Below, in pieces: positions 1-64,000 of a DNA stretch of 64,000 bases (the first letter of the stretch is position 1; every line of letters starts with the position of its first letter). Source of the stretch: Phaeobacter sp. CECT 5382. Lineage in GTDB: Bacteria > Pseudomonadota > Alphaproteobacteria > Rhodobacterales > Rhodobacteraceae. Where the stretch lies: contig NZ_CYSG01000003.1 of the NCBI RefSeq assembly GCF_001457775.1, positions 62,001 to 126,000 of the forward strand. The letters are read 5' to 3'. The notes under the pieces were generated by a model that was not told where the DNA came from, searched no databases, and saw only the letters and a program-made list of their open reading frames with translations. The position numbers and the translations under genes are program-made.

Positions 1-27
1 CCTCCGGTAACTTGTTGGATCTAGACC

Positions 28-828
28 TTAGTGGCTCGGATGCAGGGCATCTTTCAGATACACGCAGGTCAGGATGGTAAAGACATAGGCCTGGATAAAG
101 GCCACCAGAACTTCGAGAGCGTAGACTGCGGTGATGGCAAAGATCGGCAGGAAGCTGAACAGGCCCAATGCGCCTGCGAAACCTGCGAACACCTTCAGAA
201 CCGCGTGGCCCGCCATGACGTTGCCAGCCAGACGAATGCTGTGGCTCACGGGGCGTACGAAGTAGGAAATGAGTTCAATGATGGCCAGGATGGGGCGCAG
301 GGCCAGAGGCGCGCTGGAAACCCAGAATAGGCCAAGGAAGCCAACACCGTTTTTGACAAAGCCAACGATGGTAACGGTAAAGAACACCAGACCTGCAAGG
401 ATCGCGGTAACGGCGATATGCGAGGTGGTGGTGAAGGACATCGGGATCAGGCCGAGGAAGTTGGCCATCAGGATGAACATGAACAGGGTCATGATGTAGG
501 GGAAGAACTTGACGCCATCTTTACCGGCGACGTCTTCGACCATTTTGTAGATGAAACCGTAGGTCAGTTCCGCGATCGACTGAGCCCGGCCAGGCACGAT
601 GGCGCGGCGTGAAGAACCGACGACCATCAACAGGAAGACACAGATCACGGCCAAGGCAAGCCACAGAGTGACATTGGTAATTGCGAAAGTGCTAACTGCG
701 CCGCCAGTCAGGGAGGCCACGTTGAACTGATCCATCGGGTGGATCGCCAGAGCTGCGTGCTCAGGTGCAAAAAGCACGCCAGACACTACCACCAGCGCCA
801 ATGCTACGTAAAAGAACAGCTTGCCCAT
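28..828 (-). CDS. atpB: F0F1 ATP synthase subunit a
   Basis: Membrane subunit of the F0 proton channel, working with the c-ring to turn proton flow into rotation. The 266-residue product is very hydrophobic with several membrane spans. Arg199 in SHSIRLAGN matches the essential stator arginine of the family, and the C-terminal helix around [15 protein letters not shown] is typical. The first 28 residues look like a cleavable or extra N-terminal membrane segment, as in other alphaproteobacterial subunit a proteins. It follows atpI on the same strand with a 38-bp gap. atpE (c subunit) would be expected just outside the window, before base 1; a GGAGG-type ribosome site on the minus strand lies at bases 1-5. 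Confidence 0.96.
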
Positions 829-866
829 CGTTCCGCTTCTCCTGTCGTCGGGTGTTGATCCTGCGA

Positions 867-1211
867 TCAGTCCCGAGCCTTTGCATTTTCATCGGCCTCT
901 TCGGCCAGTTTCTTTTCCTGGATCTCCTGCGCGGTGCGAAGCATCACCTTCACGCCAGCGGCAAGTCCCAGCATTATAAACAGCACCATAAAGATAGGCA
1001 GGGTCCCAAAGAGCAGGTCCAACCCGTATCCGATGCCAAAGCCGATCCCTAGACCGACCACCAATTCTATCACCATCCGCCAAGCCTGATTGGCCAGAGA
1101 GTAGTGTTCATCCGCGCGCGGCTTGGGCGCTTGCGCCTTACGCGCCGCTGCCAGTTTGGCCTCCAGCTGCGCCATGCGCTGCTTTTGGTCGTCATCTGTC
1201 ACCGGCGCCAT
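867..1211 (-). CDS. atpI: ATP synthase protein I (AtpI)
   Basis: Small membrane protein at the head of the F0 operon, generally taken to help c-ring assembly or Mg2+ supply. The 114-residue product starts at [10 protein letters not shown] longer open frame exists upstream but would cross the likely promoter. Residues 10-35 are charged and coiled-coil-like, and two hydrophobic segments follow (around [19 protein letters not shown] and [19 protein letters not shown]), the AtpI/Gct topology. The charged tail [12 protein letters not shown] is typical. It lies directly upstream of atpB on the same strand, so it is the first gene of the F0 operon. Confidence 0.88.
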
Positions 1212-1233
1212 CCTCACGCGAATTCTTGACAGT

Positions 1234-1262
1234 GTGCTAAGGCGCTGGGGCTTCAGAGTCAA
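1234..1262 (-). promoter_or_regulatory. Candidate sigma-70 promoter for atpI-atpB
   Basis: On the minus strand a TTGACT -35 (1257-1262) is followed after 17 bases by TAGCAC (1234-1239), about 23 bases before the atpI ATG. The -35 is strong and the -10 is weak. The remaining bases up to the Nudix gene at 1512 show no gene or clear structure. Confidence 0.35.
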
Positions 1263-1511
1263 TTGTTCAAGCGTCGCAGGGAGAAATACCTCAAGCACAT
1301 GAAATTAAACCACTATTTTTGATGCGAATATGGCAAAGTTCGTGTCCCGGCAGACGGCACTCCGGGTTTCAGGCGATTTTCACATATTCAACCGATTGGT
1401 TGATTTTGAAATTGGCCGACTATTCTGCTCACCATACGCCGAAAACGGCTACATCTGAGAAGACACCCCTTGCCCCGGGATATCTGCCCGGAAGGCCCTT
1501 TGGAGATAACG

Positions 1512-1925
1512 ATGAACGAATACGCCTGCGCGCTCATTATAGACCATGGACGATTGCTGCTCGGCAGACGTGCGCCCTACCGTAAAAGCTATGCGTCAAA
1601 GTGGGACCTCATCGGAGGTCGCATTGAAACAGGGGAAACCCAGTTGGAAGCCCTGACAAGAGAGCTGCAGGAGGAGATTGCGATCATCCCGCAGACCCCA
1701 GCCTATTTCGACTCCCTGCCAGACCCGCATGTTGCGCCGCAGGAGCCACCGCTCTATCACTTTTTCCGCGTTGAGACATGGTCCGGCACGCCCTGCATCA
1801 ACAACCATGAACACACGGAACTGGCCTGGGTCCCGCTGAGCCGAGCCGGGACTTGGCCCGATCTGGCGCTCCAAGAATACTCTGACCTCTTTCGTCGGCT
1901 TGCCGCCTTTTATTCAGTGCCATAG
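1512..1925 (+). CDS. Nudix hydrolase family protein
   Basis: Predicted hydrolase of a nucleoside diphosphate linked to another moiety; substrate unknown. The Nudix box spans residues 36-58 (G36, E42, R50, E51, E54, E55), so all metal-binding glutamates are present. The usual small Gly near the end of the box is Ala57. The 137-residue length is normal for a single-domain Nudix protein. The ATG at 1512 is chosen over an upstream in-frame ATG because a GGAG lies 6 bases before it and the extra N-terminus has no family resemblance. The ArsR gene follows after 19 bases, so the two may be cotranscribed. Confidence 0.85.
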   Translation: MNEYACALIIDHGRLLLGRRAPYRKSYASKWDLIGGRIETGETQLEALTRELQEEIAIIPQTPAYFDSLPDPHVAPQEPPLYHFFRVETWSGTPCINNHEHTELAWVPLSRAGTWPDLALQEYSDLFRRLAAFYSVP

Positions 1926-1944
1926 CAGGTTAGGATCTCTCCTG

Positions 1945-2295
1945 ATGTCCAGCGAACTTGATACCGTCTTTGCCGCCCTGGCCGATCCAACCCGTCGGGC
2001 GATCCTGACGATGTTGCTGGAAGACGACATGGCCGTGACCGACGTGGCAGAGCCGTTTGAGATGTCATTGGCTGCAATTTCCAAACATCTAACCATCCTC
2101 ACCCGCGCCGGCCTGATCGCGCAGGAAAAGCGCGGCCGGGTGAAATGGTGCAAGCTGCAACCCGATGCCCTGCGCGCGACCTCGGTCTGGATGCAGGGGT
2201 TTGGTCAGTTTGAGCCGGTGAACCTGGACGCTTTTGAACGCTTTCTGGAAAGCGAGCTCGGTGACAGCACTGCCCTGCCCACTCAGAAAGCTTAG
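1945..2295 (+). CDS. ArsR-family winged-helix transcriptional regulator
   Basis: DNA-binding regulator of 116 residues. The opening FAALADPTRRAIL is a hallmark of the ArsR subgroup often paired with SRPBCC/AHSA1 proteins. The helix-turn-helix lies at roughly residues 35-65 (TDVAEPFEMSLAAISKHLTIL) with the wing around KRGRVKWCKL. The metal-site ELCVCDL motif is absent, so it is probably not a metal sensor. No AHSA1 partner is beside it; its neighbours are the Nudix gene upstream and a convergent transporter downstream. Target genes are unknown. Confidence 0.85.
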   Translation: MSSELDTVFAALADPTRRAILTMLLEDDMAVTDVAEPFEMSLAAISKHLTILTRAGLIAQEKRGRVKWCKLQPDALRATSVWMQGFGQFEPVNLDAFERFLESELGDSTALPTQKA

Positions 2296-2305
2296 GTCTT
2301 TCGGC

Positions 2306-3208
2306 TCAGGACTTGGCCCGCTGTGGTTTGGCAGCATCCTCCAGTAGCAGCACCAGCGCCACCACCGTGAGGCAGATACCTACCAGGATCAGCCCTGTTG
2401 GTGCTGGATTGCCCAGCGCCATTTGCCAAACGATCACCCAGCTGGGCGTCAGATAGGTATAGGCCATCACCTTGGCCGATGGCAGATGCAGCGTGGCAAA
2501 CTGCAACAACACAAAGGTCATAGCACTGGCAAAAATGGCCACATAGAACAGACCGATCCATACCAGCGGCGACAGGTTGCTCCACTCGGTCGCCTGAATA
2601 TCGCGCCACCCGACCACCAGCAGCACCAGCGCCCCAGCAACCAGCGTGCCAAAGGTAAAGGCAATCGCAGGCTCGCCCCGGTTCAGTTTGCGCACCACGG
2701 GCGTATAGATGGCATGGGCGACACAGCCCAAGAAATAGATCATCTCTCCGCGCCCGATATCAAAGGCGCGCAGAGCCGCCAGATCGGCGCGAAAAATCAC
2801 CCACAGGGCCCCCGCTGCGCCGATCGCCAGCGCTAGCGCCATGCGCGGCGTCATGATCTGGCGCAGCAGCAGATAGCCAAAGATCGCGCTCAATACCGGC
2901 GTCAGGGTGAAAACAGCTGCCGCGCTAACGGGGGCGGCGGTCTGCAACCCGTAAAACATCAGGACGAAATAGCTGGAAAACAGCGCCCCCATCACCAGAT
3001 AGCGCCAGGAAGCGGTGAAATAGCTGCGCCGCAGCTGGCCCTGCACTCCGGCAACCGCACCAATCAGCACGGCTGCAATGACAAAGCGCGCCGCATTCAG
3101 CGCCATCGGAGCTATGTCGTTGGCAATCAGTGAGCCCAAAGAGAACGAGCCCGCCACCAGCATGGAAAACAGCAACATCGCCGCATGGGCACGTTGTATC
3201 GCGCTCAT
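2306..3208 (-). CDS. DMT-superfamily (EamA) transporter
   Basis: Predicted inner-membrane drug/metabolite exporter of 300 residues with about ten hydrophobic helices and two EamA repeats. The start MSAIQRAHAAM is used because its ATG overlaps the LysR stop by four bases (ATGA), which implies translational coupling. The longer open frame upstream lies inside the LysR gene. Substrate is unknown. Being in one transcription unit with a LysR regulator suggests that the regulator, perhaps by sensing the exported compound, controls this gene or the divergent azoreductase. Confidence 0.85.
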   Translation of the reverse strand: MSAIQRAHAAMLLFSMLVAGSFSLGSLIANDIAPMALNAARFVIAAVLIGAVAGVQGQLRRSYFTASWRYLVMGALFSSYFVLMFYGLQTAAPVSAAAVFTLTPVLSAIFGYLLLRQIMTPRMALALAIGAAGALWVIFRADLAALRAFDIGRGEMIYFLGCVAHAIYTPVVRKLNRGEPAIAFTFGTLVAGALVLLVVGWRDIQATEWSNLSPLVWIGLFYVAIFASAMTFVLLQFATLHLPSAKVMAYTYLTPSWVIVWQMALGNPAPTGLILVGICLTVVALVLLLEDAAKPQRAKS

Positions 3209-4083
3209 GCGCTCCACTCTTTCGCGCGGTCTTTCAGAAAGCTGAGGAAGCTTTGCACCTTGTTGGTGCGATGCAGATCCACGTGAGTCACCAGCCAGAT
3301 GCTGCCCTCCCACTCCACCTGCGAGTCCATCATCTTGACAAGGCCGGGGCGCCGTGCGGCCTCCCACATCGACATGAAACCAATGCCAGCCCCTGCCATG
3401 ATCGCCTCTTGCATGGCCACCCCGTCAGAACAGCGAAAGACGATGGTCTCTTCGGTGGTATGTTCGCGCAGCCACTTGTTGAAGGGCGCCCGGCTGTTTT
3501 CATTATCGGTGCCGACGAACTGGTGGTTGGGCAAATCCTGCGTGCCCTTCAACATACCGTGCCGATCCACATAGCTTTGTGCCGCAAAAAGACCAATCCG
3601 CTGCTTCAGGAAGGGCTGCACCACATTGTCCGGCTGATCCGGCGCATTGCCGGCCCGCAGCGCCACATGGGCCTCGCCATATTCCAGCCGGAACAGGCGC
3701 TCGCCGGTCAGGTACCGGATGACCAGCCCCGGATGCATCTGCTGAAATTCAGTCAGCACCGGCACCAAAAGATGTGACATCGAGGACAGTGATGTCACCA
3801 CCAGCTCGCCCGAGACCTCATCACCCTGGCCTTTGAGGCGTCCAACCAGCTGACTGAACTGGTCATCCGTGGCCTGCGCCACCCGCAGCAAGTCCTGCCC
3901 CGACTCTGTCGGTGTATAGCCGCGTGCATGGCGCTGAAACAGCTTCACTCCCAGACGAGCCTCTATCGCATCGATATGGCGGATCACGGTGGCATGGTGC
4001 ACGCCCAGCACCTCGGCGGCGCCACTGACGGTTCCCATGCGGGCCACCTGATAGGCGGTACGAACCTCGTCCCAGTTTTCCAT
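3205..4083 (-). CDS. LysR-family transcriptional regulator
   Basis: 292-residue regulator with an N-terminal helix-turn-helix (about residues 4-60, including YQVARMGTVSGAAEVLGVHHATVIRHIDAIE) and a C-terminal periplasmic-binding-fold sensor domain. The start MENWDEVRTA gives normal family length; the much longer open frame runs antisense across azoR and is ignored. It is divergent from azoR with a 141-bp shared intergenic region carrying inverted repeats, the standard LysR arrangement. The downstream DMT transporter overlaps it by four bases. It most likely regulates azoR and/or the exporter; the inducer is unknown. Confidence 0.9.
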   Translation of the reverse strand: MENWDEVRTAYQVARMGTVSGAAEVLGVHHATVIRHIDAIEARLGVKLFQRHARGYTPTESGQDLLRVAQATDDQFSQLVGRLKGQGDEVSGELVVTSLSSMSHLLVPVLTEFQQMHPGLVIRYLTGERLFRLEYGEAHVALRAGNAPDQPDNVVQPFLKQRIGLFAAQSYVDRHGMLKGTQDLPNHQFVGTDNENSRAPFNKWLREHTTEETIVFRCSDGVAMQEAIMAGAGIGFMSMWEAARRPGLVKMMDSQVEWEGSIWLVTHVDLHRTNKVQSFLSFLKDRAKEWSA

Positions 4084-4154
4084 CTCAAATCTCCACTCAA
4101 AAAGCGACACAGATTTTGCGGCCCGACAAATATGCACAGAACCTGTGCCAAAAC

Positions 4155-4190
4155 CACAATTGCGTTCATAATTGCAATAACCCAATTGTG
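4155..4190. promoter_or_regulatory. Candidate LysR operator between lysR and azoR
   Basis: CACAATTG (4155-4162) and CAATTGTG (4183-4190) form a perfect inverted repeat, and ATTGC (4159-4163) pairs with GCAAT (4174-4178) across 10 bases inside it. Nested palindromes in a divergent LysR intergenic region are the usual binding-site signature. Confidence 0.5.
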
Positions 4191-4224
4191 AAGCAGACGA
4201 AACACACAAATGGGAATTTAGATC

Positions 4225-4806
4225 ATGACCTCCACCGTCTTGCATATCGACTCTTCCGCCCGCAGCGAAAACTCTGTCACCCGCGGATTGAGTGCCGAAA
4301 TCACGGCACGCCTGAATGCTGATCACGTTATCCGCCGCGATCTCGCAACACCTCTGCCACTGCTGGACGAGGCCTGGGTTGGCGCCAACTTCACCCCTGC
4401 TGATCAGCGCACCGATGATCAAAAGGCACTGCTGGCCCAGTCTGACGCACTCATTGCCGAGCTGAAACAGGCCGACACAATCGTCATCGGCACGCCAATT
4501 TACAACTTCTCGGTCCCCTCGACCCTGAAGGCCTGGATTGATCTGGTTGCCCGTGTCGGTGTCACCTTCAGCTACACTGACAACGGCCCCATTGGCCTGC
4601 TGGAGGGCAAGCGTGCCATTATCGCCGTAGCCTCCGGTGGCACCCAGGCCGGGTCGGACATTGATTTTGCCACCACCTACCTGCGCCACGTACTTGGCTT
4701 TATCGGTATCACCGAGGTCGAACTGGTTGCCGCCGACCAGCTGTCGATGGATGCTGATGGCTCCATGGCGCGGGCCAAATCTGCGATTGCCGCCCTCGCC
4801 GCCTAA
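4225..4806 (+). CDS. azoR: FMN-dependent NADH-azoreductase
   Basis: Flavodoxin-fold quinone/azo reductase that uses NAD(P)H and FMN for two-electron reduction of quinones, azo compounds or nitroaromatics. The 193-residue product has the family start (VLHIDSSARSENSVTRGLSAE), the flavin phosphate-binding loop SARSENSVTR, the active-site stretch TPIYNFSVPSTLKAWIDLVARVGVTF and a later ASGGTQAG segment. Length is typical for AzoR. It stands alone downstream of the divergent LysR gene, which probably induces it under quinone or electrophile stress, and a strong hairpin follows its stop codon. Confidence 0.93.
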   Translation: MTSTVLHIDSSARSENSVTRGLSAEITARLNADHVIRRDLATPLPLLDEAWVGANFTPADQRTDDQKALLAQSDALIAELKQADTIVIGTPIYNFSVPSTLKAWIDLVARVGVTFSYTDNGPIGLLEGKRAIIAVASGGTQAGSDIDFATTYLRHVLGFIGITEVELVAADQLSMDADGSMARAKSAIAALAA

Positions 4807-4830
4807 GGCCCCGTTCAGAAACAACACTGC

Positions 4831-4866
4831 AAAACACCGTCCCGCCTGTCCGGCTGGCGGTGTTTT
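4831..4866. terminator. Bidirectional terminator between azoR and proX-like gene
   Basis: AAAACACCG (4831-4839) pairs perfectly with CGGTGTTTT (4858-4866). A/T tracts on both sides let it act for azoR and for the convergent editing-protein gene. Confidence 0.75.
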
Positions 4867-4909
4867 CAGTTCTATTTGACAGCTCGGAAGCAAGCAGGAG
4901 CGTCTGTTG

Positions 4910-5449
4910 TTAAATCCAGACGACAGCGCAGCCGATGCGCTCCAGGAACTTCAGAAAATCCTCCCGCGTTATCACCACGGTGCGGTCATTGACCAGCGGA
5001 TGCATATTGATCACGTCAACCTCCTGAGCCGCAGCATCCATATAGAATGCCACCCCTTTGGGCACGCCGTTGATCATCGCCAATGGGCTGACAGATCCGG
5101 GCAGAATGCCAAGGTTCTGCATCAGGCGATCACTGGAGCCAAAGCTGAGCCCCGCAGCACCGATCTCCTTGCCCAGCGCTTTGAGATCCATCACCCTGTC
5201 CTGCTCAACCGAAATCAGATAGTTGCGCTTCTTGCGATCCCGCAGATAGAGGTTCTTGATCTTCAGGCTGGACACGCCGGGCTGCTGCATCTCTGCCTCG
5301 ACCTTTTTGGCTTCTTCGACCGTGCGCAGAGGCACGTGTTCGTGCAACTGGTAAGGCAGCCCCCAGTCAGTCAGCTGCGCCAAAAGCGCATCCGAGCTGA
5401 GCGGCAGGCTGTCTTGCGAGCTGGGGGGCGAGCTGGGGGCAGCGTCCAT
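4910..5449 (-). CDS. Prolyl-tRNA editing protein (YbaK/ProXp-ala type)
   Basis: Trans-acting deacylase that clears mischarged aminoacyl-tRNA, most likely Ala-tRNA(Pro). The 179-residue product fits the YbaK/PrdX family: LKIKNLYLRDRKKRNYLISV carries the conserved lysine region, and GSVSPLAMINGVPKGV matches the family loop. The first 20 residues are Ser/Pro-rich and probably disordered. It is a single-gene unit convergent with azoR. Distinguishing Ala-tRNA(Pro) from Cys-tRNA(Pro) specificity needs alignment; the LKIKNLYLRD form favours ProXp-ala. Confidence 0.85.
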   Translation of the reverse strand: MDAAPSSPPSSQDSLPLSSDALLAQLTDWGLPYQLHEHVPLRTVEEAKKVEAEMQQPGVSSLKIKNLYLRDRKKRNYLISVEQDRVMDLKALGKEIGAAGLSFGSSDRLMQNLGILPGSVSPLAMINGVPKGVAFYMDAAAQEVDVINMHPLVNDRTVVITREDFLKFLERIGCAVVWI

Positions 5450-5575
5450 CTGAAATCTCCGGGCCGGTCTGTTTGCGATCCTCCGTAATTCGCTCAGAAA
5501 TCCCTATGGATGCAAGGGGCAAACCGCCCCCATCCCAACGGACCACCGCATAGCTTTCACATCATCAATCATGCC

Positions 5576-7501
5576 TCACGCTGGCTCAAAATCACCGCGC
5601 CGGGCCTCTTGATAGTGATCAAAACCCGTCTCGAACCAAGCCGTCCCCCGCGTGGCACTTGCCAGGGCATGACAAAGATCATCCTGCGCCGCCAACGGCA
5701 GCAGGGTTTCAAAGACATCCCAGCCCGAGGCGCCCTCTTCGGCGGCGAACCCCAGAATCTGCCCCTTCATGCCACTGACCACCGGCACCAGGCCGCCGGT
5801 AAAAACAGATGGCACATGAATTGCCACCTTCATGATGGGCTGCAAAAGCACCAGACCTGCCTCCTCGAGCGCCTTGCGCACGGCATTCTTGCCTGCTGTT
5901 CGAAAGGCGTAGTCTGAACTGTCCACCGCGTGATGTTTGCCATCCTTGAGAGTCACGGAAAGGTCAACCACCGGATGGCCATTGCTGCCCTGTGCTAGTG
6001 CTTCACGCACCCCGGCCTCGACTGAAGGGATATAGTTCTTGGGTACAGCCCCGCCCTTGACCGTGTCAGAAAACTGGAACCCTGCGGCGCGGGGCAATGG
6101 GGCAATCTCAATCACCACATCGGCGAACTGCCCGGCACCACCGGATTGCTTGCGATGACGATGCAGAACCTCCACCGGTTTGGTGATCGTCTCGCACAAT
6201 GCCGGTGGCACTTGTTCGCCGATTGCGTCAACGCCAAATTCACTATCCAGCGTCGCAAGGACCCGGCGCAGGTGCAGCGGCCCCTGAAGATGCAGCAAAG
6301 CCCGCCCTGAAGCAGTGTCCTGTTCAATACCCAGCGCCGGATCAATTTCCGACAGACGTTCCAACGCTGTCGACAGCCTGGTTTCATCGCGTTCATGCAC
6401 CGGGCTGACCACCCTGCGATAATTTGACGGATGCGGCTGCGCCCAGGCGGGCAATGCGACACTGCCATCCACCGAATAGCTGTAGCCCAGCTTAAGGTGA
6501 TCGGATTTCACCGCCTGCCCCAAGCCCCCGGCAGCAATCCCGCCGCCGTTTACCTCCGGTGCCAGGTCCGTCAGGTTGCCCAATGCCCTGCCTGCAATGG
6601 GTGCTCCATTGGCAAGCCCACCATCCAGCGCCCGCAACAGAACCGATTTCCCCAGATGTTTGACCTGATCTGCCATGCAGCCGACCGCAACAACATCCCG
6701 CGCAAGCGCGTCACTTGCGGCGCCCAATCGTGCCTGTGTGGCACCGACCTGAGGCACCTCGTGACGCAGGCTCTTCATCAATCGCAAAATCCCGTTGCTA
6801 TGCTCTGCCGATCCCAGCAGCGCCGGAAACAGATCGGTGTGCTGCAGCACCCGGGTTGCGATCTCATAGGCTTCTTCGGGCAGCACCTTCTGATCCTCGA
6901 TCAGCTCTTCCATCAGGTGGTCGTCATAATCCGCCAGCGCCTCGAGCATTTCGGTGCGGGCCTGCTGTTCGCGCCCCAGCATCGCATCCGGCAGCTCTAT
7001 CAGGGCCGAGGGCTGGCCTTCGATGTATTTCCAGGCCCGTTCGGAAATCAGATCCACAGCCCCGACCACCTGACCCGCTTCGCGGATCGGCACCTGGCGC
7101 AGCACAATGCTGTGGTTGCAATAGGTCTGAAGCGCCGCCACGATATCAGCCACCCGACCTGCGGCCTGATCCATACGATTGATGAACAGGAATGCGGGGA
7201 TGCCCGCCTCTTCGATTTTGCGCAGATAGGGCGCTGCCAGCACTGCGGCTTCCGCATCTGCGGGCACGCAAAGCACCGCCGCATCACTCGCCGCCAGAGC
7301 AGGGCCCGCCTGCGCCAGGTTTTCCGACCCACCGGCGAGATCAATGGCCGCCCAGTGCTCTGACATAAAAGAAAACGGCTGCATCGCTGCAACCGTAGCC
7401 GTTTCCTGCCGTTTACCTGTGACCCCTTCAAGGCCGACCAGCGCCTGTGTCAGCGTCGTTTTGCCAGAATGCGACGGCCCTAGAATGGTGAATACGCGCA
7501 T
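5576..7501 (-). CDS. EF-G-like translational GTPase paralogue
   Basis: 641-residue homologue of elongation factor G with a G domain followed by domains resembling EF-G II-V (late segments such as VSPVHERDETRLSTALERL, the GGAGQFADVVIEI region and the C-terminal EPIMKVAIHVP-like fold). G1 is residues 8-15 (GPSHSGKT), G3 is D54LAG57 and G4 is N108RMD111. Only about 39 residues separate G1 from G3, so switch I is shortened, and the Pro-Gly-His of true EF-G is replaced by Ala-Gly-Gly, removing the catalytic histidine. Start MRVFTILG is preceded by a GGAGG-type site. Role unknown; it is not the housekeeping fusA. Confidence 0.85.
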   Translation of the reverse strand: MRVFTILGPSHSGKTTLTQALVGLEGVTGKRQETATVAAMQPFSFMSEHWAAIDLAGGSENLAQAGPALAASDAAVLCVPADAEAAVLAAPYLRKIEEAGIPAFLFINRMDQAAGRVADIVAALQTYCNHSIVLRQVPIREAGQVVGAVDLISERAWKYIEGQPSALIELPDAMLGREQQARTEMLEALADYDDHLMEELIEDQKVLPEEAYEIATRVLQHTDLFPALLGSAEHSNGILRLMKSLRHEVPQVGATQARLGAASDALARDVVAVGCMADQVKHLGKSVLLRALDGGLANGAPIAGRALGNLTDLAPEVNGGGIAAGGLGQAVKSDHLKLGYSYSVDGSVALPAWAQPHPSNYRRVVSPVHERDETRLSTALERLSEIDPALGIEQDTASGRALLHLQGPLHLRRVLATLDSEFGVDAIGEQVPPALCETITKPVEVLHRHRKQSGGAGQFADVVIEIAPLPRAAGFQFSDTVKGGAVPKNYIPSVEAGVREALAQGSNGHPVVDLSVTLKDGKHHAVDSSDYAFRTAGKNAVRKALEEAGLVLLQPIMKVAIHVPSVFTGGLVPVVSGMKGQILGFAAEEGASGWDVFETLLPLAAQDDLCHALASATRGTAWFETGFDHYQEARRGDFEPA

Positions 7502-7798
7502 GTCTCCTGTTCCTCCTTCAGCTGAGTGGCTGCCCGGAGAAGGAAGCGGCGCAAACATCGCACCGCATGACTTGCCAGAAGGGCCAGCCAGACCGGCCAG
7601 CCGGAGAACGCCCTGCCTCAAAAAGCGTCGGCGCCGACCGGTCCCACAGAAGGCAGAAGAAAAAGACTCACCTCATGAGGCGACCGGCCGATGTCTCCTG
7701 ATCATCGCCATGCGCACCAAGATCTGTCAAGCAACCGGCCTCAAACGGGCCAATAGCCGCTGTATCCCGCGACAAGTCAGGGCTTTCCGGGGCTTTGC

Positions 7799-7946
7799 CC
7801 TATATAGCGTTGACTCGCGCGTTCAATCGTCGTAACGCAGGGCCATATCCGGAAGCTCTGTCATGTCTTCCGGTCCCTGACTTGTCAGGGATCGCCCTCC
7901 ACCAGCGTGTTACGCCCGTGGGGGCAAAGCCGTTTGGCTTGCCCTC
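7799..7946 (+). ncRNA. Structured ffh leader (three hairpins)
   Basis: The 544-bp gap between the EF-G-like gene and ffh has no convincing gene. Its ffh-proximal half contains three successive hairpins: CCGGAAG/CTTCCGG (7849-7855 with 7867-7873), TCCCTGAC/GTCAGGGA with a TT loop (7874-7881 with 7884-7891), and GGGCAA-GCC/GGC-TTGCCC with a GTTT loop (7922-7944). A possible promoter is TTGACT (7810-7815) with TAACGC 17 bases later. It could be the ffh 5' UTR; it does not contain the SRP RNA tetraloop/receptor motif. The half from 7502 to 7798 shows nothing I can name. Confidence 0.4.
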
Positions 7947-8045
7947 ACGACTGACATCAGGACTGAGGGGGCAATTGTGCATGGGCGTCCCGCTCACTAC
8001 ATTGGGGCTGTCTGGTTTTGAAGTCGGCGAAGGAGGCCGTAAGCC

Positions 8046-9575
8046 ATGTTTGAAAATCTATCCGAACGGCTTTCCGGGGTCTTTGACCGGCTGACGAAAC
8101 AGGGCGCGCTCTCTGAAGAAGATGTAAAAACCGCCCTGCGCGAAGTGCGTGTTGCCCTGCTTGAGGCCGACGTCTCGCTGCCCGTGGCGCGTGACTTTGT
8201 CAAAAAGGTTCAGGAACAGGCCACTGGCCAATCGGTGACCAAATCGGTAACGCCTGGCCAGCAGGTCGTGAAGATCGTCCATGATGCGCTGGTTGACGTG
8301 CTCCGCGGTGACGAAGATCTCGGTGCGCTGAAAGTGGACAGCCCACCAGCCCCGATCCTGATGGTGGGTCTGCAGGGCTCTGGTAAGACCACCACAACCG
8401 GGAAATTGGCCAAGCGCCTGAAAGAAAAAGAGGGCAAACGCGTCCTCATGGCCTCGCTCGACATCTATCGCCCTGCGGCGATGGAACAGCTGGCCGTGCT
8501 TGGCACCCAGATCGGTGTCGACACGCTGCCGATCGTGCCCGGCCAGACCCCCGTCGATATTGCCAAACGCGCCAAACAGCAGGCCGCCCTGGGTGGCTAT
8601 GATGTCTACATGCTGGATACAGCAGGCCGGTTGCATATCGACGAGACCCTCATGCAAGAGGTCGAAGACGTCCGCAACGTGGTCTCGCCGCGTGAGACCC
8701 TGCTGGTGGTCGATGGCCTGACCGGTCAGGTCGCGGTTGAGGTTGCCGAAGAATTCGACGCCAAGATCGGCATTTCCGGCGTGGTGCTCACCCGGATGGA
8801 TGGCGACGGCCGCGGCGGTGCAGCCCTGTCGATGCGCGCTGTGACCGGCAAGCCAATCCGCTTTGTCGGTCTGGGCGAAAAGATGGACGCCATCGAGACC
8901 TTCGAGCCCGAGCGGGTCGCTGGTCGTATCCTTGGCATGGGCGACATTGTAGCCCTGGTTGAAAAGGCCCAGGAAACCATCGAGGCCGAACAGGCCGAGC
9001 GCATGATGAAGCGCATGATGAAGGGTCATTTCAATATGAATGACCTGAAGATGCAGCTGGAGCAGATGCTGCAGATGGGCGGCATGGAGGGCATGATGTC
9101 GATGATGCCCGGCATGGGCAAAATGGCCAAGCAGGTGCAGGACTCCGGCATGGACGACAAGGTGCTCAAACGCCAGATCGCCATGATCCAATCGATGACC
9201 AAAAAAGAACGCGCCAACCCAGCCCTGCTGCAGGCCAGCCGCAAAAAGCGCATCGCTGCAGGTGCCGGCCAGCAGGTTTCCGAGCTGAACAAGCTTCTGA
9301 AGATGCACCGTCAGATGTCGGACATGATGAAGAAGATGGGCAAGATGGGCAAAGGCAAGATGCTGAAGCAGGCCATGAAAGGCATGCTCGGCAAGGGCGG
9401 CGGCATGGGCGATATGGCGGGCATGGATCCTAGCCAGATGGACCCCAAAGCGCTGGAAGCCGCAGCCAAGGCGATGGGTCAGGCCAAAGGCATGCCTGGT
9501 GGTCTGCCAGGCCTAGGTGGCATGGGCGGCATGGGCCTGCCCGGCGGTCTCTCCGGTTTTGGCAAAAAGAAGTAG
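8046..9575 (+). CDS. ffh: Signal recognition particle protein Ffh
   Basis: GTPase that binds signal sequences and SRP RNA and delivers ribosomes to FtsY at the inner membrane. The 509-residue product has the N domain (residues 1-95), the NG GTPase domain with GLQGSGKT at 108-115, DTAGR and TRMDGDGRGG motifs, and a long Met-rich M domain (about 325-509) with many Met/Gly/Lys repeats. The C-terminal Met/Gly tail is longer than in E. coli, as usual in alphaproteobacteria. A strong GAAGGAGG site precedes the ATG. The GNAT genes follow one base after the stop codon. Confidence 0.98.
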   Translation: MFENLSERLSGVFDRLTKQGALSEEDVKTALREVRVALLEADVSLPVARDFVKKVQEQATGQSVTKSVTPGQQVVKIVHDALVDVLRGDEDLGALKVDSPPAPILMVGLQGSGKTTTTGKLAKRLKEKEGKRVLMASLDIYRPAAMEQLAVLGTQIGVDTLPIVPGQTPVDIAKRAKQQAALGGYDVYMLDTAGRLHIDETLMQEVEDVRNVVSPRETLLVVDGLTGQVAVEVAEEFDAKIGISGVVLTRMDGDGRGGAALSMRAVTGKPIRFVGLGEKMDAIETFEPERVAGRILGMGDIVALVEKAQETIEAEQAERMMKRMMKGHFNMNDLKMQLEQMLQMGGMEGMMSMMPGMGKMAKQVQDSGMDDKVLKRQIAMIQSMTKKERANPALLQASRKKRIAAGAGQQVSELNKLLKMHRQMSDMMKKMGKMGKGKMLKQAMKGMLGKGGGMGDMAGMDPSQMDPKALEAAAKAMGQAKGMPGGLPGLGGMGGMGLPGGLSGFGKKK

Positions 9576-9576
9576 C

Positions 9577-10119
9577 ATGTTCCAGGTTCCCACCATAGAA
9601 ACCCAGCGCCTTGTGATGCGCATGCCTGCGTTGAGAGATTTCGAGCCGCTCTGCGCCTTCTATGCGTCACCACGTGCGGACTTTGTTGGTGGACAGATGG
9701 AGCGTGACAAGGTCTGGCGTCACTTGGCGCTGGAAATCGGCCATTGGCAGATGCTGGGCTATGGCCGCTGGACGCTTGTGGAAAAAGACACCGGCAAGCC
9801 CGCAGGCATCATCGGATTGTGGAACCCCGAAGGCTGGCCCGAGCCCGAAATCGGCTGGGACCTGTTTGAGGGCTTTGGCGGCAAGGGCTACGCCACCGAG
9901 GCCGCAACAGCAGCACGCTCTCATGCCTATGGCACCCTCGGCTGGACAACAGCAATCAGCCTGGTCGCACCAGAAAACCACGCATCACGCGCAGTTGCGC
10001 AGCGGCTTGGCGCACAGCGCGACGGTGATTTCACCCATGTGCGGATGGGCACTCTGGAAGTCTGGCGCCACATGAGCCCCGAGGATCTTTCCGCTGGCGG
10101 CATGGAGGCCTACGCATGA
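9577..10119 (+). CDS. GNAT-family N-acetyltransferase (RimJ/RimL type), copy 1
   Basis: Predicted acetyl-CoA-dependent N-acetyltransferase, 180 residues. It opens with IETQRLVMRMP, the RimJ/RimL-type start, and has the acetyl-CoA pyrophosphate-binding region in GFGGKGYATEAATAARSHAY and the late ENHASRAVAQRLGAQ segment. The start at 9577 is one base after the ffh stop, so expression depends on ffh. It overlaps copy 2 by four bases. Substrate could be a ribosomal protein N-terminus or a small molecule; the sequence does not decide. Confidence 0.85.
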   Translation: MFQVPTIETQRLVMRMPALRDFEPLCAFYASPRADFVGGQMERDKVWRHLALEIGHWQMLGYGRWTLVEKDTGKPAGIIGLWNPEGWPEPEIGWDLFEGFGGKGYATEAATAARSHAYGTLGWTTAISLVAPENHASRAVAQRLGAQRDGDFTHVRMGTLEVWRHMSPEDLSAGGMEAYA

Positions 10120-10643
10120 CCACCATGACCCTGTCTATTCCAGTGATCGAGACCGCGCGTCTGACCCTGCGTGCGCCGCAGCTGGATGATCTGAAGCCCA
10201 TGGCCGCATTTTTTGAGACAGAGCGCAGCCATATGGTTGGCGGTCCCCGCGACGCCATGGGCAGCTATACCTCGCTGGTCTCACGCCTTGGACATTGGGT
10301 GCTCAATGGCTATGGGCTGTGGCACATCGTTGAAAAAGCCAGCGGCGCCTTTATTGGCTGGACCGGCATGATCTTTGCCCCGGCATGGTCGGAGCCGGAA
10401 CTGGGCTGGACCCTCTTTGAGATGGCCGAAGGCAAGGGCTATGGATTTGAAGCAGCAACAGCGGCGCGGCGCCATGCAGCACGGCATCAGAGCCTCAATG
10501 GGGTGATCAGCTATATCGCCCCTGCCAACATCCGTTCAATGGCACTGGCCGAACGTCTGGGTGCGCAGTTTGAAAGCGAGGCTGAACTGCTGGGCAAGCC
10601 CTGCCAGGTCTGGCGTCACCCCAAACTGGAGATCGCAGCATGA
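10116..10643 (+). CDS. GNAT-family N-acetyltransferase (RimJ/RimL type), copy 2
   Basis: Second of three tandem paralogues, 175 residues. It shares the framework with its neighbours: PVIETARLTLRAPQLDD at the start, SRLGHWVLNGYGLWHIVEK in the middle, EMAEGKGYGFEAATAARRHA as the acetyl-CoA loop, and NIRSMALAERLGAQFE near the end. ATGA overlaps at both ends couple its translation to copies 1 and 3. The substrate is unknown; divergence in the residues around the acceptor cleft suggests each copy has a different target. Confidence 0.85.
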   Translation: MTTMTLSIPVIETARLTLRAPQLDDLKPMAAFFETERSHMVGGPRDAMGSYTSLVSRLGHWVLNGYGLWHIVEKASGAFIGWTGMIFAPAWSEPELGWTLFEMAEGKGYGFEAATAARRHAARHQSLNGVISYIAPANIRSMALAERLGAQFESEAELLGKPCQVWRHPKLEIAA

Positions 10644-11245
10644 GCAGCCACAGCATCCCAGTGATCGAAACCAAACGCCTGATCCTGCGCGGCCCCGAAG
10701 CCGAGGACTATCCTGATTTTGAGGCGACGTTTTCGTCGTATCGCGCGCGCTTCATGGGTGGGCCTTTGAACACCTATGAAGCCTGGATGCTTTATGCTGC
10801 CGAAATCGGCCACTGGCAGATCCATGGCTTTGGCATGTGGATGATCCACGACAAAGTGACAGATGAAACCTACGGCATGGCCGGTGGCTGGATGCCCGCA
10901 GGCTGGCCCGAGCGCGAGATCGCCTGGATCATCTGGCCCGATGCGGCCGGGCACGGCTACGCGCTCGAGGCGACCAATGCAGCGCGCGCCTATTTCTACG
11001 AAACCCTGGGCTGGGACACTGCTGTCAGCTATATCGACCCAAAGAATTTGGATTCGATCCGCCTGGCGGAACGTCTGGGGGCCGTCAAGGACCACGACGC
11101 AGCCACAATCGACGGCAATGATGCGGTCTATCGCCATCCCAGCGCTGAGGGCCTAAAGGGCAGCCAGCTGGCACATGGCATCGAGATGGAAATCAGCCAT
11201 TACGCCGACCCCCTGTTCAAACCAAAAGGATGGGCTCTTGACTGA
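10640..11245 (+). CDS. GNAT-family N-acetyltransferase (RimJ/RimL type), copy 3
   Basis: Third tandem paralogue, 201 residues, longer at the C-terminus by about 25 residues (GLKGSQLAHGIEMEISHYAD...). It has the same start (IPVIETKRLILRGPEAED), the middle AEIGHWQIHGFGMWMIHDK, and the acetyl-CoA loop DAAGHGYALEATNAARAYF, where the usual GKGY glycine-lysine is GHGY. Its start overlaps copy 2 by four bases and its end overlaps the chorismate mutase start region, so ffh to chorismate mutase reads as one coupled unit. Confidence 0.85.
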   Translation: MSSHSIPVIETKRLILRGPEAEDYPDFEATFSSYRARFMGGPLNTYEAWMLYAAEIGHWQIHGFGMWMIHDKVTDETYGMAGGWMPAGWPEREIAWIIWPDAAGHGYALEATNAARAYFYETLGWDTAVSYIDPKNLDSIRLAERLGAVKDHDAATIDGNDAVYRHPSAEGLKGSQLAHGIEMEISHYADPLFKPKGWALD

Positions 11246-11564
11246 TACTGTGAACACACCCGAGGTTGATCAAAACGATGTGGCCCGCGCCGCAGAGATC
11301 CTTATGGGGCACCGCGAGAGCATCGACCGGCTAGATGCCATCCTCGTCTACACATTGGGCGAGCGGTTCAAACACACACAGGCCGTGGGCCAGCTAAAGG
11401 CTGAACACGACCTGCCGCCCTCCGATCCTGCCCGCGAGGCAAAACAGATCGCGCGGCTCGAAGATTTGGCGAAACGGGCCAACCTGGACCCCGATTTTGC
11501 CAAGGCTTTCCTGAATTTCATCATTCAGGAAGTCATCAGACACCACAAGAAACACCAGGAATAA
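11238..11564 (+). CDS. Chorismate mutase (AroQ class), non-ATG start
   Basis: Converts chorismate to prephenate for Phe and Tyr synthesis. The predicted 108-residue all-helical AroQ protein contains HRESIDRLDAILVYTLGERFKHTQAVGQLKAEHDLPPSDPAREAKQ split across helices 1-2 and a C-terminal helix FLNFIIQEVIRHHKK. No ATG fits the N-terminus. TTG at 11238 lies inside the end of the GNAT gene, about 8 bases after an AAAGGA, and gives a normal AroQ length; GTG at 11250 is the alternative. It sits 41 bp before rpsP, a conserved position in Rhodobacterales. Confidence 0.85.
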   Translation: MTDTVNTPEVDQNDVARAAEILMGHRESIDRLDAILVYTLGERFKHTQAVGQLKAEHDLPPSDPAREAKQIARLEDLAKRANLDPDFAKAFLNFIIQEVIRHHKKHQE

Positions 11565-11605
11565 CAGGGACCTCCCTGTAAACGCCATCAAAGGAGACTT
11601 GACTC

Positions 11606-11962
11606 ATGGCTATTAAACTTCGCTTGGCCCGTGGCGGCTCGAAAAAACGCCCCTTCTACCGCATCGTGGCTGCTGACAGCCGTATGCCCCGTGACGGCCG
11701 TTTCGTAGAAAAGCTCGGCACCTATAACCCGCTGCTGCCCAAAGACAGCGAAGAGCGCGTGAAAATGGACATGGAGCGCGTTCAGTACTGGCTGGGCCAG
11801 GGCGCACAGGTCACCGACCGTATCGCCCGTATGCTCGAAGCCGCTGGCGTTCGTGAAAAAGCAGAGCGCGCCAACCCTAAAAAGGGTACCCCTGGCAAGA
11901 AAGCCCAGGAACGCGCCGAAGAAAAAGCAGCCAAGGCTGCCGAAGCTGCTGACGCGGAATAA
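11606..11962 (+). CDS. rpsP: 30S ribosomal protein S16
   Basis: Small-subunit assembly protein that binds 16S rRNA. The 118-residue product begins [26 protein letters not shown], the invariant S16 signature, continues through [12 protein letters not shown] and [16 protein letters not shown], and ends in a Lys/Ala/Glu-rich tail (about residues 85-118) common in alphaproteobacteria. A strong AAGGAG precedes the ATG. bluB follows after four bases. Confidence 0.98.
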
Positions 11963-11966
11963 GCAC

Positions 11967-12644
11967 ATGGGATCGCGGGACCTGCCCCAAATGGGGCCGG
12001 AGGAAGACATCCTCTCAGGGGCTTTCCCCGATGGGTTCCGCACCCAGCTTGATCTTTTGATGCGTCTGCGCCGCGATGTGCGCCGCTTTCGCAGGGATCC
12101 GGTTGATGAGGCAGTGCTCACGCGCTGCCTCAACGCCATCCAGCACGCCCCGTCCGTGGGGCTGAGCGAACCCTGGCGCATTCTGCGTATCAACAGCGAT
12201 GCCGCACGTGATGCCGCCCTGAAGAATTTTGAACAAGCCAATGCTGCCGCTCTTGCCGGATATTCCGGCGATCAGGCTGAACTCTACGCCAACCTGAAAC
12301 TTTCAGGCATGCGCGAGGCCCCTGTGCAGCTGGCAATCTACTGCGATGATGAAACCACCCAGGGCCACGGCCTGGGTGCCGCCACCATGCCGGAAATGCG
12401 GCGCTATTCAGTGGTTGCCGCCATCACCCTGTTCTGGCTGTCTCTGCGCGCCGAAGGATTGGGGCTGGGCTGGGTATCGGTGCTGGATCCGGATCAGCTG
12501 AACCGGGATCTAGCCGCGCCTGATGGCTGGCAACTTATCGGCTATTTCTGCATCGGCACCCCCGAAGCAACCTCGGGCACGCCTGAGCTGGAAAGCAAAG
12601 GCTGGGAAAGTCGGCAGCACGCCCTGCTGATCGAAGCCCGGTGA
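11967..12644 (+). CDS. bluB: 5,6-dimethylbenzimidazole synthase BluB
   Basis: Nitroreductase-fold enzyme that breaks down reduced FMN with oxygen to make 5,6-dimethylbenzimidazole, the lower ligand of vitamin B12. The 225-residue product has the BluB N-terminal motif (LLMRLRRDVRRFRRDPVDEAVL), the FMN-contacting APSVGLSEPWRIL and the C-terminal RAEGLGLGWVSVLDP and PEATSGTPELESKGWE. The start MGSRDLPQMG avoids overlap with rpsP and leaves a 4-bp gap. Its position inside the rpsP-rimM unit, away from other cobalamin genes, is unusual but gives it steady growth-linked expression. Confidence 0.9.
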   Translation: MGSRDLPQMGPEEDILSGAFPDGFRTQLDLLMRLRRDVRRFRRDPVDEAVLTRCLNAIQHAPSVGLSEPWRILRINSDAARDAALKNFEQANAAALAGYSGDQAELYANLKLSGMREAPVQLAIYCDDETTQGHGLGAATMPEMRRYSVVAAITLFWLSLRAEGLGLGWVSVLDPDQLNRDLAAPDGWQLIGYFCIGTPEATSGTPELESKGWESRQHALLIEAR

Positions 12645-12660
12645 AACAGGCATTGCAATC

Positions 12661-12801
12661 ATGGGACGTCTGATCCGCCTTGTGTTTTTTGTCGGGATCG
12701 CCTTTACCTCAGGCATTCTATTCGAGCGCAGCCATCAAAAGGACCTATGCGCACAGTCTGGCGGCCAATGGATGCGCGCCGGATTCTGCGCCGGAGAGTG
12801 A
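12661..12801 (+). CDS. 46-residue single-span membrane peptide
   Basis: Short gene between bluB and rimM. It encodes a 46-residue protein with a hydrophobic helix at residues 5-20 ([16 protein letters not shown]) followed by [26 protein letters not shown]. The two cysteines (30 and 43) in the small exposed domain could form a disulphide if it faces the periplasm. Support: tight spacing (16 bp after bluB, 5 bp before rimM), ATG start and same strand. Function unknown; C-x5-GxW-x5-C micro-domains of this kind recur in small envelope proteins. Confidence 0.65.
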
Positions 12802-12806
12802 CCCCC

Positions 12807-13337
12807 ATGAGTGCCACAAACGATAGTGCCCCTTTGAACGATCTGATCTGCCTAGGCGCCGTGTCCGGCTCTTACGGCGTGCGCGGCGAAATTCGCCTCA
12901 AAAGCTTTTGCGCCATCCCCGAAGAGATCGAGAGCTATTCTCCGCTGACCAATGAAGACGGCAGCCAGAGCTACACGCTGACCCTGACCCGCGCCATCAA
13001 AGGCGGCTTCACCGGTCATCTTGGCGGAGTTGAGACCAAGGAACAGGCGGATGCCGTCAAAGGATTGCGGCTCTTTGCACCGCGCGAACGCCTGCCAAGT
13101 CTTCCCAACGATGAATACTACTACACCGATCTTGTCGGGCTGGAGGTCTATGACACTGGTGGCGCATTGCTGGGCACGGTGAAGTCGGTGCAGAACCATG
13201 GTGCCAGCGATCTGCTGGAGTTGACGGGCGCAGAGCTGAAAGGCACGGTGTTTCTGCCCTTTACCCTCGCAGCGGTGCCCACGGTCGATCTGGAACAGGG
13301 TCGCATCATCGCAGATCCGCCAGAAGGGCTGTTGTAA
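12807..13337 (+). CDS. rimM: 16S rRNA processing protein RimM
   Basis: Ribosome assembly factor that helps mature the 30S head and interacts with S19. The 176-residue product has the RimM domain ([22 protein letters not shown], residues 12-33) and a C-terminal PRC-barrel ([21 protein letters not shown], about 97-117). The start [10 protein letters not shown] lies 5 bases after the small membrane-peptide gene. It is normally followed by trmD; here an antisense gene lies between them. Confidence 0.96.
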
Positions 13338-13346
13338 CCCTACAGG

Positions 13347-14387
13347 TCAGTCAGCTTCGTCTGCAAGCAATGCATCCAGAACTTGGACAACCGAAACCGC
13401 CACCAGTGAGCTTCGCTGCAGCTCCGGCAGTTTTCGACCCAGGCTGACCCAGAACCTGAACAGGCGCCAGGCAAACAGGAACCGAAAAACCGGGTCATCT
13501 GTCAGCTTGGCACCGTAGCCCTCTTCGAAAGCCGCCCAATCCGCCTGAGCGACCAACCCGAACCCGGGAATGTGGCCATCAGAGGCAAGGTGCTCTGGGC
13601 AGTTTGCCAGCCAGATATCGGCAATGTCGCGCTGTGGAAAAATGGCGTCATGATTCAGAAAATCAATAAACGAAACCTCCTTTTCCGACATGATGATATT
13701 GCGCAGATGCAAATCACCATGGGCCAAAGCACTGCGGAACTCGGTCCCGCGCGCAAACCGGGCAGCCCGGTGCAAATGCGCACACAATCCCAGAAACCTG
13801 TTAGGTTTGGGCAGCCAAAGCCGTCCTTCGCGCACCGCCAGTGCCCGGTCAGAGACCATGTTCAGAAACGGTTTTGGCCAAAACTGCCTGACCCCAGCAT
13901 CCGATACCCGGTGCAGTTCCGCCACAGCCTGGCCAATCCGTCGCAAAACATCTTCTCTGACACCCAAGCCATAATCCGTCAGGGCTAATGTACGATAGGC
14001 CGTATCGCCCTGGACAAAGCCCATCAATGCATAGGGGTGCTGCGGATCCTGCCACAACAATTCCGGAGCCGACACCCCAGGCACTGGCTTCAGGCCTTCG
14101 GCGGCCTTCCTTTGCCGCTCAAGCTCCCGGATCAACGCCGCTGGCTTCGCCGTATCAAAATCAGCCCGCAACACAAAGCTCTGCCCATCTGCTGTCTTGA
14201 CCTCCAGCACGCAGCGGCGATGCTCAAGCAAACGATTGGAGCGCAGCCTGCGAAAAACGGCCCCTTCTTGGGCCAGGCCGGCAGCAAATGCCGCACGGGG
14301 CCAAAGCGCCTGAGTGCGAGCCTGAACCTCTACAAGGGCCGCATCGGGATCGAGGCTTGCTGCATTGGGCCGCATTTCTGAATTCAT
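13347..14387 (-). CDS. Aminoglycoside phosphotransferase (APH)-fold kinase-like protein
   Basis: Protein of 346 residues with the APH/choline-kinase fold. The catalytic loop is ALAHGDLHLRNIIM (HGDLHxxN) followed by the metal-binding FIDFLN. The N-lobe includes FVLRADFDTAKPAALIRELERQ. The true substrate is unknown; most chromosomal members are not antibiotic kinases. ATG at 14387 is chosen over a further-upstream frame because it fits the divergent gap with trmD (56 bp). It interrupts the rimM-trmD order in antisense, which forces trmD to use its own promoter. Confidence 0.8.
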   Translation of the reverse strand: MNSEMRPNAASLDPDAALVEVQARTQALWPRAAFAAGLAQEGAVFRRLRSNRLLEHRRCVLEVKTADGQSFVLRADFDTAKPAALIRELERQRKAAEGLKPVPGVSAPELLWQDPQHPYALMGFVQGDTAYRTLALTDYGLGVREDVLRRIGQAVAELHRVSDAGVRQFWPKPFLNMVSDRALAVREGRLWLPKPNRFLGLCAHLHRAARFARGTEFRSALAHGDLHLRNIIMSEKEVSFIDFLNHDAIFPQRDIADIWLANCPEHLASDGHIPGFGLVAQADWAAFEEGYGAKLTDDPVFRFLFAWRLFRFWVSLGRKLPELQRSSLVAVSVVQVLDALLADEAD

Positions 14388-14443
14388 CCAAACACCAATG
14401 CTTTCTATTGCGCAAAAACCTGATTGCACTAAACAGCAACTTT

Positions 14444-15277
14444 ATGACTACACCAAACAAATCCCATGGCCGCAAGGCCATCCGCCAGACCCTGAAGCCG
14501 CGTGAGCTGATGACGCCCACGCCGGAACTGGTTGGTGTGTGGAAGGCCAAGATCCTGACGCTGTTCCCGACCGCCTTTCCCGGCGTGCTGGGCGAAAGCC
14601 TGACGGGCAAGGCCCTACAGGAAGGGCTATGGCAGTTGGAGACGGTGGATCTGCGCGAATTTGGCGTCGGCAAACACCGCAACGTCGATGACACCCCCGC
14701 GGGCGGCGGGGCCGGCATGGTATTGCGTCCCGATGTGCTGGGCAATGCGATTGAACACGCCATGGAGGGCACCACTGCTCCGCAGGGCGGCAACTGGCCG
14801 CTGATCTACCTCACACCGCGCGGGCGTCCCATGGATCAGGCGATGATGCAAAACCTGGCGCGCTGTGATGGCATAACCCTGCTGTGTGGCCGCTTTGAAG
14901 GCGTCGATGAACGGGTACTGGAACACTACAACATCCAGGAAGTCTCTTTGGGTGATTTTGTCATGACTGGCGGGGAGCTGGCCGCGCAGGCGTTGATCGA
15001 TGCCACCGTGCGGCTAATCCCCGGTGTGCTGGGCAATCAGGCCTCGACTGAAGAAGAGAGCTTTTCCTCCGGCCTGCTGGAGCATCCGCAATATACCCGC
15101 CCCGCCGAATGGCAGGGCCGCAAGATCCCCGATGTGCTGATGTCCGGCCACCACGGCAAGGTGGCTGAATGGCGCCAGGAAATGTCAGAGGAAATAACCA
15201 AAGCCCGCCGCCCGGATCTGTGGCACGCCTATGAGGCCAGCCGCCCCGCACCAAAGCCCAAGCGCAAAAAGAAGTGA
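14444..15277 (+). CDS. trmD: tRNA (guanine(37)-N1)-methyltransferase TrmD
   Basis: Methylates G37 next to the anticodon with S-adenosylmethionine, preventing frameshifts. The 277-residue product has the trefoil-knot motifs: GGGAGMVLRPDVL, LLCGRFEGVDERVLEHY, and EVSLGDFVMTGGELAAQALID with VRLIPGVLGN. The N-terminus has about 30 residues more than E. coli TrmD (MTTPNKSHGRKAIRQTLKPREL...), and the tail ends in a Lys-rich KPKRKKK. An internal start at MTPTPELVG (residue 25) is possible. It is divergent from the APH-fold gene. Confidence 0.96.
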   Translation: MTTPNKSHGRKAIRQTLKPRELMTPTPELVGVWKAKILTLFPTAFPGVLGESLTGKALQEGLWQLETVDLREFGVGKHRNVDDTPAGGGAGMVLRPDVLGNAIEHAMEGTTAPQGGNWPLIYLTPRGRPMDQAMMQNLARCDGITLLCGRFEGVDERVLEHYNIQEVSLGDFVMTGGELAAQALIDATVRLIPGVLGNQASTEEESFSSGLLEHPQYTRPAEWQGRKIPDVLMSGHHGKVAEWRQEMSEEITKARRPDLWHAYEASRPAPKPKRKKK

Positions 15278-15402
15278 CGCCTAGTCAACCACGACAGACG
15301 CCAACCTCCCGTGCATCATGCGCAGCAAAGCATAAGACACAAACGCTATAACAGGACCCGGTATGCGCACATGATCGCGACCGGTCCGCGGGGAGATATT
15401 TG

Positions 15403-16860
15403 ATGAAACGCATTTTTCTGCGCATTCTGGCCGGGCTGGCCTTGCTGATCGGCGCCCTCGTTGCGGTGCTCGGCGTAAATACCCTGCGCTATGCGCCTGA
15501 TCCCGTTCGCGAGGATACCGAGGTTTTCGACCTGGGCGCGGATACAGAACAGGCGACAGCAGATCTGTCACGTGCGGTGCAGTTCAAAACCATTTCCACC
15601 GACATGCAACATCCGGATTTCGAGGCTTTCCTCACCTTTTTGCAACAGACATATCCAGCCGTACATGACACCATGTCGCGCGAGGTTCTGGCCCGCAAAA
15701 CACCGCTCTATAAATGGCAGGGCAGCGAGCCTGATCTGGCGCCAATCCTGCTGGCGGCCCATTACGACGTGGTGCCAATTGCTCCCGGCTCGCTCGATCT
15801 GTGGGACCATGAGCCCTTTGCGGGCACCATTGCCGATGGCTTTGTCTGGGGGCGAGGCACACTGGATGACAAAGGCGCAGCTATCGCCATGCTCACCGCT
15901 GCTGAACATATGATCACCCAGGGGTTCACCCCGAAACGCACGGTCTATTTCAGCTTTGGCGGCGACGAAGAGGTCGGCGGTCTCGGTGCTATCGCCGTGA
16001 CCCTGCACCTGAACGAGCAGGGCGTCGAGCTGGACTGGATGCTGGACGAAGGCTCCTTTGTGCTCGACAAGATCATTCCGGGATTGGAGCAGCCCGTGGC
16101 CAGCATCAACCTGTCTGAGAAGGGCTATGTCACACTAGAGCTGGTAGCCAAGGCCGAGGGTGGCCATTCATCGATGCCGCCGCGCGTCACAGCCGTAGGC
16201 CGTATCGCCCGCGCGGTGGAACGTCTGCAGGCCAATCCGGTCCCCGGCGGGCTGAGCGGCATTTCGGAAGAGTTCTTTGACGCGCTTGGGCGCCATTTCC
16301 CGCTGGGGCAGCGCATTGTCTTTGCCAATCGCTGGCTGTTCAATCCGCTGATCGAAAACCTGCTGGCGGGCTCTCCCTCGACCGATGCGATGCTGCGCAC
16401 CACCACTGCTCCCACCATGCTGACAGGATCAAGCAAGGACAATGTGCTGGCCGCAGAGGCGTCGGCCAAGATCAATTTCCGCATCCATCCACGCGACAGT
16501 ATCGAAGACATCGTCGCCCATGTGCGCACCACCATTGACGACCCCAAGGTCGAGATCCGCTATGATGCTGCAGCCTCAAACCCGGCGTCGCCGGTGTCTT
16601 CTGCTGCGTCCGAGGGCTACGCCCAGATCAAAACGTCGATCCTGGATGCCTTTGGGCCCTTGGCCACCGTCCCCGGTCTGACAATCGCCGCAACGGATGC
16701 GCGCCACTATGGCAAAGCAGCCAAAGACGCCTATCGCATCAACCCCTTCAAGATTACCGGATCAGACCTGCCGCGGATCCATGGCACCAATGAACGCCTG
16801 TCGATCGAGAACCTGGAACGCGGCATCAATTTCTTTGGCGCCCTGCTGCAAAAGCAATAA
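15403..16860 (+). CDS. M20-family peptidase, membrane-anchored (carboxypeptidase S / PM20D1 type)
   Basis: Zinc metallopeptidase of 485 residues. It opens with a membrane anchor or signal (ILAGLALLIGALVAVLGVN). Metal-site motifs of the M20 family follow: AAHYDVVP (His, Asp), WGRGTLDDKGA, GGDEEVGG (Glu pair), and the dimerisation domain starting near EGGHSSMPPR. PM20D1/CPS relatives cleave N-acyl amino acids or dipeptides. ATG at 15403 follows GGGGAG by 9 bases. It stands 125 bp after trmD, and the following 281 bp up to rplS hold no gene I can support. Confidence 0.9.
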   Translation: MKRIFLRILAGLALLIGALVAVLGVNTLRYAPDPVREDTEVFDLGADTEQATADLSRAVQFKTISTDMQHPDFEAFLTFLQQTYPAVHDTMSREVLARKTPLYKWQGSEPDLAPILLAAHYDVVPIAPGSLDLWDHEPFAGTIADGFVWGRGTLDDKGAAIAMLTAAEHMITQGFTPKRTVYFSFGGDEEVGGLGAIAVTLHLNEQGVELDWMLDEGSFVLDKIIPGLEQPVASINLSEKGYVTLELVAKAEGGHSSMPPRVTAVGRIARAVERLQANPVPGGLSGISEEFFDALGRHFPLGQRIVFANRWLFNPLIENLLAGSPSTDAMLRTTTAPTMLTGSSKDNVLAAEASAKINFRIHPRDSIEDIVAHVRTTIDDPKVEIRYDAAASNPASPVSSAASEGYAQIKTSILDAFGPLATVPGLTIAATDARHYGKAAKDAYRINPFKITGSDLPRIHGTNERLSIENLERGINFFGALLQKQ

Positions 16861-17141
16861 ACAAAGACTCCAGATGCGCGCCAGCTCTTGATCCGGGCGT
16901 GCATTTCCCCTACAGACCGCCTACTTGGATTCGCTTTTGCGTATCCGGGGCGTTTGGTATTGCGCAGCACATATCTGCCCGGTCTTCTTCGGCCACCGCA
17001 GAGCAGCGCAAACCAGCAACCAAGGAACGGACGATCTGATCTCTGGCGGGCTGCGCATGCAGGACCCGGTGAAGGCCAAGAGCTCTCGGGACGCGCAAAT
17101 CTTCGTGGAACAAACCACGAGCACAATTTAGGAGACCTGCG

Positions 17142-17516
17142 ATGGACCTGATCGCACAGCTCGAGGCGGAGCAAGTTGCCGCCCTGGCGAAAGACATTCC
17201 CGACTTTAAAGCCGGTGACACCATCCGTGTTGGCTACAAAGTGACCGAAGGCTCGCGTTCGCGGGTTCAGAACTACGAAGGCGTTTGCATCAGCCGTAAA
17301 AACGGCTCCGGCATTGCCGGGTCGTTCACTGTTCGCAAAATTTCCTTTGGCGAAGGCGTGGAACGTGTGTTCCCACTGCACTCGACCAATATCGACAGCA
17401 TCACCGTCGTGCGTCGTGGCCGCGTTCGTCGCGCCAAACTGTACTATCTGCGCGCCCGTCGCGGTAAGTCCGCACGTATCGCTGAAGATACACACTACAA
17501 AGCCAAAAAAGCCTGA
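17142..17516 (+). CDS. rplS: 50S ribosomal protein L19
   Basis: Large-subunit protein at the 30S-50S interface. The 124-residue product carries the L19 core ([42 protein letters not shown]) and the [23 protein letters not shown] segment. A TTTAGGAGA site precedes the ATG. rpmE follows after 11 bp. In many bacteria rplS directly follows trmD; here the M20 gene and a 281-bp gap separate them, so rplS-rpmE probably has its own promoter in that gap. Confidence 0.98.
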
Positions 17517-17527
17517 GGAGCGGTATC

Positions 17528-17749
17528 ATGAAAAAAGATATTCACCCCGATTACCACTTCATCGACGTCAAAATGACCGATGGCACCATCCTGAAAATGC
17601 GTTCCACTTGGGGCAAAGAAGGCGACCAGCTGGCGCTGGACATCGACCCCACAGTGCACCCTGCCTGGACCGGTGGTAACACCCGTCTCATGGATGCCGG
17701 CGGTCGTGTTTCCAAGTTCAAAAAGAAATACGAAGGCCTGGGCTTCTAA
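17528..17749 (+). CDS. rpmE: 50S ribosomal protein L31 (zinc-free form)
   Basis: 73-residue L31 with the start [20 protein letters not shown], the [15 protein letters not shown] block and the tail [11 protein letters not shown]. The CxxC zinc pair of the C+ form is absent, so this is the cysteine-free type usual in Rhodobacterales. It is the last gene of the unit with rplS and is followed by a strong terminator. Confidence 0.97.
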
Positions 17750-17771
17750 GCTCTGCTCCTTTGCAGTTTCG

Positions 17772-17802
17772 AAAAGCCGCACCTTCGGGGGCGGCTTTTT
17801 TC
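17772..17802 (+). terminator. Rho-independent terminator after rpmE
   Basis: AAAAGCCGC (17772-17780) pairs with GCGGCTTTT (17791-17799). The inner C(UUCG)G-type tetraloop is at 17783-17788, and the stem runs straight into a T-tract. The stretch from there to mipZ holds only two short direct repeats (ACTACCGGCC near 17870 and 17880). Confidence 0.9.
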
Positions 17803-18043
17803 GTTGGTGCCTCCGCGATCCCCTCCCCCGTCTTTGACCAGACTTTGACCCGAAGGAATGCTCGCCTGACTACCGGCCATACTACCGGCCTAAAGACCCG
17901 CCTGAATACCGGTGGCATTCTCCTCAATTCAGGCCCTAACACGGGCGGTTTACGCAATTTGCCCGCTTTTCATTGATTCGCGCCGGTCCTATAGTCACGC
18001 CAACACAAAGCCGCGCGGCGCGGCGAACCAAAGGGACCAATAG

Positions 18044-18853
18044 ATGGCGCATATCATAGTCGTCGGCAACGAAAAGGGCGGCGCGGGGAAATCCACCGTC
18101 TCGATGCATGTGGCCACCACCCTGGCCCGGATGGGCCACAAGGTGGCAGCACTGGATCTGGACCTGCGGCAGCGCTCTCTCGGGCGCTATCTGGAAAACC
18201 GCAAAGAGTTCATGGCCAAGGCGGCACTGGATCTGCCCATCGTGGACTTGCACGAGCTGCCCGAAATCGATGCTGACAGCCTGCAGCCTGGTGAAAACAT
18301 CTATGACCACCGGCTTTCGGCGGCGGTATCCAGCCTGGAACCTGACAATGATTTCATCCTGATCGACTGCCCCGGCTCCCATACCCGGCTCAGCCAGGTG
18401 GCGCATTCGCTCGCTGATACCCTAATCACGCCGCTGAACGACAGTTTTGTTGATTTCGACCTGCTGGCGCATACCGACCAGAAGGGTGAAAAGATCACCG
18501 GGCCGTCGGTCTATTCCGAAATGGTCTGGAACGCCCGCCAGCTGCGGGCGCAGGCGGGGCTGAAACCCATCGACTGGGTGGTAATCCGCAACCGCGTCGG
18601 CACCCAGCGCATGGTCAACAAGGAAAAGATGGAACGCGCCATCAACATGCTGTCCAAGCGTATCGGCTTTCGCGTCGCACCCGGTTTTTCCGAGCGGGTG
18701 ATTTTCCGTGAATTGTTCCCGCGCGGCCTGACCCTGCTGGATCTCAAGGACATCGGCATCAAGCAGCTGAATATTTCGAATGTCGCCGCCCGCCAGGAGC
18801 TGCGCGACATGATGAAGGCAGTGAACCTGCCCGGCGTTGAGATCGACATCTAA
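18044..18853 (+). CDS. mipZ: Division plane positioning ATPase MipZ
   Basis: ParA/MinD-family ATPase that forms a gradient from the ParB-marked poles and inhibits FtsZ, placing the division septum in alphaproteobacteria. The 269-residue product starts MAHIIVVGNEKGGAGKSTVSMH with the deviant Walker A (K11 to S17), then DLDLRQRSLGRYLENR, the Walker B-like DFILIDCPGS and the late IGFRVAPGFSERVIFRELFPRGLT, all MipZ-specific. It is a single-gene unit. The lineage-restricted family supports alphaproteobacterial origin. Confidence 0.95.
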   Translation: MAHIIVVGNEKGGAGKSTVSMHVATTLARMGHKVAALDLDLRQRSLGRYLENRKEFMAKAALDLPIVDLHELPEIDADSLQPGENIYDHRLSAAVSSLEPDNDFILIDCPGSHTRLSQVAHSLADTLITPLNDSFVDFDLLAHTDQKGEKITGPSVYSEMVWNARQLRAQAGLKPIDWVVIRNRVGTQRMVNKEKMERAINMLSKRIGFRVAPGFSERVIFRELFPRGLTLLDLKDIGIKQLNISNVAARQELRDMMKAVNLPGVEIDI

Positions 18854-18898
18854 TCTCCAAGAGCATAGTCCACTGGGAAAACAAGTGGAGGCAGAGGA

Positions 18899-19291
18899 TC
18901 ACTCTGCCTCGTGGCAACAGATGCAGATTTTGTTGTTGTCCAGATCCCGAAAATACGCGCCGTAGTAATCTGGGTGGTAGTGCGGACGCAACCCCGGCTT
19001 GCCCTCATCGGTAGCCCCCATAGCAAGCGCAATCGCATGACATTGGTCGACCTGTTGGCGGTTCTGCGACTGCAACGCCAGCATTTGACCATTTCCTGAG
19101 GACTGTGTGCCACCATCCAGCGGCACCCCAACCAAAAACATAGGACGCGGGTTATCTCTGTGCTGCCATCCTGCCCAACCCTTCTCTGGTTGGAAAAATT
19201 TCTGCTCTATTCCAAGAGGCTTGAGGACGGCATCAAAAAACGCAACTGCCCGCGCAAGGTCTTCGGTTCCCAAATTCACGTGAGAAAACAT
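18899..19291 (-). CDS. VOC (glyoxalase/bleomycin resistance) family protein
   Basis: Single-domain vicinal-oxygen-chelate protein, 130 residues. It starts MFSHVNLGTEDLARAVAFFDAVL, with the metal His at residue 4, and ends RDLDNNKICICCHEAE, where the usual metal Glu is near the end (Glu in HEAE or nearby). PDYYGAYFRDLDNNK is the typical last beta-alpha-beta unit. Substrate unknown. It lies alone between mipZ and the cyclase gene, on the minus strand. Confidence 0.85.
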   Translation of the reverse strand: MFSHVNLGTEDLARAVAFFDAVLKPLGIEQKFFQPEKGWAGWQHRDNPRPMFLVGVPLDGGTQSSGNGQMLALQSQNRQQVDQCHAIALAMGATDEGKPGLRPHYHPDYYGAYFRDLDNNKICICCHEAE

Positions 19292-19352
19292 CTGGCTCTC
19301 CTCTACCGCTGGTCATGTCGGTGTAAAGCTTAGAAAAGCAAGGGGAGCAGCG

Positions 19353-20603
19353 CTAGTCTTCCACATAAGGCACCAGCTCTGGCATCGTGCCTTGCGGACG
19401 GTAGATGGTATAAAGCTCCATCGGGGTGGCAACACCGCGTAGCATGTAACGCCCCAATGAAACCATGTCATGTTCGGCTTCTGGGACTGCCTGCTGCACT
19501 ACCTGGGAAAAGATCAGGTTCTGCCCGACAGAGCGGTGCATCCCGGCAATGCGCGCCGTCTGGTTCACAGCCGGGCCGATCACGGTGAAATCCAGCCGGT
19601 TCTCGGCACCGATATTGCCATAAAGGATATGACCAGCGTGCAGCGCCAGGGTCCAGTCCGTTGTTGACAACCCCTCGGCAAGGCGCTCCTGATTTCTGGC
19701 ACTGATCACGCGACACATCTCGGCGGCGGCATCAAGCGCGGCCCGGGCGTCTTTTTCGATCGAGCCCAGATTGAACATGATCAGCATGCCATCGCCGAGA
19801 AATTTCAGGATATTGCCACCGTGAGCCTGCGTCGCAGCTACCGCAATACCGAAGTAATCATTGATCATATTGATCAGCTCCGGGCCCGGCAAATCGCCGG
19901 CAAGGCTGGTAAATCCCTTGAGATCAAACATGCCGATCACCGCGTCGATCTCGGTGGATGAGCCGCGCTGGAACTCCCCGGACAAGACCCGCTGGCCGGG
20001 ATCCCGCCCCAGATAGATCTGCAACAGATCGCTGGCCATCTGCCGGTTCGACATCGATTTCAGCGCCAACCCCAGCACCGGGTAGACCGCCCGCAACAGC
20101 GCAATATCGGCCTCCGAAAAACCGTCGGCACTGTCCGAAGTCCACGAGGCCAATACCCCTTCGGAGGGCGCGTTGGGATCAATCGGGACATCGTCCTCGG
20201 TGAAGCGCAGCGTGAGCGCAAAATAATCCGTCGCCCCGCGCGTCTTGAGTTCACCAAGCAAGGGAAAGCGGCTGCGATCATCAGCAGCCAGATCCGAGCG
20301 AAAGAACTCGAGCTCAGTTTCTAGCATCAGATAGAACGGGCTTTTGAGCCAGGCCTCTCGCGGGGTCTCACGACGTTCATAGTGTTCGTGCGAGATCCCA
20401 TCCGACCGGGTCCAGCTATAGCCAATGCCACCGAATTTCGGATGAAAGGCCCGCTGCGCCAGATGAAACCGCCAAAGCGGCAGCCCCAGGTCAACCAGTT
20501 TTTCGCAGAAGGTATTCAGCAGATCCTGGCGGCCACTGCTACGCAGCCCCTGATCGATCATCCAGGGGATCAGCGACGACGCTCTTTCGTCCAAGCACTC
20601 CAT
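19353..20603 (-). CDS. Class III adenylate/guanylate cyclase with N-terminal sensor region
   Basis: 416-residue cytosolic cyclase predicted to make cAMP. The catalytic domain spans about residues 220-400. The metal Asp residues are D227 in FDLKGFTSLAG and D271 in KFLGDG, and the base-specifying Lys is K267. The LDFTVIGPAVNQTARI segment supplies the second base-selecting residue plus the transition-state Asn/Arg, so it should be active, with ATP preferred over GTP by the Lys. Residues 1-200 form a GAF-like sensor with no membrane segment. It is a stand-alone unit; the signal is unknown. Confidence 0.87.
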   Translation of the reverse strand: MECLDERASSLIPWMIDQGLRSSGRQDLLNTFCEKLVDLGLPLWRFHLAQRAFHPKFGGIGYSWTRSDGISHEHYERRETPREAWLKSPFYLMLETELEFFRSDLAADDRSRFPLLGELKTRGATDYFALTLRFTEDDVPIDPNAPSEGVLASWTSDSADGFSEADIALLRAVYPVLGLALKSMSNRQMASDLLQIYLGRDPGQRVLSGEFQRGSSTEIDAVIGMFDLKGFTSLAGDLPGPELINMINDYFGIAVAATQAHGGNILKFLGDGMLIMFNLGSIEKDARAALDAAAEMCRVISARNQERLAEGLSTTDWTLALHAGHILYGNIGAENRLDFTVIGPAVNQTARIAGMHRSVGQNLIFSQVVQQAVPEAEHDMVSLGRYMLRGVATPMELYTIYRPQGTMPELVPYVED

Positions 20604-20681
20604 TCCAGCCCTGCCTTTCCTACATCTGCGCCCCTACTTAAGCATCTGCGCCCCCGGAGCTTCATCAGGCCGACGCTGGCC

Positions 20682-21149
20682 TTAACCCTGCTCCCAACTC
20701 TGGGCAAAGGGTTCTTCGATCCCAGCCAGCTTCCGTAACATGCTCCGCAGCAGGGCAACTTCGTCCGGGGTAAAGCGCGCTGCCAGTTCCGCATCGTAGC
20801 TTTCAGCCTGCGATCGCAAATCACGATACGCCGCTTCGCCCGCTGGTGTAAGCCGCAAATGTTCCGACCGCCGGTCCTTTTCATCACGGCTGCGCGATAC
20901 GAATCGCCGCTCTGCCAGTTTGGCCACTGCCCGGCTGATCTTGGTCTTGTGGATCTTGGCGCGCTGACCAATGTCCTTGGCCGTCATCTGTCCGTAGGTG
21001 CCCAGATGGAACAGCACCCGCCATTCATTGCGCAGCATACCATAGCGATTCTTGTAGTGGCTCTGAAATTCCAGCGAAGAATCCTCGGCGGCGCGGTTTA
21101 GTAAAAAGGGCAGAAAATCCTGCAGCGAGAAATCATCTTTTTGCGTCAT
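20682..21149 (-). CDS. MarR-family transcriptional regulator
   Basis: 155-residue winged-helix regulator. The helix-turn-helix is in GQMTAKDIGQRAKIHKTKISRAVAKLAERRFV and the wing in SRDEKDRRSEHLRLTPAGE. It is divergent from hmgA across 71 bp that contain an inverted repeat, so it is the likely repressor of the homogentisate operon, responding to homogentisate or an upstream aromatic acid. The N-terminal region SLQDFLPFLLNRAAEDSSLEFQ is typical of the catabolic MarR group. Confidence 0.88.
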   Translation of the reverse strand: MTQKDDFSLQDFLPFLLNRAAEDSSLEFQSHYKNRYGMLRNEWRVLFHLGTYGQMTAKDIGQRAKIHKTKISRAVAKLAERRFVSRSRDEKDRRSEHLRLTPAGEAAYRDLRSQAESYDAELAARFTPDEVALLRSMLRKLAGIEEPFAQSWEQG

Positions 21150-21165
21150 GGCACTCTCCTTACCC

Positions 21166-21187
21166 TTGTTAGTTACAAAAACAACTA
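21166..21187. promoter_or_regulatory. Candidate MarR operator in front of hmgA
   Basis: TAGTT (21170-21174) and AACTA (21183-21187) form an inverted repeat across eight bases, overlapping TTGTT (21166-21170) with AACAA (21180-21184). It lies between the divergent regulator and hmgA, the usual place for MarR autorepression. Confidence 0.45.
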
Positions 21188-21220
21188 TTAGGTCCGCAAG
21201 CAGAAAAGGAGCGCGCGATT

Positions 21221-22576
21221 ATGAACAAAGCTGTTGATCCCCATGAGATGATCCAGGCCCCATCGCTTGCCGGCCCGCACGAAGGCTATATGCCGGGCTT
21301 TGGCAATGACTTTGAATCAGAGGTTCTGCCAGGTGCCATGCCGCAAGGCATGAACAGCCCGCAAAAATGCAACTACGGCCTCTATGGTGAACAGCTTTCG
21401 GGTACCGCTTTTACAGCCGATCCGCCCGAACGGACCTGGTGCTATCGCATCCGCCCCTCGGTGAAGCATTCGCATCGCTACACAAAGATCGACCTGCCCT
21501 ATTGGAAATCGGCGCCTTGCGTTGATCCTGATGTGGCCAGCCTGGGCCAGTATCGCTGGGATCCCGTGGCGCATGACGGACAGTCCCTGACCTGGCTGAC
21601 AGGCATGAAAACCATGACCACCGCCGGGGATGTGAACACTCAGGTCGGCATGGCAAGCCACGTCTATCTGGTCACCGAAAGCATGCAGGACGCCTATTTC
21701 TTTTCCGCCGACAGCGAGCTGCTGGTGGTGCCTCAAGAAGGACGCCTGCGTTTCGCGACCGAGCTGGGCATCATTGATCTTGAACCACAGGAAATCGCTA
21801 TCATCCCGCGCGGCCTGGTCTACCGGGTTGAAGTTCTCGAAGGGCCTGCGCGCGGCTTTGTCTGTGAAAACTACGGTCAGAAGTTTGAGCTGCCGGGTCG
21901 TGGCCCCATCGGTGCCAACTGCATGGCCAATCCGCGTGATTTCAAAGCCCCGGTTGCGGCCTATGAGGACCGCGAAGTGCCCTCGACCGTTACCGTGAAA
22001 TGGTGCGGGCAGTTCCATGAGACACAGATTGACCAGTCGCCACTGGATGTGGTCGCCTGGCATGGCAACTACGCGCCCTATAAATACGACCTGAAAACCT
22101 ACTGCCCGGTTGGCGCTATTCTGTTTGACCACCCGGACCCGTCGATCTTTACCGTGCTGACCGCCCCGTCGGGCGTGCCCGGGACGGCCAATATCGACTT
22201 TGTGCTGTTCCGGGATCGCTGGATGGTGGCAGAAAACACCTTCCGCCCGCCATGGTATCACAAGAACATCATGTCCGAGCTGATGGGCAATATCTACGGC
22301 CAGTACGATGCCAAACCCAAAGGGTTCATTCCCGGCGGCATGTCGCTGCACAACATGATGATCCCACATGGTCCCGACAAAAACGCCTTTGAAGGGGCGT
22401 CAAACTCCAACCTCGGCCCCGAAAAGCTGGAGAACACCATGTCCTTCATGTTTGAGACTCGCTTTCCGCAGCATCTGACAGAGTTTGCTGCCAAGGAAGC
22501 GCCGTTGCAGGATGACTACATCGACTGCTGGAGTGATATCGAAAAGAAATTCGACGGCACGCCAGGCTTGAAGTAA
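21221..22576 (+). CDS. hmgA: Homogentisate 1,2-dioxygenase
   Basis: Fe(II) enzyme that opens the homogentisate ring to maleylacetoacetate. The 451-residue product has the family start ([42 protein letters not shown], in pieces) and the iron site H347, E353 and H383 in [10 protein letters not shown] and IPHGPD. The length is typical. It is the first gene of the operon running to maiA and is divergent from the MarR gene. The usual homogentisate producer Hpd (4-hydroxyphenylpyruvate dioxygenase) is not in this cluster, which matters for reading the operon as a hydroxyphenylacetate pathway. Confidence 0.97.
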
Positions 22577-22644
22577 GCCAATAGGTATCCCGTCCCCGCA
22601 CCGGGGTTGCCCCGGTGCCTGACACTTTAGATACAGGAGACGAC

Positions 22645-23907
22645 ATGTCCCTTTTGAAATCCTGGGTGACTTCGGCAAATGACGCCAGCCACCCTTTCCC
22701 GCTGAACAACCTGCCCTATGGCGTCTTCTCCACTGCCGACAGTGATCCGCGTTGTGGTGTGGCCATTGGCGATATGATCTTCGACTGTCAGGCCGCCGAA
22801 GAAGCAGGCGTGTTGCAGCTGGCGGATTATCCGCTGTTCGAAGTTCCCTTCTGGAACGAGATGATGGAAGAGGGCCCCGCCGTTTGGGCCGCCCTGCGCG
22901 ACCGGCTGACCGCGCTGCTGAGCGAAGGCTCAGCCGAACAAGCCAAGGTGGAACCGCTGCTGGTTGCCCAAGCTGAGGCCGAGCTGCACATGCCGATGGC
23001 TGTTGCCGAATACACCGATTTTTATGCCGGCATGCAGCACGCCAAAAACATGGGGGCTATTCTGCGTGGATCCCCTGATCTGCCCGCCAACTGGCTGCAT
23101 ATCCCGATCGGCTACAACGGTCGCGCGTCCTCTGTTGTGGTGTCCGGCACCGAAATCCACCGCCCCAATGGCCAGACCAAGGCACCGGACGCCGAAACCC
23201 CGTCGTTTGGTCCCACCAAACGTTTGGATATCGAGCTGGAAATGGGCGCCATCGTTGGCACCGGATCTGAATTCGGCCAGCCCATCACAGTAGACGAAGC
23301 CGATGCAATGATCTTTGGCTATGTGCTGCTGAACGACTGGTCTGCCCGCGACATTCAGGGCTGGGAATATCAGCCACTGGGGCCGTTTCAGGGCAAGGCC
23401 TTTGGCACCTCGATCTCTCCGTGGATCGTGACAGCCGCCGCGCTTGAGAGCTTCCGCGCGCCAACCCCTGCGCGTGAAAAGGAACTGCTGCCCTATCTGG
23501 ATGGCAGCAAAGACGGCTTGTATAATATCGAGCTGGAAGTCCTGATGCAGCCCGAAGGAGCGGCAACGGCCACGTCGATCTCCAAGACCAACTACAACCG
23601 GATGTATTATTCTGCAGCCGAACAGCTGTGCCATCACGCCATTGGTGGCTGCGAGATGAACACCGGTGATTTGCTGGGCTCGGGTACCATTTCCGGCGCT
23701 GAGCGCTCCGAATATGGCTCCCTGATGGAGCTGAGCTGGGCCGGGCGCGAACCCTTCACGCTCGACACCGGCGAGAGCCGTGGTTTCATCGAGGACGGTG
23801 ACACACTGACCCTCCGTGGCAATGCCCGTGGCAATGGTTTCACCATCGGATTTGGCGACTGTTCAGGCAAGATCCTGCCCGCCAAGAGCTGGCCCGCAGC
23901 CGACTGA
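22645..23907 (+). CDS. fahA: Fumarylacetoacetase
   Basis: Hydrolyses fumarylacetoacetate to fumarate and acetoacetate, the last step of the homogentisate route. The 420-residue product has the eukaryote-like FAH layout: N-terminal SH3-like domain (residues 15-110) and the catalytic core with EYTDFYAGMQHAKNMG, RPNGQTKAPDAETP, LDIELEMGAIVG, the DWSARDIQGWEYQPLGPFQGKAFGTSISPW block and GDLLGSGTISG. The start at MSLLKSWV follows an AGGAG by five bases. It lies 68 bp after hmgA in the same direction. Confidence 0.96.
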   Translation: MSLLKSWVTSANDASHPFPLNNLPYGVFSTADSDPRCGVAIGDMIFDCQAAEEAGVLQLADYPLFEVPFWNEMMEEGPAVWAALRDRLTALLSEGSAEQAKVEPLLVAQAEAELHMPMAVAEYTDFYAGMQHAKNMGAILRGSPDLPANWLHIPIGYNGRASSVVVSGTEIHRPNGQTKAPDAETPSFGPTKRLDIELEMGAIVGTGSEFGQPITVDEADAMIFGYVLLNDWSARDIQGWEYQPLGPFQGKAFGTSISPWIVTAAALESFRAPTPAREKELLPYLDGSKDGLYNIELEVLMQPEGAATATSISKTNYNRMYYSAAEQLCHHAIGGCEMNTGDLLGSGTISGAERSEYGSLMELSWAGREPFTLDTGESRGFIEDGDTLTLRGNARGNGFTIGFGDCSGKILPAKSWPAAD

Positions 23908-23981
23908 CGGAACAGCCTCACACAGACAGATTGGCAGCGGCGGATCTCTCCGCCCCTGCCCCCCGACAAAAGGATAAAGAC

Positions 23982-24932
23982 ATGGCCAAGGCATTTGCGT
24001 CCCAAGGGGACATGAGCGAAAAGAAAATCACCTTTAGCGAAGTGGGCAAAGACATCTATGCCTTCACCGCTGAGGGCGATCCCAACTCTGGCGTTATCAT
24101 CGGCGACGATAGCGTGATGATCATCGAAGCCCAGGCCACCCCGCGTCTGGCCAACAAGGTGATCGAATGCGTGCGCTCGGTTACCGACAAGCCGATCTCC
24201 CACGTTGTTCTGACCCATTATCACGCGGTCCGCGTGCTGGGGGCCTCTGCCTTTGGCGCCAACCAGGTGATCATGGGCGACGCCGCCCGGGCTATGGTTG
24301 TCGAACGCGGTCAGGAAGATTGGGACAGCGAATTCCAGCGCTTTCCCCGTCTATTCGAAGGCTATGAGAGCATTCCAGGCCTGACCTACCCGACGACAAC
24401 CTTCAACGAAGACATGACCGTTTATCTCGGCAACCGCCGTATTGACCTGATGCACCTCGGTCGCGCCCACACGGCGGGTGATATCGTGATCCATGTGCCG
24501 GATGAAAACGTGATGTTCACTGGCGATATCGTCGAGTACCACTCTGCCTGCTATTGCGGCGATGGTCACTTCTCTGACTGGGGTGATACGCTGGATGCAA
24601 TCAAATCCTTTGACGTTGACGCCATTGCCCCCGGTCGCGGTGACGCGCTGGTTGGCAAGGAAATGGTCGAAGCGGCGATTGAAAACACCCGCGACTTCGT
24701 TGAGTCAACCTACCGCCCTGCCGCCCGCGTGGCTGCCCGCAACGGCACCCTGAAAGAAGCCTGGGACGCCGTGCGCGCAGAATGCGACCCCAAGTTCGCA
24801 GACTACGCTATCTACGAGCACTGCCTGCCCTTCAACGTCGCGCGCGCCTATGACGAAGCCCGCGGCATCGACACCCCACGCATCTGGACAGCCGAACGCG
24901 ATCTGGAAATGTGGGCTGCCCTGCAAGGCTAA
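23982..24932 (+). CDS. MBL-fold protein with degenerate HxHxDH motif
   Basis: 316-residue metallo-beta-lactamase-fold protein. The first metal motif reads H79-Y-H81-A-V83-R84, so the family Asp and third His are replaced by Val and Arg. The later ligands H163 (GRAHTAGD) and D182 (FTGDIVEYH) are kept, so one metal site may survive. It lies in the homogentisate operon between fahA and the FAD monooxygenase, suggesting a supporting hydrolase or thioesterase role for a ring-cleavage intermediate. A clear hairpin follows it, so the downstream genes may be partly uncoupled. Confidence 0.8.
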   Translation: MAKAFASQGDMSEKKITFSEVGKDIYAFTAEGDPNSGVIIGDDSVMIIEAQATPRLANKVIECVRSVTDKPISHVVLTHYHAVRVLGASAFGANQVIMGDAARAMVVERGQEDWDSEFQRFPRLFEGYESIPGLTYPTTTFNEDMTVYLGNRRIDLMHLGRAHTAGDIVIHVPDENVMFTGDIVEYHSACYCGDGHFSDWGDTLDAIKSFDVDAIAPGRGDALVGKEMVEAAIENTRDFVESTYRPAARVAARNGTLKEAWDAVRAECDPKFADYAIYEHCLPFNVARAYDEARGIDTPRIWTAERDLEMWAALQG

Positions 24933-24940
24933 ACGCCACT

Positions 24941-24969
24941 GAAAGCCTCCGAAACAATCGGGGGCTTTC
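24941..24969 (+). terminator. Hairpin after MBL gene
   Basis: GAAAGCCTCCGA (24941-24952) pairs with TCGGGGGCTTTC (24958-24969): 12 bp with one G-T wobble. There is no long T-tract, so it may attenuate. The leader before the monooxygenase also holds TCCCGGCA/TGCCGGGA (25068-25089). Confidence 0.55.
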
Positions 24970-25160
24970 GGACCTGGCAGGCTTGTCCGGCCAGATCACA
25001 GGATACCGGGGCGCTTTGATCCAGATCGTGCCGCCCCGGATGAACATATGACACGATATCGATACCCTCCCGGCATTGGCTTGCCGGGAAACAGAGAAGA
25101 TGTGCCGTTCAGGACCCCCCGTTTGGCACCCCGATTTGGCCCGATATGGGAGGAGACCAG

Positions 25161-26774
25161 ATGAACAAGATCTTTGAAGTCCCGATGTATCCTTATGCCC
25201 GCCACGCGGATGAGGACGCAGCGACCCCGGTGCGCCGCAAGGTGGTGATCATCGGCGCCGGCCCCATTGGCCTGGCTGCCGCCATTGAGCTGGCACAACA
25301 GGGCATCGAGGCCATCGTGCTGGATGAAAATGACAAGGTGAGCTTTGGATCCCGCGCCATCTGTTTTGCCAAACGCCCGCTGGAGATCCTCGACCGGCTT
25401 GGCTGTGGTCAGCCTATGGTCGACAAGGGCGTGTTGTGGAACGTTGGCAAAGTCTTCTTTGATGACCGGCAAGTCTATGACTTCAACCTGCTGCCCGAGG
25501 AGGGCCACGAGCGCCCCGCCTTTATCAATCTGCAGCAGTATTATTTCGAAGAATACCTAGTCAATCGCGTCCGCGAACTGCAGGACCAAGGCGCCCCGAT
25601 CGAAATCCGTGGCCGCAACAAGGTGTCTGCCATTGGCACCCACCCCGATCATGTCACGCTCGAGGTAGACACGCCTGAGGGCTCGTATAACCTCGAAGCG
25701 GACTGGATGATCGCCTGCGATGGGGCGGGTTCGCCCACCCGCCGCATGCTGGGTCTGGATTTTGTCGGCCGCGTTTTTGAAGACAACTTCCTGATCGCCG
25801 ATGTGGTGATGGAGGCAGATTTCCCGACCGAACGCTGGTTCTGGTTTGATCCGCCCTTTAACAAAGGCCAGTCGGCGCTGCTGCACAAGCAGCCCGATGG
25901 TGTCTGGCGCATTGATCTGCAACTGGGCTGGGACATCGACAAGGAGCGCGAAAAGCGCCCCGAAAATGTCATCCCGCGCCTGAAAGAGATGCTTGGCGAT
26001 GATGTGGAGTTTGAGCTCGAATGGGTGTCGATCTACACCTTCCAGTGCCGCCGGATGGAAAAATTCCGCCATGGTCGCGTGCTGTTTGCAGGGGACGCCG
26101 CGCATCAGGTCTCGCCCTTTGGCGCACGCGGTGCCAACTCCGGCCTGCAGGACACAGACAACCTGTGCTGGAAGTTGAAACTGGTGATGGAGGGCAGTGC
26201 GCCCGAAAGCCTGCTCGACAGCTATGACATGGAACGGGTGCATGGCGCCGATGAGAATATCCTCAACTCCAGCCGCTCCACCGATTTCATCACGCCCAAA
26301 TCAGAGATGTCGCGCGTGTTGCGGGATGCGGTTCTGGACCTCAGCGAACAGCATGAATTTGCCCGCCCGCTGGTGAATTCCGGTCGCCTCTCGGTGCCCT
26401 GCACCTATGATGGCTCGCCGCTGAACTCGGCGGATGCCCTGCTGGATGGCCCGGCGCGCACCCGTCCCGGCTCCTCTTGTCCTGATGCGCCACTGGGCGA
26501 TGACTTCCTGCTGCGCAAGCTGGGTGACAAATTCATCCTGCTGACAATCGATGCCGAGGCCCCCGATGTTGTCGAGGAAGCAGGCATCACCGTCGAACGG
26601 CTGGCGCTGTCGGTCAAGGATGACAAATCCCTGGCCCTGAAAGAGCGCTATCTGGGTGATCACGACAGTGGCGTCTACCTGATCCGCCCCGATCAGCACG
26701 TCGCCGCGCGCCGCCCTTCTTATGACGAGACCCAGTTCCGCGCCGCCATCCGCCGCGCAGTGGGCAAGGAGTAA
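25161..26774 (+). CDS. FAD-dependent aromatic hydroxylase (MhaA-like candidate)
   Basis: Class A flavoprotein monooxygenase of 537 residues. The N-terminal FAD fold has GAGPIG at 33-37 within KVVIIGAGPIGLAAAIELAQQ, then the DG motif in IACDGAGSPTRR, and the GD motif FAGDAAHQVSPFGARGAN around D312. ATG at 25161 follows GGGAGGAG, so it is preferred over the one at 25146. It is followed after 5 bp by a DUF2783 gene. A large flavoprotein plus a very small partner is the make-up of two-component 3-hydroxyphenylacetate 6-hydroxylase (MhaAB), which would feed homogentisate into hmgA. Substrate not proven. Confidence 0.82.
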   Translation: MNKIFEVPMYPYARHADEDAATPVRRKVVIIGAGPIGLAAAIELAQQGIEAIVLDENDKVSFGSRAICFAKRPLEILDRLGCGQPMVDKGVLWNVGKVFFDDRQVYDFNLLPEEGHERPAFINLQQYYFEEYLVNRVRELQDQGAPIEIRGRNKVSAIGTHPDHVTLEVDTPEGSYNLEADWMIACDGAGSPTRRMLGLDFVGRVFEDNFLIADVVMEADFPTERWFWFDPPFNKGQSALLHKQPDGVWRIDLQLGWDIDKEREKRPENVIPRLKEMLGDDVEFELEWVSIYTFQCRRMEKFRHGRVLFAGDAAHQVSPFGARGANSGLQDTDNLCWKLKLVMEGSAPESLLDSYDMERVHGADENILNSSRSTDFITPKSEMSRVLRDAVLDLSEQHEFARPLVNSGRLSVPCTYDGSPLNSADALLDGPARTRPGSSCPDAPLGDDFLLRKLGDKFILLTIDAEAPDVVEEAGITVERLALSVKDDKSLALKERYLGDHDSGVYLIRPDQHVAARRPSYDETQFRAAIRRAVGKE

Positions 26775-26779
26775 ACCAG

Positions 26780-27004
26780 ATGTCCAATCCCCATACAGAG
26801 ACCCTGATCCTGACCCCGAACATCAACGGTGCCGATGATTTCTATGCAGATCTTCTGGCCGCCCATGACGGCCGCGACAAAGCCGACAGCGACGCGTTCA
26901 ACGCCCGTCTGCTGCTGGTTCTGGCCAACCACATTGGAGACCGCGCGATCCTGAAACAGGCGCTGGCTGCCGCCGCGCTGACGCAAGAGGAGGACCTCAC
27001 GTGA
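26780..27004 (+). CDS. DUF2783 small protein (candidate hydroxylase coupling partner)
   Basis: Small 74-residue acidic protein with the DUF2783 pattern (LILTPNINGADDFYADLLAAHDG..., ARLLLVLANHIGD). It lies 5 bp after the FAD monooxygenase and overlaps the VOC gene start by four bases (GTGA), so translation is coupled on both sides. It has no catalytic motif; the mostly helical, acidic sequence suits a protein that binds a flavoprotein. By context I infer a coupling or stabilising role like MhaB, but this is unproven. Confidence 0.75.
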   Translation: MSNPHTETLILTPNINGADDFYADLLAAHDGRDKADSDAFNARLLLVLANHIGDRAILKQALAAAALTQEEDLT

Positions 27005-27543
27005 AAATCGAACAAATCCACCACGTCGCCTATCGCTGCAAGGACGCGAAGCAGACGGTTGAATGGTACAACAAGATGCTGAAGATGGATTTCGTGCTCG
27101 CCATCGCCGAAGACCACGTGCCATCAACCCATGAGCCCGACCCCTACATGCATGTCTTCATGGATGCGGGAAACGGCAATGTACTGGCGTTTTTTGAGCT
27201 GCCAACCAAGCCGGAAATGGGCCGCGATCCTAACACGCCGATCTGGGTGCAGCACATCGCCTTTAAGGTCAAAGACCGCGATACCCTGATCGAGTTCAAA
27301 GAGCATCTTGAAGCCAATGGCGTCGAAGTCCTGGGTGTGACCGATCACTCGATCTTCCACTCGATCTACTTCTTTGATCCCAACGGCCACCGGGTTGAAC
27401 TGGCTTGCCCCGATCCAAAAGAAGAGGCGCTGCTGGAAAAACTCGACGCGGTGAAATGGCAGATGCTGGAAGAATGGTCCAAGACCAAGAAAGCCCCGAA
27501 ACACGCCGACTGGCTGCACGCCAAAGAGCTGAACGACGTCTGA
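27001..27543 (+). CDS. VOC-family protein of the homogentisate operon
   Basis: 180-residue vicinal-oxygen-chelate protein with a GTG start overlapping DUF2783 (GTGA). The two half-domains are IEQIHHVAYRCKDAKQTVEWYNKMLKMDF (metal His near residue 7) and WVQHIAFKVKDRDTLIEF (second His), with the metal Glu in DPNGHRVELACP. This H...H...E triad fits extradiol dioxygenases or isomerases. Residues 150-180 are a charged helical tail. Its step is unclear because HmgA already cleaves the ring; it might act on a side substrate or isomerise an intermediate. Confidence 0.82.
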   Translation: MKIEQIHHVAYRCKDAKQTVEWYNKMLKMDFVLAIAEDHVPSTHEPDPYMHVFMDAGNGNVLAFFELPTKPEMGRDPNTPIWVQHIAFKVKDRDTLIEFKEHLEANGVEVLGVTDHSIFHSIYFFDPNGHRVELACPDPKEEALLEKLDAVKWQMLEEWSKTKKAPKHADWLHAKELNDV

Positions 27544-27569
27544 GCACTTGACCTGAATTGACATCAACA

Positions 27570-27596
27570 GGGCAACCGGAGACCCTTCGGTTGCCC
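27570..27596 (+). terminator. Hairpin between VOC gene and maiA
   Basis: GGGCAACCG (27570-27578) pairs perfectly with CGGTTGCCC (27588-27596), then CTTCCATTTTG. It may terminate part of the transcript before maiA. Confidence 0.6.
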
Positions 27597-27622
27597 TTCC
27601 ATTTTGATAGGAAAGACCTGTG

Positions 27623-28264
27623 ATGCACGACACCGTTCTTTTTGACTACTGGCGCTCTTCTGCCAGCTACCGCCTTCGCATTGCTCTCAATCTGGCAGGC
27701 ATTGACTACCGCTCCGTCACCGTCGATCTGGTCAAGGGCGAGCACAAGACCCCTGAACACATGGCCCGCAACCCGCAGGGCTTTGTGCCGGTGCTGGAAA
27801 TCGACGGGCTGCGTCTGACGCAATCGCTGGCCATTCTCGACTATCTCGACCAGACCCGTGACCTTGGCCTGTTGCCCAAGGACCCAGCCGAACGCGCCCA
27901 GGCGCAGGCACTGGCGCATTCCATTGCGGTGGACCTCCACCCGGTCTGCAATCTGCAGGTCGCCAAATATGCCACCCAGATTTCAGGCGGCGCCAAAGGC
28001 ATGCCCGGTGACTGGATGGTGCATTTCATCCGCCCTGGCCTCGCGGCCTTTGAAAGACTGCTCACCGGGTTTGAGAAGGCCTCCTATTGCTGCGGAGAGA
28101 AGCCAGGATTGGCTGACATTTGCCTGATGCCGCAGCTCTATAATGCGCGGCGCTGGGGGGCGGATTTCTCCGACATGCCCCGTATCACCGCCATCGAAGA
28201 GGCCTGCGCCGCCCACCCGGCCTTTGCCGCAGCACACCCGGATGCAGTGAACGCTGCCAGCTGA
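27623..28264 (+). CDS. maiA: Maleylacetoacetate isomerase
   Basis: Zeta-class glutathione transferase that isomerises maleylacetoacetate to fumarylacetoacetate using glutathione. The 213-residue product has DYWRSSASYRLRIALNLAGI, where the catalytic SSCS of many members reads SSAS (Ser kept, Cys replaced by Ala). NPQGFVPVLEIDGLRLTQSLAILDYLDQT is the glutathione-binding segment. ATG at 27623 follows GATAGGAAAG. It comes after hmgA and fahA in the same direction and completes the pathway; the two hairpins before it suggest separate tuning. Confidence 0.94.
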   Translation: MHDTVLFDYWRSSASYRLRIALNLAGIDYRSVTVDLVKGEHKTPEHMARNPQGFVPVLEIDGLRLTQSLAILDYLDQTRDLGLLPKDPAERAQAQALAHSIAVDLHPVCNLQVAKYATQISGGAKGMPGDWMVHFIRPGLAAFERLLTGFEKASYCCGEKPGLADICLMPQLYNARRWGADFSDMPRITAIEEACAAHPAFAAAHPDAVNAAS

Positions 28265-28275
28265 CCCGTCGCGCC

Positions 28276-29208
28276 TCAGCGCAACCCTTGCCGCTTGCCC
28301 AGAACGGCCCTGGGCAGGCGGCCATCCGTCACCACCAGTCCCAGACCGATGATCACAAAGCCCAGCATAGCCTCGCGTCCCAACTGTTCCCCCAGCAGGC
28401 CTGCGCCCAGCGCCACCGCCACCGGCGGGATCAACAGGGTGACCAGCATCAGGTTGGCTGACCCGGCCCGGCGCAGGATCTCAAAATACATCAGATAAGC
28501 CAGAGCTGTGGACAGTACCGCGATCCCCAGCAAGGCACCCCAGACTGGAAGCGACAGATCAAAACGCGGCATACCGTCGGAAAACAGCGCCACCGGCAGC
28601 ATCAGCACCGTACTGCCTGCGACCATGCCCAGCGCATTCATCAGCGGCGGCTGTCCGGCAAGAAAACTTTTGCCCCAGACGCTGGCCAGTGCGTAGGAAA
28701 ACGCCGCCGCCAGTACAGCGATCTGCGCCAGATTGCGCGGATCCAGACTGGTCAGCGCCGCAGGCCCCATGATCACCGCAACCCCAACAAACCCTAGAGC
28801 TGCGCCAATCAGTTTTTGCGGGGTGAGCGGTTCATCCTTCAGCAGCAGCCCCGCCACGACCGCGCCAAACATCGCTGTGGTCCCGTTCAGGATCGAGGCC
28901 AGTCCACTTTCGATCTGGGTTTGCCCCCAAAAGATCAACGAAAAGGGAATAGCGTTGTTCAAGGCCCCCATGCCAAGATAGGCGCCCCAAATCCGGAGGC
29001 CACGCGGGAGAGCAATTCCCTTCAGTCGTACCACCAGAAACAACACCGGCAAGGCCAGTGCGACGCGAAACAGGGTGATGGTCAGTGGCGGGACTTCTCG
29101 CAGGGCGATTTCGGCAAAAAAGAACGACCCACCCCAGACCAGGGCCAACGCTGTAAGCAACAGGCCCGCGCCAAGATCGATGGTGGTACCGGGGGTTTGT
29201 GACGACAT
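28276..29208 (-). CDS. DMT-superfamily (EamA) transporter
   Basis: 310-residue inner-membrane protein with about ten hydrophobic helices and two EamA repeats (LALVWGGSFFFAEIALREVPP...; AVLSTALAYLMYFEILRRAGSANLMLV). Substrate unknown. It is convergent with maiA with 11 bp between the stops, so it is not part of the homogentisate operon. It is one of three unrelated-looking EamA genes in the window. Confidence 0.85.
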   Translation of the reverse strand: MSSQTPGTTIDLGAGLLLTALALVWGGSFFFAEIALREVPPLTITLFRVALALPVLFLVVRLKGIALPRGLRIWGAYLGMGALNNAIPFSLIFWGQTQIESGLASILNGTTAMFGAVVAGLLLKDEPLTPQKLIGAALGFVGVAVIMGPAALTSLDPRNLAQIAVLAAAFSYALASVWGKSFLAGQPPLMNALGMVAGSTVLMLPVALFSDGMPRFDLSLPVWGALLGIAVLSTALAYLMYFEILRRAGSANLMLVTLLIPPVAVALGAGLLGEQLGREAMLGFVIIGLGLVVTDGRLPRAVLGKRQGLR

Positions 29209-29335
29209 GCGAGGCTCCTGTGAGTTTGCCCCTAGCTAACCGAGACCTGCATCCCAGTGCGACCCGTTTCCTGCGCATAGCCTCCGGATTTGACAAATCA
29301 TCCCCCAAGGCGCCAGCATGAAGTTCTTCTTGCGG

Positions 29336-30046
29336 CTAGGCCGAAAGCGCAGACAGGGGCATCTCGACATCACGTCCTGCAATGCCGAACACGCCATCCT
29401 TCTCCAGCCGCCTGATCAATCGCGACATGGTTTCCGGTTGCACCCCGATGAGATCTGCCAGATCCATCCGCGACAAAGGCAGGCGCATCGTGATCATCTC
29501 CCTGTTTCGTCTCCCATGCAGAACCATCAAACGTCGCAGCAGTTCGGCAAGCCGCTCTTTGTTGGAACATGTAGCCGTTGAGATGATCCGCTGGTGGCTG
29601 CGGTCAATCTCGCGGATGCAGCGCTGTGCCAAGCGTTCCATTGCGCCCGAATTCTGCGCCACCACACCTGCCGCAACCCGATGAGTTACTGTGCAGATCC
29701 GCGATGGCAACAGAGCGCGGGCCTCGGTTTGATGGGGCTGTTTGCCTAGAAATGACCGATAGCCAATGATCTCGCCGGGGTAGGCCAGGCGCATCAACGT
29801 CGAGGCGCCATCGACATGATGACTGCGCAGGGCAACAAGCCCAGACGAGACGCAAAAGACACCGCGATTGTCCTCGCCCTGTTTGAACAGGACCTGTCCG
29901 GCCTCCAACTCCTTGCGGGAAAATCCACGCCTCAGCACCGGCAGGGCATCACCGGCGACCGGTTGCCAGACACTGCCCCCATAAAAGGCGCAATGGGCGC
30001 AGGGATGTGTCACATCTGCTGCGCGTGTCGCTTTACAATCCAGCAT
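29336..30046 (-). CDS. Crp/Fnr-family regulator with FNR-like cysteines and recognition helix
   Basis: 236-residue regulator with a cyclic-nucleotide-type sensor domain (about residues 30-140) and a C-terminal winged helix. Recognition helix PETMSRLIRRLE gives the FNR E205-xx-S208-R209 pattern, which reads TTGA-type half sites. Cysteines C16, C19, C118 and C4 could bind an oxygen-sensitive Fe-S cluster as in FNR, though the N-terminal spacing differs from E. coli (C-x2-C then no third close Cys). It lies next to the nnrS/ubiUVT unit and a matching box sits at 34831, so it is the likely low-oxygen activator. A NO-responsive DNR/NNR type is the alternative. Confidence 0.88.
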   Translation of the reverse strand: MLDCKATRAADVTHPCAHCAFYGGSVWQPVAGDALPVLRRGFSRKELEAGQVLFKQGEDNRGVFCVSSGLVALRSHHVDGASTLMRLAYPGEIIGYRSFLGKQPHQTEARALLPSRICTVTHRVAAGVVAQNSGAMERLAQRCIREIDRSHQRIISTATCSNKERLAELLRRLMVLHGRRNREMITMRLPLSRMDLADLIGVQPETMSRLIRRLEKDGVFGIAGRDVEMPLSALSA

Positions 30047-30287
30047 TTTGGCCTCGATCTATTTTCCCAAAGGCATCGTTAAAAGTTGCCAGCCAGGTCA
30101 CATCTTCTCCTGAGTGTTGCTTGTGCATCGATTCCGACCCGGCCGACCTTGTTCCAAGACAACCTCGATGTTTTTTTTCGGGGATGCAGGCCTTTTCCCA
30201 ACGAGAAAGAGCGAAACACCACCGGCTCCATTTTCAGAGCCTAACTATGGCAAAAACAGAGGGCCTGGCAGAGGTTCTGACCACTCA

Positions 30288-30812
30288 TCAGGCAGCCAGA
30301 GACCCTCGCTTGATCGCAGCCTGACACCAGGTTAAAATCGCATCAGCCTCATCTGGCAAAGCTTCGGCAAGTTCCCCGGCAAAAGCATCAAAGCTGTCAC
30401 TGGACGCCAGACCAACCCCAACCAGAACCGGGATATCCTGTTCAAGCGCCGCTGCGATAACTGAACAGAAGCCACGACCTGCGCTCTCTTCCGGACCAAA
30501 CTTGTTGAGGATAAACAGATCCACCCCCTCCAGAGGGGCGCCTTCGACACAGCAAACTGCTTCGGTGAGGGCACCGGGGTCCAGGCGACAGGCATCCGAT
30601 CCCGTACCAAGATCCTGCGTAATCTGGATGACGGGGCCCGTCGGCAGAACGCGTACCTTCATGTCGCAGCCATTGGCGGCCTGGCCAGCGTAACTCTGTT
30701 CCTTGATGATCCCGGCAAGCTGGTGCCCCCCGGTTTGCAGCTTGGCCGCAATATCCGACAGCAATCGATCCGTTTCCCCCCGCTTCGAAGAGCTGACCCG
30801 TGCTATTTTCAT
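30288..30812 (-). CDS. DUF2478 family protein
   Basis: 174-residue protein of the DUF2478 family, last gene of the minus-strand ubiT-ubiU-ubiV-nnrS unit. It has a Rossmann-like layout with GVDLFILNKFGPEESAGRGFCSVIAAALEQDIPVLVGV and TGSDACRLDPGAL but no full P-loop near the start (SSSKRGETDRLLSDIAAKL), which may be a modified nucleotide-binding segment. Families like this are found near denitrification and molybdenum-enzyme genes. Function unknown; context points to anaerobic respiration or nucleotide/metal handling. Confidence 0.75.
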   Translation of the reverse strand: MKIARVSSSKRGETDRLLSDIAAKLQTGGHQLAGIIKEQSYAGQAANGCDMKVRVLPTGPVIQITQDLGTGSDACRLDPGALTEAVCCVEGAPLEGVDLFILNKFGPEESAGRGFCSVIAAALEQDIPVLVGVGLASSDSFDAFAGELAEALPDEADAILTWCQAAIKRGSLAA

Positions 30813-30838
30813 TTCACTATCCTTTGCTCAATTCGGCT

Positions 30839-32134
30839 CTAATCAAAGAGTTTTGACGCATTCTGATGCCGCTTACCGCTGAGAACCGGGCGGATGATTG
30901 GCCCCCGCAACGCAGGAAAGAACCCAACGACAAAAGCCAGCCAGCCCAAGCACCACACTCCTGCTGCCAGACTGATAAGCATCGCACCATGATCTGGAAC
31001 AACTCCAACCATGAGCCGCAGCCACGTGCAGATCCATATCAGGCCAAAGCCTATTCTAAATCCCAGGGTTGCTCGCATTTCACCACTGTGGTGATGCGCT
31101 GCTGCACGCCCGGAAATGGCCATGATCATTCCGGCCATAGCGCCGATTGTTAGACTGTGCAGTGCATCTCCGGGCGGCATCCACAGCTCACCCGTCTGGG
31201 CACCCCACAGCCCGTTTGCTCCCAGCAGCATCAGCCCCAGCGGCAGCCATAGATAGCCAAGGTGTAAAGCCGCCAGCAGTGGATTGCGCAGGGCCAGGGT
31301 GCACTGCCAATGTCGCATCTGCCACAATAGAATGACCGACAAGATCAGGCAGGCTCCGTAGGCAAGACTGTCCCACCCGACCAGCGCTGACAGAACGGCC
31401 CCCACCAGCAGCCCTGCCGTCAGCAGCCCCAATGCCAGACCACCAACCTGCAGATGTACTGCGATCCTCTCAGCTCGCCCAGACTGCGCCAGCCAGTTGT
31501 TTGTAAAGGCGGGAACGGCACGACTGCCAACCACGAAAATCAAAAGGCAAAAACCGCAGAGCCCACCACGGAGCAGGGCATGGCTGACCGCGGTCGCCCC
31601 GGTTAGCGCTGAGATCAGGAATAGCTGGTTTCCCCCACCCAACGCCAGAACAAGGATCGCAAACCCCAGCTTGCGATAGGCTTTGGCGCGCAGAATTTCG
31701 CGCAGCAGCAACAGCGAAAGACACAGAAAATAGCCGCCACCCCCTAACAAAACCACCCCCAGAGGCAGGAGCTCTGCACAGGCGACCACTGCCCGCTCCC
31801 CAGCCCAGGCGACCACCAGAAGCTTCAACGGCCACCCCGCCAACAGGGCTCCGCCCGTCCAGCTCGGCAGTGCTGTCAAAAGGTAGCCACCAAGAGCGGC
31901 ACCGGCAAAGCCGAACAGCAACTCATGCGCATGCCACAGCCCGTAGGAAACAAACAGAGGTGCGGGCAGAGACACGGGAAGGGATACAGACAGGTCAATC
32001 GCTTCAGCCAGCGTCCACCAGGCCACCGTGCACAAGGCACACAGGTAGCTCAGCAAGAACAGCGGCCGGTGCGGGGCCTGCCAAAATGTGGAATATCTCT
32101 GATTTAGAGACTGAAACTTGCCTACTTTGGCCAT
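30839..32134 (-). CDS. nnrS: NnrS-family haem-copper membrane protein
   Basis: Membrane protein of 431 residues with about twelve hydrophobic segments. NnrS is linked to nitric oxide tolerance during denitrification and binds haem and copper. Conserved histidines appear in APHRPLFLL, YGLWHAHELLFGF, LRGGLCGFCLLIFVVGSRAVPAFTNNWL, DALHSLTIGAMAGMIMAISGRAAAHHHSG. The start MAKVGKFQSLN is chosen over a longer frame lacking a start. It lies 103 bp after ubiV and 26 bp before DUF2478, all on the minus strand. Confidence 0.88.
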   Translation of the reverse strand: MAKVGKFQSLNQRYSTFWQAPHRPLFLLSYLCALCTVAWWTLAEAIDLSVSLPVSLPAPLFVSYGLWHAHELLFGFAGAALGGYLLTALPSWTGGALLAGWPLKLLVVAWAGERAVVACAELLPLGVVLLGGGGYFLCLSLLLLREILRAKAYRKLGFAILVLALGGGNQLFLISALTGATAVSHALLRGGLCGFCLLIFVVGSRAVPAFTNNWLAQSGRAERIAVHLQVGGLALGLLTAGLLVGAVLSALVGWDSLAYGACLILSVILLWQMRHWQCTLALRNPLLAALHLGYLWLPLGLMLLGANGLWGAQTGELWMPPGDALHSLTIGAMAGMIMAISGRAAAHHHSGEMRATLGFRIGFGLIWICTWLRLMVGVVPDHGAMLISLAAGVWCLGWLAFVVGFFPALRGPIIRPVLSGKRHQNASKLFD

Positions 32135-32237
32135 GGTATTCTCAGCCCCAATCCTTCCCAGCCCCAGTCTTTGCCTGTCCCCGGTCTTTGCCTGGCTTTC
32201 AACCGCCCTGACACTGTTGCGGCGCGGCAGCACTGAT

Positions 32238-33137
32238 CTAGCGACTGGTTCCTGACCAATCCGCGCCGCTCTCTCCGGTCAGAAAACCATCGCTAAGACG
32301 CAATCCGGGGGCCTTGTGTTGCAGCCGCTGTGCCAGCTCACCCATGGCCAGGCGCCCCTCAATCCGGTCCCGGTAGAGGCCACATAGGTCAGGAAATCCG
32401 CTCGACTGAGGGGACAGTCGCAGGGCAGACACGCCTGCCCCCTGTAAGGTTTCGATCTGATAGTCGGCACAGGCGTAGCGATCAGACAGGGTCTGCACCC
32501 CATTCATGGTCAAAAACGGCTGGTCCTCCAGGGTGCGCACTTCGAGACCATCGGCATCCTCTTCGCAGGCAAACTGACAATTATCCTTGGTGCGCCCGTG
32601 CAGGCGTGCGTGATAGCAGCGCCCGGAAATCGCCAAAGGCACCCGCCCATGCCCCCAGACTTCCACTGCGACACCACAGTCAGCTCCCGCACGGGCCAAC
32701 ACCGCGACCGAAGCAAGCGGCAGCTCGGGGGGCAGGCTGATCCGGGTCGCACCGCGCGCGGCCAGCCAGCGCAGCGTGCTTTCGTTGTAGACATTGACCA
32801 AAGGTCCCACCGAAAAGGCCAAGTCCCGGGGCAGCTGTGCCAGCGCCGTCAGGTCATTGACCTCGACCTCCAGCCCCAGATCCGCCAGCTGCGCCGTGAG
32901 CTTTCGCTCCCGTTTGAGCGTCACAAGCGCCAGGCTGGTCAGGACAACCTGTTTGCCTGCGGCCTGAAGGCTCTCAATCACTTTTGGGATACGATCCTGA
33001 TAAAACGGCAGGCGTTTGGAGCAGACCAGTTCCCCCAGTACGACCCGCTCTACCGGTGCCGCTGTCAGATCCTGATACAAGGCTTCCCAATCATCGGCGG
33101 CCCAGAAAAACGGGTTGGGGGCAACGGTCAGTTCCAT
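32238..33137 (-). CDS. ubiV: Ubiquinone biosynthesis protein UbiV (U32 peptidase family)
   Basis: Half of the UbiU-UbiV Fe-S complex that hydroxylates the ubiquinone ring without oxygen. The 299-residue product is a U32-fold protein; cysteines in LVCSKRLPFYQD and in SGRCYHARLHGRTKDNCQFACEEDADG match the four cluster ligands of UbiV. It lies three bases after ubiU on the same strand, as elsewhere. The substrate ring hydroxylations (C6, C1, C5) would otherwise need O2-dependent UbiI/UbiH/UbiF enzymes. Confidence 0.92.
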   Translation of the reverse strand: MELTVAPNPFFWAADDWEALYQDLTAAPVERVVLGELVCSKRLPFYQDRIPKVIESLQAAGKQVVLTSLALVTLKRERKLTAQLADLGLEVEVNDLTALAQLPRDLAFSVGPLVNVYNESTLRWLAARGATRISLPPELPLASVAVLARAGADCGVAVEVWGHGRVPLAISGRCYHARLHGRTKDNCQFACEEDADGLEVRTLEDQPFLTMNGVQTLSDRYACADYQIETLQGAGVSALRLSPQSSGFPDLCGLYRDRIEGRLAMGELAQRLQHKAPGLRLSDGFLTGESGADWSGTSR

Positions 33138-33140
33138 GGG

Positions 33141-34124
33141 CTATCTCCAGGTTTTCTTGTAGGCACCGGTGGTTGTCGCCTGGCCTTCCGAGAGCCGCGC
33201 CAACATACCCACAGGCAGGGGCTGCCCCGCCTCCAGCGCATCCACCGCAGCGCGGAAGTTGCGCACCACCTGCGCCACATAAGAGCGCGACCGCTGGCGG
33301 CCCTCGATTTTCAAGGCCGTGACGCCGGCCCTTTGCAACTGTGGGATCAGCTGCTCAGCGTTGAGGCTGACAGGGTCCTCAAACAGATGGCCCTGCTTGC
33401 CAGACGCGCTGAAACAGCCCTTGCAGAGAGTCGGATAGGGGGCAGGTTCGTCCTTGCCAACCTGATGAATTGTATAGCCACCCAGGCGCGCATCCAAGAC
33501 GCCACCAGTATCGCGATATTCCACATGGCTGGCCGGCGAACAGACCCCATTCATGTTTGGCGAAAGCCCGGTGGCATAAGACGACAGGGAACAGCGCCCC
33601 TCAGCCATCACACACAAACCGCCAAAGACGAAGACTTCGGTTTCAACCTCGGTCTCGGCATTGATGGCCGCGATCTCGGGCACCGACAGGACACGTGGCA
33701 GCACCACCCGCTTAACGCCAAAGGTCTCGGCATAGAAATTGATCACATCGGCATTGGCCGCAGCTGCCTGTACCGACAGGTGCCGCCGGATCTGTGGATG
33801 GTTTCGCGCGGCATAGTCCAACAGCCCCGGATCAGCCAGAATCACCGCATCCGCCCCGGCTGCGGCCGCATCCGCCACGGCACGCTGCCAAATGTCTTCG
33901 GCACCCGCGCGCGGAAAGGTATTGATCGCTACCAGCACCTTGGCGCCATGCGCATGGGCAAAGGCCACCCCTTCACGCATTTCGGCGCGATCAAAGTTCA
34001 GACCCGGAAAGTTGCGCGCGTTTGTGACATCATTAAACCCACAATAGACTGTATGTGCACCAGCTTTGACCGCCGCCCGCAGCGAGGCCGGCGTTCCCGC
34101 CGGGCAGACGATTTCCATTACCAT
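33141..34124 (-). CDS. ubiU: Ubiquinone biosynthesis protein UbiU (U32 peptidase family)
   Basis: Partner of UbiV in oxygen-independent ubiquinone ring hydroxylation. The 327-residue product opens MEIVCPAGTPASLRAAVKAGAHTVYCGF after a short MV. Fe-S ligands are C in GLCVMAEGRCSLSSYATG and GVCSPASHVEY and C in TLCKGCFSASGK, matching the UbiU four-cysteine set. The start at 34124 lies inside the end of ubiT with GAGGAG eight bases upstream; another ATG at 34118 is possible. Length equals E. coli UbiU. Confidence 0.92.
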   Translation of the reverse strand: MVMEIVCPAGTPASLRAAVKAGAHTVYCGFNDVTNARNFPGLNFDRAEMREGVAFAHAHGAKVLVAINTFPRAGAEDIWQRAVADAAAAGADAVILADPGLLDYAARNHPQIRRHLSVQAAAANADVINFYAETFGVKRVVLPRVLSVPEIAAINAETEVETEVFVFGGLCVMAEGRCSLSSYATGLSPNMNGVCSPASHVEYRDTGGVLDARLGGYTIHQVGKDEPAPYPTLCKGCFSASGKQGHLFEDPVSLNAEQLIPQLQRAGVTALKIEGRQRSRSYVAQVVRNFRAAVDALEAGQPLPVGMLARLSEGQATTTGAYKKTWR

Positions 34125-34726
34125 GTCATGAGCTCCTCGGGGCGGCTGAGATGCACACCTGTGCGTGTCTCGGCAAATTTGAAAATCCGCTGGACATAGG
34201 GCGCCCATAGACCGGACAGCGTCGACAGCTCAGCTGTCAGATCCAACTCGGCATCATCCACCGCATTGCGCAACGCCAGTGCCGCAGCCGTGTCTCCCTC
34301 GATCACCAGATCACGCGAAAAGAACAGCGCATCGCCATCATAAGCACCGTGAACCAACCCCAGAAGTGCAGCGAGCGGCCCGGCGATGCGTGCTACCCCT
34401 TCGCCCCGGCCCCGAACCACCGTAACACGCGGATGCCCCCCGCCTGGTGCGAGACATATGACAAACGGCAGGTCGGTGGGATCCAGCACAAAGCGCGACT
34501 GGGCATGATCACCGAGGCGGCGAAACAAACCGGGATGGCACTTGGCAATGCGCTGCGCGTAGGCCGTCAGCGCAAGCGACAGCGGCACCAGCGGCAGCGG
34601 TGCCATCCCCCGCGCCAGCAGTGTTGGGAAAACCGGGATCGACGCAGCTGCCTCTGCCAGGCCGTCTGCCGGGCCAACATCTGCAAGAAACACATCTGCC
34701 GGGGCAGCAAAGCTGGGATGGCTCAC
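34118..34726 (-). CDS. ubiT: Ubiquinone biosynthesis accessory factor UbiT (SCP2 domain)
   Basis: Accessory lipid-binding protein for anaerobic ubiquinone synthesis, thought to hold the hydrophobic intermediates as UbiJ does aerobically. The 202-residue product has an SCP2-like fold (LGDHAQSRFVLDPTDLPFVICL, VVRGRGEGVARIAGPLAALLGL, DALFFSRDLVIEGDTAAALALRNAVD). No ATG fits; GTG at 34726 lies nine bases after AAAGGA and gives the best site, while upstream GTGs at 34744 and 34753 are alternatives. It is the first gene of the minus-strand unit, 105 bases downstream of the FNR box. Confidence 0.85.
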   Translation of the reverse strand: MSHPSFAAPADVFLADVGPADGLAEAAASIPVFPTLLARGMAPLPLVPLSLALTAYAQRIAKCHPGLFRRLGDHAQSRFVLDPTDLPFVICLAPGGGHPRVTVVRGRGEGVARIAGPLAALLGLVHGAYDGDALFFSRDLVIEGDTAAALALRNAVDDAELDLTAELSTLSGLWAPYVQRIFKFAETRTGVHLSRPEELMTW

Positions 34727-34830
34727 GATCAAAGGTCCTTTCACATGCCTCACAAACCACCGCAGGGCGACAGATCGAAAACTGACCGGGGGGGTGGCTC
34801 TCTGCCTAGATCGGAGCCGCCGACAAAAAA

Positions 34831-34844
34831 TTGACCATCGTCAA
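34831..34844. promoter_or_regulatory. FNR/DNR-type box between ubiT and ubiD
   Basis: TTGACCATCGTCAA is a perfect inverted repeat (TTGAC-N4-GTCAA) matching the FNR-family consensus TTGAY-N4-RTCAA. It lies between the divergent ubiT (start 34726) and ubiD (start 34901) genes, 56 bases from the ubiD ATG, a fitting distance for an activator site near -41. Confidence 0.8.
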
Positions 34845-34900
34845 TTCAGGCAGGGGTTTTCGCTGATAGGAGCCCGGGACACTTTTCGAAAGCCCCCTCT

Positions 34901-36409
34901 ATGCGTCAGCTCCCTCCCTTCCGCAGTTTGCGCAGTTTTCTGGACTGGTGTCAGGCGCAAGGCCAGCTGACAGAGGTGACGGATCCCGTCGCCATCCGAC
35001 ATCAAATGACGGCTGTACACCGGCAGGTTCTCGAGGCGGCAGGACCGGTTTTGAAGTTCAATAGCCCCTTATTAGAGACAAATGATATGGCCCGAATGCC
35101 CGTGGTCACCAATCTGTTTGGCACCCCAGAACGGGTGGCTGCTGGTTTGGGGGTCAGACCGCAGGGATTGGATGATCTGGGACGGTTTCTTGCTGCGCTG
35201 AAATCACCAACCCCACCGAATGGGCTGCGGGATGCGCTGTCGCGCTGGCCCATGCTGCAAGCAGCCCTTGCCGCCCGCCCCAAGCTGGTCAAATCCGCGC
35301 CCGTGCAGGAGATCCAACTGGAAGGTACAGCAGTGGATCTTGGCCAGATACCGGTACAGACACATTGGCTAAATGATGCCGGGCCACTTCTGACCTGGCC
35401 CGTGGTGGTAACCCGGCCGCATGGGTCAGTCGTCGAAGAAACCAGCACCTATAACGCCGGGATATACCGGGCACAGGTTTTGGGGCGGGACCGGTTGATC
35501 ATGCGCTGGTTGCCACATCGGGGCGGCGCGGCGCACCATCGCAGCTGGGCCGCCAAGGGCGAGAAAACACCCGTAGCCATCGCGCTTGGTGCCGATCCGG
35601 CGACCCTGCTGTCTGCAGCACTCCCGTTGCCGGAAACCGTCTCTGAGCTGACCTTTGCCGGGGCCTTGAACGGCGCACGTGCGCGACTGGTGCCTGCCAG
35701 AACCGTGCCCCTGCTGGTCCCTGCCGAGGCCGAGATCGTGCTGGAGGGCTGGGTTTCACCGACAGAGACTGCTCCTGAAGGTCCCTTTGGCGACCACACC
35801 GGCTACTACAATCGCGCCGAGCCTTTTCCCGTGGTGCAGATAACCGCAATCACCCACCGCTGCGATCCGATCTACCTGTCGACCTATACCGGACGCCCGC
35901 CCGATGAGCCCGCGATCATTGGTGAGGTGTTCAACCAGCTGGCCCTGCCCACCATTCGCGCCCAGATTCCCGAGATCCGCGATCTATGGCTACCGCCTGC
36001 CGCCTGTTCCTATCGCATGGCGGTTGTTGCGATCGACAAACGATATCCCGGACAGGCGCGCCGGGTGATGATGGCGCTTTGGGGCATGCTGCCGCAGTTC
36101 AGCTATACCAAGATGGTCATAGTGGTGGACGACGATATTGATCCGCACAATTGGGATGACATCGCCTGGACGCTGGCAACCCGTATGGATCCCGGTCGCG
36201 ATGTGATGCTGCTGGAAAACACGCCGATGGACTATCTCGACTTTGCCTCGCCCGAGCCGGGGTTGGCCGGGAAGATGGGCATTGATGCGACCATAAAGAT
36301 CGACAGCGAAACCCGTCGCGACTGGGGCGCGGTGATGCAGACAGATCCAAAGGACGCCGCATTTGCCGCCGACCTGCTGGCGCGGGTAATGCCCGGAATG
36401 ACGCCATGA
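34901..36409 (+). CDS. ubiD: UbiD-family decarboxylase
   Basis: Prenylated-FMN-dependent decarboxylase of 502 residues. In ubiquinone synthesis UbiD removes the carboxyl group of 4-hydroxy-3-polyprenylbenzoate. Family blocks are present: NAGIYRAQVLGRDRLIMRW (cofactor region), RGGAAHHRSW, and the Glu-bearing TAPEGPFGDHTGYYN; MVIVVDDDIDPHNWDDIAWTLATR ends the core. It is the first gene right of the FNR box, and UbiX follows with a 4-bp overlap. It could instead decarboxylate another aromatic acid. Confidence 0.9.
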   Translation: MRQLPPFRSLRSFLDWCQAQGQLTEVTDPVAIRHQMTAVHRQVLEAAGPVLKFNSPLLETNDMARMPVVTNLFGTPERVAAGLGVRPQGLDDLGRFLAALKSPTPPNGLRDALSRWPMLQAALAARPKLVKSAPVQEIQLEGTAVDLGQIPVQTHWLNDAGPLLTWPVVVTRPHGSVVEETSTYNAGIYRAQVLGRDRLIMRWLPHRGGAAHHRSWAAKGEKTPVAIALGADPATLLSAALPLPETVSELTFAGALNGARARLVPARTVPLLVPAEAEIVLEGWVSPTETAPEGPFGDHTGYYNRAEPFPVVQITAITHRCDPIYLSTYTGRPPDEPAIIGEVFNQLALPTIRAQIPEIRDLWLPPAACSYRMAVVAIDKRYPGQARRVMMALWGMLPQFSYTKMVIVVDDDIDPHNWDDIAWTLATRMDPGRDVMLLENTPMDYLDFASPEPGLAGKMGIDATIKIDSETRRDWGAVMQTDPKDAAFAADLLARVMPGMTP

Positions 36410-36984
36410 GTGACGTCATGAGTAGCGCGCGCGTTGTGCTTGGAGTCGCCGGCGCTTCTGGGGCTGCGCTGGGTCTGTCAGTGGCGCGACAACTAAACAG
36501 TCTGGATGTCGAGATTGACCTGGTTGCCAGCGCCGCCGCCCGCCGCACCCTCGAAGAGGAATGCGGCCCCGATGCCTTTGACCAACTGCAAGACCTGTGC
36601 ACCCGGCATCATGACAATGGCAATATCGGCGCCAGCATTGCTTCTGGTTCTGTGCCGGTGACAGGCATGATCGTGGCCCCTTGTTCGATGCGTTCTCTCG
36701 CCGCTATCGCCCATGGGCTGGATGACAATCTGCTAACCCGTGCGGCAGGTGTCCAGCTCAAGGAACGTCGCGCCTTGGTATTGCTGCCACGTGAAGCCCC
36801 GCTGACGCTGGCACATCTGAAAAACATGAAGGCGGCCACCGAATTGGGCGCCATCCTGCTGCCGCCGATGCCTGCCTTCTATCTGCGCCCGAAAAGTGTT
36901 CAGGAGATCGTGGACCAGATCGCGGCCCGCGCCATTGATCTGCTGCATCTGGCGCCTCCCATCTCCAAGGCCTGGATCGAATAA
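36406..36984 (+). CDS. ubiX: Flavin prenyltransferase UbiX
   Basis: Attaches a dimethylallyl group to FMN to make the prenylated cofactor of UbiD. The 192-residue flavodoxin-like product has VLGVAGASGAALGLSVARQL (FMN phosphate loop), PVTGMIVAPCSMRSLAAIAHG, and RRALVLLPREAPLTLAHLKNM with PPMPAFYLRPKSVQEIVDQI near the end, all UbiX signature segments. It overlaps ubiD by four bases, giving a matched enzyme and cofactor-maker pair under one promoter. Confidence 0.94.
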   Translation: MSDVMSSARVVLGVAGASGAALGLSVARQLNSLDVEIDLVASAAARRTLEEECGPDAFDQLQDLCTRHHDNGNIGASIASGSVPVTGMIVAPCSMRSLAAIAHGLDDNLLTRAAGVQLKERRALVLLPREAPLTLAHLKNMKAATELGAILLPPMPAFYLRPKSVQEIVDQIAARAIDLLHLAPPISKAWIE

Positions 36985-37075
36985 ACGCAAGAGCGCTTCT
37001 CGCTTGCGAGTATCAGATTTGTCAGCGAAAGTCTGGCCTGCGAGCCGATCCACTCAAATGCAGGAGACCACTGGA

Positions 37076-37843
37076 ATGAGCCATTTCCCCTATCGCCTTA
37101 CCGGCCCGATCGGCTCTGCCGCCACGCTTGGTCTCATTGCGCTGCAGGTGGATGAGACAATCGAACAGGATTTTCGTCGCCTCTTTCCCGGCCGTGATGT
37201 GGCGCTCTATGTCAATCGAATCCCATCCGGCGCAGAGCTAACGCCAGACAGCATTGCCCAGATGGGACGCGATCTGCCGACTGCCGCGGCCCTGTTGCCG
37301 CAGGCCGCAAAATTTGACGCGGTTGCCTATGGCTGCACCTCGGGCACCACATTGATCGGCGTGGATCGGGTGCGCGACTTGGTGCAGGGCGCCGTTCAAA
37401 CCCGCCATGTGGCCCAGCCGCTGACGGCAACGCTGACCGCTTTTTCCGCTCTGGAGATTTCTTCGATTGGCCTGGTTTCCCCTTATATAGACTCTGTTTC
37501 TGGCCCAATGCAGAAGACATTCGAAGCAGCAGGCTACCGCGTGCCCGCCATGGTGTCCTTTGGCGAAGAAGTAGAGGCCAATGTCGCCCGGATTGATCCC
37601 GCATCAATCCATGCAGCGGCTCTCGAGGTTGGAAAAAACCCTGAGATCGAGACGGTTTTCCTGAGCTGCACCAATCTGCGCACGCTGGATATTATCGAAG
37701 ATCTGGAGCAGCGTCTGGGCAAACCAGTGGTCAGCAGCAATCAGGCGCTGGCCTGGCATATGGCGCACCTCTCTGGTGCCCCCCTGGCGGTGGACGCACC
37801 GGGTGTTTTGTTCCAGAAACCTCTGCCAGAGAACCCATCCTGA
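37076..37843 (+). CDS. Asp/Glu racemase-superfamily protein (maleate isomerase / arylmalonate decarboxylase type)
   Basis: 255-residue member of the aspartate/glutamate racemase superfamily. Two catalytic cysteines are visible: YGCTSGTTLIG and LSCTNLRTLDII. The fold matches maleate cis-trans isomerase, arylmalonate decarboxylase and EutA-like proteins. ATG at 37076 follows CAGGAGA. It lies 91 bp after ubiX in the same direction and ends in a strong terminator, so it may be the last gene of the ubiD unit or separate. The substrate is unknown; a link to ubiquinone synthesis is not known for this family. Confidence 0.8.
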   Translation: MSHFPYRLTGPIGSAATLGLIALQVDETIEQDFRRLFPGRDVALYVNRIPSGAELTPDSIAQMGRDLPTAAALLPQAAKFDAVAYGCTSGTTLIGVDRVRDLVQGAVQTRHVAQPLTATLTAFSALEISSIGLVSPYIDSVSGPMQKTFEAAGYRVPAMVSFGEEVEANVARIDPASIHAAALEVGKNPEIETVFLSCTNLRTLDIIEDLEQRLGKPVVSSNQALAWHMAHLSGAPLAVDAPGVLFQKPLPENPS

Positions 37844-37886
37844 CGGTTCATCGCCGCAACGACCGCAAAGGTCAGGAAACAGAAAA

Positions 37887-37914
37887 CCCCGCCCAGCAGT
37901 GCTGCCGGGCGGGG
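37887..37914. terminator. Bidirectional terminator
   Basis: CCCCGCCC (37887-37894) pairs with GGGCGGGG (37907-37914) with further pairing inside (AGCAG/CTGC). T-rich flanks on both strands serve the racemase-fold gene and the convergent PotC-like gene. Confidence 0.8.
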
Positions 37915-37945
37915 TCTGTTTTGTTACAGGTTCAGATCTGAAGGA

Positions 37946-39226
37946 TCAGTTTCCAGACCCCTCGCTCCCCTCTTCGCCGCTCAGCGTATTCGGAGCAAAA
38001 GCGCCACCGAACCCGGAGTTGTTGCCTTCCGGCTTGCCCGCGTCTTCTTCGGCATCTCCCGACAGGGTGCTGGGGGCAAAAACATTGCCGAAACCGGAAT
38101 CATTGCCCGCAGGTTTGGACTGAGCCGGGGCGGCACTGCTGCCCTGCTCTGCTTCTTGCTGCTGACGACGCAGCTCACGCTGGCGCTGCAACTCCTGAAT
38201 GCGCAGCTCTGTTTCCAGACGCTTTTGCTCCTGCACATCAGCGATACACTGCTGCGGACTGTAGACCGTTGCCGTTCCCACTACGACCACCGTGGCACAG
38301 GCCACGATGACCAGCCCGACAGCTGCCCAGTTGGAGCTGAGAAAGCCCGGCATCTTGAACTTACCGGTACTGAGTTCCTCGACCGTGGCCTCTTTGCGGG
38401 CCAGGGCCACCAGTTCCTTGCGACGAATATTCGCCTCGTTGAACAGAGCCGCAAAAACCGTGAGCAAGACGATGATGAAGGCCAGGGCCGAAATCGCCGG
38501 AGTGATGCCATAGCGGACCTTTTGCGCCAACTCGATGGTCAGGGTTGGGTATTCACCAAAGGTGAACGTCGTGGTGTTGTAGTTCTCGAAACTCGCCAGG
38601 AAGGCCAGCACCGCAGCCGAGGCAATGGCGGGCTTCATGAAGGGCAACAGAACCTTGCGAAAGGCCTGCGCATGGGTGGCACCCAGGTCCAGTGCCGCCT
38701 CAGTCAGGGCCATGTCATAGCGCTGCAGACGCGCCACCAGCACCAGCATGCAGTAGCTGGCGATGAAGGTGGACTGACCGATCACTGTCAGGAACAACCC
38801 GTTGGACAGAAAGCTGTCAGCCTCCAACCCCAGCATCCGGTTGATCCGGTCCCAGAACACCAGTGTCGAGATACCAATCACCACACCGGGCACCAAAATG
38901 GGCGCGATGATGATGGTGTAGTAGGTCGCACGCAGCTTGGGCCAGATCTGTGTCAGCATCAAAGCCCCCGCAAGCCCCATGGCCACCGACAAAACGACGG
39001 TGCCAAAGCCAACCAGGATCGAGTTCTTGATCCCGTTCAGGATGCGTTCGTCCTGAAACAATGCCGAGAACCATTCAAAGGTCAGGCACTCCCAAGGGGT
39101 AGCGCGCGGAAACTCGGGCGAGTTGAAGGCGGTGATCGACATGATCACCAGCGGCCCTAACAGATAGGCAAAAAAGATCGCCAGATAGGCCCAGATGCTG
39201 AGGCGCATAAGAGAGAGGTTCTTCAT
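37946..39226 (-). CDS. Polyamine-type ABC transporter permease (PotC-like) with extended tail
   Basis: 426-residue permease, against about 264 for E. coli PotC. The first 265 residues are a normal PotC core with six spans and the EAA loop (EAALDLGATHAQAFRKVLLP, 176-195). Residues 301-322 add an extra hydrophobic helix, 329-361 a Gln/Arg/Glu-rich coiled coil, and two similar 17-residue units (374-390 GNDSGFGNVFAPSTLSG, 400-416 GNNSGFGGAFAPNTLSG) end in an acidic tail. It overlaps the PotB-like gene by four bases. The tail's role is unknown. Confidence 0.88.
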   Translation of the reverse strand: MKNLSLMRLSIWAYLAIFFAYLLGPLVIMSITAFNSPEFPRATPWECLTFEWFSALFQDERILNGIKNSILVGFGTVVLSVAMGLAGALMLTQIWPKLRATYYTIIIAPILVPGVVIGISTLVFWDRINRMLGLEADSFLSNGLFLTVIGQSTFIASYCMLVLVARLQRYDMALTEAALDLGATHAQAFRKVLLPFMKPAIASAAVLAFLASFENYNTTTFTFGEYPTLTIELAQKVRYGITPAISALAFIIVLLTVFAALFNEANIRRKELVALARKEATVEELSTGKFKMPGFLSSNWAAVGLVIVACATVVVVGTATVYSPQQCIADVQEQKRLETELRIQELQRQRELRRQQQEAEQGSSAAPAQSKPAGNDSGFGNVFAPSTLSGDAEEDAGKPEGNNSGFGGAFAPNTLSGEEGSEGSGN

Positions 39227-40143
39227 TTGCCGATATCCCCCATGTTCACCTTGAACACCCGCATCAAAGCGAGCACCAGAAGGATACAGGTGACCAGCAG
39301 CACCACGGCATAGGCCGCGCCCTGTGGCCAGTCAGAGTTGTCGTTGAATTGCTGATAGATCAGCTGGGTGAACCACAGCGACGATGGTCCGCCCAGGATC
39401 TGTGGTGCCGCAAGCGCCCCGGCCGAGAGCATGAACACCATGGTGCAGCCCGAGCTGATACCCGGTTTGGCATAGGGAATAACCACCCGGCGGTGGATCA
39501 TCGGCCAGCTGGCCCCCATGTCACGCGCCGCCTCGATCTGGTTGCGATCCAGGCTTTCAATCACGTTGTAGATCGGAAAGATCATCAGCAGGATATAGGC
39601 ATAGCCAAGACCAGCATAGAGGGCGATATCATTGCGGACAAAATCAAACGGGGTATCAAAGATGCCGGCCGCCACCAGCAGATTGTTCAGCACGCCGGTC
39701 TCGCCAAAGATGATGCGCAGTGCAAAGGCCCGCAGGATCTCGTTGATCCAGTAGGGGATGATCAGCATCAGCGCAAAAATGCGGATGTGATTGCCCTTGG
39801 TCTGAGCCAGATAGTAGGCGATCGGATAGCACAGGATCAGGTTAAAGATGGTGACAAAGATCGCCGCGATCAGGGTGCGGTAGAACACCTTCAGATCGAC
39901 CGCATTGTAGCTCTGGCTGCCACCTTCGGGGCCAAAGACCAGATAGCGGTAGTTTTCCATCGTGTAGACGTCTTTGGGACCGCCGATTTCAGGCGGCGGC
40001 AGGTTCGGCCGGAAAGAGAAGTCCAGCATCGACAGTTGTGGCAGGATGATCAGGCCAATGGTCCAAAACAGGACCAGCCCCAACATCAAGGAACCAATTC
40101 CCAAGCCGTTACGATCAAAGAATTCTTTTAGGAAGCGGGGCAT
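39223..40143 (-). CDS. Polyamine-type ABC transporter permease (PotB-like)
   Basis: 306-residue permease with six predicted spans and the EAA loop (EAARDMGASWPMIHRRVVIPYAKPG). It starts MPRFLKEFFDRNG at 40143; the longer upstream frame is antisense-like and lacks a ribosome site. It overlaps the PotC-like gene by four bases and follows the ATPase gene by 13 bp, so ATPase, PotB and PotC are one unit on the minus strand. Family relatives move spermidine, putrescine or 2-aminoethylphosphonate. Confidence 0.9.
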   Translation of the reverse strand: MPRFLKEFFDRNGLGIGSLMLGLVLFWTIGLIILPQLSMLDFSFRPNLPPPEIGGPKDVYTMENYRYLVFGPEGGSQSYNAVDLKVFYRTLIAAIFVTIFNLILCYPIAYYLAQTKGNHIRIFALMLIIPYWINEILRAFALRIIFGETGVLNNLLVAAGIFDTPFDFVRNDIALYAGLGYAYILLMIFPIYNVIESLDRNQIEAARDMGASWPMIHRRVVIPYAKPGISSGCTMVFMLSAGALAAPQILGGPSSLWFTQLIYQQFNDNSDWPQGAAYAVVLLVTCILLVLALMRVFKVNMGDIGK

Positions 40144-40156
40144 ATCACAAGGCTCC

Positions 40157-41269
40157 TCATTCCGCGGCCAATTCACCCGCTGGAACGACGACGGCATTCT
40201 GCGCCTCGTATTCCAGGGTGATCGACTGACCGGTGTGATCTTCAAATGACTGACCCAGATTGGGAATCGCGACTTTCAACTCTTTGCCGCCTTCGCCTTC
40301 CATGAAGATGTTGAAAGTATTGCCTTCGAATTCTTCGTGATTGACGCGAGCAGTCACAAAATGATCGCCGGATGCGCCATCTGGTGCCAGCGCAAAGGCT
40401 TCAGGGCGGATGAACATCATCGCCGCGTCGCCTTCTTTCAGGCGGCCCTGATTGGCAGAGGAAATCCGCGCGACCAGATCACCAGAGCGGTTGGTCTCAA
40501 TGAGGGCCTCACTGCCCATCATCCGCTTGACCTTGCCGCGAAACACGTTGTTTTCGCCGACAAAAGAAGCCGCAAAAGCGGTGGCAGGATCGTTGTAGAT
40601 CGCCTTGCCGTTGCCGATCTGGTCAATCACGCCTGCGCGCATCACGGCAATATTGTCCGACATCGTCAGCGCCTCACCCTGGTCGTGGGTGATGTAGATG
40701 AAGGTGATGCCAACTCGCTTTTGAATTTCGCGCAGCTCGGTGCGCATGTGCTGACGCAGCTTGAGGTCAAGCGCCGAAAGCGGCTCATCCAGCAAGAGCA
40801 CATCCGGTTCCGCGCAGAGCGCGCGCGCGATGGCGACACGCTGACGCTGACCGCCAGACAGCTCTGAGGGTAGCTTGTCGCCCTGCCCTGGCAGCGCAAT
40901 CATGTCCAAAAGCTCATCCGCACGTTTGCGGCGTTCCTTGGCCGAAGCACCTTTGATTTCCATCGAAAAGGTGATGTTTTCCCAGACCTTCATCAGTGGA
41001 AACAGCGCCAGGTTCTGGAAGATCAGGGCGGTGGGGCGTTTGTTGGGGCCGATGCCCTTCATATCGTTGCCGCCGATCAGCACCCGCCCATCGCTGGGGT
41101 CCAGAAAGCCGGAAACCGCCCTCAGAATCGTCGTCTTGCCGCAGCCCGAGGGGCCGAGGAAAGAAAAGAAGTCGCCTCCGTTGATGTTCACATTTGCGTC
41201 GCGCACGGCGACAAAATCTCCAAAGCGGATCCAGAGGTTCTCAAGATCTACGCCGACCCCAGCACTCAT
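40157..41269 (-). CDS. Polyamine-type ABC transporter ATP-binding protein (PotA-like)
   Basis: 370-residue ATPase. Walker A is SFLGPSGCGKTTILRA, the Q-loop follows ALIFQNLALFPLM, the signature is LSGGQRQRVAIARAL, Walker B is EPDVLLLDEPLSALD, and the H-loop is YITHDQGEALT. The TOBE-type C-terminal domain lies in about residues 285-360. The start MSAGVGVDLENLW follows a GGAGAG. It sits 165 bp after the substrate-binding gene, with two hairpins in that gap. Confidence 0.93.
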   Translation of the reverse strand: MSAGVGVDLENLWIRFGDFVAVRDANVNINGGDFFSFLGPSGCGKTTILRAVSGFLDPSDGRVLIGGNDMKGIGPNKRPTALIFQNLALFPLMKVWENITFSMEIKGASAKERRKRADELLDMIALPGQGDKLPSELSGGQRQRVAIARALCAEPDVLLLDEPLSALDLKLRQHMRTELREIQKRVGITFIYITHDQGEALTMSDNIAVMRAGVIDQIGNGKAIYNDPATAFAASFVGENNVFRGKVKRMMGSEALIETNRSGDLVARISSANQGRLKEGDAAMMFIRPEAFALAPDGASGDHFVTARVNHEEFEGNTFNIFMEGEGGKELKVAIPNLGQSFEDHTGQSITLEYEAQNAVVVPAGELAAE

Positions 41270-41361
41270 GTGGTCTCTCCTCAGCTCGCAACTCTCGTGC
41301 CCGGTGGAGGATACCCCCGGTGCAAACAGGCTGCTTCTGTTCATTCAGATGTGTTTGATGC

Positions 41362-41417
41362 GCCCCATGGCATGTGGCATGGGGCGTGGCTGGCTCCCTG
41401 ACAGTCCGGGAGCCAGT
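41362..41417 (-). terminator. Two hairpins between binding-protein and ATPase genes
   Basis: CGCCCCATG/CATGGGGCG (41362-41370 with 41379-41387) and CTGGCTCCC/GGGAGCCAG (41391-41399 with 41409-41417) are both perfect. They follow the highly expressed binding-protein gene, as partial terminators or mRNA-stability elements that let it outnumber the membrane subunits. Confidence 0.65.
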
Positions 41418-41434
41418 TTCAGGTCAAAAGCGGA

Positions 41435-42559
41435 TCAGGCGCTTTTGAACTTGTTGACGAACTCGGTGCGCACCTCGGCATACCAGGGGGCTTCGGCAGG
41501 CCAGGGGTTCAGGTTGGCAAGGCTGTCACCGGGATAGGCTTCGGCAAAGTTCTTTTTGTAGACATCACCGGAATAAGTATCCGCGCCCAGAACTGGCGAG
41601 TTATAGCCATGGCTGTCGATAGCGACGCCTGCAGCTTCCTGACCGAAGGCATAGTCGATGAAGGCATAGACTTGCTCTTCGTTCTGTGCCCCAACGGGCA
41701 TGGACATGCCATCAACCCAGGCCATCGCACCCTCGACAGGGGCTTGATAGTGCACGGGCTCACCGGCGGCTTTCAGGGCCAGTGGCGGGCCATCCCAAGT
41801 TTGACCGACCACAACGCCTTCGTTCAGCAGGCCGTTTTTCTGGGTGTCGGCGTCGTTCCAGATCAGCTTGATCCGGTCTTTGCGCGCCATGCACCAATCG
41901 GTGATCTTACCCCAGACTTCGCGCATGGTGTCTTCGTCACCATAGGCAGCCCAGACCGAGCCCTGATCCATTTCGCCAGAGGCTTCCATGTAGAGACCCG
42001 CACCCAGCATCATGGAATGTGCACGGCCCATGGTTTTTCCGGCGTTTTCTTCCGACCAGACGTCGCCGTAGGAAGGCGCGTCACCCGCAGGCAGCCATTT
42101 GTCGGTGCGGTAGGCAATACCTTCGGTGCCCCAGATATGTGGCAGCCAATGCACGCCGGCACCTTCGAAGTTCCACGCCGATGTACCGATTTTGGCCATT
42201 GCCGGGTTCACCGCGTCGATATTGACTTTGTTCATGTCAAAAGGCTTCAGCAGCTCCAGCGGGCCCCACTGGAGTGAGCGGTTGTTGGTCGGAGAGACAA
42301 TGTCGAAACCCTGGCCTTTGGTGGCCTTCATCTTGTTGATGATTTCTTCGTTGGAGCCAATACCGGTGTAGTTCACCTTGATACCGGTCTTGGCCTCAAA
42401 TCCTTCAATAAAGGAGGGTGGCAGATAATCCGACCACATCAGGATGTTTACTTCACCTGACGACGCCAGCGCGCTTTTGGAATAGAGCGGTGCAGCGAGA
42501 GCAGCCGCACCGGCGCTTTTCAGCAGGGTCCGGCGAGTGACGCTAGATTTGGTAGTCAT
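41435..42559 (-). CDS. Polyamine-type ABC transporter substrate-binding protein (PotD-like)
   Basis: 374-residue periplasmic binding protein. The N-terminus has a twin-arginine-like signal (VTRRTLLKSAGAAALAAPLYSKSALA) and then VNILMWSDYLPPSFIEGFEAKTGI, the PotD-type opening, with GSNEEIINKMKATKGQGFDIVSPTNN later. The start is ATG at 42559 after AGGGAG; a TTG two codons upstream also exists. The 282 bp upstream hold one palindrome (TCGCAG/CTGCGA, 42681-42694) and no gene. Confidence 0.9.
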   Translation of the reverse strand: MTTKSSVTRRTLLKSAGAAALAAPLYSKSALASSGEVNILMWSDYLPPSFIEGFEAKTGIKVNYTGIGSNEEIINKMKATKGQGFDIVSPTNNRSLQWGPLELLKPFDMNKVNIDAVNPAMAKIGTSAWNFEGAGVHWLPHIWGTEGIAYRTDKWLPAGDAPSYGDVWSEENAGKTMGRAHSMMLGAGLYMEASGEMDQGSVWAAYGDEDTMREVWGKITDWCMARKDRIKLIWNDADTQKNGLLNEGVVVGQTWDGPPLALKAAGEPVHYQAPVEGAMAWVDGMSMPVGAQNEEQVYAFIDYAFGQEAAGVAIDSHGYNSPVLGADTYSGDVYKKNFAEAYPGDSLANLNPWPAEAPWYAEVRTEFVNKFKSA

Positions 42560-42841
42560 ATTCAAATTACTCCCTAGTGGGTTGTTGATTTTCTTTATTA
42601 TTGTTTTTGGTCTTCAAAAGAGTGCGGGGCATTGCGTCCAACAAACAGTGACAGTTTCAAAAATTGATAAGGCCAAAATGTCGCAGCTCTGCGATAGCAT
42701 GGCACCCTTTTTGAACAAACCGCCCAAACTTACCTCAATGCAGGCACTATAAGCCGGTGTTGCAACAACAGTTTGCGCGTCAAACAGCATTCCGTCAACG
42801 CTGATCGCAGAGCCAGAGCACCCAGGCGAGGCAAGTGCCCA

Positions 42842-43681
42842 TCAAACAGACAGACCAATCAGGGCAACGCCAAAGGCCATCAGCGCAGCCGCCCCAAGGC
42901 GGCGCAGCCAGTTGCCCTCTTTCAGCAGTACAAACCCGATGAGCGCGGCAAAAATCACCGAGGTTTCGCGTAGGGCAGAGACCGCCCCCAAGGGTGCAAA
43001 GTTTTTGGCAAACAGCACCAACCCATAGGCCGTCATCGAGACAAACCCACCGGCAATACCAATAGCCCAGCTGCGCAGCGGAATCCGGGGCAGTTCAGGA
43101 CCTTTACGGACCCCAATGAACCCCGCGATAAAGAGATGCCCAAACGCGCCCCAGGCCCAATAGCTGAGCGTATTGCCCGACAGCCGCACCCCAAGCCCGT
43201 CCACCAACGAATAAAGCGAGATGCAAAACCCGGTGCCCAGCGCGTAGCCAAGGGCCGTCCGTCCGACCCCGGAGCGCAGCGCGGTCCAGCTGCTCAACTG
43301 GATACCACAGGCGATGACGGCGATCCCGATCCAGGCCTGAAGCGGCAGGAACTCACCCGCAAAGATCATCGCCCAAAGCGCCACCAATGCCGGTACGATT
43401 CCCCGGGCAATCGGGTAGACCACGCTTAGGTCGCCATGTTTATAAGCCTGCCCCAGCATGTAGAAATAGCCAAAATGGATCACCGTCGACAGGGCCACAT
43501 AGATCAGGCTTTCCGGCTCTGGCAGTGGCAAAACAGCGACCATGACCACCCCCGGGATCACATGCCCCAAGGCCACCAGTCCCAGCGTTGTGGTCCGATC
43601 GGCTGCGGTTTTCACAATCGCGTTCCACACCGCGTGCAGCAATGCCGCCGCAAGGATGATCGAGACGACAAAGCCAGTCAT
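42842..43681 (-). CDS. DMT-superfamily (EamA) transporter
   Basis: 279-residue membrane protein with about ten hydrophobic helices (IILAAALLHAVWNAIVKTAADRTT..., PIARGIVPALVALWAMIFAGEF). It overlaps the Na/Pi-like gene by four bases (ATGA), so the two are translationally coupled. Substrate unknown. Its pairing with a phosphate-cotransporter-like protein is unusual and might concern export of a phosphate-containing metabolite, but nothing in the sequence proves it. Confidence 0.83.
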   Translation of the reverse strand: MTGFVVSIILAAALLHAVWNAIVKTAADRTTTLGLVALGHVIPGVVMVAVLPLPEPESLIYVALSTVIHFGYFYMLGQAYKHGDLSVVYPIARGIVPALVALWAMIFAGEFLPLQAWIGIAVIACGIQLSSWTALRSGVGRTALGYALGTGFCISLYSLVDGLGVRLSGNTLSYWAWGAFGHLFIAGFIGVRKGPELPRIPLRSWAIGIAGGFVSMTAYGLVLFAKNFAPLGAVSALRETSVIFAALIGFVLLKEGNWLRRLGAAALMAFGVALIGLSV

Positions 43682-45399
43682 GCCCCAGTCTCCGCGCCAA
43701 TCTCAGCACGTGACTCTGCTCGGGCCTCCGCGTCGGCAGGCTGCATGTCCTCGATCAGGCGGGTCTCCAGCAACTGACCGTTCTGATATAGCACTGGGTA
43801 AGAGACTGCTGCCACATGGCTGTTGAACTCCCGCAAAGCGCGCAGGGTTTCCAGGTGGATATCGGAGCTGTCGAAACTGTGACGCTCATTGCGTTGCAAC
43901 CGCTTTAGATGACGTTTGCGACTGTCGCGCTCCATACGCTTCAATTCTGTCTTTTCCAGGTTTAGAAGGCGCGCGCTTTCCAGATCATTCGAGATCAGCA
44001 CATTCGAGGCCAATCGCAGGTTCGCCATGATCGCCTCATGCATGCGCAGAATTTCCCCCCAGCCCTCGGATGAAAACCGCAGGTTCTTTTTGTGCAGATC
44101 CCCAGCCAGTACCGCCAGACGCCGCGCAGCTACATCGCCAGCCGTTTCCAGTCGGATGGCATATTCCACCATCTCGCGCGCCTGCTTCAACTCTGTTGGC
44201 GTAAAGTTGGCCGCGGGGATATCAGCCACGTAGGACCGAATACCGGAGAGGCAGCTGTTCACCTCGGGGTCCAGCGCCTTCAGGGCCTTGATCCGATCCT
44301 GGTCACCGGTCTGGTAAAGCTCCGCCAAAGGGCGGAACATGATTTCAACCAGATCACACATATGCAGCAATTCACGCTTGAGATTGGCCAGAACCTGCGC
44401 CGGAGGACCATAAACGCCCGACTCCAAAGCGCTAACGGGTCGCCCACTGAGGCCCGGCTCAACTGTTGCAGGCTCTGGCATCATCTGCACCATCAACGGT
44501 TCAATACGGGAACAGATCGGCAAGGCCAGCAGTAGAAGTGACCCATTAAAGGCCAGATGGGCATAGACCAACATCTGCCCGCCCGGGGCCTCCCCGAGCA
44601 GGCCCACTGCCAGCGGGGAATTCACCGCAAACAAGCAGATCACCGCCCAGCTGCCGCGCAGTCCAAGATTGGCAACAGGGATGCGGCGCGCGCTTTGACA
44701 CATGCCGCGGCTCAGCCAGACCGGAATGAACCCTGAACCAAAATTAGCGCCCAGCACTAGCGACAACCCTGCCTCAAACGGGATTGCGCCGATCTGCACT
44801 AGGGTCACACACATCAAAATCGCCGCCACCGAAGAATGCATCACAAAGGCAAGCGCTGCGCCAACCAGAAAGGCGGTGATATAATCATGTGCCAGATAGC
44901 CAGCCAACGCAGGCAGAAAGGCACTGTCGCGAATAGGATCCATCGCCTCGCGCAAAAAGCGCAGCGAAATCAGGATAAAGGCAATCCCCATCAGGATACG
45001 TCCGGCCTGCCGGGTCTTCTTGCCTTCGGTTTTGACAAAGAGATAGCCGCCCACCGCCAAAAGCGCGGGCACCAGCCAGTCCAGTTCAAACGACAGGATC
45101 TGAATAATCAGCGCCGAGCCAAGATCCCCGCCCAGCACGATGGCCAGCCCCGTGGGAAAGCCCAGAAAACCGCCTGCGGCAAAGCCGGTTGTCAATAGTG
45201 TCACCGCAGCCGAGCTCTGCAAGACCAGCGCCAGACCAATGCCGACGCCGCCCGCCTGCAACTGACTGCCCGTCCCCGTCAGCAACCGCTGAAACGAGGC
45301 CCCATAGCTGCGCTCGATGCCCGTGCGCACCATGCGCACAGCAAACAGCAGGAACATCGTCGCCCCCGCCAAACTGATGAGAAAGGTCAGAATTGCCAT
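43678..45399 (-). CDS. Na/Pi-cotransporter family protein with PhoU-like C-terminus
   Basis: 573-residue protein. The N-terminal half has the two QSS repeats of the NptA family (LQSSAAVTLLTTGFAAGG, HSSVAAILMCVTLVQIGAIPFEAG) and about eight helices. The C-terminal 230 residues are a helical PhoU-like domain (e.g. ALKALDPEVNSCLSGIRSYV, MVEYAIRLETAGDVAARRLAVLAGDLHKKN). This layout is common in bacterial Na/Pi family proteins with unclear direct phosphate transport. The start MAILTFLISL replaces a longer frame. It overlaps the DMT gene by four bases. Confidence 0.88.
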   Translation of the reverse strand: MAILTFLISLAGATMFLLFAVRMVRTGIERSYGASFQRLLTGTGSQLQAGGVGIGLALVLQSSAAVTLLTTGFAAGGFLGFPTGLAIVLGGDLGSALIIQILSFELDWLVPALLAVGGYLFVKTEGKKTRQAGRILMGIAFILISLRFLREAMDPIRDSAFLPALAGYLAHDYITAFLVGAALAFVMHSSVAAILMCVTLVQIGAIPFEAGLSLVLGANFGSGFIPVWLSRGMCQSARRIPVANLGLRGSWAVICLFAVNSPLAVGLLGEAPGGQMLVYAHLAFNGSLLLLALPICSRIEPLMVQMMPEPATVEPGLSGRPVSALESGVYGPPAQVLANLKRELLHMCDLVEIMFRPLAELYQTGDQDRIKALKALDPEVNSCLSGIRSYVADIPAANFTPTELKQAREMVEYAIRLETAGDVAARRLAVLAGDLHKKNLRFSSEGWGEILRMHEAIMANLRLASNVLISNDLESARLLNLEKTELKRMERDSRKRHLKRLQRNERHSFDSSDIHLETLRALREFNSHVAAVSYPVLYQNGQLLETRLIEDMQPADAEARAESRAEIGAETGA

Positions 45400-45476
45400 C
45401 TGGTAACCCCTACGTCTGCGGAAGTTCGGCCCGTGGTCGGCCCAGCTGCCCAAGGATCTGCACGAAACCTTTGCAT

Positions 45477-46316
45477 CTAATCTGTCCGCACTGGCGGCAG
45501 GGCCACCTCAGCTTCGGCAGCTAACTCAAAGGAAACTCCCCAGTCCGTCAGCGCACGCGACAGTTTCTTACCCGGTTCCCGGTCACTGATCAGCAGGCTC
45601 AATTGTTGTGGGGCCGGACCGCGATGCGGCGCGGTTTCGGAGAACTTGGAATGGGTCGTGACCACGCAAACTCGCTCTGCCACACCGGTGACCGCCATGG
45701 TCAGCTGCGCTTCGCTGGCGTTGTGAAACAGCAACCCGTGTTTCGGTGAAATTGCATCCGCCGACAGGATGGCCAGATCAAAAACGAACCGTGCGGCCTG
45801 CTGTTCCGTCACCGGGCCAAAGGTGCCCCGATCATCGCTGCGCATCTCACCGCCCAACAAGTGCAGGTGGTTGCCATTATGATTGGCCAGCACCTGCGCC
45901 ACGCCGATGGAATTGGTCACGACCGTCAGCTCACGACGGGCACGCAGGGCTTCGGCCACGTAAGACGTCGTCGAGCCCACGTCGAGAAACACCGTCATGG
46001 CATCTTTGATCTGCGCCACTGCCACTGCGGCGATGCGCTTTTTCTCCTGCGGGTTCTCTCCCATGCGGCGGAAAAAACTCGGCCCTGGTTGCGACCCGCT
46101 ACGCGGACCTGTCAAATAGGCCCCGCCATGCACCCGCTCCACCGCACCGGCCTTGGCCAGGGCCTTGATGGTGCGCCTCACGGTTTCCTCAGAGACATCC
46201 AACATGACTGCAAGCTCAGCACTGCGCCCGGATCCCCCCAGGCGTTGCAACGCTTCCAAAAGCGCCAATTCACGATGCGAAAGGCTGGATGAGACAGACA
46301 ACGGGCAAAACTCCAC
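45477..46316 (-). CDS. DeoR-family transcriptional regulator
   Basis: 279-residue regulator with an N-terminal DeoR helix-turn-helix (SHRELALLEALQRLGG..., DVSEETVRRTIKALAKAGAVERVHGGAYL) and a sugar-phosphate sensor domain that includes the family GSTTSYVAEALRAR and NSIGVAQVLANHNGNHLHLLGGEMR. The start is a GTG at 46316; a TTG at 46301, nine bases after GGAG, is an equal alternative. It is divergent from the sulfatase-family gene over 183 bp with a perfect palindrome, so it probably controls that gene. Confidence 0.88.
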   Translation of the reverse strand: MEFCPLSVSSSLSHRELALLEALQRLGGSGRSAELAVMLDVSEETVRRTIKALAKAGAVERVHGGAYLTGPRSGSQPGPSFFRRMGENPQEKKRIAAVAVAQIKDAMTVFLDVGSTTSYVAEALRARRELTVVTNSIGVAQVLANHNGNHLHLLGGEMRSDDRGTFGPVTEQQAARFVFDLAILSADAISPKHGLLFHNASEAQLTMAVTGVAERVCVVTTHSKFSETAPHRGPAPQQLSLLISDREPGKKLSRALTDWGVSFELAAEAEVALPPVRTD

Positions 46317-46406
46317 AAATCAATAAGAGTAGCCACAGAAACTGGCAGTTCGGCAGGTGCATTGCAAGACAATACCCACAAACTACCACACAAACGGTCA
46401 TTCACC

Positions 46407-46416
46407 ATCACGTGAT
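46407..46416. promoter_or_regulatory. Palindrome between deoR-type gene and sulfatase gene
   Basis: ATCACGTGAT is a perfect 10-bp palindrome in the 183-bp divergent gap, a candidate regulator site. No other evidence. Confidence 0.3.
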
Positions 46417-46499
46417 CCAGAAAAACCCTTCCCAAATCACATCCGGCAGGATTATCTGGCCGCAAAACCTCTCCCGCATTTTTCGCCAAGGAGCCCAAG

Positions 46500-48056
46500 A
46501 TGGCCCAAGACATGCCACCAAAGAAGAACGTGCTTTTCATTCTGATTGATCAGCTGCGGGCCGACTGTCTGACGGGGGCCTTGGCGGAACATGTCGCCCT
46601 GCCGCATATGCGCGCATTGATGGCCGAGGCGGTGACCTTTGAGAACAACTACACCGTGGTGAACCCCTGTGGGCCGTCGCGCGCCTCGATCCTGACCGGA
46701 CAATATGCGATGAACCATCGCTCGGTGCGCAATGGCACGCCCCTGCGCCACGACACGCCGACCCTGCCCGGCGAGATGCGCAAAGCAGGATATCTGCCGA
46801 TGCTCTTTGGCTATACCGACACCTCGCAGGATCCGCGCGTTCATCACCCAAATGATCCGGCCATCCGCACCTACGAACAACACATGAACGGCTTTCAGGA
46901 GATGTTGGAGATGCGCCTCGAAATGTCCTATCCGTGGCGGTCTGACCTGCTGAGCAAGGGCTACAGCTTTGACACCTACTGGGATCTTTACCGCCCCGTT
47001 GCTGTCGGTGGTGGCAAGCCTGCCCTGAATGACCCTGCCCCCTACCGGGCCGAAGACAGCGACACCGCCTTTTTGACCAACCGTTTTTTGGCCACCATGC
47101 CAGCCTATAGCGATAAGGGCTGGTTTGCCCATCTGACCTATATTCGCCCGCACCCCCCCCTGGTGGCCCCTGCCCCCTACAACCGCATGTATGAGCCGGC
47201 CAAACTGCCCCTGCCCACGCGTCTGCCAAGCGAAAGCGATGAACAGGCCCTGCACCCATTTTTCACAGCCGCGACACGCAACAGCACACCAGCTTCGGCG
47301 GTTCTGGGCTTTGACGATCTGGAACCCACGGATGAAAACGTCCAGTGCCTGCGCGCCATCTATCTGGGGCTTGCCAGTGAAGTGGACGCCCACATCGGTC
47401 GGGTGATGCAATTTCTCAGGGACAACGGCCAGGAGGACAACACACTGGTCGTGCTCAGCGCCGATCATGGCGAGATGCTCGGCGACCGCCACAGCTGGGG
47501 GAAATTCTCGGTCTATGATGCCGCTTACAAGACGCCCCTGATCATCCGCATGCCCGGCAACCAGGCACAGGCGGGCACCCGACGTCAGGAGATCACCGAA
47601 TCCATCGACCTTACCCCGACCATTCTGGACTGGGTGGGACAGGACATCCCCAATGCCATGGATGGCGCATCACTTTTGCCGCTGCTGCGTGCAGAGGTGC
47701 CAACCGACTGGCGCCAGTATTCCTTCTCGGAGCTCGATTTCGGCGATCCCGAAGCGCCCAGCCTTTGGCAACAGCTGCTTGGCACAGCGCTGTCCGAGTC
47801 GAATCTTTCGATCCTGCGCGACCACCGCTTTAGTCTTGTTGAATTTGCCGCCGACCTGCCGCCACTGCTGTTTGACCATCACGGGACAGGCGAGATGGAG
47901 GATGTATCGCAAAAGCCAGAGCTTCAGGGCGACCTTGCCCGGCTTGGCCGTCAAATGCTGCGCCACCGGATGCGCAACATGGACCACACCCTGTCGCTGC
48001 ATTCGATCACCGCCGATGGCCCGTGCAGGCAAACCCGGCAACGCCTGGGAAACTGA
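46500..48056 (+). CDS. Sulfatase / phosphonate monoester hydrolase (alkaline phosphatase superfamily)
   Basis: 518-residue enzyme of the alkaline phosphatase superfamily. It has the metal-binding start VLFILIDQLRADC and the formylglycine motif C57-G-P-S-R61 (VVNPCGPSRASILTG), followed by the later metal residues in VVLSADHGEMLGDRHSWGK. A CxPSR Cys must be turned into formylglycine by another enzyme. Relatives cleave sulfate esters, phosphonate monoesters or phosphodiesters, and the sequence alone does not choose. It is monocistronic or coupled to the glycerate kinase 130 bp downstream, and divergent from the DeoR gene. Confidence 0.88.
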   Translation: MAQDMPPKKNVLFILIDQLRADCLTGALAEHVALPHMRALMAEAVTFENNYTVVNPCGPSRASILTGQYAMNHRSVRNGTPLRHDTPTLPGEMRKAGYLPMLFGYTDTSQDPRVHHPNDPAIRTYEQHMNGFQEMLEMRLEMSYPWRSDLLSKGYSFDTYWDLYRPVAVGGGKPALNDPAPYRAEDSDTAFLTNRFLATMPAYSDKGWFAHLTYIRPHPPLVAPAPYNRMYEPAKLPLPTRLPSESDEQALHPFFTAATRNSTPASAVLGFDDLEPTDENVQCLRAIYLGLASEVDAHIGRVMQFLRDNGQEDNTLVVLSADHGEMLGDRHSWGKFSVYDAAYKTPLIIRMPGNQAQAGTRRQEITESIDLTPTILDWVGQDIPNAMDGASLLPLLRAEVPTDWRQYSFSELDFGDPEAPSLWQQLLGTALSESNLSILRDHRFSLVEFAADLPPLLFDHHGTGEMEDVSQKPELQGDLARLGRQMLRHRMRNMDHTLSLHSITADGPCRQTRQRLGN

Positions 48057-48186
48057 GCCCTGCCGAAGCGCTTGACCATGGGGGCAAAATTCAGGCAAAA
48101 GCCCTCATGTTTAGCGGTAACAGTGTCGCATGGAGTTCCCGTACCAAGATCCGCTGCATAAAGCTGCATAAACAAGACAGGCCGCC

Positions 48187-49449
48187 ATGACATCTCTTCG
48201 CCAAGACGCCAGAACTCTCTTTGAAGTTGCAGTAGAACGGGCCGATCCGGCGCAGGCTTTGCGCGCGGCACTGCAGGATCAGCCCCTGTCGCCCCTGTCG
48301 CCAGAGGGGCAGACATATATCATCGCGATTGGCAAAGCGGCTGTGCCGATGATGCGCGAAGCGCTGACCCTGATCCCTGCCCCCCATCAGGCTTTGGTCG
48401 TGACCAATCCGGAAAACTGCTGCGAGATCCCCGGCGCCCGCGTTCTTGCCGGATCCCACCCGGTCCCGGATCAGGCCAGCGCCGAGGCCGGTCAGGCTGT
48501 GATGGACCTACTTGCGCAGACAAGTGCACAGGACCGGGTTGTCGCGCTGATCTCGGGCGGCGGATCGGCACTGATGGTGGCCCCAGCCGCAGGCCTTAGC
48601 CTCGCAGACAAGACTGCGGTCAATCGTGCCCTTCTGGCCTCTGGGCTGGAAATCAACGAGATGAATCTGATCCGCCAGCAGCTTTCTCAACTCAAAGGCG
48701 GCGGCTTGCTGCAACAGGCTGCGCCTGCTGCGGTGCAAGCCTTTATCCTGTCTGATGTGATTGGCGATGATCTGCGCGCCATTGCTTCCGGTCCGACCGT
48801 TTCTGCGCTGGGCAGCCGGGCAGAGGCACAAAGCCTGCTTAAAAACTGTGGGATCTGGCAAGATATGCCCGAGACGGTAAAAACCCACTTCGCAACCGAA
48901 GCGCCAAAGCCTGTGCTACCCGCAGCGCAAAACTGCCTCATCGGGTCCAACCGGCACAGCCTTGATGCCATGGTGCAGGCAGCGCGCGCCGCCGGGTGGC
49001 AGACCACCCTCGCAAGCGATCACCTGACAGGCGATGTCAGCGCCGCTGTCGAAGAAATCCTGCAGGCAGCAAAGGCTGCCCCCAAAGACTGCCCCATCGC
49101 GCTGATCTTCGGTGGAGAAACCACCGTGCGCCTTGTGGGTGACGGGCGGGGCGGGCGAAATCAGGAACTGGCACTGCGACTGGCGCAACGGGGCGCGACA
49201 GAACTGACCGGTGACTGGCTGTTTCTGTCGGGCGGCACCGATGGCCGCGATGGCCCCACAGATGCGGCGGGCGGCATCGCCACGCCCAAAACATGGGCTG
49301 CCATTGCGGAAGCTGGCGCAGATCCGGCAGCGCTGCTGGCCAATAATGACAGCTACGCCGCCCTCAAAGCTGCCGACGCCCTGCTGATGACCGGTGGCAC
49401 CGGCACAAATGTTGCGGATGTTCAGGTATTTTTGCGCCGCCCTGACTGA
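48187..49449 (+). CDS. Glycerate 2-kinase (TtuD/GckA, MOFRL family)
   Basis: 420-residue kinase that phosphorylates D-glycerate at C2; older annotation calls the family hydroxypyruvate reductase. Typical blocks are YIIAIGKAAVPMMREAL, LISGGGSALMVAPAAGLSL, QLSQLKGGGLLQQAAPAAVQAFILSDVIGDDLRAIASGPT and, in the MOFRL domain, ALIFGGETTVRLVGDGRGGRNQELALR plus LSGGTDGRDGPTDAAGG. It lies after the sulfatase-family gene and convergent with hpaR (18 bp between stops). It may serve the serine cycle or glycolate/tartrate use. Confidence 0.92.
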   Translation: MTSLRQDARTLFEVAVERADPAQALRAALQDQPLSPLSPEGQTYIIAIGKAAVPMMREALTLIPAPHQALVVTNPENCCEIPGARVLAGSHPVPDQASAEAGQAVMDLLAQTSAQDRVVALISGGGSALMVAPAAGLSLADKTAVNRALLASGLEINEMNLIRQQLSQLKGGGLLQQAAPAAVQAFILSDVIGDDLRAIASGPTVSALGSRAEAQSLLKNCGIWQDMPETVKTHFATEAPKPVLPAAQNCLIGSNRHSLDAMVQAARAAGWQTTLASDHLTGDVSAAVEEILQAAKAAPKDCPIALIFGGETTVRLVGDGRGGRNQELALRLAQRGATELTGDWLFLSGGTDGRDGPTDAAGGIATPKTWAAIAEAGADPAALLANNDSYAALKAADALLMTGGTGTNVADVQVFLRRPD

Positions 49450-49467
49450 CCCGTCAGATCAGCGACT

Positions 49468-49902
49468 TCAGAGCTCGATCTTGTCGAGATCATTGAGCAG
49501 GTCCAGCAAGGCTTCATATCGCTCTTCGCCCATCTTTTCGCGGGTGCGGGCTACCAGTTCCAGACTGGCGGCGATATTGGCCTCGATGATCTCTTCGCCT
49601 GCAGGGGTGATCTTGATCACCTGACGCCGCCGGTCAACGGTATCGCGGGTGCGATTGATCAGCCCCTTTTCATCCAGCTTTTGCAGGATGCGGGTCAGGC
49701 TGGGCAGCAGCAGGCAGGCCTCTTCGGCGATCTGCGTCGGGTCAATACCACCGTTCTCCTGCACCACCCGCAGAACCCGCCATTGTTGCTCTGTCAGGTT
49801 AGCATCGCTCAGCAGGTTTCGAATCGGTCCCATCACGCGTTCGCGGGCGCGCAAAAGTGCGATTGGCAGTGATCGGGAGGTGGATGGCAAAGTCTTTGTC
49901 AT
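49468..49902 (-). CDS. hpaR: Homoprotocatechuate degradation regulator HpaR (MarR family)
   Basis: 144-residue MarR-family repressor. The winged helix is DPTQIAEEACLLLPSLTRILQKLDEKGLI with the wing RDTVDRRRQVIKITPAG. The N-terminal LPIALLRARERVMGPIRNLLSDANLTEQQWRVLRVV is typical of HpaR. It is divergent from hpaF and the rest of the hpa operon, 117 bp apart, so it most likely represses the operon until a 4-hydroxyphenylacetate-type inducer binds. Confidence 0.92.
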   Translation of the reverse strand: MTKTLPSTSRSLPIALLRARERVMGPIRNLLSDANLTEQQWRVLRVVQENGGIDPTQIAEEACLLLPSLTRILQKLDEKGLINRTRDTVDRRRQVIKITPAGEEIIEANIAASLELVARTREKMGEERYEALLDLLNDLDKIEL

Positions 49903-49961
49903 CCGTATTTATCACCCAATATCCACGGCAAAGGCAATTGCCGCTTGGCTTTTTCTACAAT

Positions 49962-49990
49962 TTGACAGCCACATGAATTATTGCTACACA
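49962..49990 (+). promoter_or_regulatory. Candidate hpa operon promoter
   Basis: A perfect TTGACA -35 (49962-49967) and TACACA -10 (49985-49990) are 17 bases apart, about 30 bases before the hpaF ATG. A perfect palindrome GGCAATTGCC (49933-49942) just upstream may be an HpaR site. Confidence 0.55.
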
Positions 49991-50019
49991 TGTTAAGTAA
50001 ATAAAGGGAGCCGTGCGTC

Positions 50020-50415
50020 ATGCCGCATTTCACACTGGATTATTCGGCCAATGTAGAAACCCATACCGATATCTCGGGCCTGTGTGACTGCCTGCGCCTG
50101 GCTGCGATTGAAACCGGTGTTTTCCCATTGGCGGGGATCCGGGTGCGGGCCTTTGCCGCCAACCATGTGTCGATCGCCGATGGCGATCCCAAACATGGCT
50201 ACATCGACATCTCCGTGCGCCTGCGGGCCGGCCGTGACCTGGAAACCCGCAAGGCCGCAACGCAAGCAATCTTTGACGCGGTGCGCAACTATCTGGCACC
50301 CGCCATGGACGCGCACTCCCTCGCGCTGTCCCTCGAGATGCGCGACATCGACCCAGCGCTTTCTCCTAAATGCGGCACAATCCGCGACCATATGCAAAAG
50401 GTGGACCAGCCATGA
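50020..50415 (+). CDS. hpaF: 5-carboxymethyl-2-hydroxymuconate delta-isomerase
   Basis: Isomerase in the homoprotocatechuate route. The 131-residue product starts MPHFTLDYSANVE; Pro2 becomes the catalytic N-terminal proline after Met removal, as in tautomerase-superfamily CHMI. The later YIDISVRLRAGRDLETRKAATQAIFDAV is characteristic. First gene after the candidate promoter, it overlaps hpaE by four bases (ATGA). It acts between HpaE and the later HpaG step. Confidence 0.92.
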   Translation: MPHFTLDYSANVETHTDISGLCDCLRLAAIETGVFPLAGIRVRAFAANHVSIADGDPKHGYIDISVRLRAGRDLETRKAATQAIFDAVRNYLAPAMDAHSLALSLEMRDIDPALSPKCGTIRDHMQKVDQP

Positions 50416-51923
50416 GCGATCTCAACCAAAACATCGAGACCCTGAAATCCCATCTGGCGCGGTTTCAGGACCGGGGTATTGAAAACCTGATTGATGGCTC
50501 CTCCTGCCCCGCAATAGACGGCCAAACCTTTGCCACCACATCGCCAGTGGATGAAAGCCATATCGCCCATGTGGCGCGCAGTGGCGCCGCCGATATCGAT
50601 GCCGCCGCCCGCGCCGCCCGCGCCGCCTTTCCCGCCTGGCGCGATATGCCCGCGCTGGAGCGCAAGAAGATCCTGAACCGCATTGCTGATCTGATCGTTG
50701 AGCGCGCCGAAGAGATCGCCCTGTGCGAATGCTGGGACACCGGTCAGGCGCTGCGGTTCATGTCCAAGGCCGCCCTGCGTGGAGCCGAGAATTTCCGCTT
50801 TTTTGCCGACAAGGCTACATCCGCCCGCGATGGCCAGCAGCTGCAATCGCCAACGCTGATGAACGTCACCACCCGCGTACCAATCGGTCCAGTGGGCATC
50901 ATCACGCCCTGGAACACACCCTTTATGCTGTCGACCTGGAAGATCGCCCCTGCTCTGGCGGCGGGCTGTACCGTGGTGCATAAACCGGCTGAATTCAGCC
51001 CACTTACTGCCCGTATTCTGGCCGAAATCGCCCATGAGGCCGGTCTGCCAGACGGAGTCTGGAACTTGGTCAACGGCATGGGCGAGGACGCAGGTAAGGC
51101 CCTTACCGAACATTCTGATATCAAGGCCATCGCCTTTGTCGGTGAAAGCAGTACCGGGTCACGGATCATGGCGCAGGGCGCGCCAACATTGAAACGGGTA
51201 CATTTCGAATTGGGCGGCAAAAACCCGGTGATCGTCTTTGACGATGCCGATCTTGACCGCGCCCTGGATGCGGCGATCTTCATGATCTACTCATTGAATG
51301 GCGAGCGCTGCACCTCGTCGTCGCGGCTGCTGGTGCAAGACAGCATCGCCGATGCGTTTGAGGCCAAGCTGGTCGAGCGGGTGAACAACATCCGCGTCGG
51401 CCACCCACTGGATCCCAACACCGAAATGGGACCGCTAATCCACAAGGTGCATTTCGACAAGGTGACATCTTATTTCGACACTGCCCGCGAAGATGGCGCG
51501 GTGATCGCCGCAGGTGGCACGCGTCATGGCGATACCGGCTGGTTCGTACGTCCCACCCTGTTCACCCAGGCGCAAAACGATATGCGCGTCGCCCAGGAAG
51601 AGATCTTTGGCCCGGTGCTGACCTCGATCCGGTTCAGTGATGAGCAAGAGGCTCTAACATTGGCCAATGCGACCGATTATGGTCTCACAGCCTATCTCTG
51701 GACCAATGATCTGAGCCGCGCCATGCGTCTTACCAACAGCATTGAAGCCGGGATGATCTGGGTGAATTCGGAAAACGTGCGTCACCTGCCGACCCCCTTT
51801 GGTGGGGTCAAAGCCTCGGGTATTGGGCGCGATGGCGGCGACTGGTCGTTTGAATTCTACATGGAACAAAAACACATCGGCTTTGCCATTGGCCAACACA
51901 AGATCCCGCGTCTCGGCGCCTGA
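50412..51923 (+). CDS. hpaE: 5-carboxymethyl-2-hydroxymuconate semialdehyde dehydrogenase
   Basis: NAD-dependent aldehyde dehydrogenase that oxidises the ring-cleavage semialdehyde. The 503-residue product has catalytic Glu266 in HFELGGKNPV and catalytic Cys300 in NGERCTSSSRLLVQD, with the NAD-binding GFVGESSTGSRIM-type segment between them. The start MSDLNQNIETL overlaps hpaF by four bases. Length and gene order (F-E-D) match the family. Confidence 0.95.
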   Translation: MSDLNQNIETLKSHLARFQDRGIENLIDGSSCPAIDGQTFATTSPVDESHIAHVARSGAADIDAAARAARAAFPAWRDMPALERKKILNRIADLIVERAEEIALCECWDTGQALRFMSKAALRGAENFRFFADKATSARDGQQLQSPTLMNVTTRVPIGPVGIITPWNTPFMLSTWKIAPALAAGCTVVHKPAEFSPLTARILAEIAHEAGLPDGVWNLVNGMGEDAGKALTEHSDIKAIAFVGESSTGSRIMAQGAPTLKRVHFELGGKNPVIVFDDADLDRALDAAIFMIYSLNGERCTSSSRLLVQDSIADAFEAKLVERVNNIRVGHPLDPNTEMGPLIHKVHFDKVTSYFDTAREDGAVIAAGGTRHGDTGWFVRPTLFTQAQNDMRVAQEEIFGPVLTSIRFSDEQEALTLANATDYGLTAYLWTNDLSRAMRLTNSIEAGMIWVNSENVRHLPTPFGGVKASGIGRDGGDWSFEFYMEQKHIGFAIGQHKIPRLGA

Positions 51924-51968
51924 TCGCTGAGCAAACACTGGAAACGCGCGCCCTTCGGAGGAAAGACA

Positions 51969-52949
51969 ATGCCCGTACCTGCCCCTAATCTTTATCCTGC
52001 CTTCAACATCGTTCGCTTGTCCCATGTGGAATATGGGGTTACCGACCTTGCGGCGAGCCGCGCCTTTTATGTCGACACCCTTGGCCTGCAAGTCACGCAC
52101 GAGGATGAAAACCGCATCTATCTGCGCGCCATGGAAGAACGTGGCCACCACTGCATTGTTTTGGTCCAGGTCGGCAAAGCCGAGGTCGGCGTGCTGGGGT
52201 TCAAGCTTTATGACGAGCCAGATCTCGACAAGGCGGCGGAGTTTTTTGCTGCCAAGGGCCTGCCCATCGAGTGGGTCGACCGCCCCCACATGGGGCGCAC
52301 TCTGCGCACCCGTGACCCCTGGGGGATCCCACTGGAGTTCTACGTCAAGATGGATCGGTTGGAGCCGATCCATCAGAAATACAGGCTCTATAATGGGGTA
52401 AAACCGCTGCGCATCGATCATTTCAATATGTTCAGCGCCGATGTGGATGCCTCTGTCGCCTTTTACAACGAGATTGGATTTCGGGTCACCGAATACACAG
52501 AGGACGACGAAAGCGGCAAGGTCTGGGCGGCCTGGATGCACCGCAAGGGTGGCGTGCATGACGTGGCCTTTACCAATGGCTTTGGCCCACGCCTGCACCA
52601 CACGGCATTCTGGGTGCCGACACCGCTGAATATCATTGATCTGCTCGACCTGATGTCCACCACTGGCTACGTAGACAATATTGAGCGCGGCCCCGGACGG
52701 CACGGAATTTCCAATGCATTTTTTCTCTATGTGCGTGACCCGGATGGCCACCGGATCGAGATCTACTGCTCGGATTACCAAACCGTTGACCCAGACCTTG
52801 AAGCGATCAAGTGGTCGCTCAAAGATCCGCAACGCCAGACCCTGTGGGGCGAGCCGGCACCGCGCAGCTGGTTCGAGGAAGGCTCCACCTTTGAAGGCGC
52901 CGAGCCACAGCAAAGCGCGCTCACAGCACAGCCGATCATTGCACCCTGA
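51969..52949 (+). CDS. hpaD: 3,4-dihydroxyphenylacetate 2,3-dioxygenase
   Basis: Extradiol ring-cleaving dioxygenase of the VOC superfamily. The 326-residue product has two VOC modules; the metal triad H151 (RIDHFNMF), H211 (RLHHTAFW) and E264 (HRIEIYCSDY) has the family spacing. This is the VOC-type HpaD as in Brevibacterium/Arthrobacter, not the LigB type of E. coli. It lies 45 bp after hpaE, then 76 bp of hairpin-rich sequence leads to the decarboxylase. Confidence 0.93.
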   Translation: MPVPAPNLYPAFNIVRLSHVEYGVTDLAASRAFYVDTLGLQVTHEDENRIYLRAMEERGHHCIVLVQVGKAEVGVLGFKLYDEPDLDKAAEFFAAKGLPIEWVDRPHMGRTLRTRDPWGIPLEFYVKMDRLEPIHQKYRLYNGVKPLRIDHFNMFSADVDASVAFYNEIGFRVTEYTEDDESGKVWAAWMHRKGGVHDVAFTNGFGPRLHHTAFWVPTPLNIIDLLDLMSTTGYVDNIERGPGRHGISNAFFLYVRDPDGHRIEIYCSDYQTVDPDLEAIKWSLKDPQRQTLWGEPAPRSWFEEGSTFEGAEPQQSALTAQPIIAP

Positions 52950-52958
52950 CACATACAA

Positions 52959-53008
52959 GCTCGGCCCTCCCTAAAGGAGGATCGAGCGCGGCCCGAGCCG
53001 AGCTCGGG
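52959..53008 (+). promoter_or_regulatory. Hairpin pair before the decarboxylase gene
   Basis: An outer GCTCG/CGAGC (52959-52963 with 52983-52987) with CCTCC/GGAGG (52966-52970 with 52976-52980) inside is followed by CCCGAG/CTCGGG (52992-52997 with 53003-53008). They lie inside the operon just before a ribosome site, so they may tune downstream expression. Confidence 0.45.
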
Positions 53009-53025
53009 GCAAGGAGAGACAAGAT

Positions 53026-54438
53026 ATGAAATGGGATGAATTTTCCGACTGGGGCCGCCGGATTGCTGACTGGACGCAGGACTATCACCAGACCGTTGGT
53101 GAACGCCCGGTGCGCGCCAACACAGAACCGGGTGATATCCTGAACGCCCTGCCCGCCACGCCCCCCGAGGGCGGGACCGGTATGGAGGCGATCTTTGCCG
53201 ATTTTGAAGAGATTGTGATGCCAGGTATCACCCATTGGCAACACCCACGCTTCTTTGCCTATTTCAACTCCAACGCTGCCGCTCCATCGGTGCTGGCTGA
53301 ATTCCTTGCGTCCGCCATCGCGCCGCAGTGCATGCTGTGGCAGACTTCTCCGGCGGCGACCGAAATGGAAACCCGGATGATGGACTGGCTGCGTCAGGCG
53401 CTGGATCTACCCAGCGAATTCCAAGGCGTCATTCAGGACAGCGCATCATCAGCTACTTTGGCAGCGGTGCTGACCATGCGGGAAAAAGCGCTGAACTGGC
53501 AGGGCAACCAACAGGGACTGTTTGCGCAGAAACCACTGCGGATCTATTGTTCTTCAGAGGTGCATACCTCGGTGGATCGCGCCATCTGGGTGGCCGGTAT
53601 CGGCCAGCAAAACCTGGTGCGCGTCCCCATCAAAGGCGACTGGCGCGGCATGGACCCCGCCGCACTGCGGGCAGCCATTGAGGCCGATCTCGCCGCCGGA
53701 TTGCAGCCTGCCGGGGTGATCCTATGTGTTGGTGGCACCGGCACCGGCGCCACCGATCCGGTGGAGGACTGCCTGCAAATCGCCCAAGAATACGGACTCT
53801 ATTCCCATGTCGATGCGGCCTGGGCAGGCTCTGCCATGATCTGCCCGGAATACCGCCATTACTGGCCCGGGATCGAAGGCGCAGACAGCATCGTTTTCAA
53901 CCCGCATAAATGGCTGGGTGTGCAGTTCGACTGCTCCGCCCATTTCCTGAAGAACCCCGATGATCTAGTGCAAACGCTGGCGATCAGTCCCGAATATCTG
54001 AAGACCCACGGCAAGGATGGCATCATCAACTATTCCGAATGGTCGGTGCCGCTGGGTCGTCGTTTCCGCGCGCTCAAGATCTGGTTTTTGATCCGCACCT
54101 ACGGGCTGGAAGGGCTGCGCGCGCGCCTGCGCAATCACATCAACTGGTCCAACCAGCTACATGAAAAACTCAAGTTAGAGCCTGATTTTGAGATCATAAC
54201 CCCGCCCATGTGGTCGCTCTGGACCTTTCGCTATGCCCCCAAGGGCGCAACTGACCTGGACGATCTAAATCTGCGACTGGTCAACGCCATCAATGATGAT
54301 GGCCGTATTTATCTGACCCAGACCCGCGTCGATGGCGATCTGGTGATCCGCTTTCAGGCCGGACAGTTTGAAACCACCGAAGATGATGTGATGATGGCCC
54401 ATACCGTCATCACCGAAATAGCAAGAGGGCTTTCCTGA
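53026..54438 (+). CDS. PLP-dependent aromatic-L-amino-acid decarboxylase
   Basis: 470-residue group II decarboxylase. The cofactor Lys295 lies in NPHKWLG, and HVDAAWAGSA carries the Asp that holds the pyridine nitrogen. N-terminal GITHWQHPRFFAYFNSNAAAPSVLAEFLASA with LWQTSPAATEMET is typical for tyrosine, DOPA, tryptophan or phenylalanine decarboxylases. It is inside the hpa operon, between hpaD and hpaG, with only one base of overlap to hpaG. I infer that it makes tyramine or dopamine on the way to hydroxyphenylacetate; substrate not proven. Confidence 0.9.
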   Translation: MKWDEFSDWGRRIADWTQDYHQTVGERPVRANTEPGDILNALPATPPEGGTGMEAIFADFEEIVMPGITHWQHPRFFAYFNSNAAAPSVLAEFLASAIAPQCMLWQTSPAATEMETRMMDWLRQALDLPSEFQGVIQDSASSATLAAVLTMREKALNWQGNQQGLFAQKPLRIYCSSEVHTSVDRAIWVAGIGQQNLVRVPIKGDWRGMDPAALRAAIEADLAAGLQPAGVILCVGGTGTGATDPVEDCLQIAQEYGLYSHVDAAWAGSAMICPEYRHYWPGIEGADSIVFNPHKWLGVQFDCSAHFLKNPDDLVQTLAISPEYLKTHGKDGIINYSEWSVPLGRRFRALKIWFLIRTYGLEGLRARLRNHINWSNQLHEKLKLEPDFEIITPPMWSLWTFRYAPKGATDLDDLNLRLVNAINDDGRIYLTQTRVDGDLVIRFQAGQFETTEDDVMMAHTVITEIARGLS

Positions 54439-55304
54439 TGCGCTTTGCCACCTATACCGCCGCAGGCGAAACCTTCTATGGTGCCGTCACAGAGGCGGGC
54501 ATGATCGCCCTGTCGCCCCTGTTCCCGGAATGGTCGACACTGCGCGATGTGATCGCCGCACAAGGGCTCTCCAGCCTCGAAGGTTCTGCACAGGGTATGG
54601 CTGTCACCCATAGGGATTTCACCTATCAGATCCCGGTGCCCAACCCGGAAAAGATCCTCTGTGTTGGGGTGAATTTTCCTGATCGCAACGCGGAATACAA
54701 AGACGGCACAGCGCAGCCGAAACACATGTCGTTGTTTCCGCGCTTTGCGCGATCCTTTACCGGGGCGGAAAGCTCGCTGGTACGCCCGCCGGAAAACCAC
54801 ACGCTGGACTACGAGGGCGAGGTCGCCATTGTCATCGGCAAAGGTGGACGGCGTATCAAAGCGGAAGACGCTTATGAGCATATCGCGGCACTGACCCTGT
54901 GCAATGAAGGCACCATCCGCGACTGGGTGCGTCATGCCAAATTCAACGTCACGCAAGGCAAAAACTGGGACAATTCCGGCGCCATTGGTCCCTGGCTAGT
55001 GCCCTTCACCGATGCGGCGCAACTGGATGACGCTCGCATTGTCACACGGGTCAATGGCGAGGTCCGGCAGGATGATGTTCTCAGCCGCATGATGTTCCCG
55101 ATCCGCGAAGAAATCGCCTATATTTCTACCTTCACCACGCTGGTGCCCGGCGACGTGATCATCACCGGCACGCCAACAGGTGCGGGCGCGCGGTTCGATC
55201 CGCCGAAATATCTGGTGCCCGGCGATGTGGTCGAAGTCGAAGTCGAAGGTATCGGGATCCTACGCAATACAGTCGCGGACGAGTTTGATGGGGGCCCCGC
55301 ATGA
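54438..55304 (+). CDS. hpaG: Fumarylacetoacetate hydrolase-family protein, HpaG (OPET decarboxylase/isomerase) type
   Basis: 288-residue FAH-fold enzyme predicted to decarboxylate and isomerise 5-oxopent-3-ene-1,2,5-tricarboxylate. Core motifs are KILCVGVNFPDRNAEYK, HTLDYEGEVAIVIGKGGRRI (metal Glu), TLCNEGTIRDWVRHAKFNVTQGKNWDNSGAIGPW and LVPGDVIITGTPTGAGARFDPP. It is one domain, so it matches only one half of E. coli HpaG; whether a second copy does the other step is unknown. It overlaps the decarboxylase stop by one base and hpaH by four. Confidence 0.88.
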   Translation: MRFATYTAAGETFYGAVTEAGMIALSPLFPEWSTLRDVIAAQGLSSLEGSAQGMAVTHRDFTYQIPVPNPEKILCVGVNFPDRNAEYKDGTAQPKHMSLFPRFARSFTGAESSLVRPPENHTLDYEGEVAIVIGKGGRRIKAEDAYEHIAALTLCNEGTIRDWVRHAKFNVTQGKNWDNSGAIGPWLVPFTDAAQLDDARIVTRVNGEVRQDDVLSRMMFPIREEIAYISTFTTLVPGDVIITGTPTGAGARFDPPKYLVPGDVVEVEVEGIGILRNTVADEFDGGPA

Positions 55305-56101
55305 CCCCCGATCAGCACCAATCCGCCGCCGAAATGCTGCTGCAGGCCGAAGCCACAGGCCAGCAATGCGGGCTGCTCTCACTCGCCTATCCCGGCATGA
55401 CATTGGAAGATGCCTATGCAGTACAACAGGCTCTAATACAGCTGAAATTGGCCTCGGGGCGTCGCAAGGTTGGCTGGAAGATCGGTCTGACCAGCCGCGC
55501 CATGCAGCAGGCGCTCAACATCACCACCCCGGATAGTGGCGTGCTGCTGGATGACATGGTGTTTGAAAACGGCGCCACTGTGCCCGCAGGCCGGTTTATC
55601 CAACCCCGCATCGAAGCTGAGATCGCCTTTGTGATGAAAGCGCCTCTTGCCGGGGCCGACTGCACGCGCGAAGACGTCATTGCCGCGACCGGTTTTGTGG
55701 CACCCTCTCTGGAAATTCTGGATACCCGCATTCTGCGCGCCGATCCCGAAACCAGGCAGGCCCGGATCATCACCGATACCATCAGCGACAATGCCGCAAA
55801 TGCTGGCATCGTTCTGGGCGAAGCGCGCCACTCAACTGACGCGCACGACCTGCGTTGGGTCGGAGCTATTGTCGCCCGCAACAACGTAGTCGAGGAAACC
55901 GGACTGGGTGCAGGTGTGCTGAATGATCCGGTGACCTCTGTGCTATGGCTGGCACGCCGCATGGCCGAATATGGACAAGTGATCGAAGCTGGGGATATCG
56001 TCCTATCAGGGTCCTTTATCCGGCCCATTGAGTGCCCTTCCGGCAGCGAGATAAAGGCCGATTTCGGAGCCTTTGGCTCCGTTGCCATTTCATTTGAATA
56101 G
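55301..56101 (+). CDS. hpaH: 2-oxo-hepta-3-ene-1,7-dioate hydratase
   Basis: Mg2+-dependent hydratase of the HpaH/MhpD/XylJ family. The 266-residue product has RKVGWKIGLTSRAMQQALNITTPDSGVLLDDM, RIEAEIAFVMKAPL (metal Glu pair) and VAPSLEILDTRI, with the C-terminal NDPVTSVLWLARRMAEYGQVIEAGDIVLSGSFIRPIE, all family features. Overlaps hpaG by four bases, and hpaI follows after 13 bases. Confidence 0.94.
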   Translation: MTPDQHQSAAEMLLQAEATGQQCGLLSLAYPGMTLEDAYAVQQALIQLKLASGRRKVGWKIGLTSRAMQQALNITTPDSGVLLDDMVFENGATVPAGRFIQPRIEAEIAFVMKAPLAGADCTREDVIAATGFVAPSLEILDTRILRADPETRQARIITDTISDNAANAGIVLGEARHSTDAHDLRWVGAIVARNNVVEETGLGAGVLNDPVTSVLWLARRMAEYGQVIEAGDIVLSGSFIRPIECPSGSEIKADFGAFGSVAISFE

Positions 56102-56114
56102 AAAGCCGATTGCC

Positions 56115-56885
56115 ATGCCCGCGCCCAAAAACACCTTCAAAACCGCTCTCGCCAACGGTGAACGTCAAATCGGCTGCTGGATGAGCTTTGCCGAAGGCTC
56201 GGTGGCCGAGATCATGGGCACCGCCGGATTTGACTGGCTGGTGATTGACGGCGAGCATGGCCCAAATGATATTCGCTCAATCCGCGATCAGCTGATGGCG
56301 CTGGCCGCATCCCCGAGCCACCCTGTCGTGCGCCTGCCAATTGGCGAGACCTGGATGGTGAAACAGGCGCTGGATGCCGGGGCGCAAAACATCCTGATCC
56401 CGATGGTGGAAACTGCCGAACAGGCGCGCGAGATGGTACGCGCCTGTCAATATCCGCCCCATGGCACCCGTGGCGTTGGTGCCACAGCAGCACGGGCAAC
56501 CATGTTTGGCTCAGTATCTGACTATATCCAGACTGCCGATCAGGAAATCTGCCTGCTGTTGCAGGTGGAAAACCGCGCAGGTATTGAAAACCTTGATGAG
56601 ATCCTTGCAGTTGAAGGCGTTGATGGGGTTTTCATTGGCCCCGCCGATCTGTCGACAGACATGGGCCATCAGGGCAACGCCGCCCATCCCGAGGTCCGCG
56701 CCGTCATTGCTGATGCTATTACCCGGATCAAGGCGGCCGGCAAGGCACCGGGTATTCTGGGCGTCAGCGATGAAGCCACCCAAGCCTATTTCGATATGGG
56801 GGCACAGTTCCTTGCTGTTGGCCTCGACGTGATGATCTTGGCACAAAACGCGCGCCACCTTGCTGCGACGTGGAAAGAAAAGTAG
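56115..56885 (+). CDS. hpaI: 4-hydroxy-2-oxoheptanedioate aldolase
   Basis: Class II metal-dependent pyruvate aldolase that makes pyruvate and succinic semialdehyde, the last step of the route. The 256-residue product has IMGTAGFDWLVIDGEHGPND (base/metal region), VRLPIGETWMVKQALDAGAQNILIPMVE (with arginine), LLLQVENRAG and GVDGVFIGPADLSTDMGH. The start MPAPKNTF at 56115 gives the normal length. It is followed by 133 bp with a short hairpin (CCCC/GGGG at 56886-56899), then the transporter. Confidence 0.94.
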   Translation: MPAPKNTFKTALANGERQIGCWMSFAEGSVAEIMGTAGFDWLVIDGEHGPNDIRSIRDQLMALAASPSHPVVRLPIGETWMVKQALDAGAQNILIPMVETAEQAREMVRACQYPPHGTRGVGATAARATMFGSVSDYIQTADQEICLLLQVENRAGIENLDEILAVEGVDGVFIGPADLSTDMGHQGNAAHPEVRAVIADAITRIKAAGKAPGILGVSDEATQAYFDMGAQFLAVGLDVMILAQNARHLAATWKEK

Positions 56886-57018
56886 TCCCCTTACGGGGGA
56901 GTTGCGCGACGTACGTATTTCCCTGCAATTGACCAAAATATGAGGCCGCCGTTAGCCTGAAGGCACAGGAGCGTGACTGCGCCAGCCATGAATTGGCGCG
57001 CCCTCAGGGAGGAACGAC

Positions 57019-58194
57019 ATGAAACGTACTTTGCTCGCAGGAATGGTTTCTGCACTGGCGCTGGCTTCAGCCGCCGCCGCAGATATCAAGATTGCCCATA
57101 TCTATGGCAAGACCGGCCCGTTTGAGGCCTATGCCAAACAGTCCCATGACGGGCTGATGCTGGGGCTGGAATATGCCACCGGAGGCACCATGGAGATCAA
57201 CGGCGAAAAGATCGTCGTGATCGAAAAAGACACACAGCTAAAGCCGGAAAACGGCAAGGCGCTGCTTGAAGAAGCCTACGGTGACGACGAAGTTGATCTG
57301 GCCATTGGACCGGTCAGCTCGGGCGTGGCCCTGGCGATGCTTCCGGTTGCTGAAGAATATGAAAAAATCCTGATCGTCGAGCCCGCCGTGGCCGACAGCA
57401 TCACTGGCGCCAACTGGAACCGCTATATCTTCCGCACTTCGCGCAACTCGTCGCAGGATGCGGTTTCCAGCGCCATTGCGCTGGCCGGTGACAATGTCAA
57501 AATCGCCACGCTGGCGCAGGACTACGCCTTTGGACGGGACGGCATTGCCGCCTTCCGCGAAGCCCTCGCCGCCAAGGGGATTGAGCTGGTCCACGAAGAA
57601 TACGCCCCCACCGACACCACCGATTTCACCGCAGCCGGAGAGCGTATTTTCAATGCGATGAAAGATCTTGACGGTGAGAAAAAGCTCTTTGTGATCTGGG
57701 CAGGCGGTGGCAACCCGCTGGGCAAGATTCACGCTATGGATCCAAGCCGCTTTGGCATCGAATTTGCCGGTGTCGGCAATATCCTCGCCGCGCTGAAAGG
57801 CTTCAAGGACTATGAAGGCATGGAAGGTGGGACCTATTACTACTATGAGCTGCCCGACAACCCGGTGAACGACTGGTTGGTGAAAACCCATTTTGAGCGC
57901 TTTGACGGGCCGCCTGACTTCTTCACCGCTGGCGGCATGACCGCAGGTATCGCAGCAGTTGAAGCGATCAAAAAGGCGGGCTCCACCGACACTGAAGCAC
58001 TGATCAGCACGATGGAAGGCATGGAGTGGGAAACTCCCAAAGGCACCATGCAGTTCCGCGCTGAAGATCACCAGGCACTGCAGCCAATGTATCACTTCAA
58101 ACTGACTGTGCAGGACGGTGTGGAGTGGGCCGTGCCAGAACTGGTGCGCGAGCTGAGCATCGACGAGATGCCGGTGCCAATCCGCAATCAGTAA
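57019..58194 (+). CDS. Branched-chain-amino-acid-type ABC transporter substrate-binding protein
   Basis: 391-residue periplasmic binding protein of the LivJ/HBD family. The N-terminal signal is MKRTLLAGMVSALALASAAAA before DIKIAHIYGKTGPFEAYAKQ, and YYYYELPDNPVNDWLVKTHFERFDG lies near the hinge. The family binds leucine, aromatic acids, urea, amides and others. It is directly after hpaI and starts a full five-gene transporter. By position I infer an aromatic acid such as 4-hydroxyphenylacetate as substrate; no binding residues can be assigned with confidence. Confidence 0.88.
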   Translation: MKRTLLAGMVSALALASAAAADIKIAHIYGKTGPFEAYAKQSHDGLMLGLEYATGGTMEINGEKIVVIEKDTQLKPENGKALLEEAYGDDEVDLAIGPVSSGVALAMLPVAEEYEKILIVEPAVADSITGANWNRYIFRTSRNSSQDAVSSAIALAGDNVKIATLAQDYAFGRDGIAAFREALAAKGIELVHEEYAPTDTTDFTAAGERIFNAMKDLDGEKKLFVIWAGGGNPLGKIHAMDPSRFGIEFAGVGNILAALKGFKDYEGMEGGTYYYYELPDNPVNDWLVKTHFERFDGPPDFFTAGGMTAGIAAVEAIKKAGSTDTEALISTMEGMEWETPKGTMQFRAEDHQALQPMYHFKLTVQDGVEWAVPELVRELSIDEMPVPIRNQ

Positions 58195-58213
58195 CCCTGT
58201 TTGCACTCACAAA

Positions 58214-58246
58214 TTATGGCCCGGGGACAGCTTTCCTGGGCCATAA
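58214..58246 (+). terminator. Hairpin after transporter binding-protein gene
   Basis: TTATGGCCC (58214-58222) pairs perfectly with GGGCCATAA (58238-58246). The rest of the 187-bp gap is unremarkable. It may cap the binding-protein mRNA and reduce read-through to the ATPase genes. Confidence 0.55.
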
Positions 58247-58381
58247 CTACAAGCTCCCCCTGGCTGCACCAATGCTGGCTGCAGAGCCACTCTTGCCCCG
58301 GTCCATCCCGCCACAAATGGCCAGCGAGCCGTCGTATCACCCTCGGCACCTTAGTGTTCCTGCGGCTGAAGATCAGAGATC

Positions 58382-59161
58382 ATGATGACAGAACCAATCC
58401 TAAAAACCACCGGTCTGACAGTCCGTTTTGGCGGCCACGTGGCGGTTGATGCGGTCACTTGCGCCTTTAACGCCGGAGAGCTCACCGCGATTGTCGGCCC
58501 CAATGGCGCGGGCAAAACAACCTATTTCAACCTGATTTCCGGCCAGATCCCAGCCTCGGCTGGGCAAGTGCATCTGCGTGGCGCAGACATCAGCCGCGCC
58601 TCAGTCTCAAGCCGCACCAAGGCGGGCATCGGCCGCGCGTTTCAGCTGACCAACCTGTTTCCTGGCCTCACTGTATTGGAAAACCTGCGTCTGGTGGTGC
58701 AGGCGAAACAGGGTCGTGGTTTTAACCTCTGGTCGATGGTGTCGCGGCATCAGGATCTGACGGATGAGGCCGAAGCAATTCTCGCCCGCGTGCGCCTGCT
58801 GGATCAGCGCGATCAGGTGGTTTCGGAACTGTCGCATGGCAACCAGCGCAAGCTCGAAGTCGCACTGCTGATCGCACAGGACCCCGATGTCTATATGTTT
58901 GACGAACCAACGGCCGGCATGAGCGTCGATGAGGCCCCCGTGGTGCTTGACCTGATTGCCGAGCTGAAAGAGCAACAGGACCGCAGTATCCTGCTGGTCG
59001 AACACAAGATGGATGTCATCCGCACCCTCGCCGATCGCATCATCGTTTTGCACAATGGTGCCCTTGCCGCCGATGGTCCTCCGGCAGAAGTTATGGCTTC
59101 GGATGTGGTACAAGAGGCCTATATGGGGCGCGGACTCGAAGGGATCCTGGCTGATGTCTGA
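58382..59161 (+). CDS. Branched-chain-amino-acid-type ABC transporter ATP-binding protein (LivG-like)
   Basis: 259-residue ATPase with Walker A VGPNGAGKTTYFNLISG, Q-loop around GRAFQLTNLFPGLTV, signature ELSHGNQRKLEVALL, Walker B PDVYMFDEPTAGM, and H-loop LVEHKMD. The LSHG form of the signature is typical of LivG. ATG at 58382 or 58385 (adjacent codons) both work. It overlaps the LivF-like gene by eight bases. Confidence 0.93.
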   Translation: MMTEPILKTTGLTVRFGGHVAVDAVTCAFNAGELTAIVGPNGAGKTTYFNLISGQIPASAGQVHLRGADISRASVSSRTKAGIGRAFQLTNLFPGLTVLENLRLVVQAKQGRGFNLWSMVSRHQDLTDEAEAILARVRLLDQRDQVVSELSHGNQRKLEVALLIAQDPDVYMFDEPTAGMSVDEAPVVLDLIAELKEQQDRSILLVEHKMDVIRTLADRIIVLHNGALAADGPPAEVMASDVVQEAYMGRGLEGILADV

Positions 59162-59879
59162 TACTGCACTTCTGACGCTAGAAGGCGTTTACACCAACAT
59201 CGCTCAGTATCACATTCTGCAGGGAGTCGATCTGGTGGTACCGCGTGGCGGTGTCACCATGCTGCTGGGACGCAATGGCGTCGGCAAGACCACGACCCTG
59301 CGCAGCATCATCGGCCACTGGCGTGCCCATCAGGGGCGTATTCTGTTTGACGGGCAGGACATCACCAAACTGGCCACCCCGGCCATTGCCCGGCTCGGCA
59401 TAGGTTTCGTGCCCGAAGACATGGGTATCTTTGCCGACCTCACGGTTGAGGAAAACATGGTGCTGGCCGCCGTGTCTGGCCCGATCCATTCCGCCCGGCT
59501 CGACTGGATCTTCACCGCCTTCCCGCCACTCAAGACCTTTTGGAAATCACACGCGGGAAATCTGTCGGGCGGGCAGAAACAGATGCTGTCGATTGCCCGC
59601 GCCATGGTCGAAGAGCGCAAGCTTTATCTGATCGATGAACCCACCAAGGGCCTTGCCCCCGCGATCATCTCCACCATGGCCAAGGCTCTGAAAGACCTGA
59701 AAGATCAGGGATCATCAGTACTGTTGGTCGAACAGAATTTCGCCGTCGCAAAGGCGCTGGGAGACAGTGCCAATGTGATGGACGATGGCCGCATGATCTG
59801 GTCCGGCGAGATGGCAGAACTGGGGCGCGATGCTGCCCTGCAAGAAAGGCTCATGGGCCTCAGCATGGAGGCACATTGA
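59154..59879 (+). CDS. Branched-chain-amino-acid-type ABC transporter ATP-binding protein (LivF-like)
   Basis: 241-residue second ATPase. Walker A is LLGRNGVGKTTTLRSIIG, signature NLSGGQKQMLSIARAM, Walker B KLYLIDEPTKGLAP, H-loop LVEQNFAVA. The starting MSDTALLTLEGVYTNIAQYHIL is the LivF pattern. Its start lies inside the end of the LivG-like gene. An 82-bp gap with no clear structure precedes the permease gene. Confidence 0.93.
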   Translation: MSDTALLTLEGVYTNIAQYHILQGVDLVVPRGGVTMLLGRNGVGKTTTLRSIIGHWRAHQGRILFDGQDITKLATPAIARLGIGFVPEDMGIFADLTVEENMVLAAVSGPIHSARLDWIFTAFPPLKTFWKSHAGNLSGGQKQMLSIARAMVEERKLYLIDEPTKGLAPAIISTMAKALKDLKDQGSSVLLVEQNFAVAKALGDSANVMDDGRMIWSGEMAELGRDAALQERLMGLSMEAH

Positions 59880-59961
59880 TGGCCCTTGCAGCCCCCCGGC
59901 TACGCTTCGCCCTTTGGCTCTCTAGTGGAGCAAAACCCCACAGACTACTGGAGGCCGCCAC

Positions 59962-60993
59962 ATGAGCGCCGCACCTGAACATGCCCCGACAATGGCGCAG
60001 GCCACCCTGGCCGAGCGGATCGGCCCCTTTATGCCGGTTCTGCTGGTGCCGCTGCTGGCCCTTGCGGGTTTTGTCGCCATCATGAATCCCGCCAGCTGGC
60101 TCACTCTGACGGTCTCGGGCCTCGCTATGGGCATGATGATTTTTCTCATGGCCTCGGGCCTGACACTGGTTTTTGGCCTGATGGATGTCATCAACTTTGG
60201 CCATGGCGCCTTTGTCTCGGTCGGCGCCTTTGTTGGCATCACTGTGTTGATGGGGCTGGGGCATCTGACCGAGGCCCCCTCGCTGATGCTAAACCTCGGC
60301 GCCGTCCTTCTGGCGGTGATTGGCGCCATGCTGGCTACAGGGGCCATGGGCTGGGCCTTTGAAAAAATCATCGTCGCGCCGGTCTACGGCCATCACCTGA
60401 AACAAATCCTCGTCACCATGGGCGGGCTGATCGTGGTCGAACAGTTGATCATCGTTCTTTGGGGTCCGGAAGAAATCTATTTCAACCGCCCCGAAGCCCT
60501 GAAAGGCGCGATCACCTTTGCCGGGGCCGCAATCGAGAAATACCGCCTGGTTGCCGTTGTGGTCGGATTGGCGGTCTTTGCCGCCATGCGCTGGGTGCTG
60601 CGCCGGACCAAGATCGGCCTTATCGTGCGTGCAGGCGTGGAAAACGGTGAAATGGTCGAGGCCCTTGGCTATCGTCTCAAACTGGTCTTTGTCGGCGTCT
60701 TTATCGCGGGCTCCGCACTGGCCGGTCTTGGTGGTGTCATGTGGGCGCTCTACCAAGAGGTCATCACCGCCCATATGGGCAACCACGCGATGATCCTGAT
60801 CTTTATCGTGGTGATCATCGGTGGGCTTGGCTCGGTCGAGGGCTGCTTTATCGGCGCCCTCCTGGTGGGGCTGATGCAGAACTACATCGCCTTTATCGAG
60901 CCCAAAGCAGCCCTGATTTCCAATATCGCTCTGATGGTCACCATTCTGATGTGGCGTCCCATGGGCATGATTCCGGTGGTAAAAGCAAAATGA
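59962..60993 (+). CDS. Branched-chain-amino-acid-type ABC transporter permease (LivH-like)
   Basis: 343-residue permease with about eight hydrophobic helices. LTLVFGLMDVINFGHGAFVSVGAFVGI is the family start signature, and KIGLIVRAGVENGEMVEALGYRLKLVFVGVFIAGSALAGLGGVMWAL is the cytoplasmic coupling loop. A GGAGGC site precedes the ATG. Its end overlaps the LivM-like gene by four bases. Confidence 0.92.
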   Translation: MSAAPEHAPTMAQATLAERIGPFMPVLLVPLLALAGFVAIMNPASWLTLTVSGLAMGMMIFLMASGLTLVFGLMDVINFGHGAFVSVGAFVGITVLMGLGHLTEAPSLMLNLGAVLLAVIGAMLATGAMGWAFEKIIVAPVYGHHLKQILVTMGGLIVVEQLIIVLWGPEEIYFNRPEALKGAITFAGAAIEKYRLVAVVVGLAVFAAMRWVLRRTKIGLIVRAGVENGEMVEALGYRLKLVFVGVFIAGSALAGLGGVMWALYQEVITAHMGNHAMILIFIVVIIGGLGSVEGCFIGALLVGLMQNYIAFIEPKAALISNIALMVTILMWRPMGMIPVVKAK

Positions 60994-62060
60994 TCCGCTC
61001 CCTTCTGTCTGGCGATATGCCACGTTCGCTGCCTCTGGCACTGATCCTTGGTGGCATCCTGCTCTGTCTCGCCCTAGCACCGTTCCTGTTTCCCGGTGTG
61101 CGCACAGTGGATACGGCAGCGCGGATCTGCATTTTCATCGTGCTGGTCGCCAGCTATGATTTACTGCTGGGATATGGCGGCATCGTCAGTTTTGCCCATA
61201 CCATGTTCTTTGGCATCGGCGCTTATGGCGTCGCGCTCACCTCTACCCATATGGGCCGCGGCTTTGACGCGATCGCGATCGGAGCTCTTGCTGGCGCCAC
61301 CCTGGCCGCTGCTCTGGCGCTGCTGATCGGGCTGTTTTCGCTCAGGGTGCGGGCGATCTTTTTTGCCATGATCACCCTGGCAGTTGCCTCGGCCGTAGCG
61401 GTGCTGGTCAGTCAGCTTTCAGGTCTCACGGGTGGTGAAGACGGGCTGACCTTCAAAACCCCGCGCACGCTGGGACCGGCCTTCAAATTCGGCAAAGAGG
61501 TGTTTGACGGCACCCTGTTCGGCGTCAAACTCAATGGCAAGCTACTCGCCTACTACTTTGTTTTCACCGGCGCACTGGTGTTGTTTTTGGCTCTGCTACG
61601 GGTGGTGAACTCTCCGTTTGGCAGGGTGCTGCAAGCGATCCGCGAGAACGATTTTCGCGCCGAATCCATTGGCTACCGTGTGGTTTACTATCGTGTCGCC
61701 GCGACCTGCCTTTCGGCGGCTATTGCCGCACTGGCGGGATCACTTTACGCAGTCTGGCTACGCTATGTCGGTCCCGATACCGTACTATCGATGGAGCTGA
61801 TGGTCGATATCCTGCTGATGGTGGTGATCGGCGGAATGGGCACGCTCTATGGTGCGATGATCGGTGCAACCCTGTTTGTCTTGGCGCAGAACTACCTGCA
61901 AAACCTGATGGGTGCGGCCTCCGGCCTTGTCGAAGGCCTGCCCCTCCTGCCAGAGCTGCTCAGCGCCGATCGCTGGCTCCTATGGCTCGGTGTGCTGTTC
62001 ATTCTCAGCGTCTACTTCTTTCCGACCGGTGTCGTGGGCCGCTTGCGAGGGGATCGGTAG
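60990..62060 (+). CDS. Branched-chain-amino-acid-type ABC transporter permease (LivM-like)
   Basis: 356-residue permease. YDLLLGYGGIVSFAHTMFFGIGAYGVAL is the LivM signature and FGRVLQAIRENDFRAESIGYRVVYYRV the coupling loop. The start MIRSLLSGDMP overlaps the LivH-like gene by four bases. It is the last gene of the transporter; the following 239 bp contain two hairpins and no gene. Confidence 0.92.
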   Translation: MIRSLLSGDMPRSLPLALILGGILLCLALAPFLFPGVRTVDTAARICIFIVLVASYDLLLGYGGIVSFAHTMFFGIGAYGVALTSTHMGRGFDAIAIGALAGATLAAALALLIGLFSLRVRAIFFAMITLAVASAVAVLVSQLSGLTGGEDGLTFKTPRTLGPAFKFGKEVFDGTLFGVKLNGKLLAYYFVFTGALVLFLALLRVVNSPFGRVLQAIRENDFRAESIGYRVVYYRVAATCLSAAIAALAGSLYAVWLRYVGPDTVLSMELMVDILLMVVIGGMGTLYGAMIGATLFVLAQNYLQNLMGAASGLVEGLPLLPELLSADRWLLWLGVLFILSVYFFPTGVVGRLRGDR

Positions 62061-62147
62061 GGTCACGACTCGTGTCAAGGGCCGCAAATGCAGCCGTGCG
62101 AACAGCGCGGTTTACCCTTGACGCGCCCACCTTCAAGACAATCGTAA

Positions 62148-62182
62148 AAGGCCATCACGGCAGACCTGTCCCTGATGGCCTT
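62148..62182 (-). terminator. Terminator hairpin in the livM/MuiA-like convergent gap
   Basis: AAGGCCATCA (62148-62157) pairs perfectly with TGATGGCCTT (62173-62182). On the minus strand it is followed by TTTTA, fitting termination of the MuiA-like gene. Confidence 0.55.
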
Positions 62183-62209
62183 CTCAACAAAGATCTGTCT
62201 TTCTGTCTT

Positions 62210-62228
62210 GGCGCCGCGCAGCGGCGCC
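62210..62228. other. Compact GC-rich hairpin
   Basis: GGCGCCGC (62210-62217) and GCGGCGCC (62221-62228) pair perfectly across a 3-base loop. It lies in the convergent gap and could stop transcripts from either side. Confidence 0.45.
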
Positions 62229-62299
62229 GGGCCCAACGAAAATTCGGGGATCTTTGATCCACTGATTTTGGGCGGGAGCCCCCCGTTTGACTGGTGACC

Positions 62300-63952
62300 T
62301 CAGCGCAGCAGTTTGCCCTCGGGCCAGCTCATTTTGGTATCCAGGCGGATCACGCGATCCTCTCCAGGGGCCAGGTCGAACTCCCAGGCCAGGATTCCAC
62401 GTTGACGATCAACATTTTCCTCGTTGGGAGCGGGCCGCGCGCTCCAGGTGATCTCCAACTCTTCCTGCTCGGTATAGGGAACCCGATCGATCAGGCGCAC
62501 TGGCCAATTTTTGCCCGTCAGGTTCTCCACGGAAATCTCAACTGTTTCCTCTTGCTGGTTGCTCCGCGAAATCATCCCGCGTTCACCTTCGCTTTTTTGC
62601 AGCACATCGCGTGTAAGGCGTAAGCCCCGGATGGCCCCAAAGCCCAGCTCAGCCTCCTGCCCCGCTGCAAGCCCTGCGAAGGAACTAAATGTGACCAGTT
62701 TGCCATCGACAAAATGTGGCACCCAATCGGCGGCCAACAGATCCTCGGCAAAGGTATTGGTGAATTTGGCCACCCGATACGCAGTCTCATCGCGCGCAGG
62801 TACCGCAACTGCTGTGACCTCGACCCCGGTTTCCAAACTGTCCATATCCAGTCGCAAAATATCTGCGCCCGATGCAATCGTGACCGGATGTTCAAAATGA
62901 TAGGTCACCCCCGGCCCGCTGGTATCGGCGCCCCAGCTTGCCCCTGCAGCGTCTTCCATGATGACCGGTTCCGCCATCGGTGCCGGAACTGCGGCTTCGG
63001 CATAGTCCCCCAGCGCAAGCGTGCGTTGTTTGGCTTGCGGGCGCGGATCAGTAATGCGGCGCAACACTGGTGACAAATGCGAGGGCGCGCCCTGTTCTCC
63101 CGGTTGCTGGGTCGAGATCGTCAGATCCACCGCCTCCCAGTTCTCACCTGTCTGCTGTGTCACCCCAAAGGCGCGCTGCAGCGAAACCTTGGCATCCGCA
63201 CCTGTGGTCAGGTGCCATTCATAATTCGGCTCCGAATAGACCTCACCTTCGGAGAAATACCGCAGCACCAAGGCCCCTGCACCGGCCTCGGGCACATCCA
63301 CCTCAATCGCCAGATAGAGCCGATCCTGATCTTCGCGGGCAATCGCCTCCAAGGTTTGCCGCGCGGCAGCCAGTTCCTTTTCCAACGCCTCCAGCCGGTC
63401 TTCTATGTTGCGTGCACGGGTCTGGGCCGCCAGCGCCTGCTTGCCTGCCGTGTCGGCTTCGGCTGAAATCATCCGGGCAATATCGCGCAGGGTATCGGGT
63501 CCTGCATCGGCCAGACCTTCGTTGCTGCCCAGCTGTTCCAGAAAGCCAATCGCCGTCCTGGCCGCAGCGGCCTCACTGCGGGACTGAGCCGCCTCATCCT
63601 GCACCGCTTGGATACGGGTTTCGATCTCTTTGATCGTCATCTCGGCAGCAATCACCTCGGGATCATTCCCGTCGCGGGGCGGCACGCCGTCTTCGCGAAA
63701 CAGCAGCGCTGTCTGATCGGCTCCGGTCAGGTCGATCTGCAGCGTCGAAAGATCCGCAGTTCGTGGAATATTGCTCAAAATCAAACGGTGGTGACCCGCA
63801 GGCAGATCAAGATCCGCACGGCGGGTGATTTCTGCCGCCTGCGGAAACACTGTGACTTCGGCGACCCGACTGGTGACCGCAATATCATCGGCCCAGACAA
63901 AAGACGCCGCAGAACTGGCCAGGATGGAAAGAAGGGAAAGGGAAAGGCGCAT
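62300..63952 (-). CDS. DUF4139 / mucoidy inhibitor MuiA-family protein
   Basis: 550-residue secreted or envelope protein. The ATG at 63952 starts a signal peptide (LSLSLLSILASSAASFVWA) that precedes DIAVTSRVAEVTVFPQAAEITRRADLDLPAGHHRL, a DUF4140-like segment. Residues about 100-200 form a coiled coil (EIETRIQAVQDEAAQSRSEAAAARTAI...; RNIEDRLEALEKELAAARQTLEA), and the DUF4139 region follows with YFSEGEVYSEPNYEWHLTTGADAKVSLQRA and PYTEQEELEITWSARPAP. The molecular function is unknown. A TTG four codons earlier is an alternative start. The remaining 48 bases of the window hold no feature I can name. Confidence 0.82.
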   Translation of the reverse strand: MRLSLSLLSILASSAASFVWADDIAVTSRVAEVTVFPQAAEITRRADLDLPAGHHRLILSNIPRTADLSTLQIDLTGADQTALLFREDGVPPRDGNDPEVIAAEMTIKEIETRIQAVQDEAAQSRSEAAAARTAIGFLEQLGSNEGLADAGPDTLRDIARMISAEADTAGKQALAAQTRARNIEDRLEALEKELAAARQTLEAIAREDQDRLYLAIEVDVPEAGAGALVLRYFSEGEVYSEPNYEWHLTTGADAKVSLQRAFGVTQQTGENWEAVDLTISTQQPGEQGAPSHLSPVLRRITDPRPQAKQRTLALGDYAEAAVPAPMAEPVIMEDAAGASWGADTSGPGVTYHFEHPVTIASGADILRLDMDSLETGVEVTAVAVPARDETAYRVAKFTNTFAEDLLAADWVPHFVDGKLVTFSSFAGLAAGQEAELGFGAIRGLRLTRDVLQKSEGERGMISRSNQQEETVEISVENLTGKNWPVRLIDRVPYTEQEELEITWSARPAPNEENVDRQRGILAWEFDLAPGEDRVIRLDTKMSWPEGKLLR

Positions 63953-64000
63953 ATGAAATCTCAATCTGATGATAGAAGGCTTTGATTTTGGAAGCAGGGA

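Follow-up and report, generated by a model that had tools for sequence, protein, structure and literature searches.

We found that a seven-gene island in Phaeobacter sp. CECT 5382 very probably encodes the oxygen-independent half of ubiquinone synthesis, with ubiTUV and ubiDX under one FNR-family switch and a UbiN-type enzyme serving when oxygen is present. The island lies in a 64,000-nucleotide stretch of DNA that was analyzed as a whole (the window), in which open reading frames (ORFs), Pfam, and NCBIfam place DUF2478, nnrS, ubiV, ubiU, and ubiT on the minus strand and ubiD-ubiX divergently on the plus strand (Table 1); the coordinates, strands, and gene names that a first-pass annotation had given to these genes proved correct. 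This reading of UbiTUV and UbiDX is supported and largely known already, as the dedicated UbiD/UbiX pair opposite UbiTUV, which the same annotation had called the less familiar part, has been published for Rhodobacter sphaeroides (PMC2908626), and Rhodobacter capsulatus mutants have revealed the purely anaerobic requirement (PMC10626278).

Table 1. Features of the island and its left flank, in window coordinates
Feature	Position	Strand	Remarks
FNR/CRP-family regulator	29336-30046	-	not FnrL: 61 bits vs FnrL cut-off 300
DUF2478 gene	30288-30812	-	PF10649, 153 bits
nnrS, of a membrane protein family linked to NO	ORF 30839-32233	-	PF05940, 242 bits
ubiV, UbiU partner	32238-33137	-	NF047965, 335.6 bits vs cut-off 275
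ubiU, 4Fe-4S O2-independent hydroxylase subunit	coding 33141-34124	-	NF047963, 513.5 bits vs cut-off 440
ubiT, SCP2-type lipid-binding accessory factor	34118-34753	-	NF047962, 64.1 bits vs cut-off 46.9
ubiT-ubiD gap between divergent starts	34754-34900	.	147 bp
FNR-type palindrome TTGACCATCGTCAA	34831-34844	.	within the ubiT-ubiD gap
ubiD, prenyl-FMN-dependent 3-polyprenyl-4-hydroxybenzoate decarboxylase	34901-36409	+	PF01977; TIGR00148, 474.7 bits vs cut-off 244.85
ubiX, flavin prenyltransferase making the UbiD cofactor	36406-36984	+	TIGR00421, 195.6 bits vs cut-off 108.9

UbiT, UbiU, and UbiV all score above their curated NCBIfam cut-offs, and the Fe-S ligands, whose identities were taken from PMC6747719, are in place: Cys171, Cys178, Cys195, and Cys234 of UbiU match E. 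coli C169, C176, C193, and C232 by spacing and position, and conserved Cys39, Cys174, Cys187, and Cys191 supply all four Fe-S cysteines of UbiV. The nnrS ORF opens with GTG and its real start is perhaps later; the first start codon of ubiT is also GTG, and the real start is uncertain. The arrangement is not a product of chance, since the order V<U<T<D>X> recurs in relatives. The FNR-like regulator gene sits downstream of DUF2478, its membership in the module being uncertain, and a EutA/Asp-Glu-racemase-like gene (ORF 36896-37843) follows ubiX.

A second ubiD/ubiX pair elsewhere in the genome, the check that the first-pass annotation had proposed, was looked for and none was found; this genome, rated 100% complete, holds one UbiD and one UbiX in total. 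Across 195 Rhodobacterales genomes, scored for a UbiD of the UbiD kind (at least 500 bits) and for UbiU by its cut-off, such a UbiD occurred in 28, all 28 of which also carried UbiU, and in none of the 153 genomes without UbiU (Fisher p 9e-24 over the 195 genomes, relatedness ignored). At the loci that we term type A (n = 29, window included), ubiD stood beside ubiTUV in 28 and divergently in 26. Type-B loci, of which 14 were compared, are those with UbiD-less ubiTUV. Among the best 80 named loci of a UbiD scan, ubiD adjoined ubiTUV in 28, namely, 8 from Rhodobacterales, 18 from Hyphomicrobiales, and 2 without an assigned order. One genome (G071) had type-A ubiTUV and neither UbiD nor UbiX, and close UbiD-UbiX pairs without any ubiTUV occurred in a 15-kb stretch of Roseibium suaedae (L171) and at L186, where the left flank is short.

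These data also bear on whether UbiD/UbiX might instead be a general decarboxylase, working with and without O2, whose position by ubiTUV is merely inherited gene order. R. capsulatus also expresses an active ubiD when O2 is present, as the ubiN mutant builds up decaprenylphenol (PMC10626278), and its ubiD and ubiX go up by no more than about twofold in phototrophy (PMC5643017); UbiD without UbiU is moreover common elsewhere in the class, with a UbiD-family match in 109 of 250 alphaproteobacterial genomes and UbiU over its cut-off in 26. We nevertheless consider this unlikely, because not one of the Rhodobacterales genomes without UbiU has retained a UbiD of the UbiD kind and because the R. 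capsulatus ubiD-X mutant shows wild-type growth with O2 (PMC10626278).

In the oxygen-independent pathway that we favor, UbiX would provide prenylated FMN, with which UbiD would strip the C1 carboxyl from 3-polyprenyl-4-hydroxybenzoate, and UbiU-UbiV, with UbiT assisting, would add the ring hydroxyls without O2. With O2, a UbiN-type, salicylate-hydroxylase-like flavin monooxygenase would carry out C1 decarboxylation and hydroxylation in one step and UbiH/F-type monooxygenases the remaining hydroxylations; UbiD/UbiX would thus be needed solely without O2 and would travel with ubiTUV. The genome encodes two UbiH/F-type monooxygenases and one salicylate-hydroxylase-like protein (L061:1348-2580(-)), which by its sequence appears to be of the UbiN type, and the nearest solved relatives of the UbiN-like protein include decarboxylative hydroxylases. 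UbiN-like matches were present in 195/195 Rhodobacterales genomes at E 1e-20 or better (weakest, 1.8e-22), which denotes a level of match and not orthology. In R. capsulatus, UbiN (WP_013068139.1) decarboxylates when O2 is present, and the failure of ubiD-X and ubiU-V mutants is confined to O2-free, phototrophic growth (PMC10626278). By analogy, we infer that the Rhodobacter findings (FnrL activation, anaerobic-only defects, and UbiN chemistry) hold in Phaeobacter sp. too. The window would then present a clean division of labor, UbiN type with O2 and UbiD/UbiX plus UbiTUV without it, under one apparent switch, and such a division would account for the lack of UbiD in the majority of sampled Rhodobacterales genomes. 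COQ4 was considered as the aerobic decarboxylase of Rhodobacterales and rejected, as it was found in 0/195 genomes; a literature search on COQ4 and UbiD returned nothing of use for bacteria.

The nearest solved relative of the window UbiD is E. coli UbiD (2idb, 525 bits; runner-up, 191). It scores 541 bits against the NCBIfam equivalog NF008175, below the cut-off of 788, a curator's score line that reflects no biochemical feature and that fails to discriminate in this class, since 0/195 Rhodobacterales and 0/250 alphaproteobacterial genomes reach it. It might be argued that the substrate of the pair is not the ubiquinone precursor but a different aromatic acid, perhaps one of the aromatic degradation cluster at 21 to 28 kb, as a homogentisate pathway lies about 7 to 14 kb from ubiD-ubiX and, to judge from the names of solved relatives, some UbiD-family enzymes serve other pathways. 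The distance in score between E. coli UbiD and the next relative, the repeated linkage of ubiD with ubiTUV in two orders, and the action of the R. capsulatus ubiD-X pair on the ubiquinone precursor (PMC10626278) make this highly improbable.

The case for the FNR-type box rests on conservation, as near-matches to the strict FNR consensus across the window exceed chance only modestly (31 versus 20.6, with 1 of 100 shuffles giving as many), while a perfect TTGAYNNNNRTCAA stands in 27 of 28 equivalent ubiT-ubiD gaps, where shuffles predict 0.015. The palindrome is probably one site for both divergent operons. A drop in O2 would lead an FNR-family activator, most likely the FnrL encoded elsewhere in the genome (457 bits versus the cut-off of 300), to bind this site and turn both operons on. 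In R. sphaeroides, FnrL binds the gap and activates both RSP0466-4 and RSP0467-8 (ubiD) from one site (PMC2908626), and a CrpK site has been mapped there too, again with both sides activated (PMC4263372). The box of G094/L154, TTGATGTAGGTCAA, is identical to the R. sphaeroides box, and its position differs from the published one by no more than about 100 bp (PMC2908626), so G094/L154 is probably the published strain. With the single copies and the restriction of UbiD to genomes with UbiU, the conserved box bears out the earlier claim that UbiTUV and a dedicated UbiD/UbiX form one low-oxygen ubiquinone module. That the genes are switched on together, as was also claimed, is favored by the box and by R. 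sphaeroides FnrL, but the modest R. capsulatus ubiD/ubiX induction speaks against it, as does R. capsulatus ubiD, for which an FnrL recognition sequence is listed, yet no differential expression (PMC4634722).

The first-pass annotation had further counted nitric oxide defense (NnrS) into one complete low-oxygen set and DUF2478 into the island, a part of its reading that found no support in that form. NnrS was matched within the fetched stretch at 15/29 type-A loci (some of the 15 being weak or beyond UbiX) and 7/14 type-B loci, and DUF2478 at 11/29 and 6/14; with UbiD at 28/29, both look like optional company. It is conceivable, though we doubt it, that they are integral to the module, for example by protecting the Fe-S hydroxylases from NO: in the window they are packed tightly in one direction with ubiTUV, they recur at loci of both types, and hemerythrin-like genes (8/14) and Rrf2-family regulators (9/14) also accompany type-B loci. 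Their absence from about half or more of the loci argues against such a role, and optional company remains our preferred reading. For denitrification, to which the first-pass annotation had tied the island, the window gave no support: Pfam scans of 30 window proteins (of 94 ORFs of at least 150 aa) turned up no nitrate, nitrite, NO, or N2O reductase, and the R. capsulatus phenotypes come from phototrophy.

Divergent ubiTUV/ubiDX genes separated by a gap that holds an FNR-type palindrome, in a genome that encodes FnrL, make the window locus a probable member of the FnrL-controlled Rhodobacter type. In R. sphaeroides, ubiT-U-V-type genes (RSP_0464-0466) and ubiD (RSP_0467-0468) likewise flank one FNR-type site, whereas the window alone has nnrS and DUF2478 behind ubiV, the box sequences differ, and the window site is predicted. 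R. capsulatus ubiD-X, ubiU-V, and ubiN (PMC10626278) form a gene set shared with the Phaeobacter genome, including the two UbiH/F-type enzymes and the salicylate-hydroxylase-like one, although function there comes from mutants in phototrophic growth and the genome studied here is known from sequence alone. Hyphomicrobium denitrificans likewise carries ubiD and ubiX once each, in a group with ubiTUV, and its ubiXDTUV genes are co-regulated with denitrification; unlike in the window, they are listed as one set (Hden_0564-0568) near NO-reductase genes, and the regulators studied differ (sHdrR and SoxR) (PMC12423496). E. coli uses the same enzymes with matching UbiU Fe-S ligands, but its ubiD and ubiX are separate from ubiTUV, and UbiD and UbiX serve the aerobic and anaerobic pathways alike (PMC6747719), unlike the role proposed here.

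Outside the window, 18 of the 19 UbiU genomes without genuine UbiD encoded a UbiU in which Gly occupies the position of the first Fe-S ligand (E. coli C169), and genomes with Cys-form UbiU alone had UbiD in 48 of 49. These counts omit G115 (both forms) and G430 (UbiU split), and they do not take in one Gly genome, G518, and another 12 Cys genomes with UbiU, all outside the UbiD search; in L194, the UbiU motif was unreadable. To judge from this pattern, Gly-form UbiU may perform decarboxylation in addition to hydroxylation. We speculate, with less than even confidence, that there is a second, UbiD-free anaerobic ubiquinone route, in which Cys-to-Gly UbiU with UbiV would carry out O2-independent decarboxylative hydroxylation at C1, making UbiD/UbiX unnecessary. 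The three-Cys cluster would leave an open iron site that could hold the carboxylate of 3-polyprenyl-4-hydroxybenzoate, and Gly-form UbiU-UbiV would be the anaerobic counterpart of UbiN. PMC10626278 leaves open how facultative anaerobes without UbiD decarboxylate the precursor; Gly-form UbiU would, if the proposal is true, answer that question, and our comparison narrows it, for ubiTUV without UbiD and without O2, to one residue of one protein.

The distribution of the Gly form does not prove independent origins. Four changes were required on the careful UbiU tree, from which five near-identical rows were omitted, well-supported branches force just one, and a single clade of all Gly rows was not rejected (lnL 29 lower; AU p 0.148); the independent-pairs test, with one supported pair, had no power. 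In just 4 of 19 Gly-form loci did the 350 bp ahead of ubiT contain a perfect FNR box, and the box was rejected as their mark. UbiU ORF position 188 (160 in 327-aa numbering) is Cys in all type-B rows, and we rejected it as a replacement ligand, since it is also Cys in the Cys-form UbiU of several named loci and in the G115 type-A copy and since, in the predicted fold, it lies ahead of the strand that bears the ligand at its far end (Fe-S loop of low confidence); a search for a solved structure of a UbiU relative found none. No replacement decarboxylase was recognized beside type-B ubiTUV (ORF clustering, 14 loci; Pfam on part of the ORFs). A UbiX-like cluster in 8 type-B loci was an artifact of chained clustering, joined to true UbiX via proteins such as the L047 fused ORF, and its type-B members look hemerythrin-like (Pfam on one). 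Families recurrent at the 14 type-B loci in the ORF clustering include NnrS, DUF2478, hemerythrin-like proteins, and Rrf2 regulators.

The gene positions proposed in the first-pass annotation are borne out by open reading frames and profile matches (see table), and the minus-strand genes, from DUF2478 to UbiT, are tightly packed or overlapping. The window UbiD scores 541 bits against the equivalog model NF008175 and misses its cut-off of 788, a value reached by none of the 195 and none of the 250 sampled alphaproteobacterial genomes; of the solved structures, E. coli UbiD comes nearest to it (525 bits; runner-up, 191). Directly after ubiX lies a EutA/Asp-Glu-racemase-like gene; among the 28 other type-A loci (those with the window's kind of UbiU), only L143, which shares the window's genus, has a close match (73%), and L054 has a weak match.

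Coordinates of the features discussed, in the window unless a locus (L number) is given
Feature	Position	Strand	Profile result
ffh sRNA family match	7881-7932		
SRP54 (ffh) gene	8046-9575		
Aromatic degradation cluster	21221-28264		
FNR-family regulator	29336-30046		
DUF2478 gene	30288-30812	minus	
NnrS ORF	30839-32233	minus	
UbiV	32238-33137	minus	passes curated NCBIfam cut-off
UbiU	33141-34124	minus	passes curated NCBIfam cut-off
UbiT	34118-34753	minus	passes curated NCBIfam cut-off
UbiD	34901-36409	plus	above subfamily-model NCBIfam cut-off
UbiX	36406-36984	plus	above subfamily-model NCBIfam cut-off
EutA/Asp-Glu-racemase-like gene	36896-37843		
G115 UbiX ORF	L047:6468-7688		
Gly-form UbiU rows	L032-L045, L117-L121, L245:9001-9999		
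Type-B Rrf2/hemerythrin observation	L033:13084-13626, L034:12989-13483, L038:12685-13173, L044:11948-12376 and five more		

The earlier reading of the island as a low-oxygen ubiquinone set is right in the main and mostly known from print (excerpts of PMC2908626 and PMC10626278); its tie to denitrification is at most a possible one. In R. sphaeroides, an FnrL ChIP-chip peak with TTGATgtagGTCAA accompanies activation of both RSP0466-4 and RSP0467-8 (ubiD), and Table 1 of that paper lists RSP0466 as a putative lipid carrier protein and RSP0465 as a peptidase U32 family protein (PMC2908626), which, judged by family, would be UbiT and UbiU. In the CrpK section of PMC4263372, a ChIP-seq table includes this region too and marks each side as activated. 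In R. capsulatus, mutants in ubiD-X and ubiU-V fail without oxygen and grow with it (PMC10626278, in part), and passages of PMC12423496 describe a ubiXDTUV set co-regulated with denitrification. Given these R. sphaeroides, R. capsulatus, and ubiXDTUV precedents, the window adds one more case to an arrangement already known. Evidence against such regulation comes from R. capsulatus, where ubiD has an FnrL recognition sequence yet no differential expression (PMC4634722), and where ubiD and ubiX rise about twofold in phototrophy (PMC5643017).

The gene order recurs across relatives. Among 29 type-A loci, the window included (fetched stretches of 16-24 kb), UbiD adjoins ubiTUV in 28 and is divergent from ubiT in 26; it runs in the direction of ubiT at L055 and L056 and is missing from L046 (genome G071). 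UbiX lies inside the locus in 26 of 29 and elsewhere in the genome in the UbiD genomes G087 and G183. NnrS and DUF2478, previously counted with the island, are optional neighbours, with matches in 15/29 (some weak or on the far side of UbiX) and 11/29 type-A stretches, respectively; an FNR-like regulator is present in 13, one of them weak. When an alignment of 15 locus-linked UbiDs was used to scan named genomes, 28 of the best 80 loci (of at least 586 matched stretches) had ubiV-U-T divergent from ubiD-X: 8 from Rhodobacterales, 18 from Hyphomicrobiales, and 2 without an assigned order, including Ruegeria, Leisingera, Paracoccus chinensis, Bradyrhizobium, and Rhodopseudomonas palustris. Two others of these 80, L171 (Roseibium suaedae) and L186 (short left flank), have UbiD-UbiX and no ubiTUV in the stretch examined, and the remaining 50 have UbiD alone, mostly with lower scores. 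In a quick tree that combines 31 linked UbiDs with 20 canonical ones and carries a long-branch warning, a branch with support 100 separates 30 of the 31 linked proteins from the rest; that of G379 groups with the canonical UbiDs, possibly a second ubiD-ubiTUV linkage.

The 147-bp ubiT-ubiD gap of the window contains the palindrome TTGACCATCGTCAA. Perfect TTGAYNNNNRTCAA occurs in 27 of 28 divergent gaps (26 Rhodobacteraceae, G263, and G356), against 0.015 from dinucleotide shuffles, with the box centre mostly 56-77 bp ahead of the UbiD start. Window-wide, sequences close to the strict consensus TTGATNNNNATCAA exceed chance only modestly (31 versus 20.6), so the case for an FNR box rests on conservation. 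PMC11707229 assigns 1362 of 1566 ubiTUV sets a candidate FNR site, and no mention of UbiD was found in the text searched. True FnrL is encoded elsewhere in the genome. The regulator gene close to the island encodes another member of the FNR family, scoring far under the FnrL model, with an HPCxxC N-terminus and Cys16, 19, 65, and 118 invariant in 12/12 orthologues, and possibly a variant metal or redox sensor.

A second UbiD/UbiX pair, which would have counted in part against the earlier reading, was not found genome-wide: the 4.11-Mb assembly (56 contigs, rated 100% complete) holds one UbiD-family and one UbiX match. As candidates for the aerobic step, its flavin monooxygenases include two of UbiH/UbiF type (L060, L062) and L061 (contig C14), whose best models, 3-hydroxybenzoate and salicylate hydroxylase-like, score below their cut-offs and whose nearest solved relatives include 4-hydroxybenzoate decarboxylase, tropone 2-monooxygenase, decarboxylative vanillate 1-hydroxylase, 6-hydroxynicotinate 3-monooxygenase, and salicylate monooxygenase. 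These three fit the published R. capsulatus set of UbiL1, UbiL2, and UbiN (PMC10626278, in part). UbiN-like matches at E 1e-20 or better occur in 195/195 Rhodobacterales; a few are weaker (e.g., G058, 1.8e-22), and one-to-one orthology may not hold for all. COQ4 was sought in the 195 Rhodobacterales genomes and found in none.

Of these 195 genomes, 28 have a UbiD of the UbiD kind (500 bits or more) and 42 have a UbiU that passes its cut-off; UbiU accompanies UbiD in 28/28, and none of the 153 genomes without UbiU has such a UbiD (Fisher p 9e-24, overstated because the genomes are related). UbiX (over cut-off) is found in 32, namely, the 28 UbiD genomes plus G013, G044, G151, and G186, whose UbiD-family matches are only low scoring (best, 110-149 bits). 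Besides the true UbiD, a second, low-scoring match is present in G184 and G087.

Thirteen Rhodobacterales genomes carry only type-B ubiTUV, the other kind, and lack a UbiD of 500 bits or more; UbiX is also missing from 12 of them, the exception being G044, with UbiX and a 128-bit UbiD relative. In the 250-genome sample, G210, G237, G279, G294, and G411 (completeness 93-100%) have UbiU without UbiD or UbiX. Type B forms one supported clade that takes in G279, G294, and G518. Window Cys171 corresponds by motif and position to E. coli UbiU C169, an Fe-S ligand (PMC6747719, in part). This first ligand is replaced by Gly in all 18 of these genomes (13 + 5) and in the type-B copy (L036) of G115, while the other three, and those of UbiV, are unchanged. 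G115 carries both types, UbiD adjoining type A, and its UbiX ORF continues into ScdA_N and hemerythrin domains, possibly a fusion with an iron-sulfur repair protein. The absence count covers 18 searched Gly-only genomes, leaving aside G115, G518, and the Thioclava chromosome (a named type-B example is a Thioclava nitratireducens plasmid, L245, with type-B genes beside narIJH and hemN). Of 19 genomes with UbiU and no UbiD, 18 have Gly and the nineteenth, G071, has Cys; UbiD matches occur in 48 of 49 Cys-only genomes searched, again except G071 (Fisher p 2e-15, which ignores relatedness). Those 48 include fragments in G243 and G373 and one reported internal stop each in G299 and G309; in G252, UbiX was not found. 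Among the 28 named linked loci, the residue is Cys in all 27 that are readable.

When only three Cys hold a 4Fe-4S cluster, one of its irons stays free to bind other groups, the situation found in aconitase. Our results lead us to speculate that the open iron of Gly-form UbiU could bind the carboxylate of the precursor, and that UbiU-UbiV could then hydroxylate C1 with loss of CO2, acting as a decarboxylating hydroxylase. More plainly, Gly-form genomes may encode a decarboxylase of another kind elsewhere, or anaerobic use may be confined to traces of oxygen where UbiN still functions. Alternatively, Gly may be a lineage marker without effect. Counting against decarboxylation by UbiU-UbiV, a single origin of the Gly form is not rejected (AU p 0.148), so its match with UbiD absence may rest on few events. 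Likewise, UbiD can be absent alongside the Cys form, as in G071 (L046/L270), which has neither UbiD nor UbiX while its sister G041 has both. How facultative anaerobes without UbiD decarboxylate is a question already in print (PMC10626278, in part); no paper tying the ligand change to UbiD absence was noticed in the open-licence literature searched. The UbiD-free form offers a testable reading that reaches beyond the window itself.

The trigger of Gly-form loci may differ, which also counts against decarboxylation by Gly-form UbiU, since a perfect FNR box lies near ubiT in only 4 of 19 Gly-form loci and an Rrf2-family gene is nearby in 9 of 14 type-B loci. With a hemerythrin-like protein in 8 of these 14 as well, type-B loci may use a nitric-oxide-linked switch instead of the FNR box.

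Elsewhere in the window, an aromatic degradation cluster encodes homogentisate dioxygenase, fumarylacetoacetase, an FAD monooxygenase, a glyoxalase-family protein, and a GST. The SRP54 (ffh) gene is preceded at short distance by an ffh sRNA family match.
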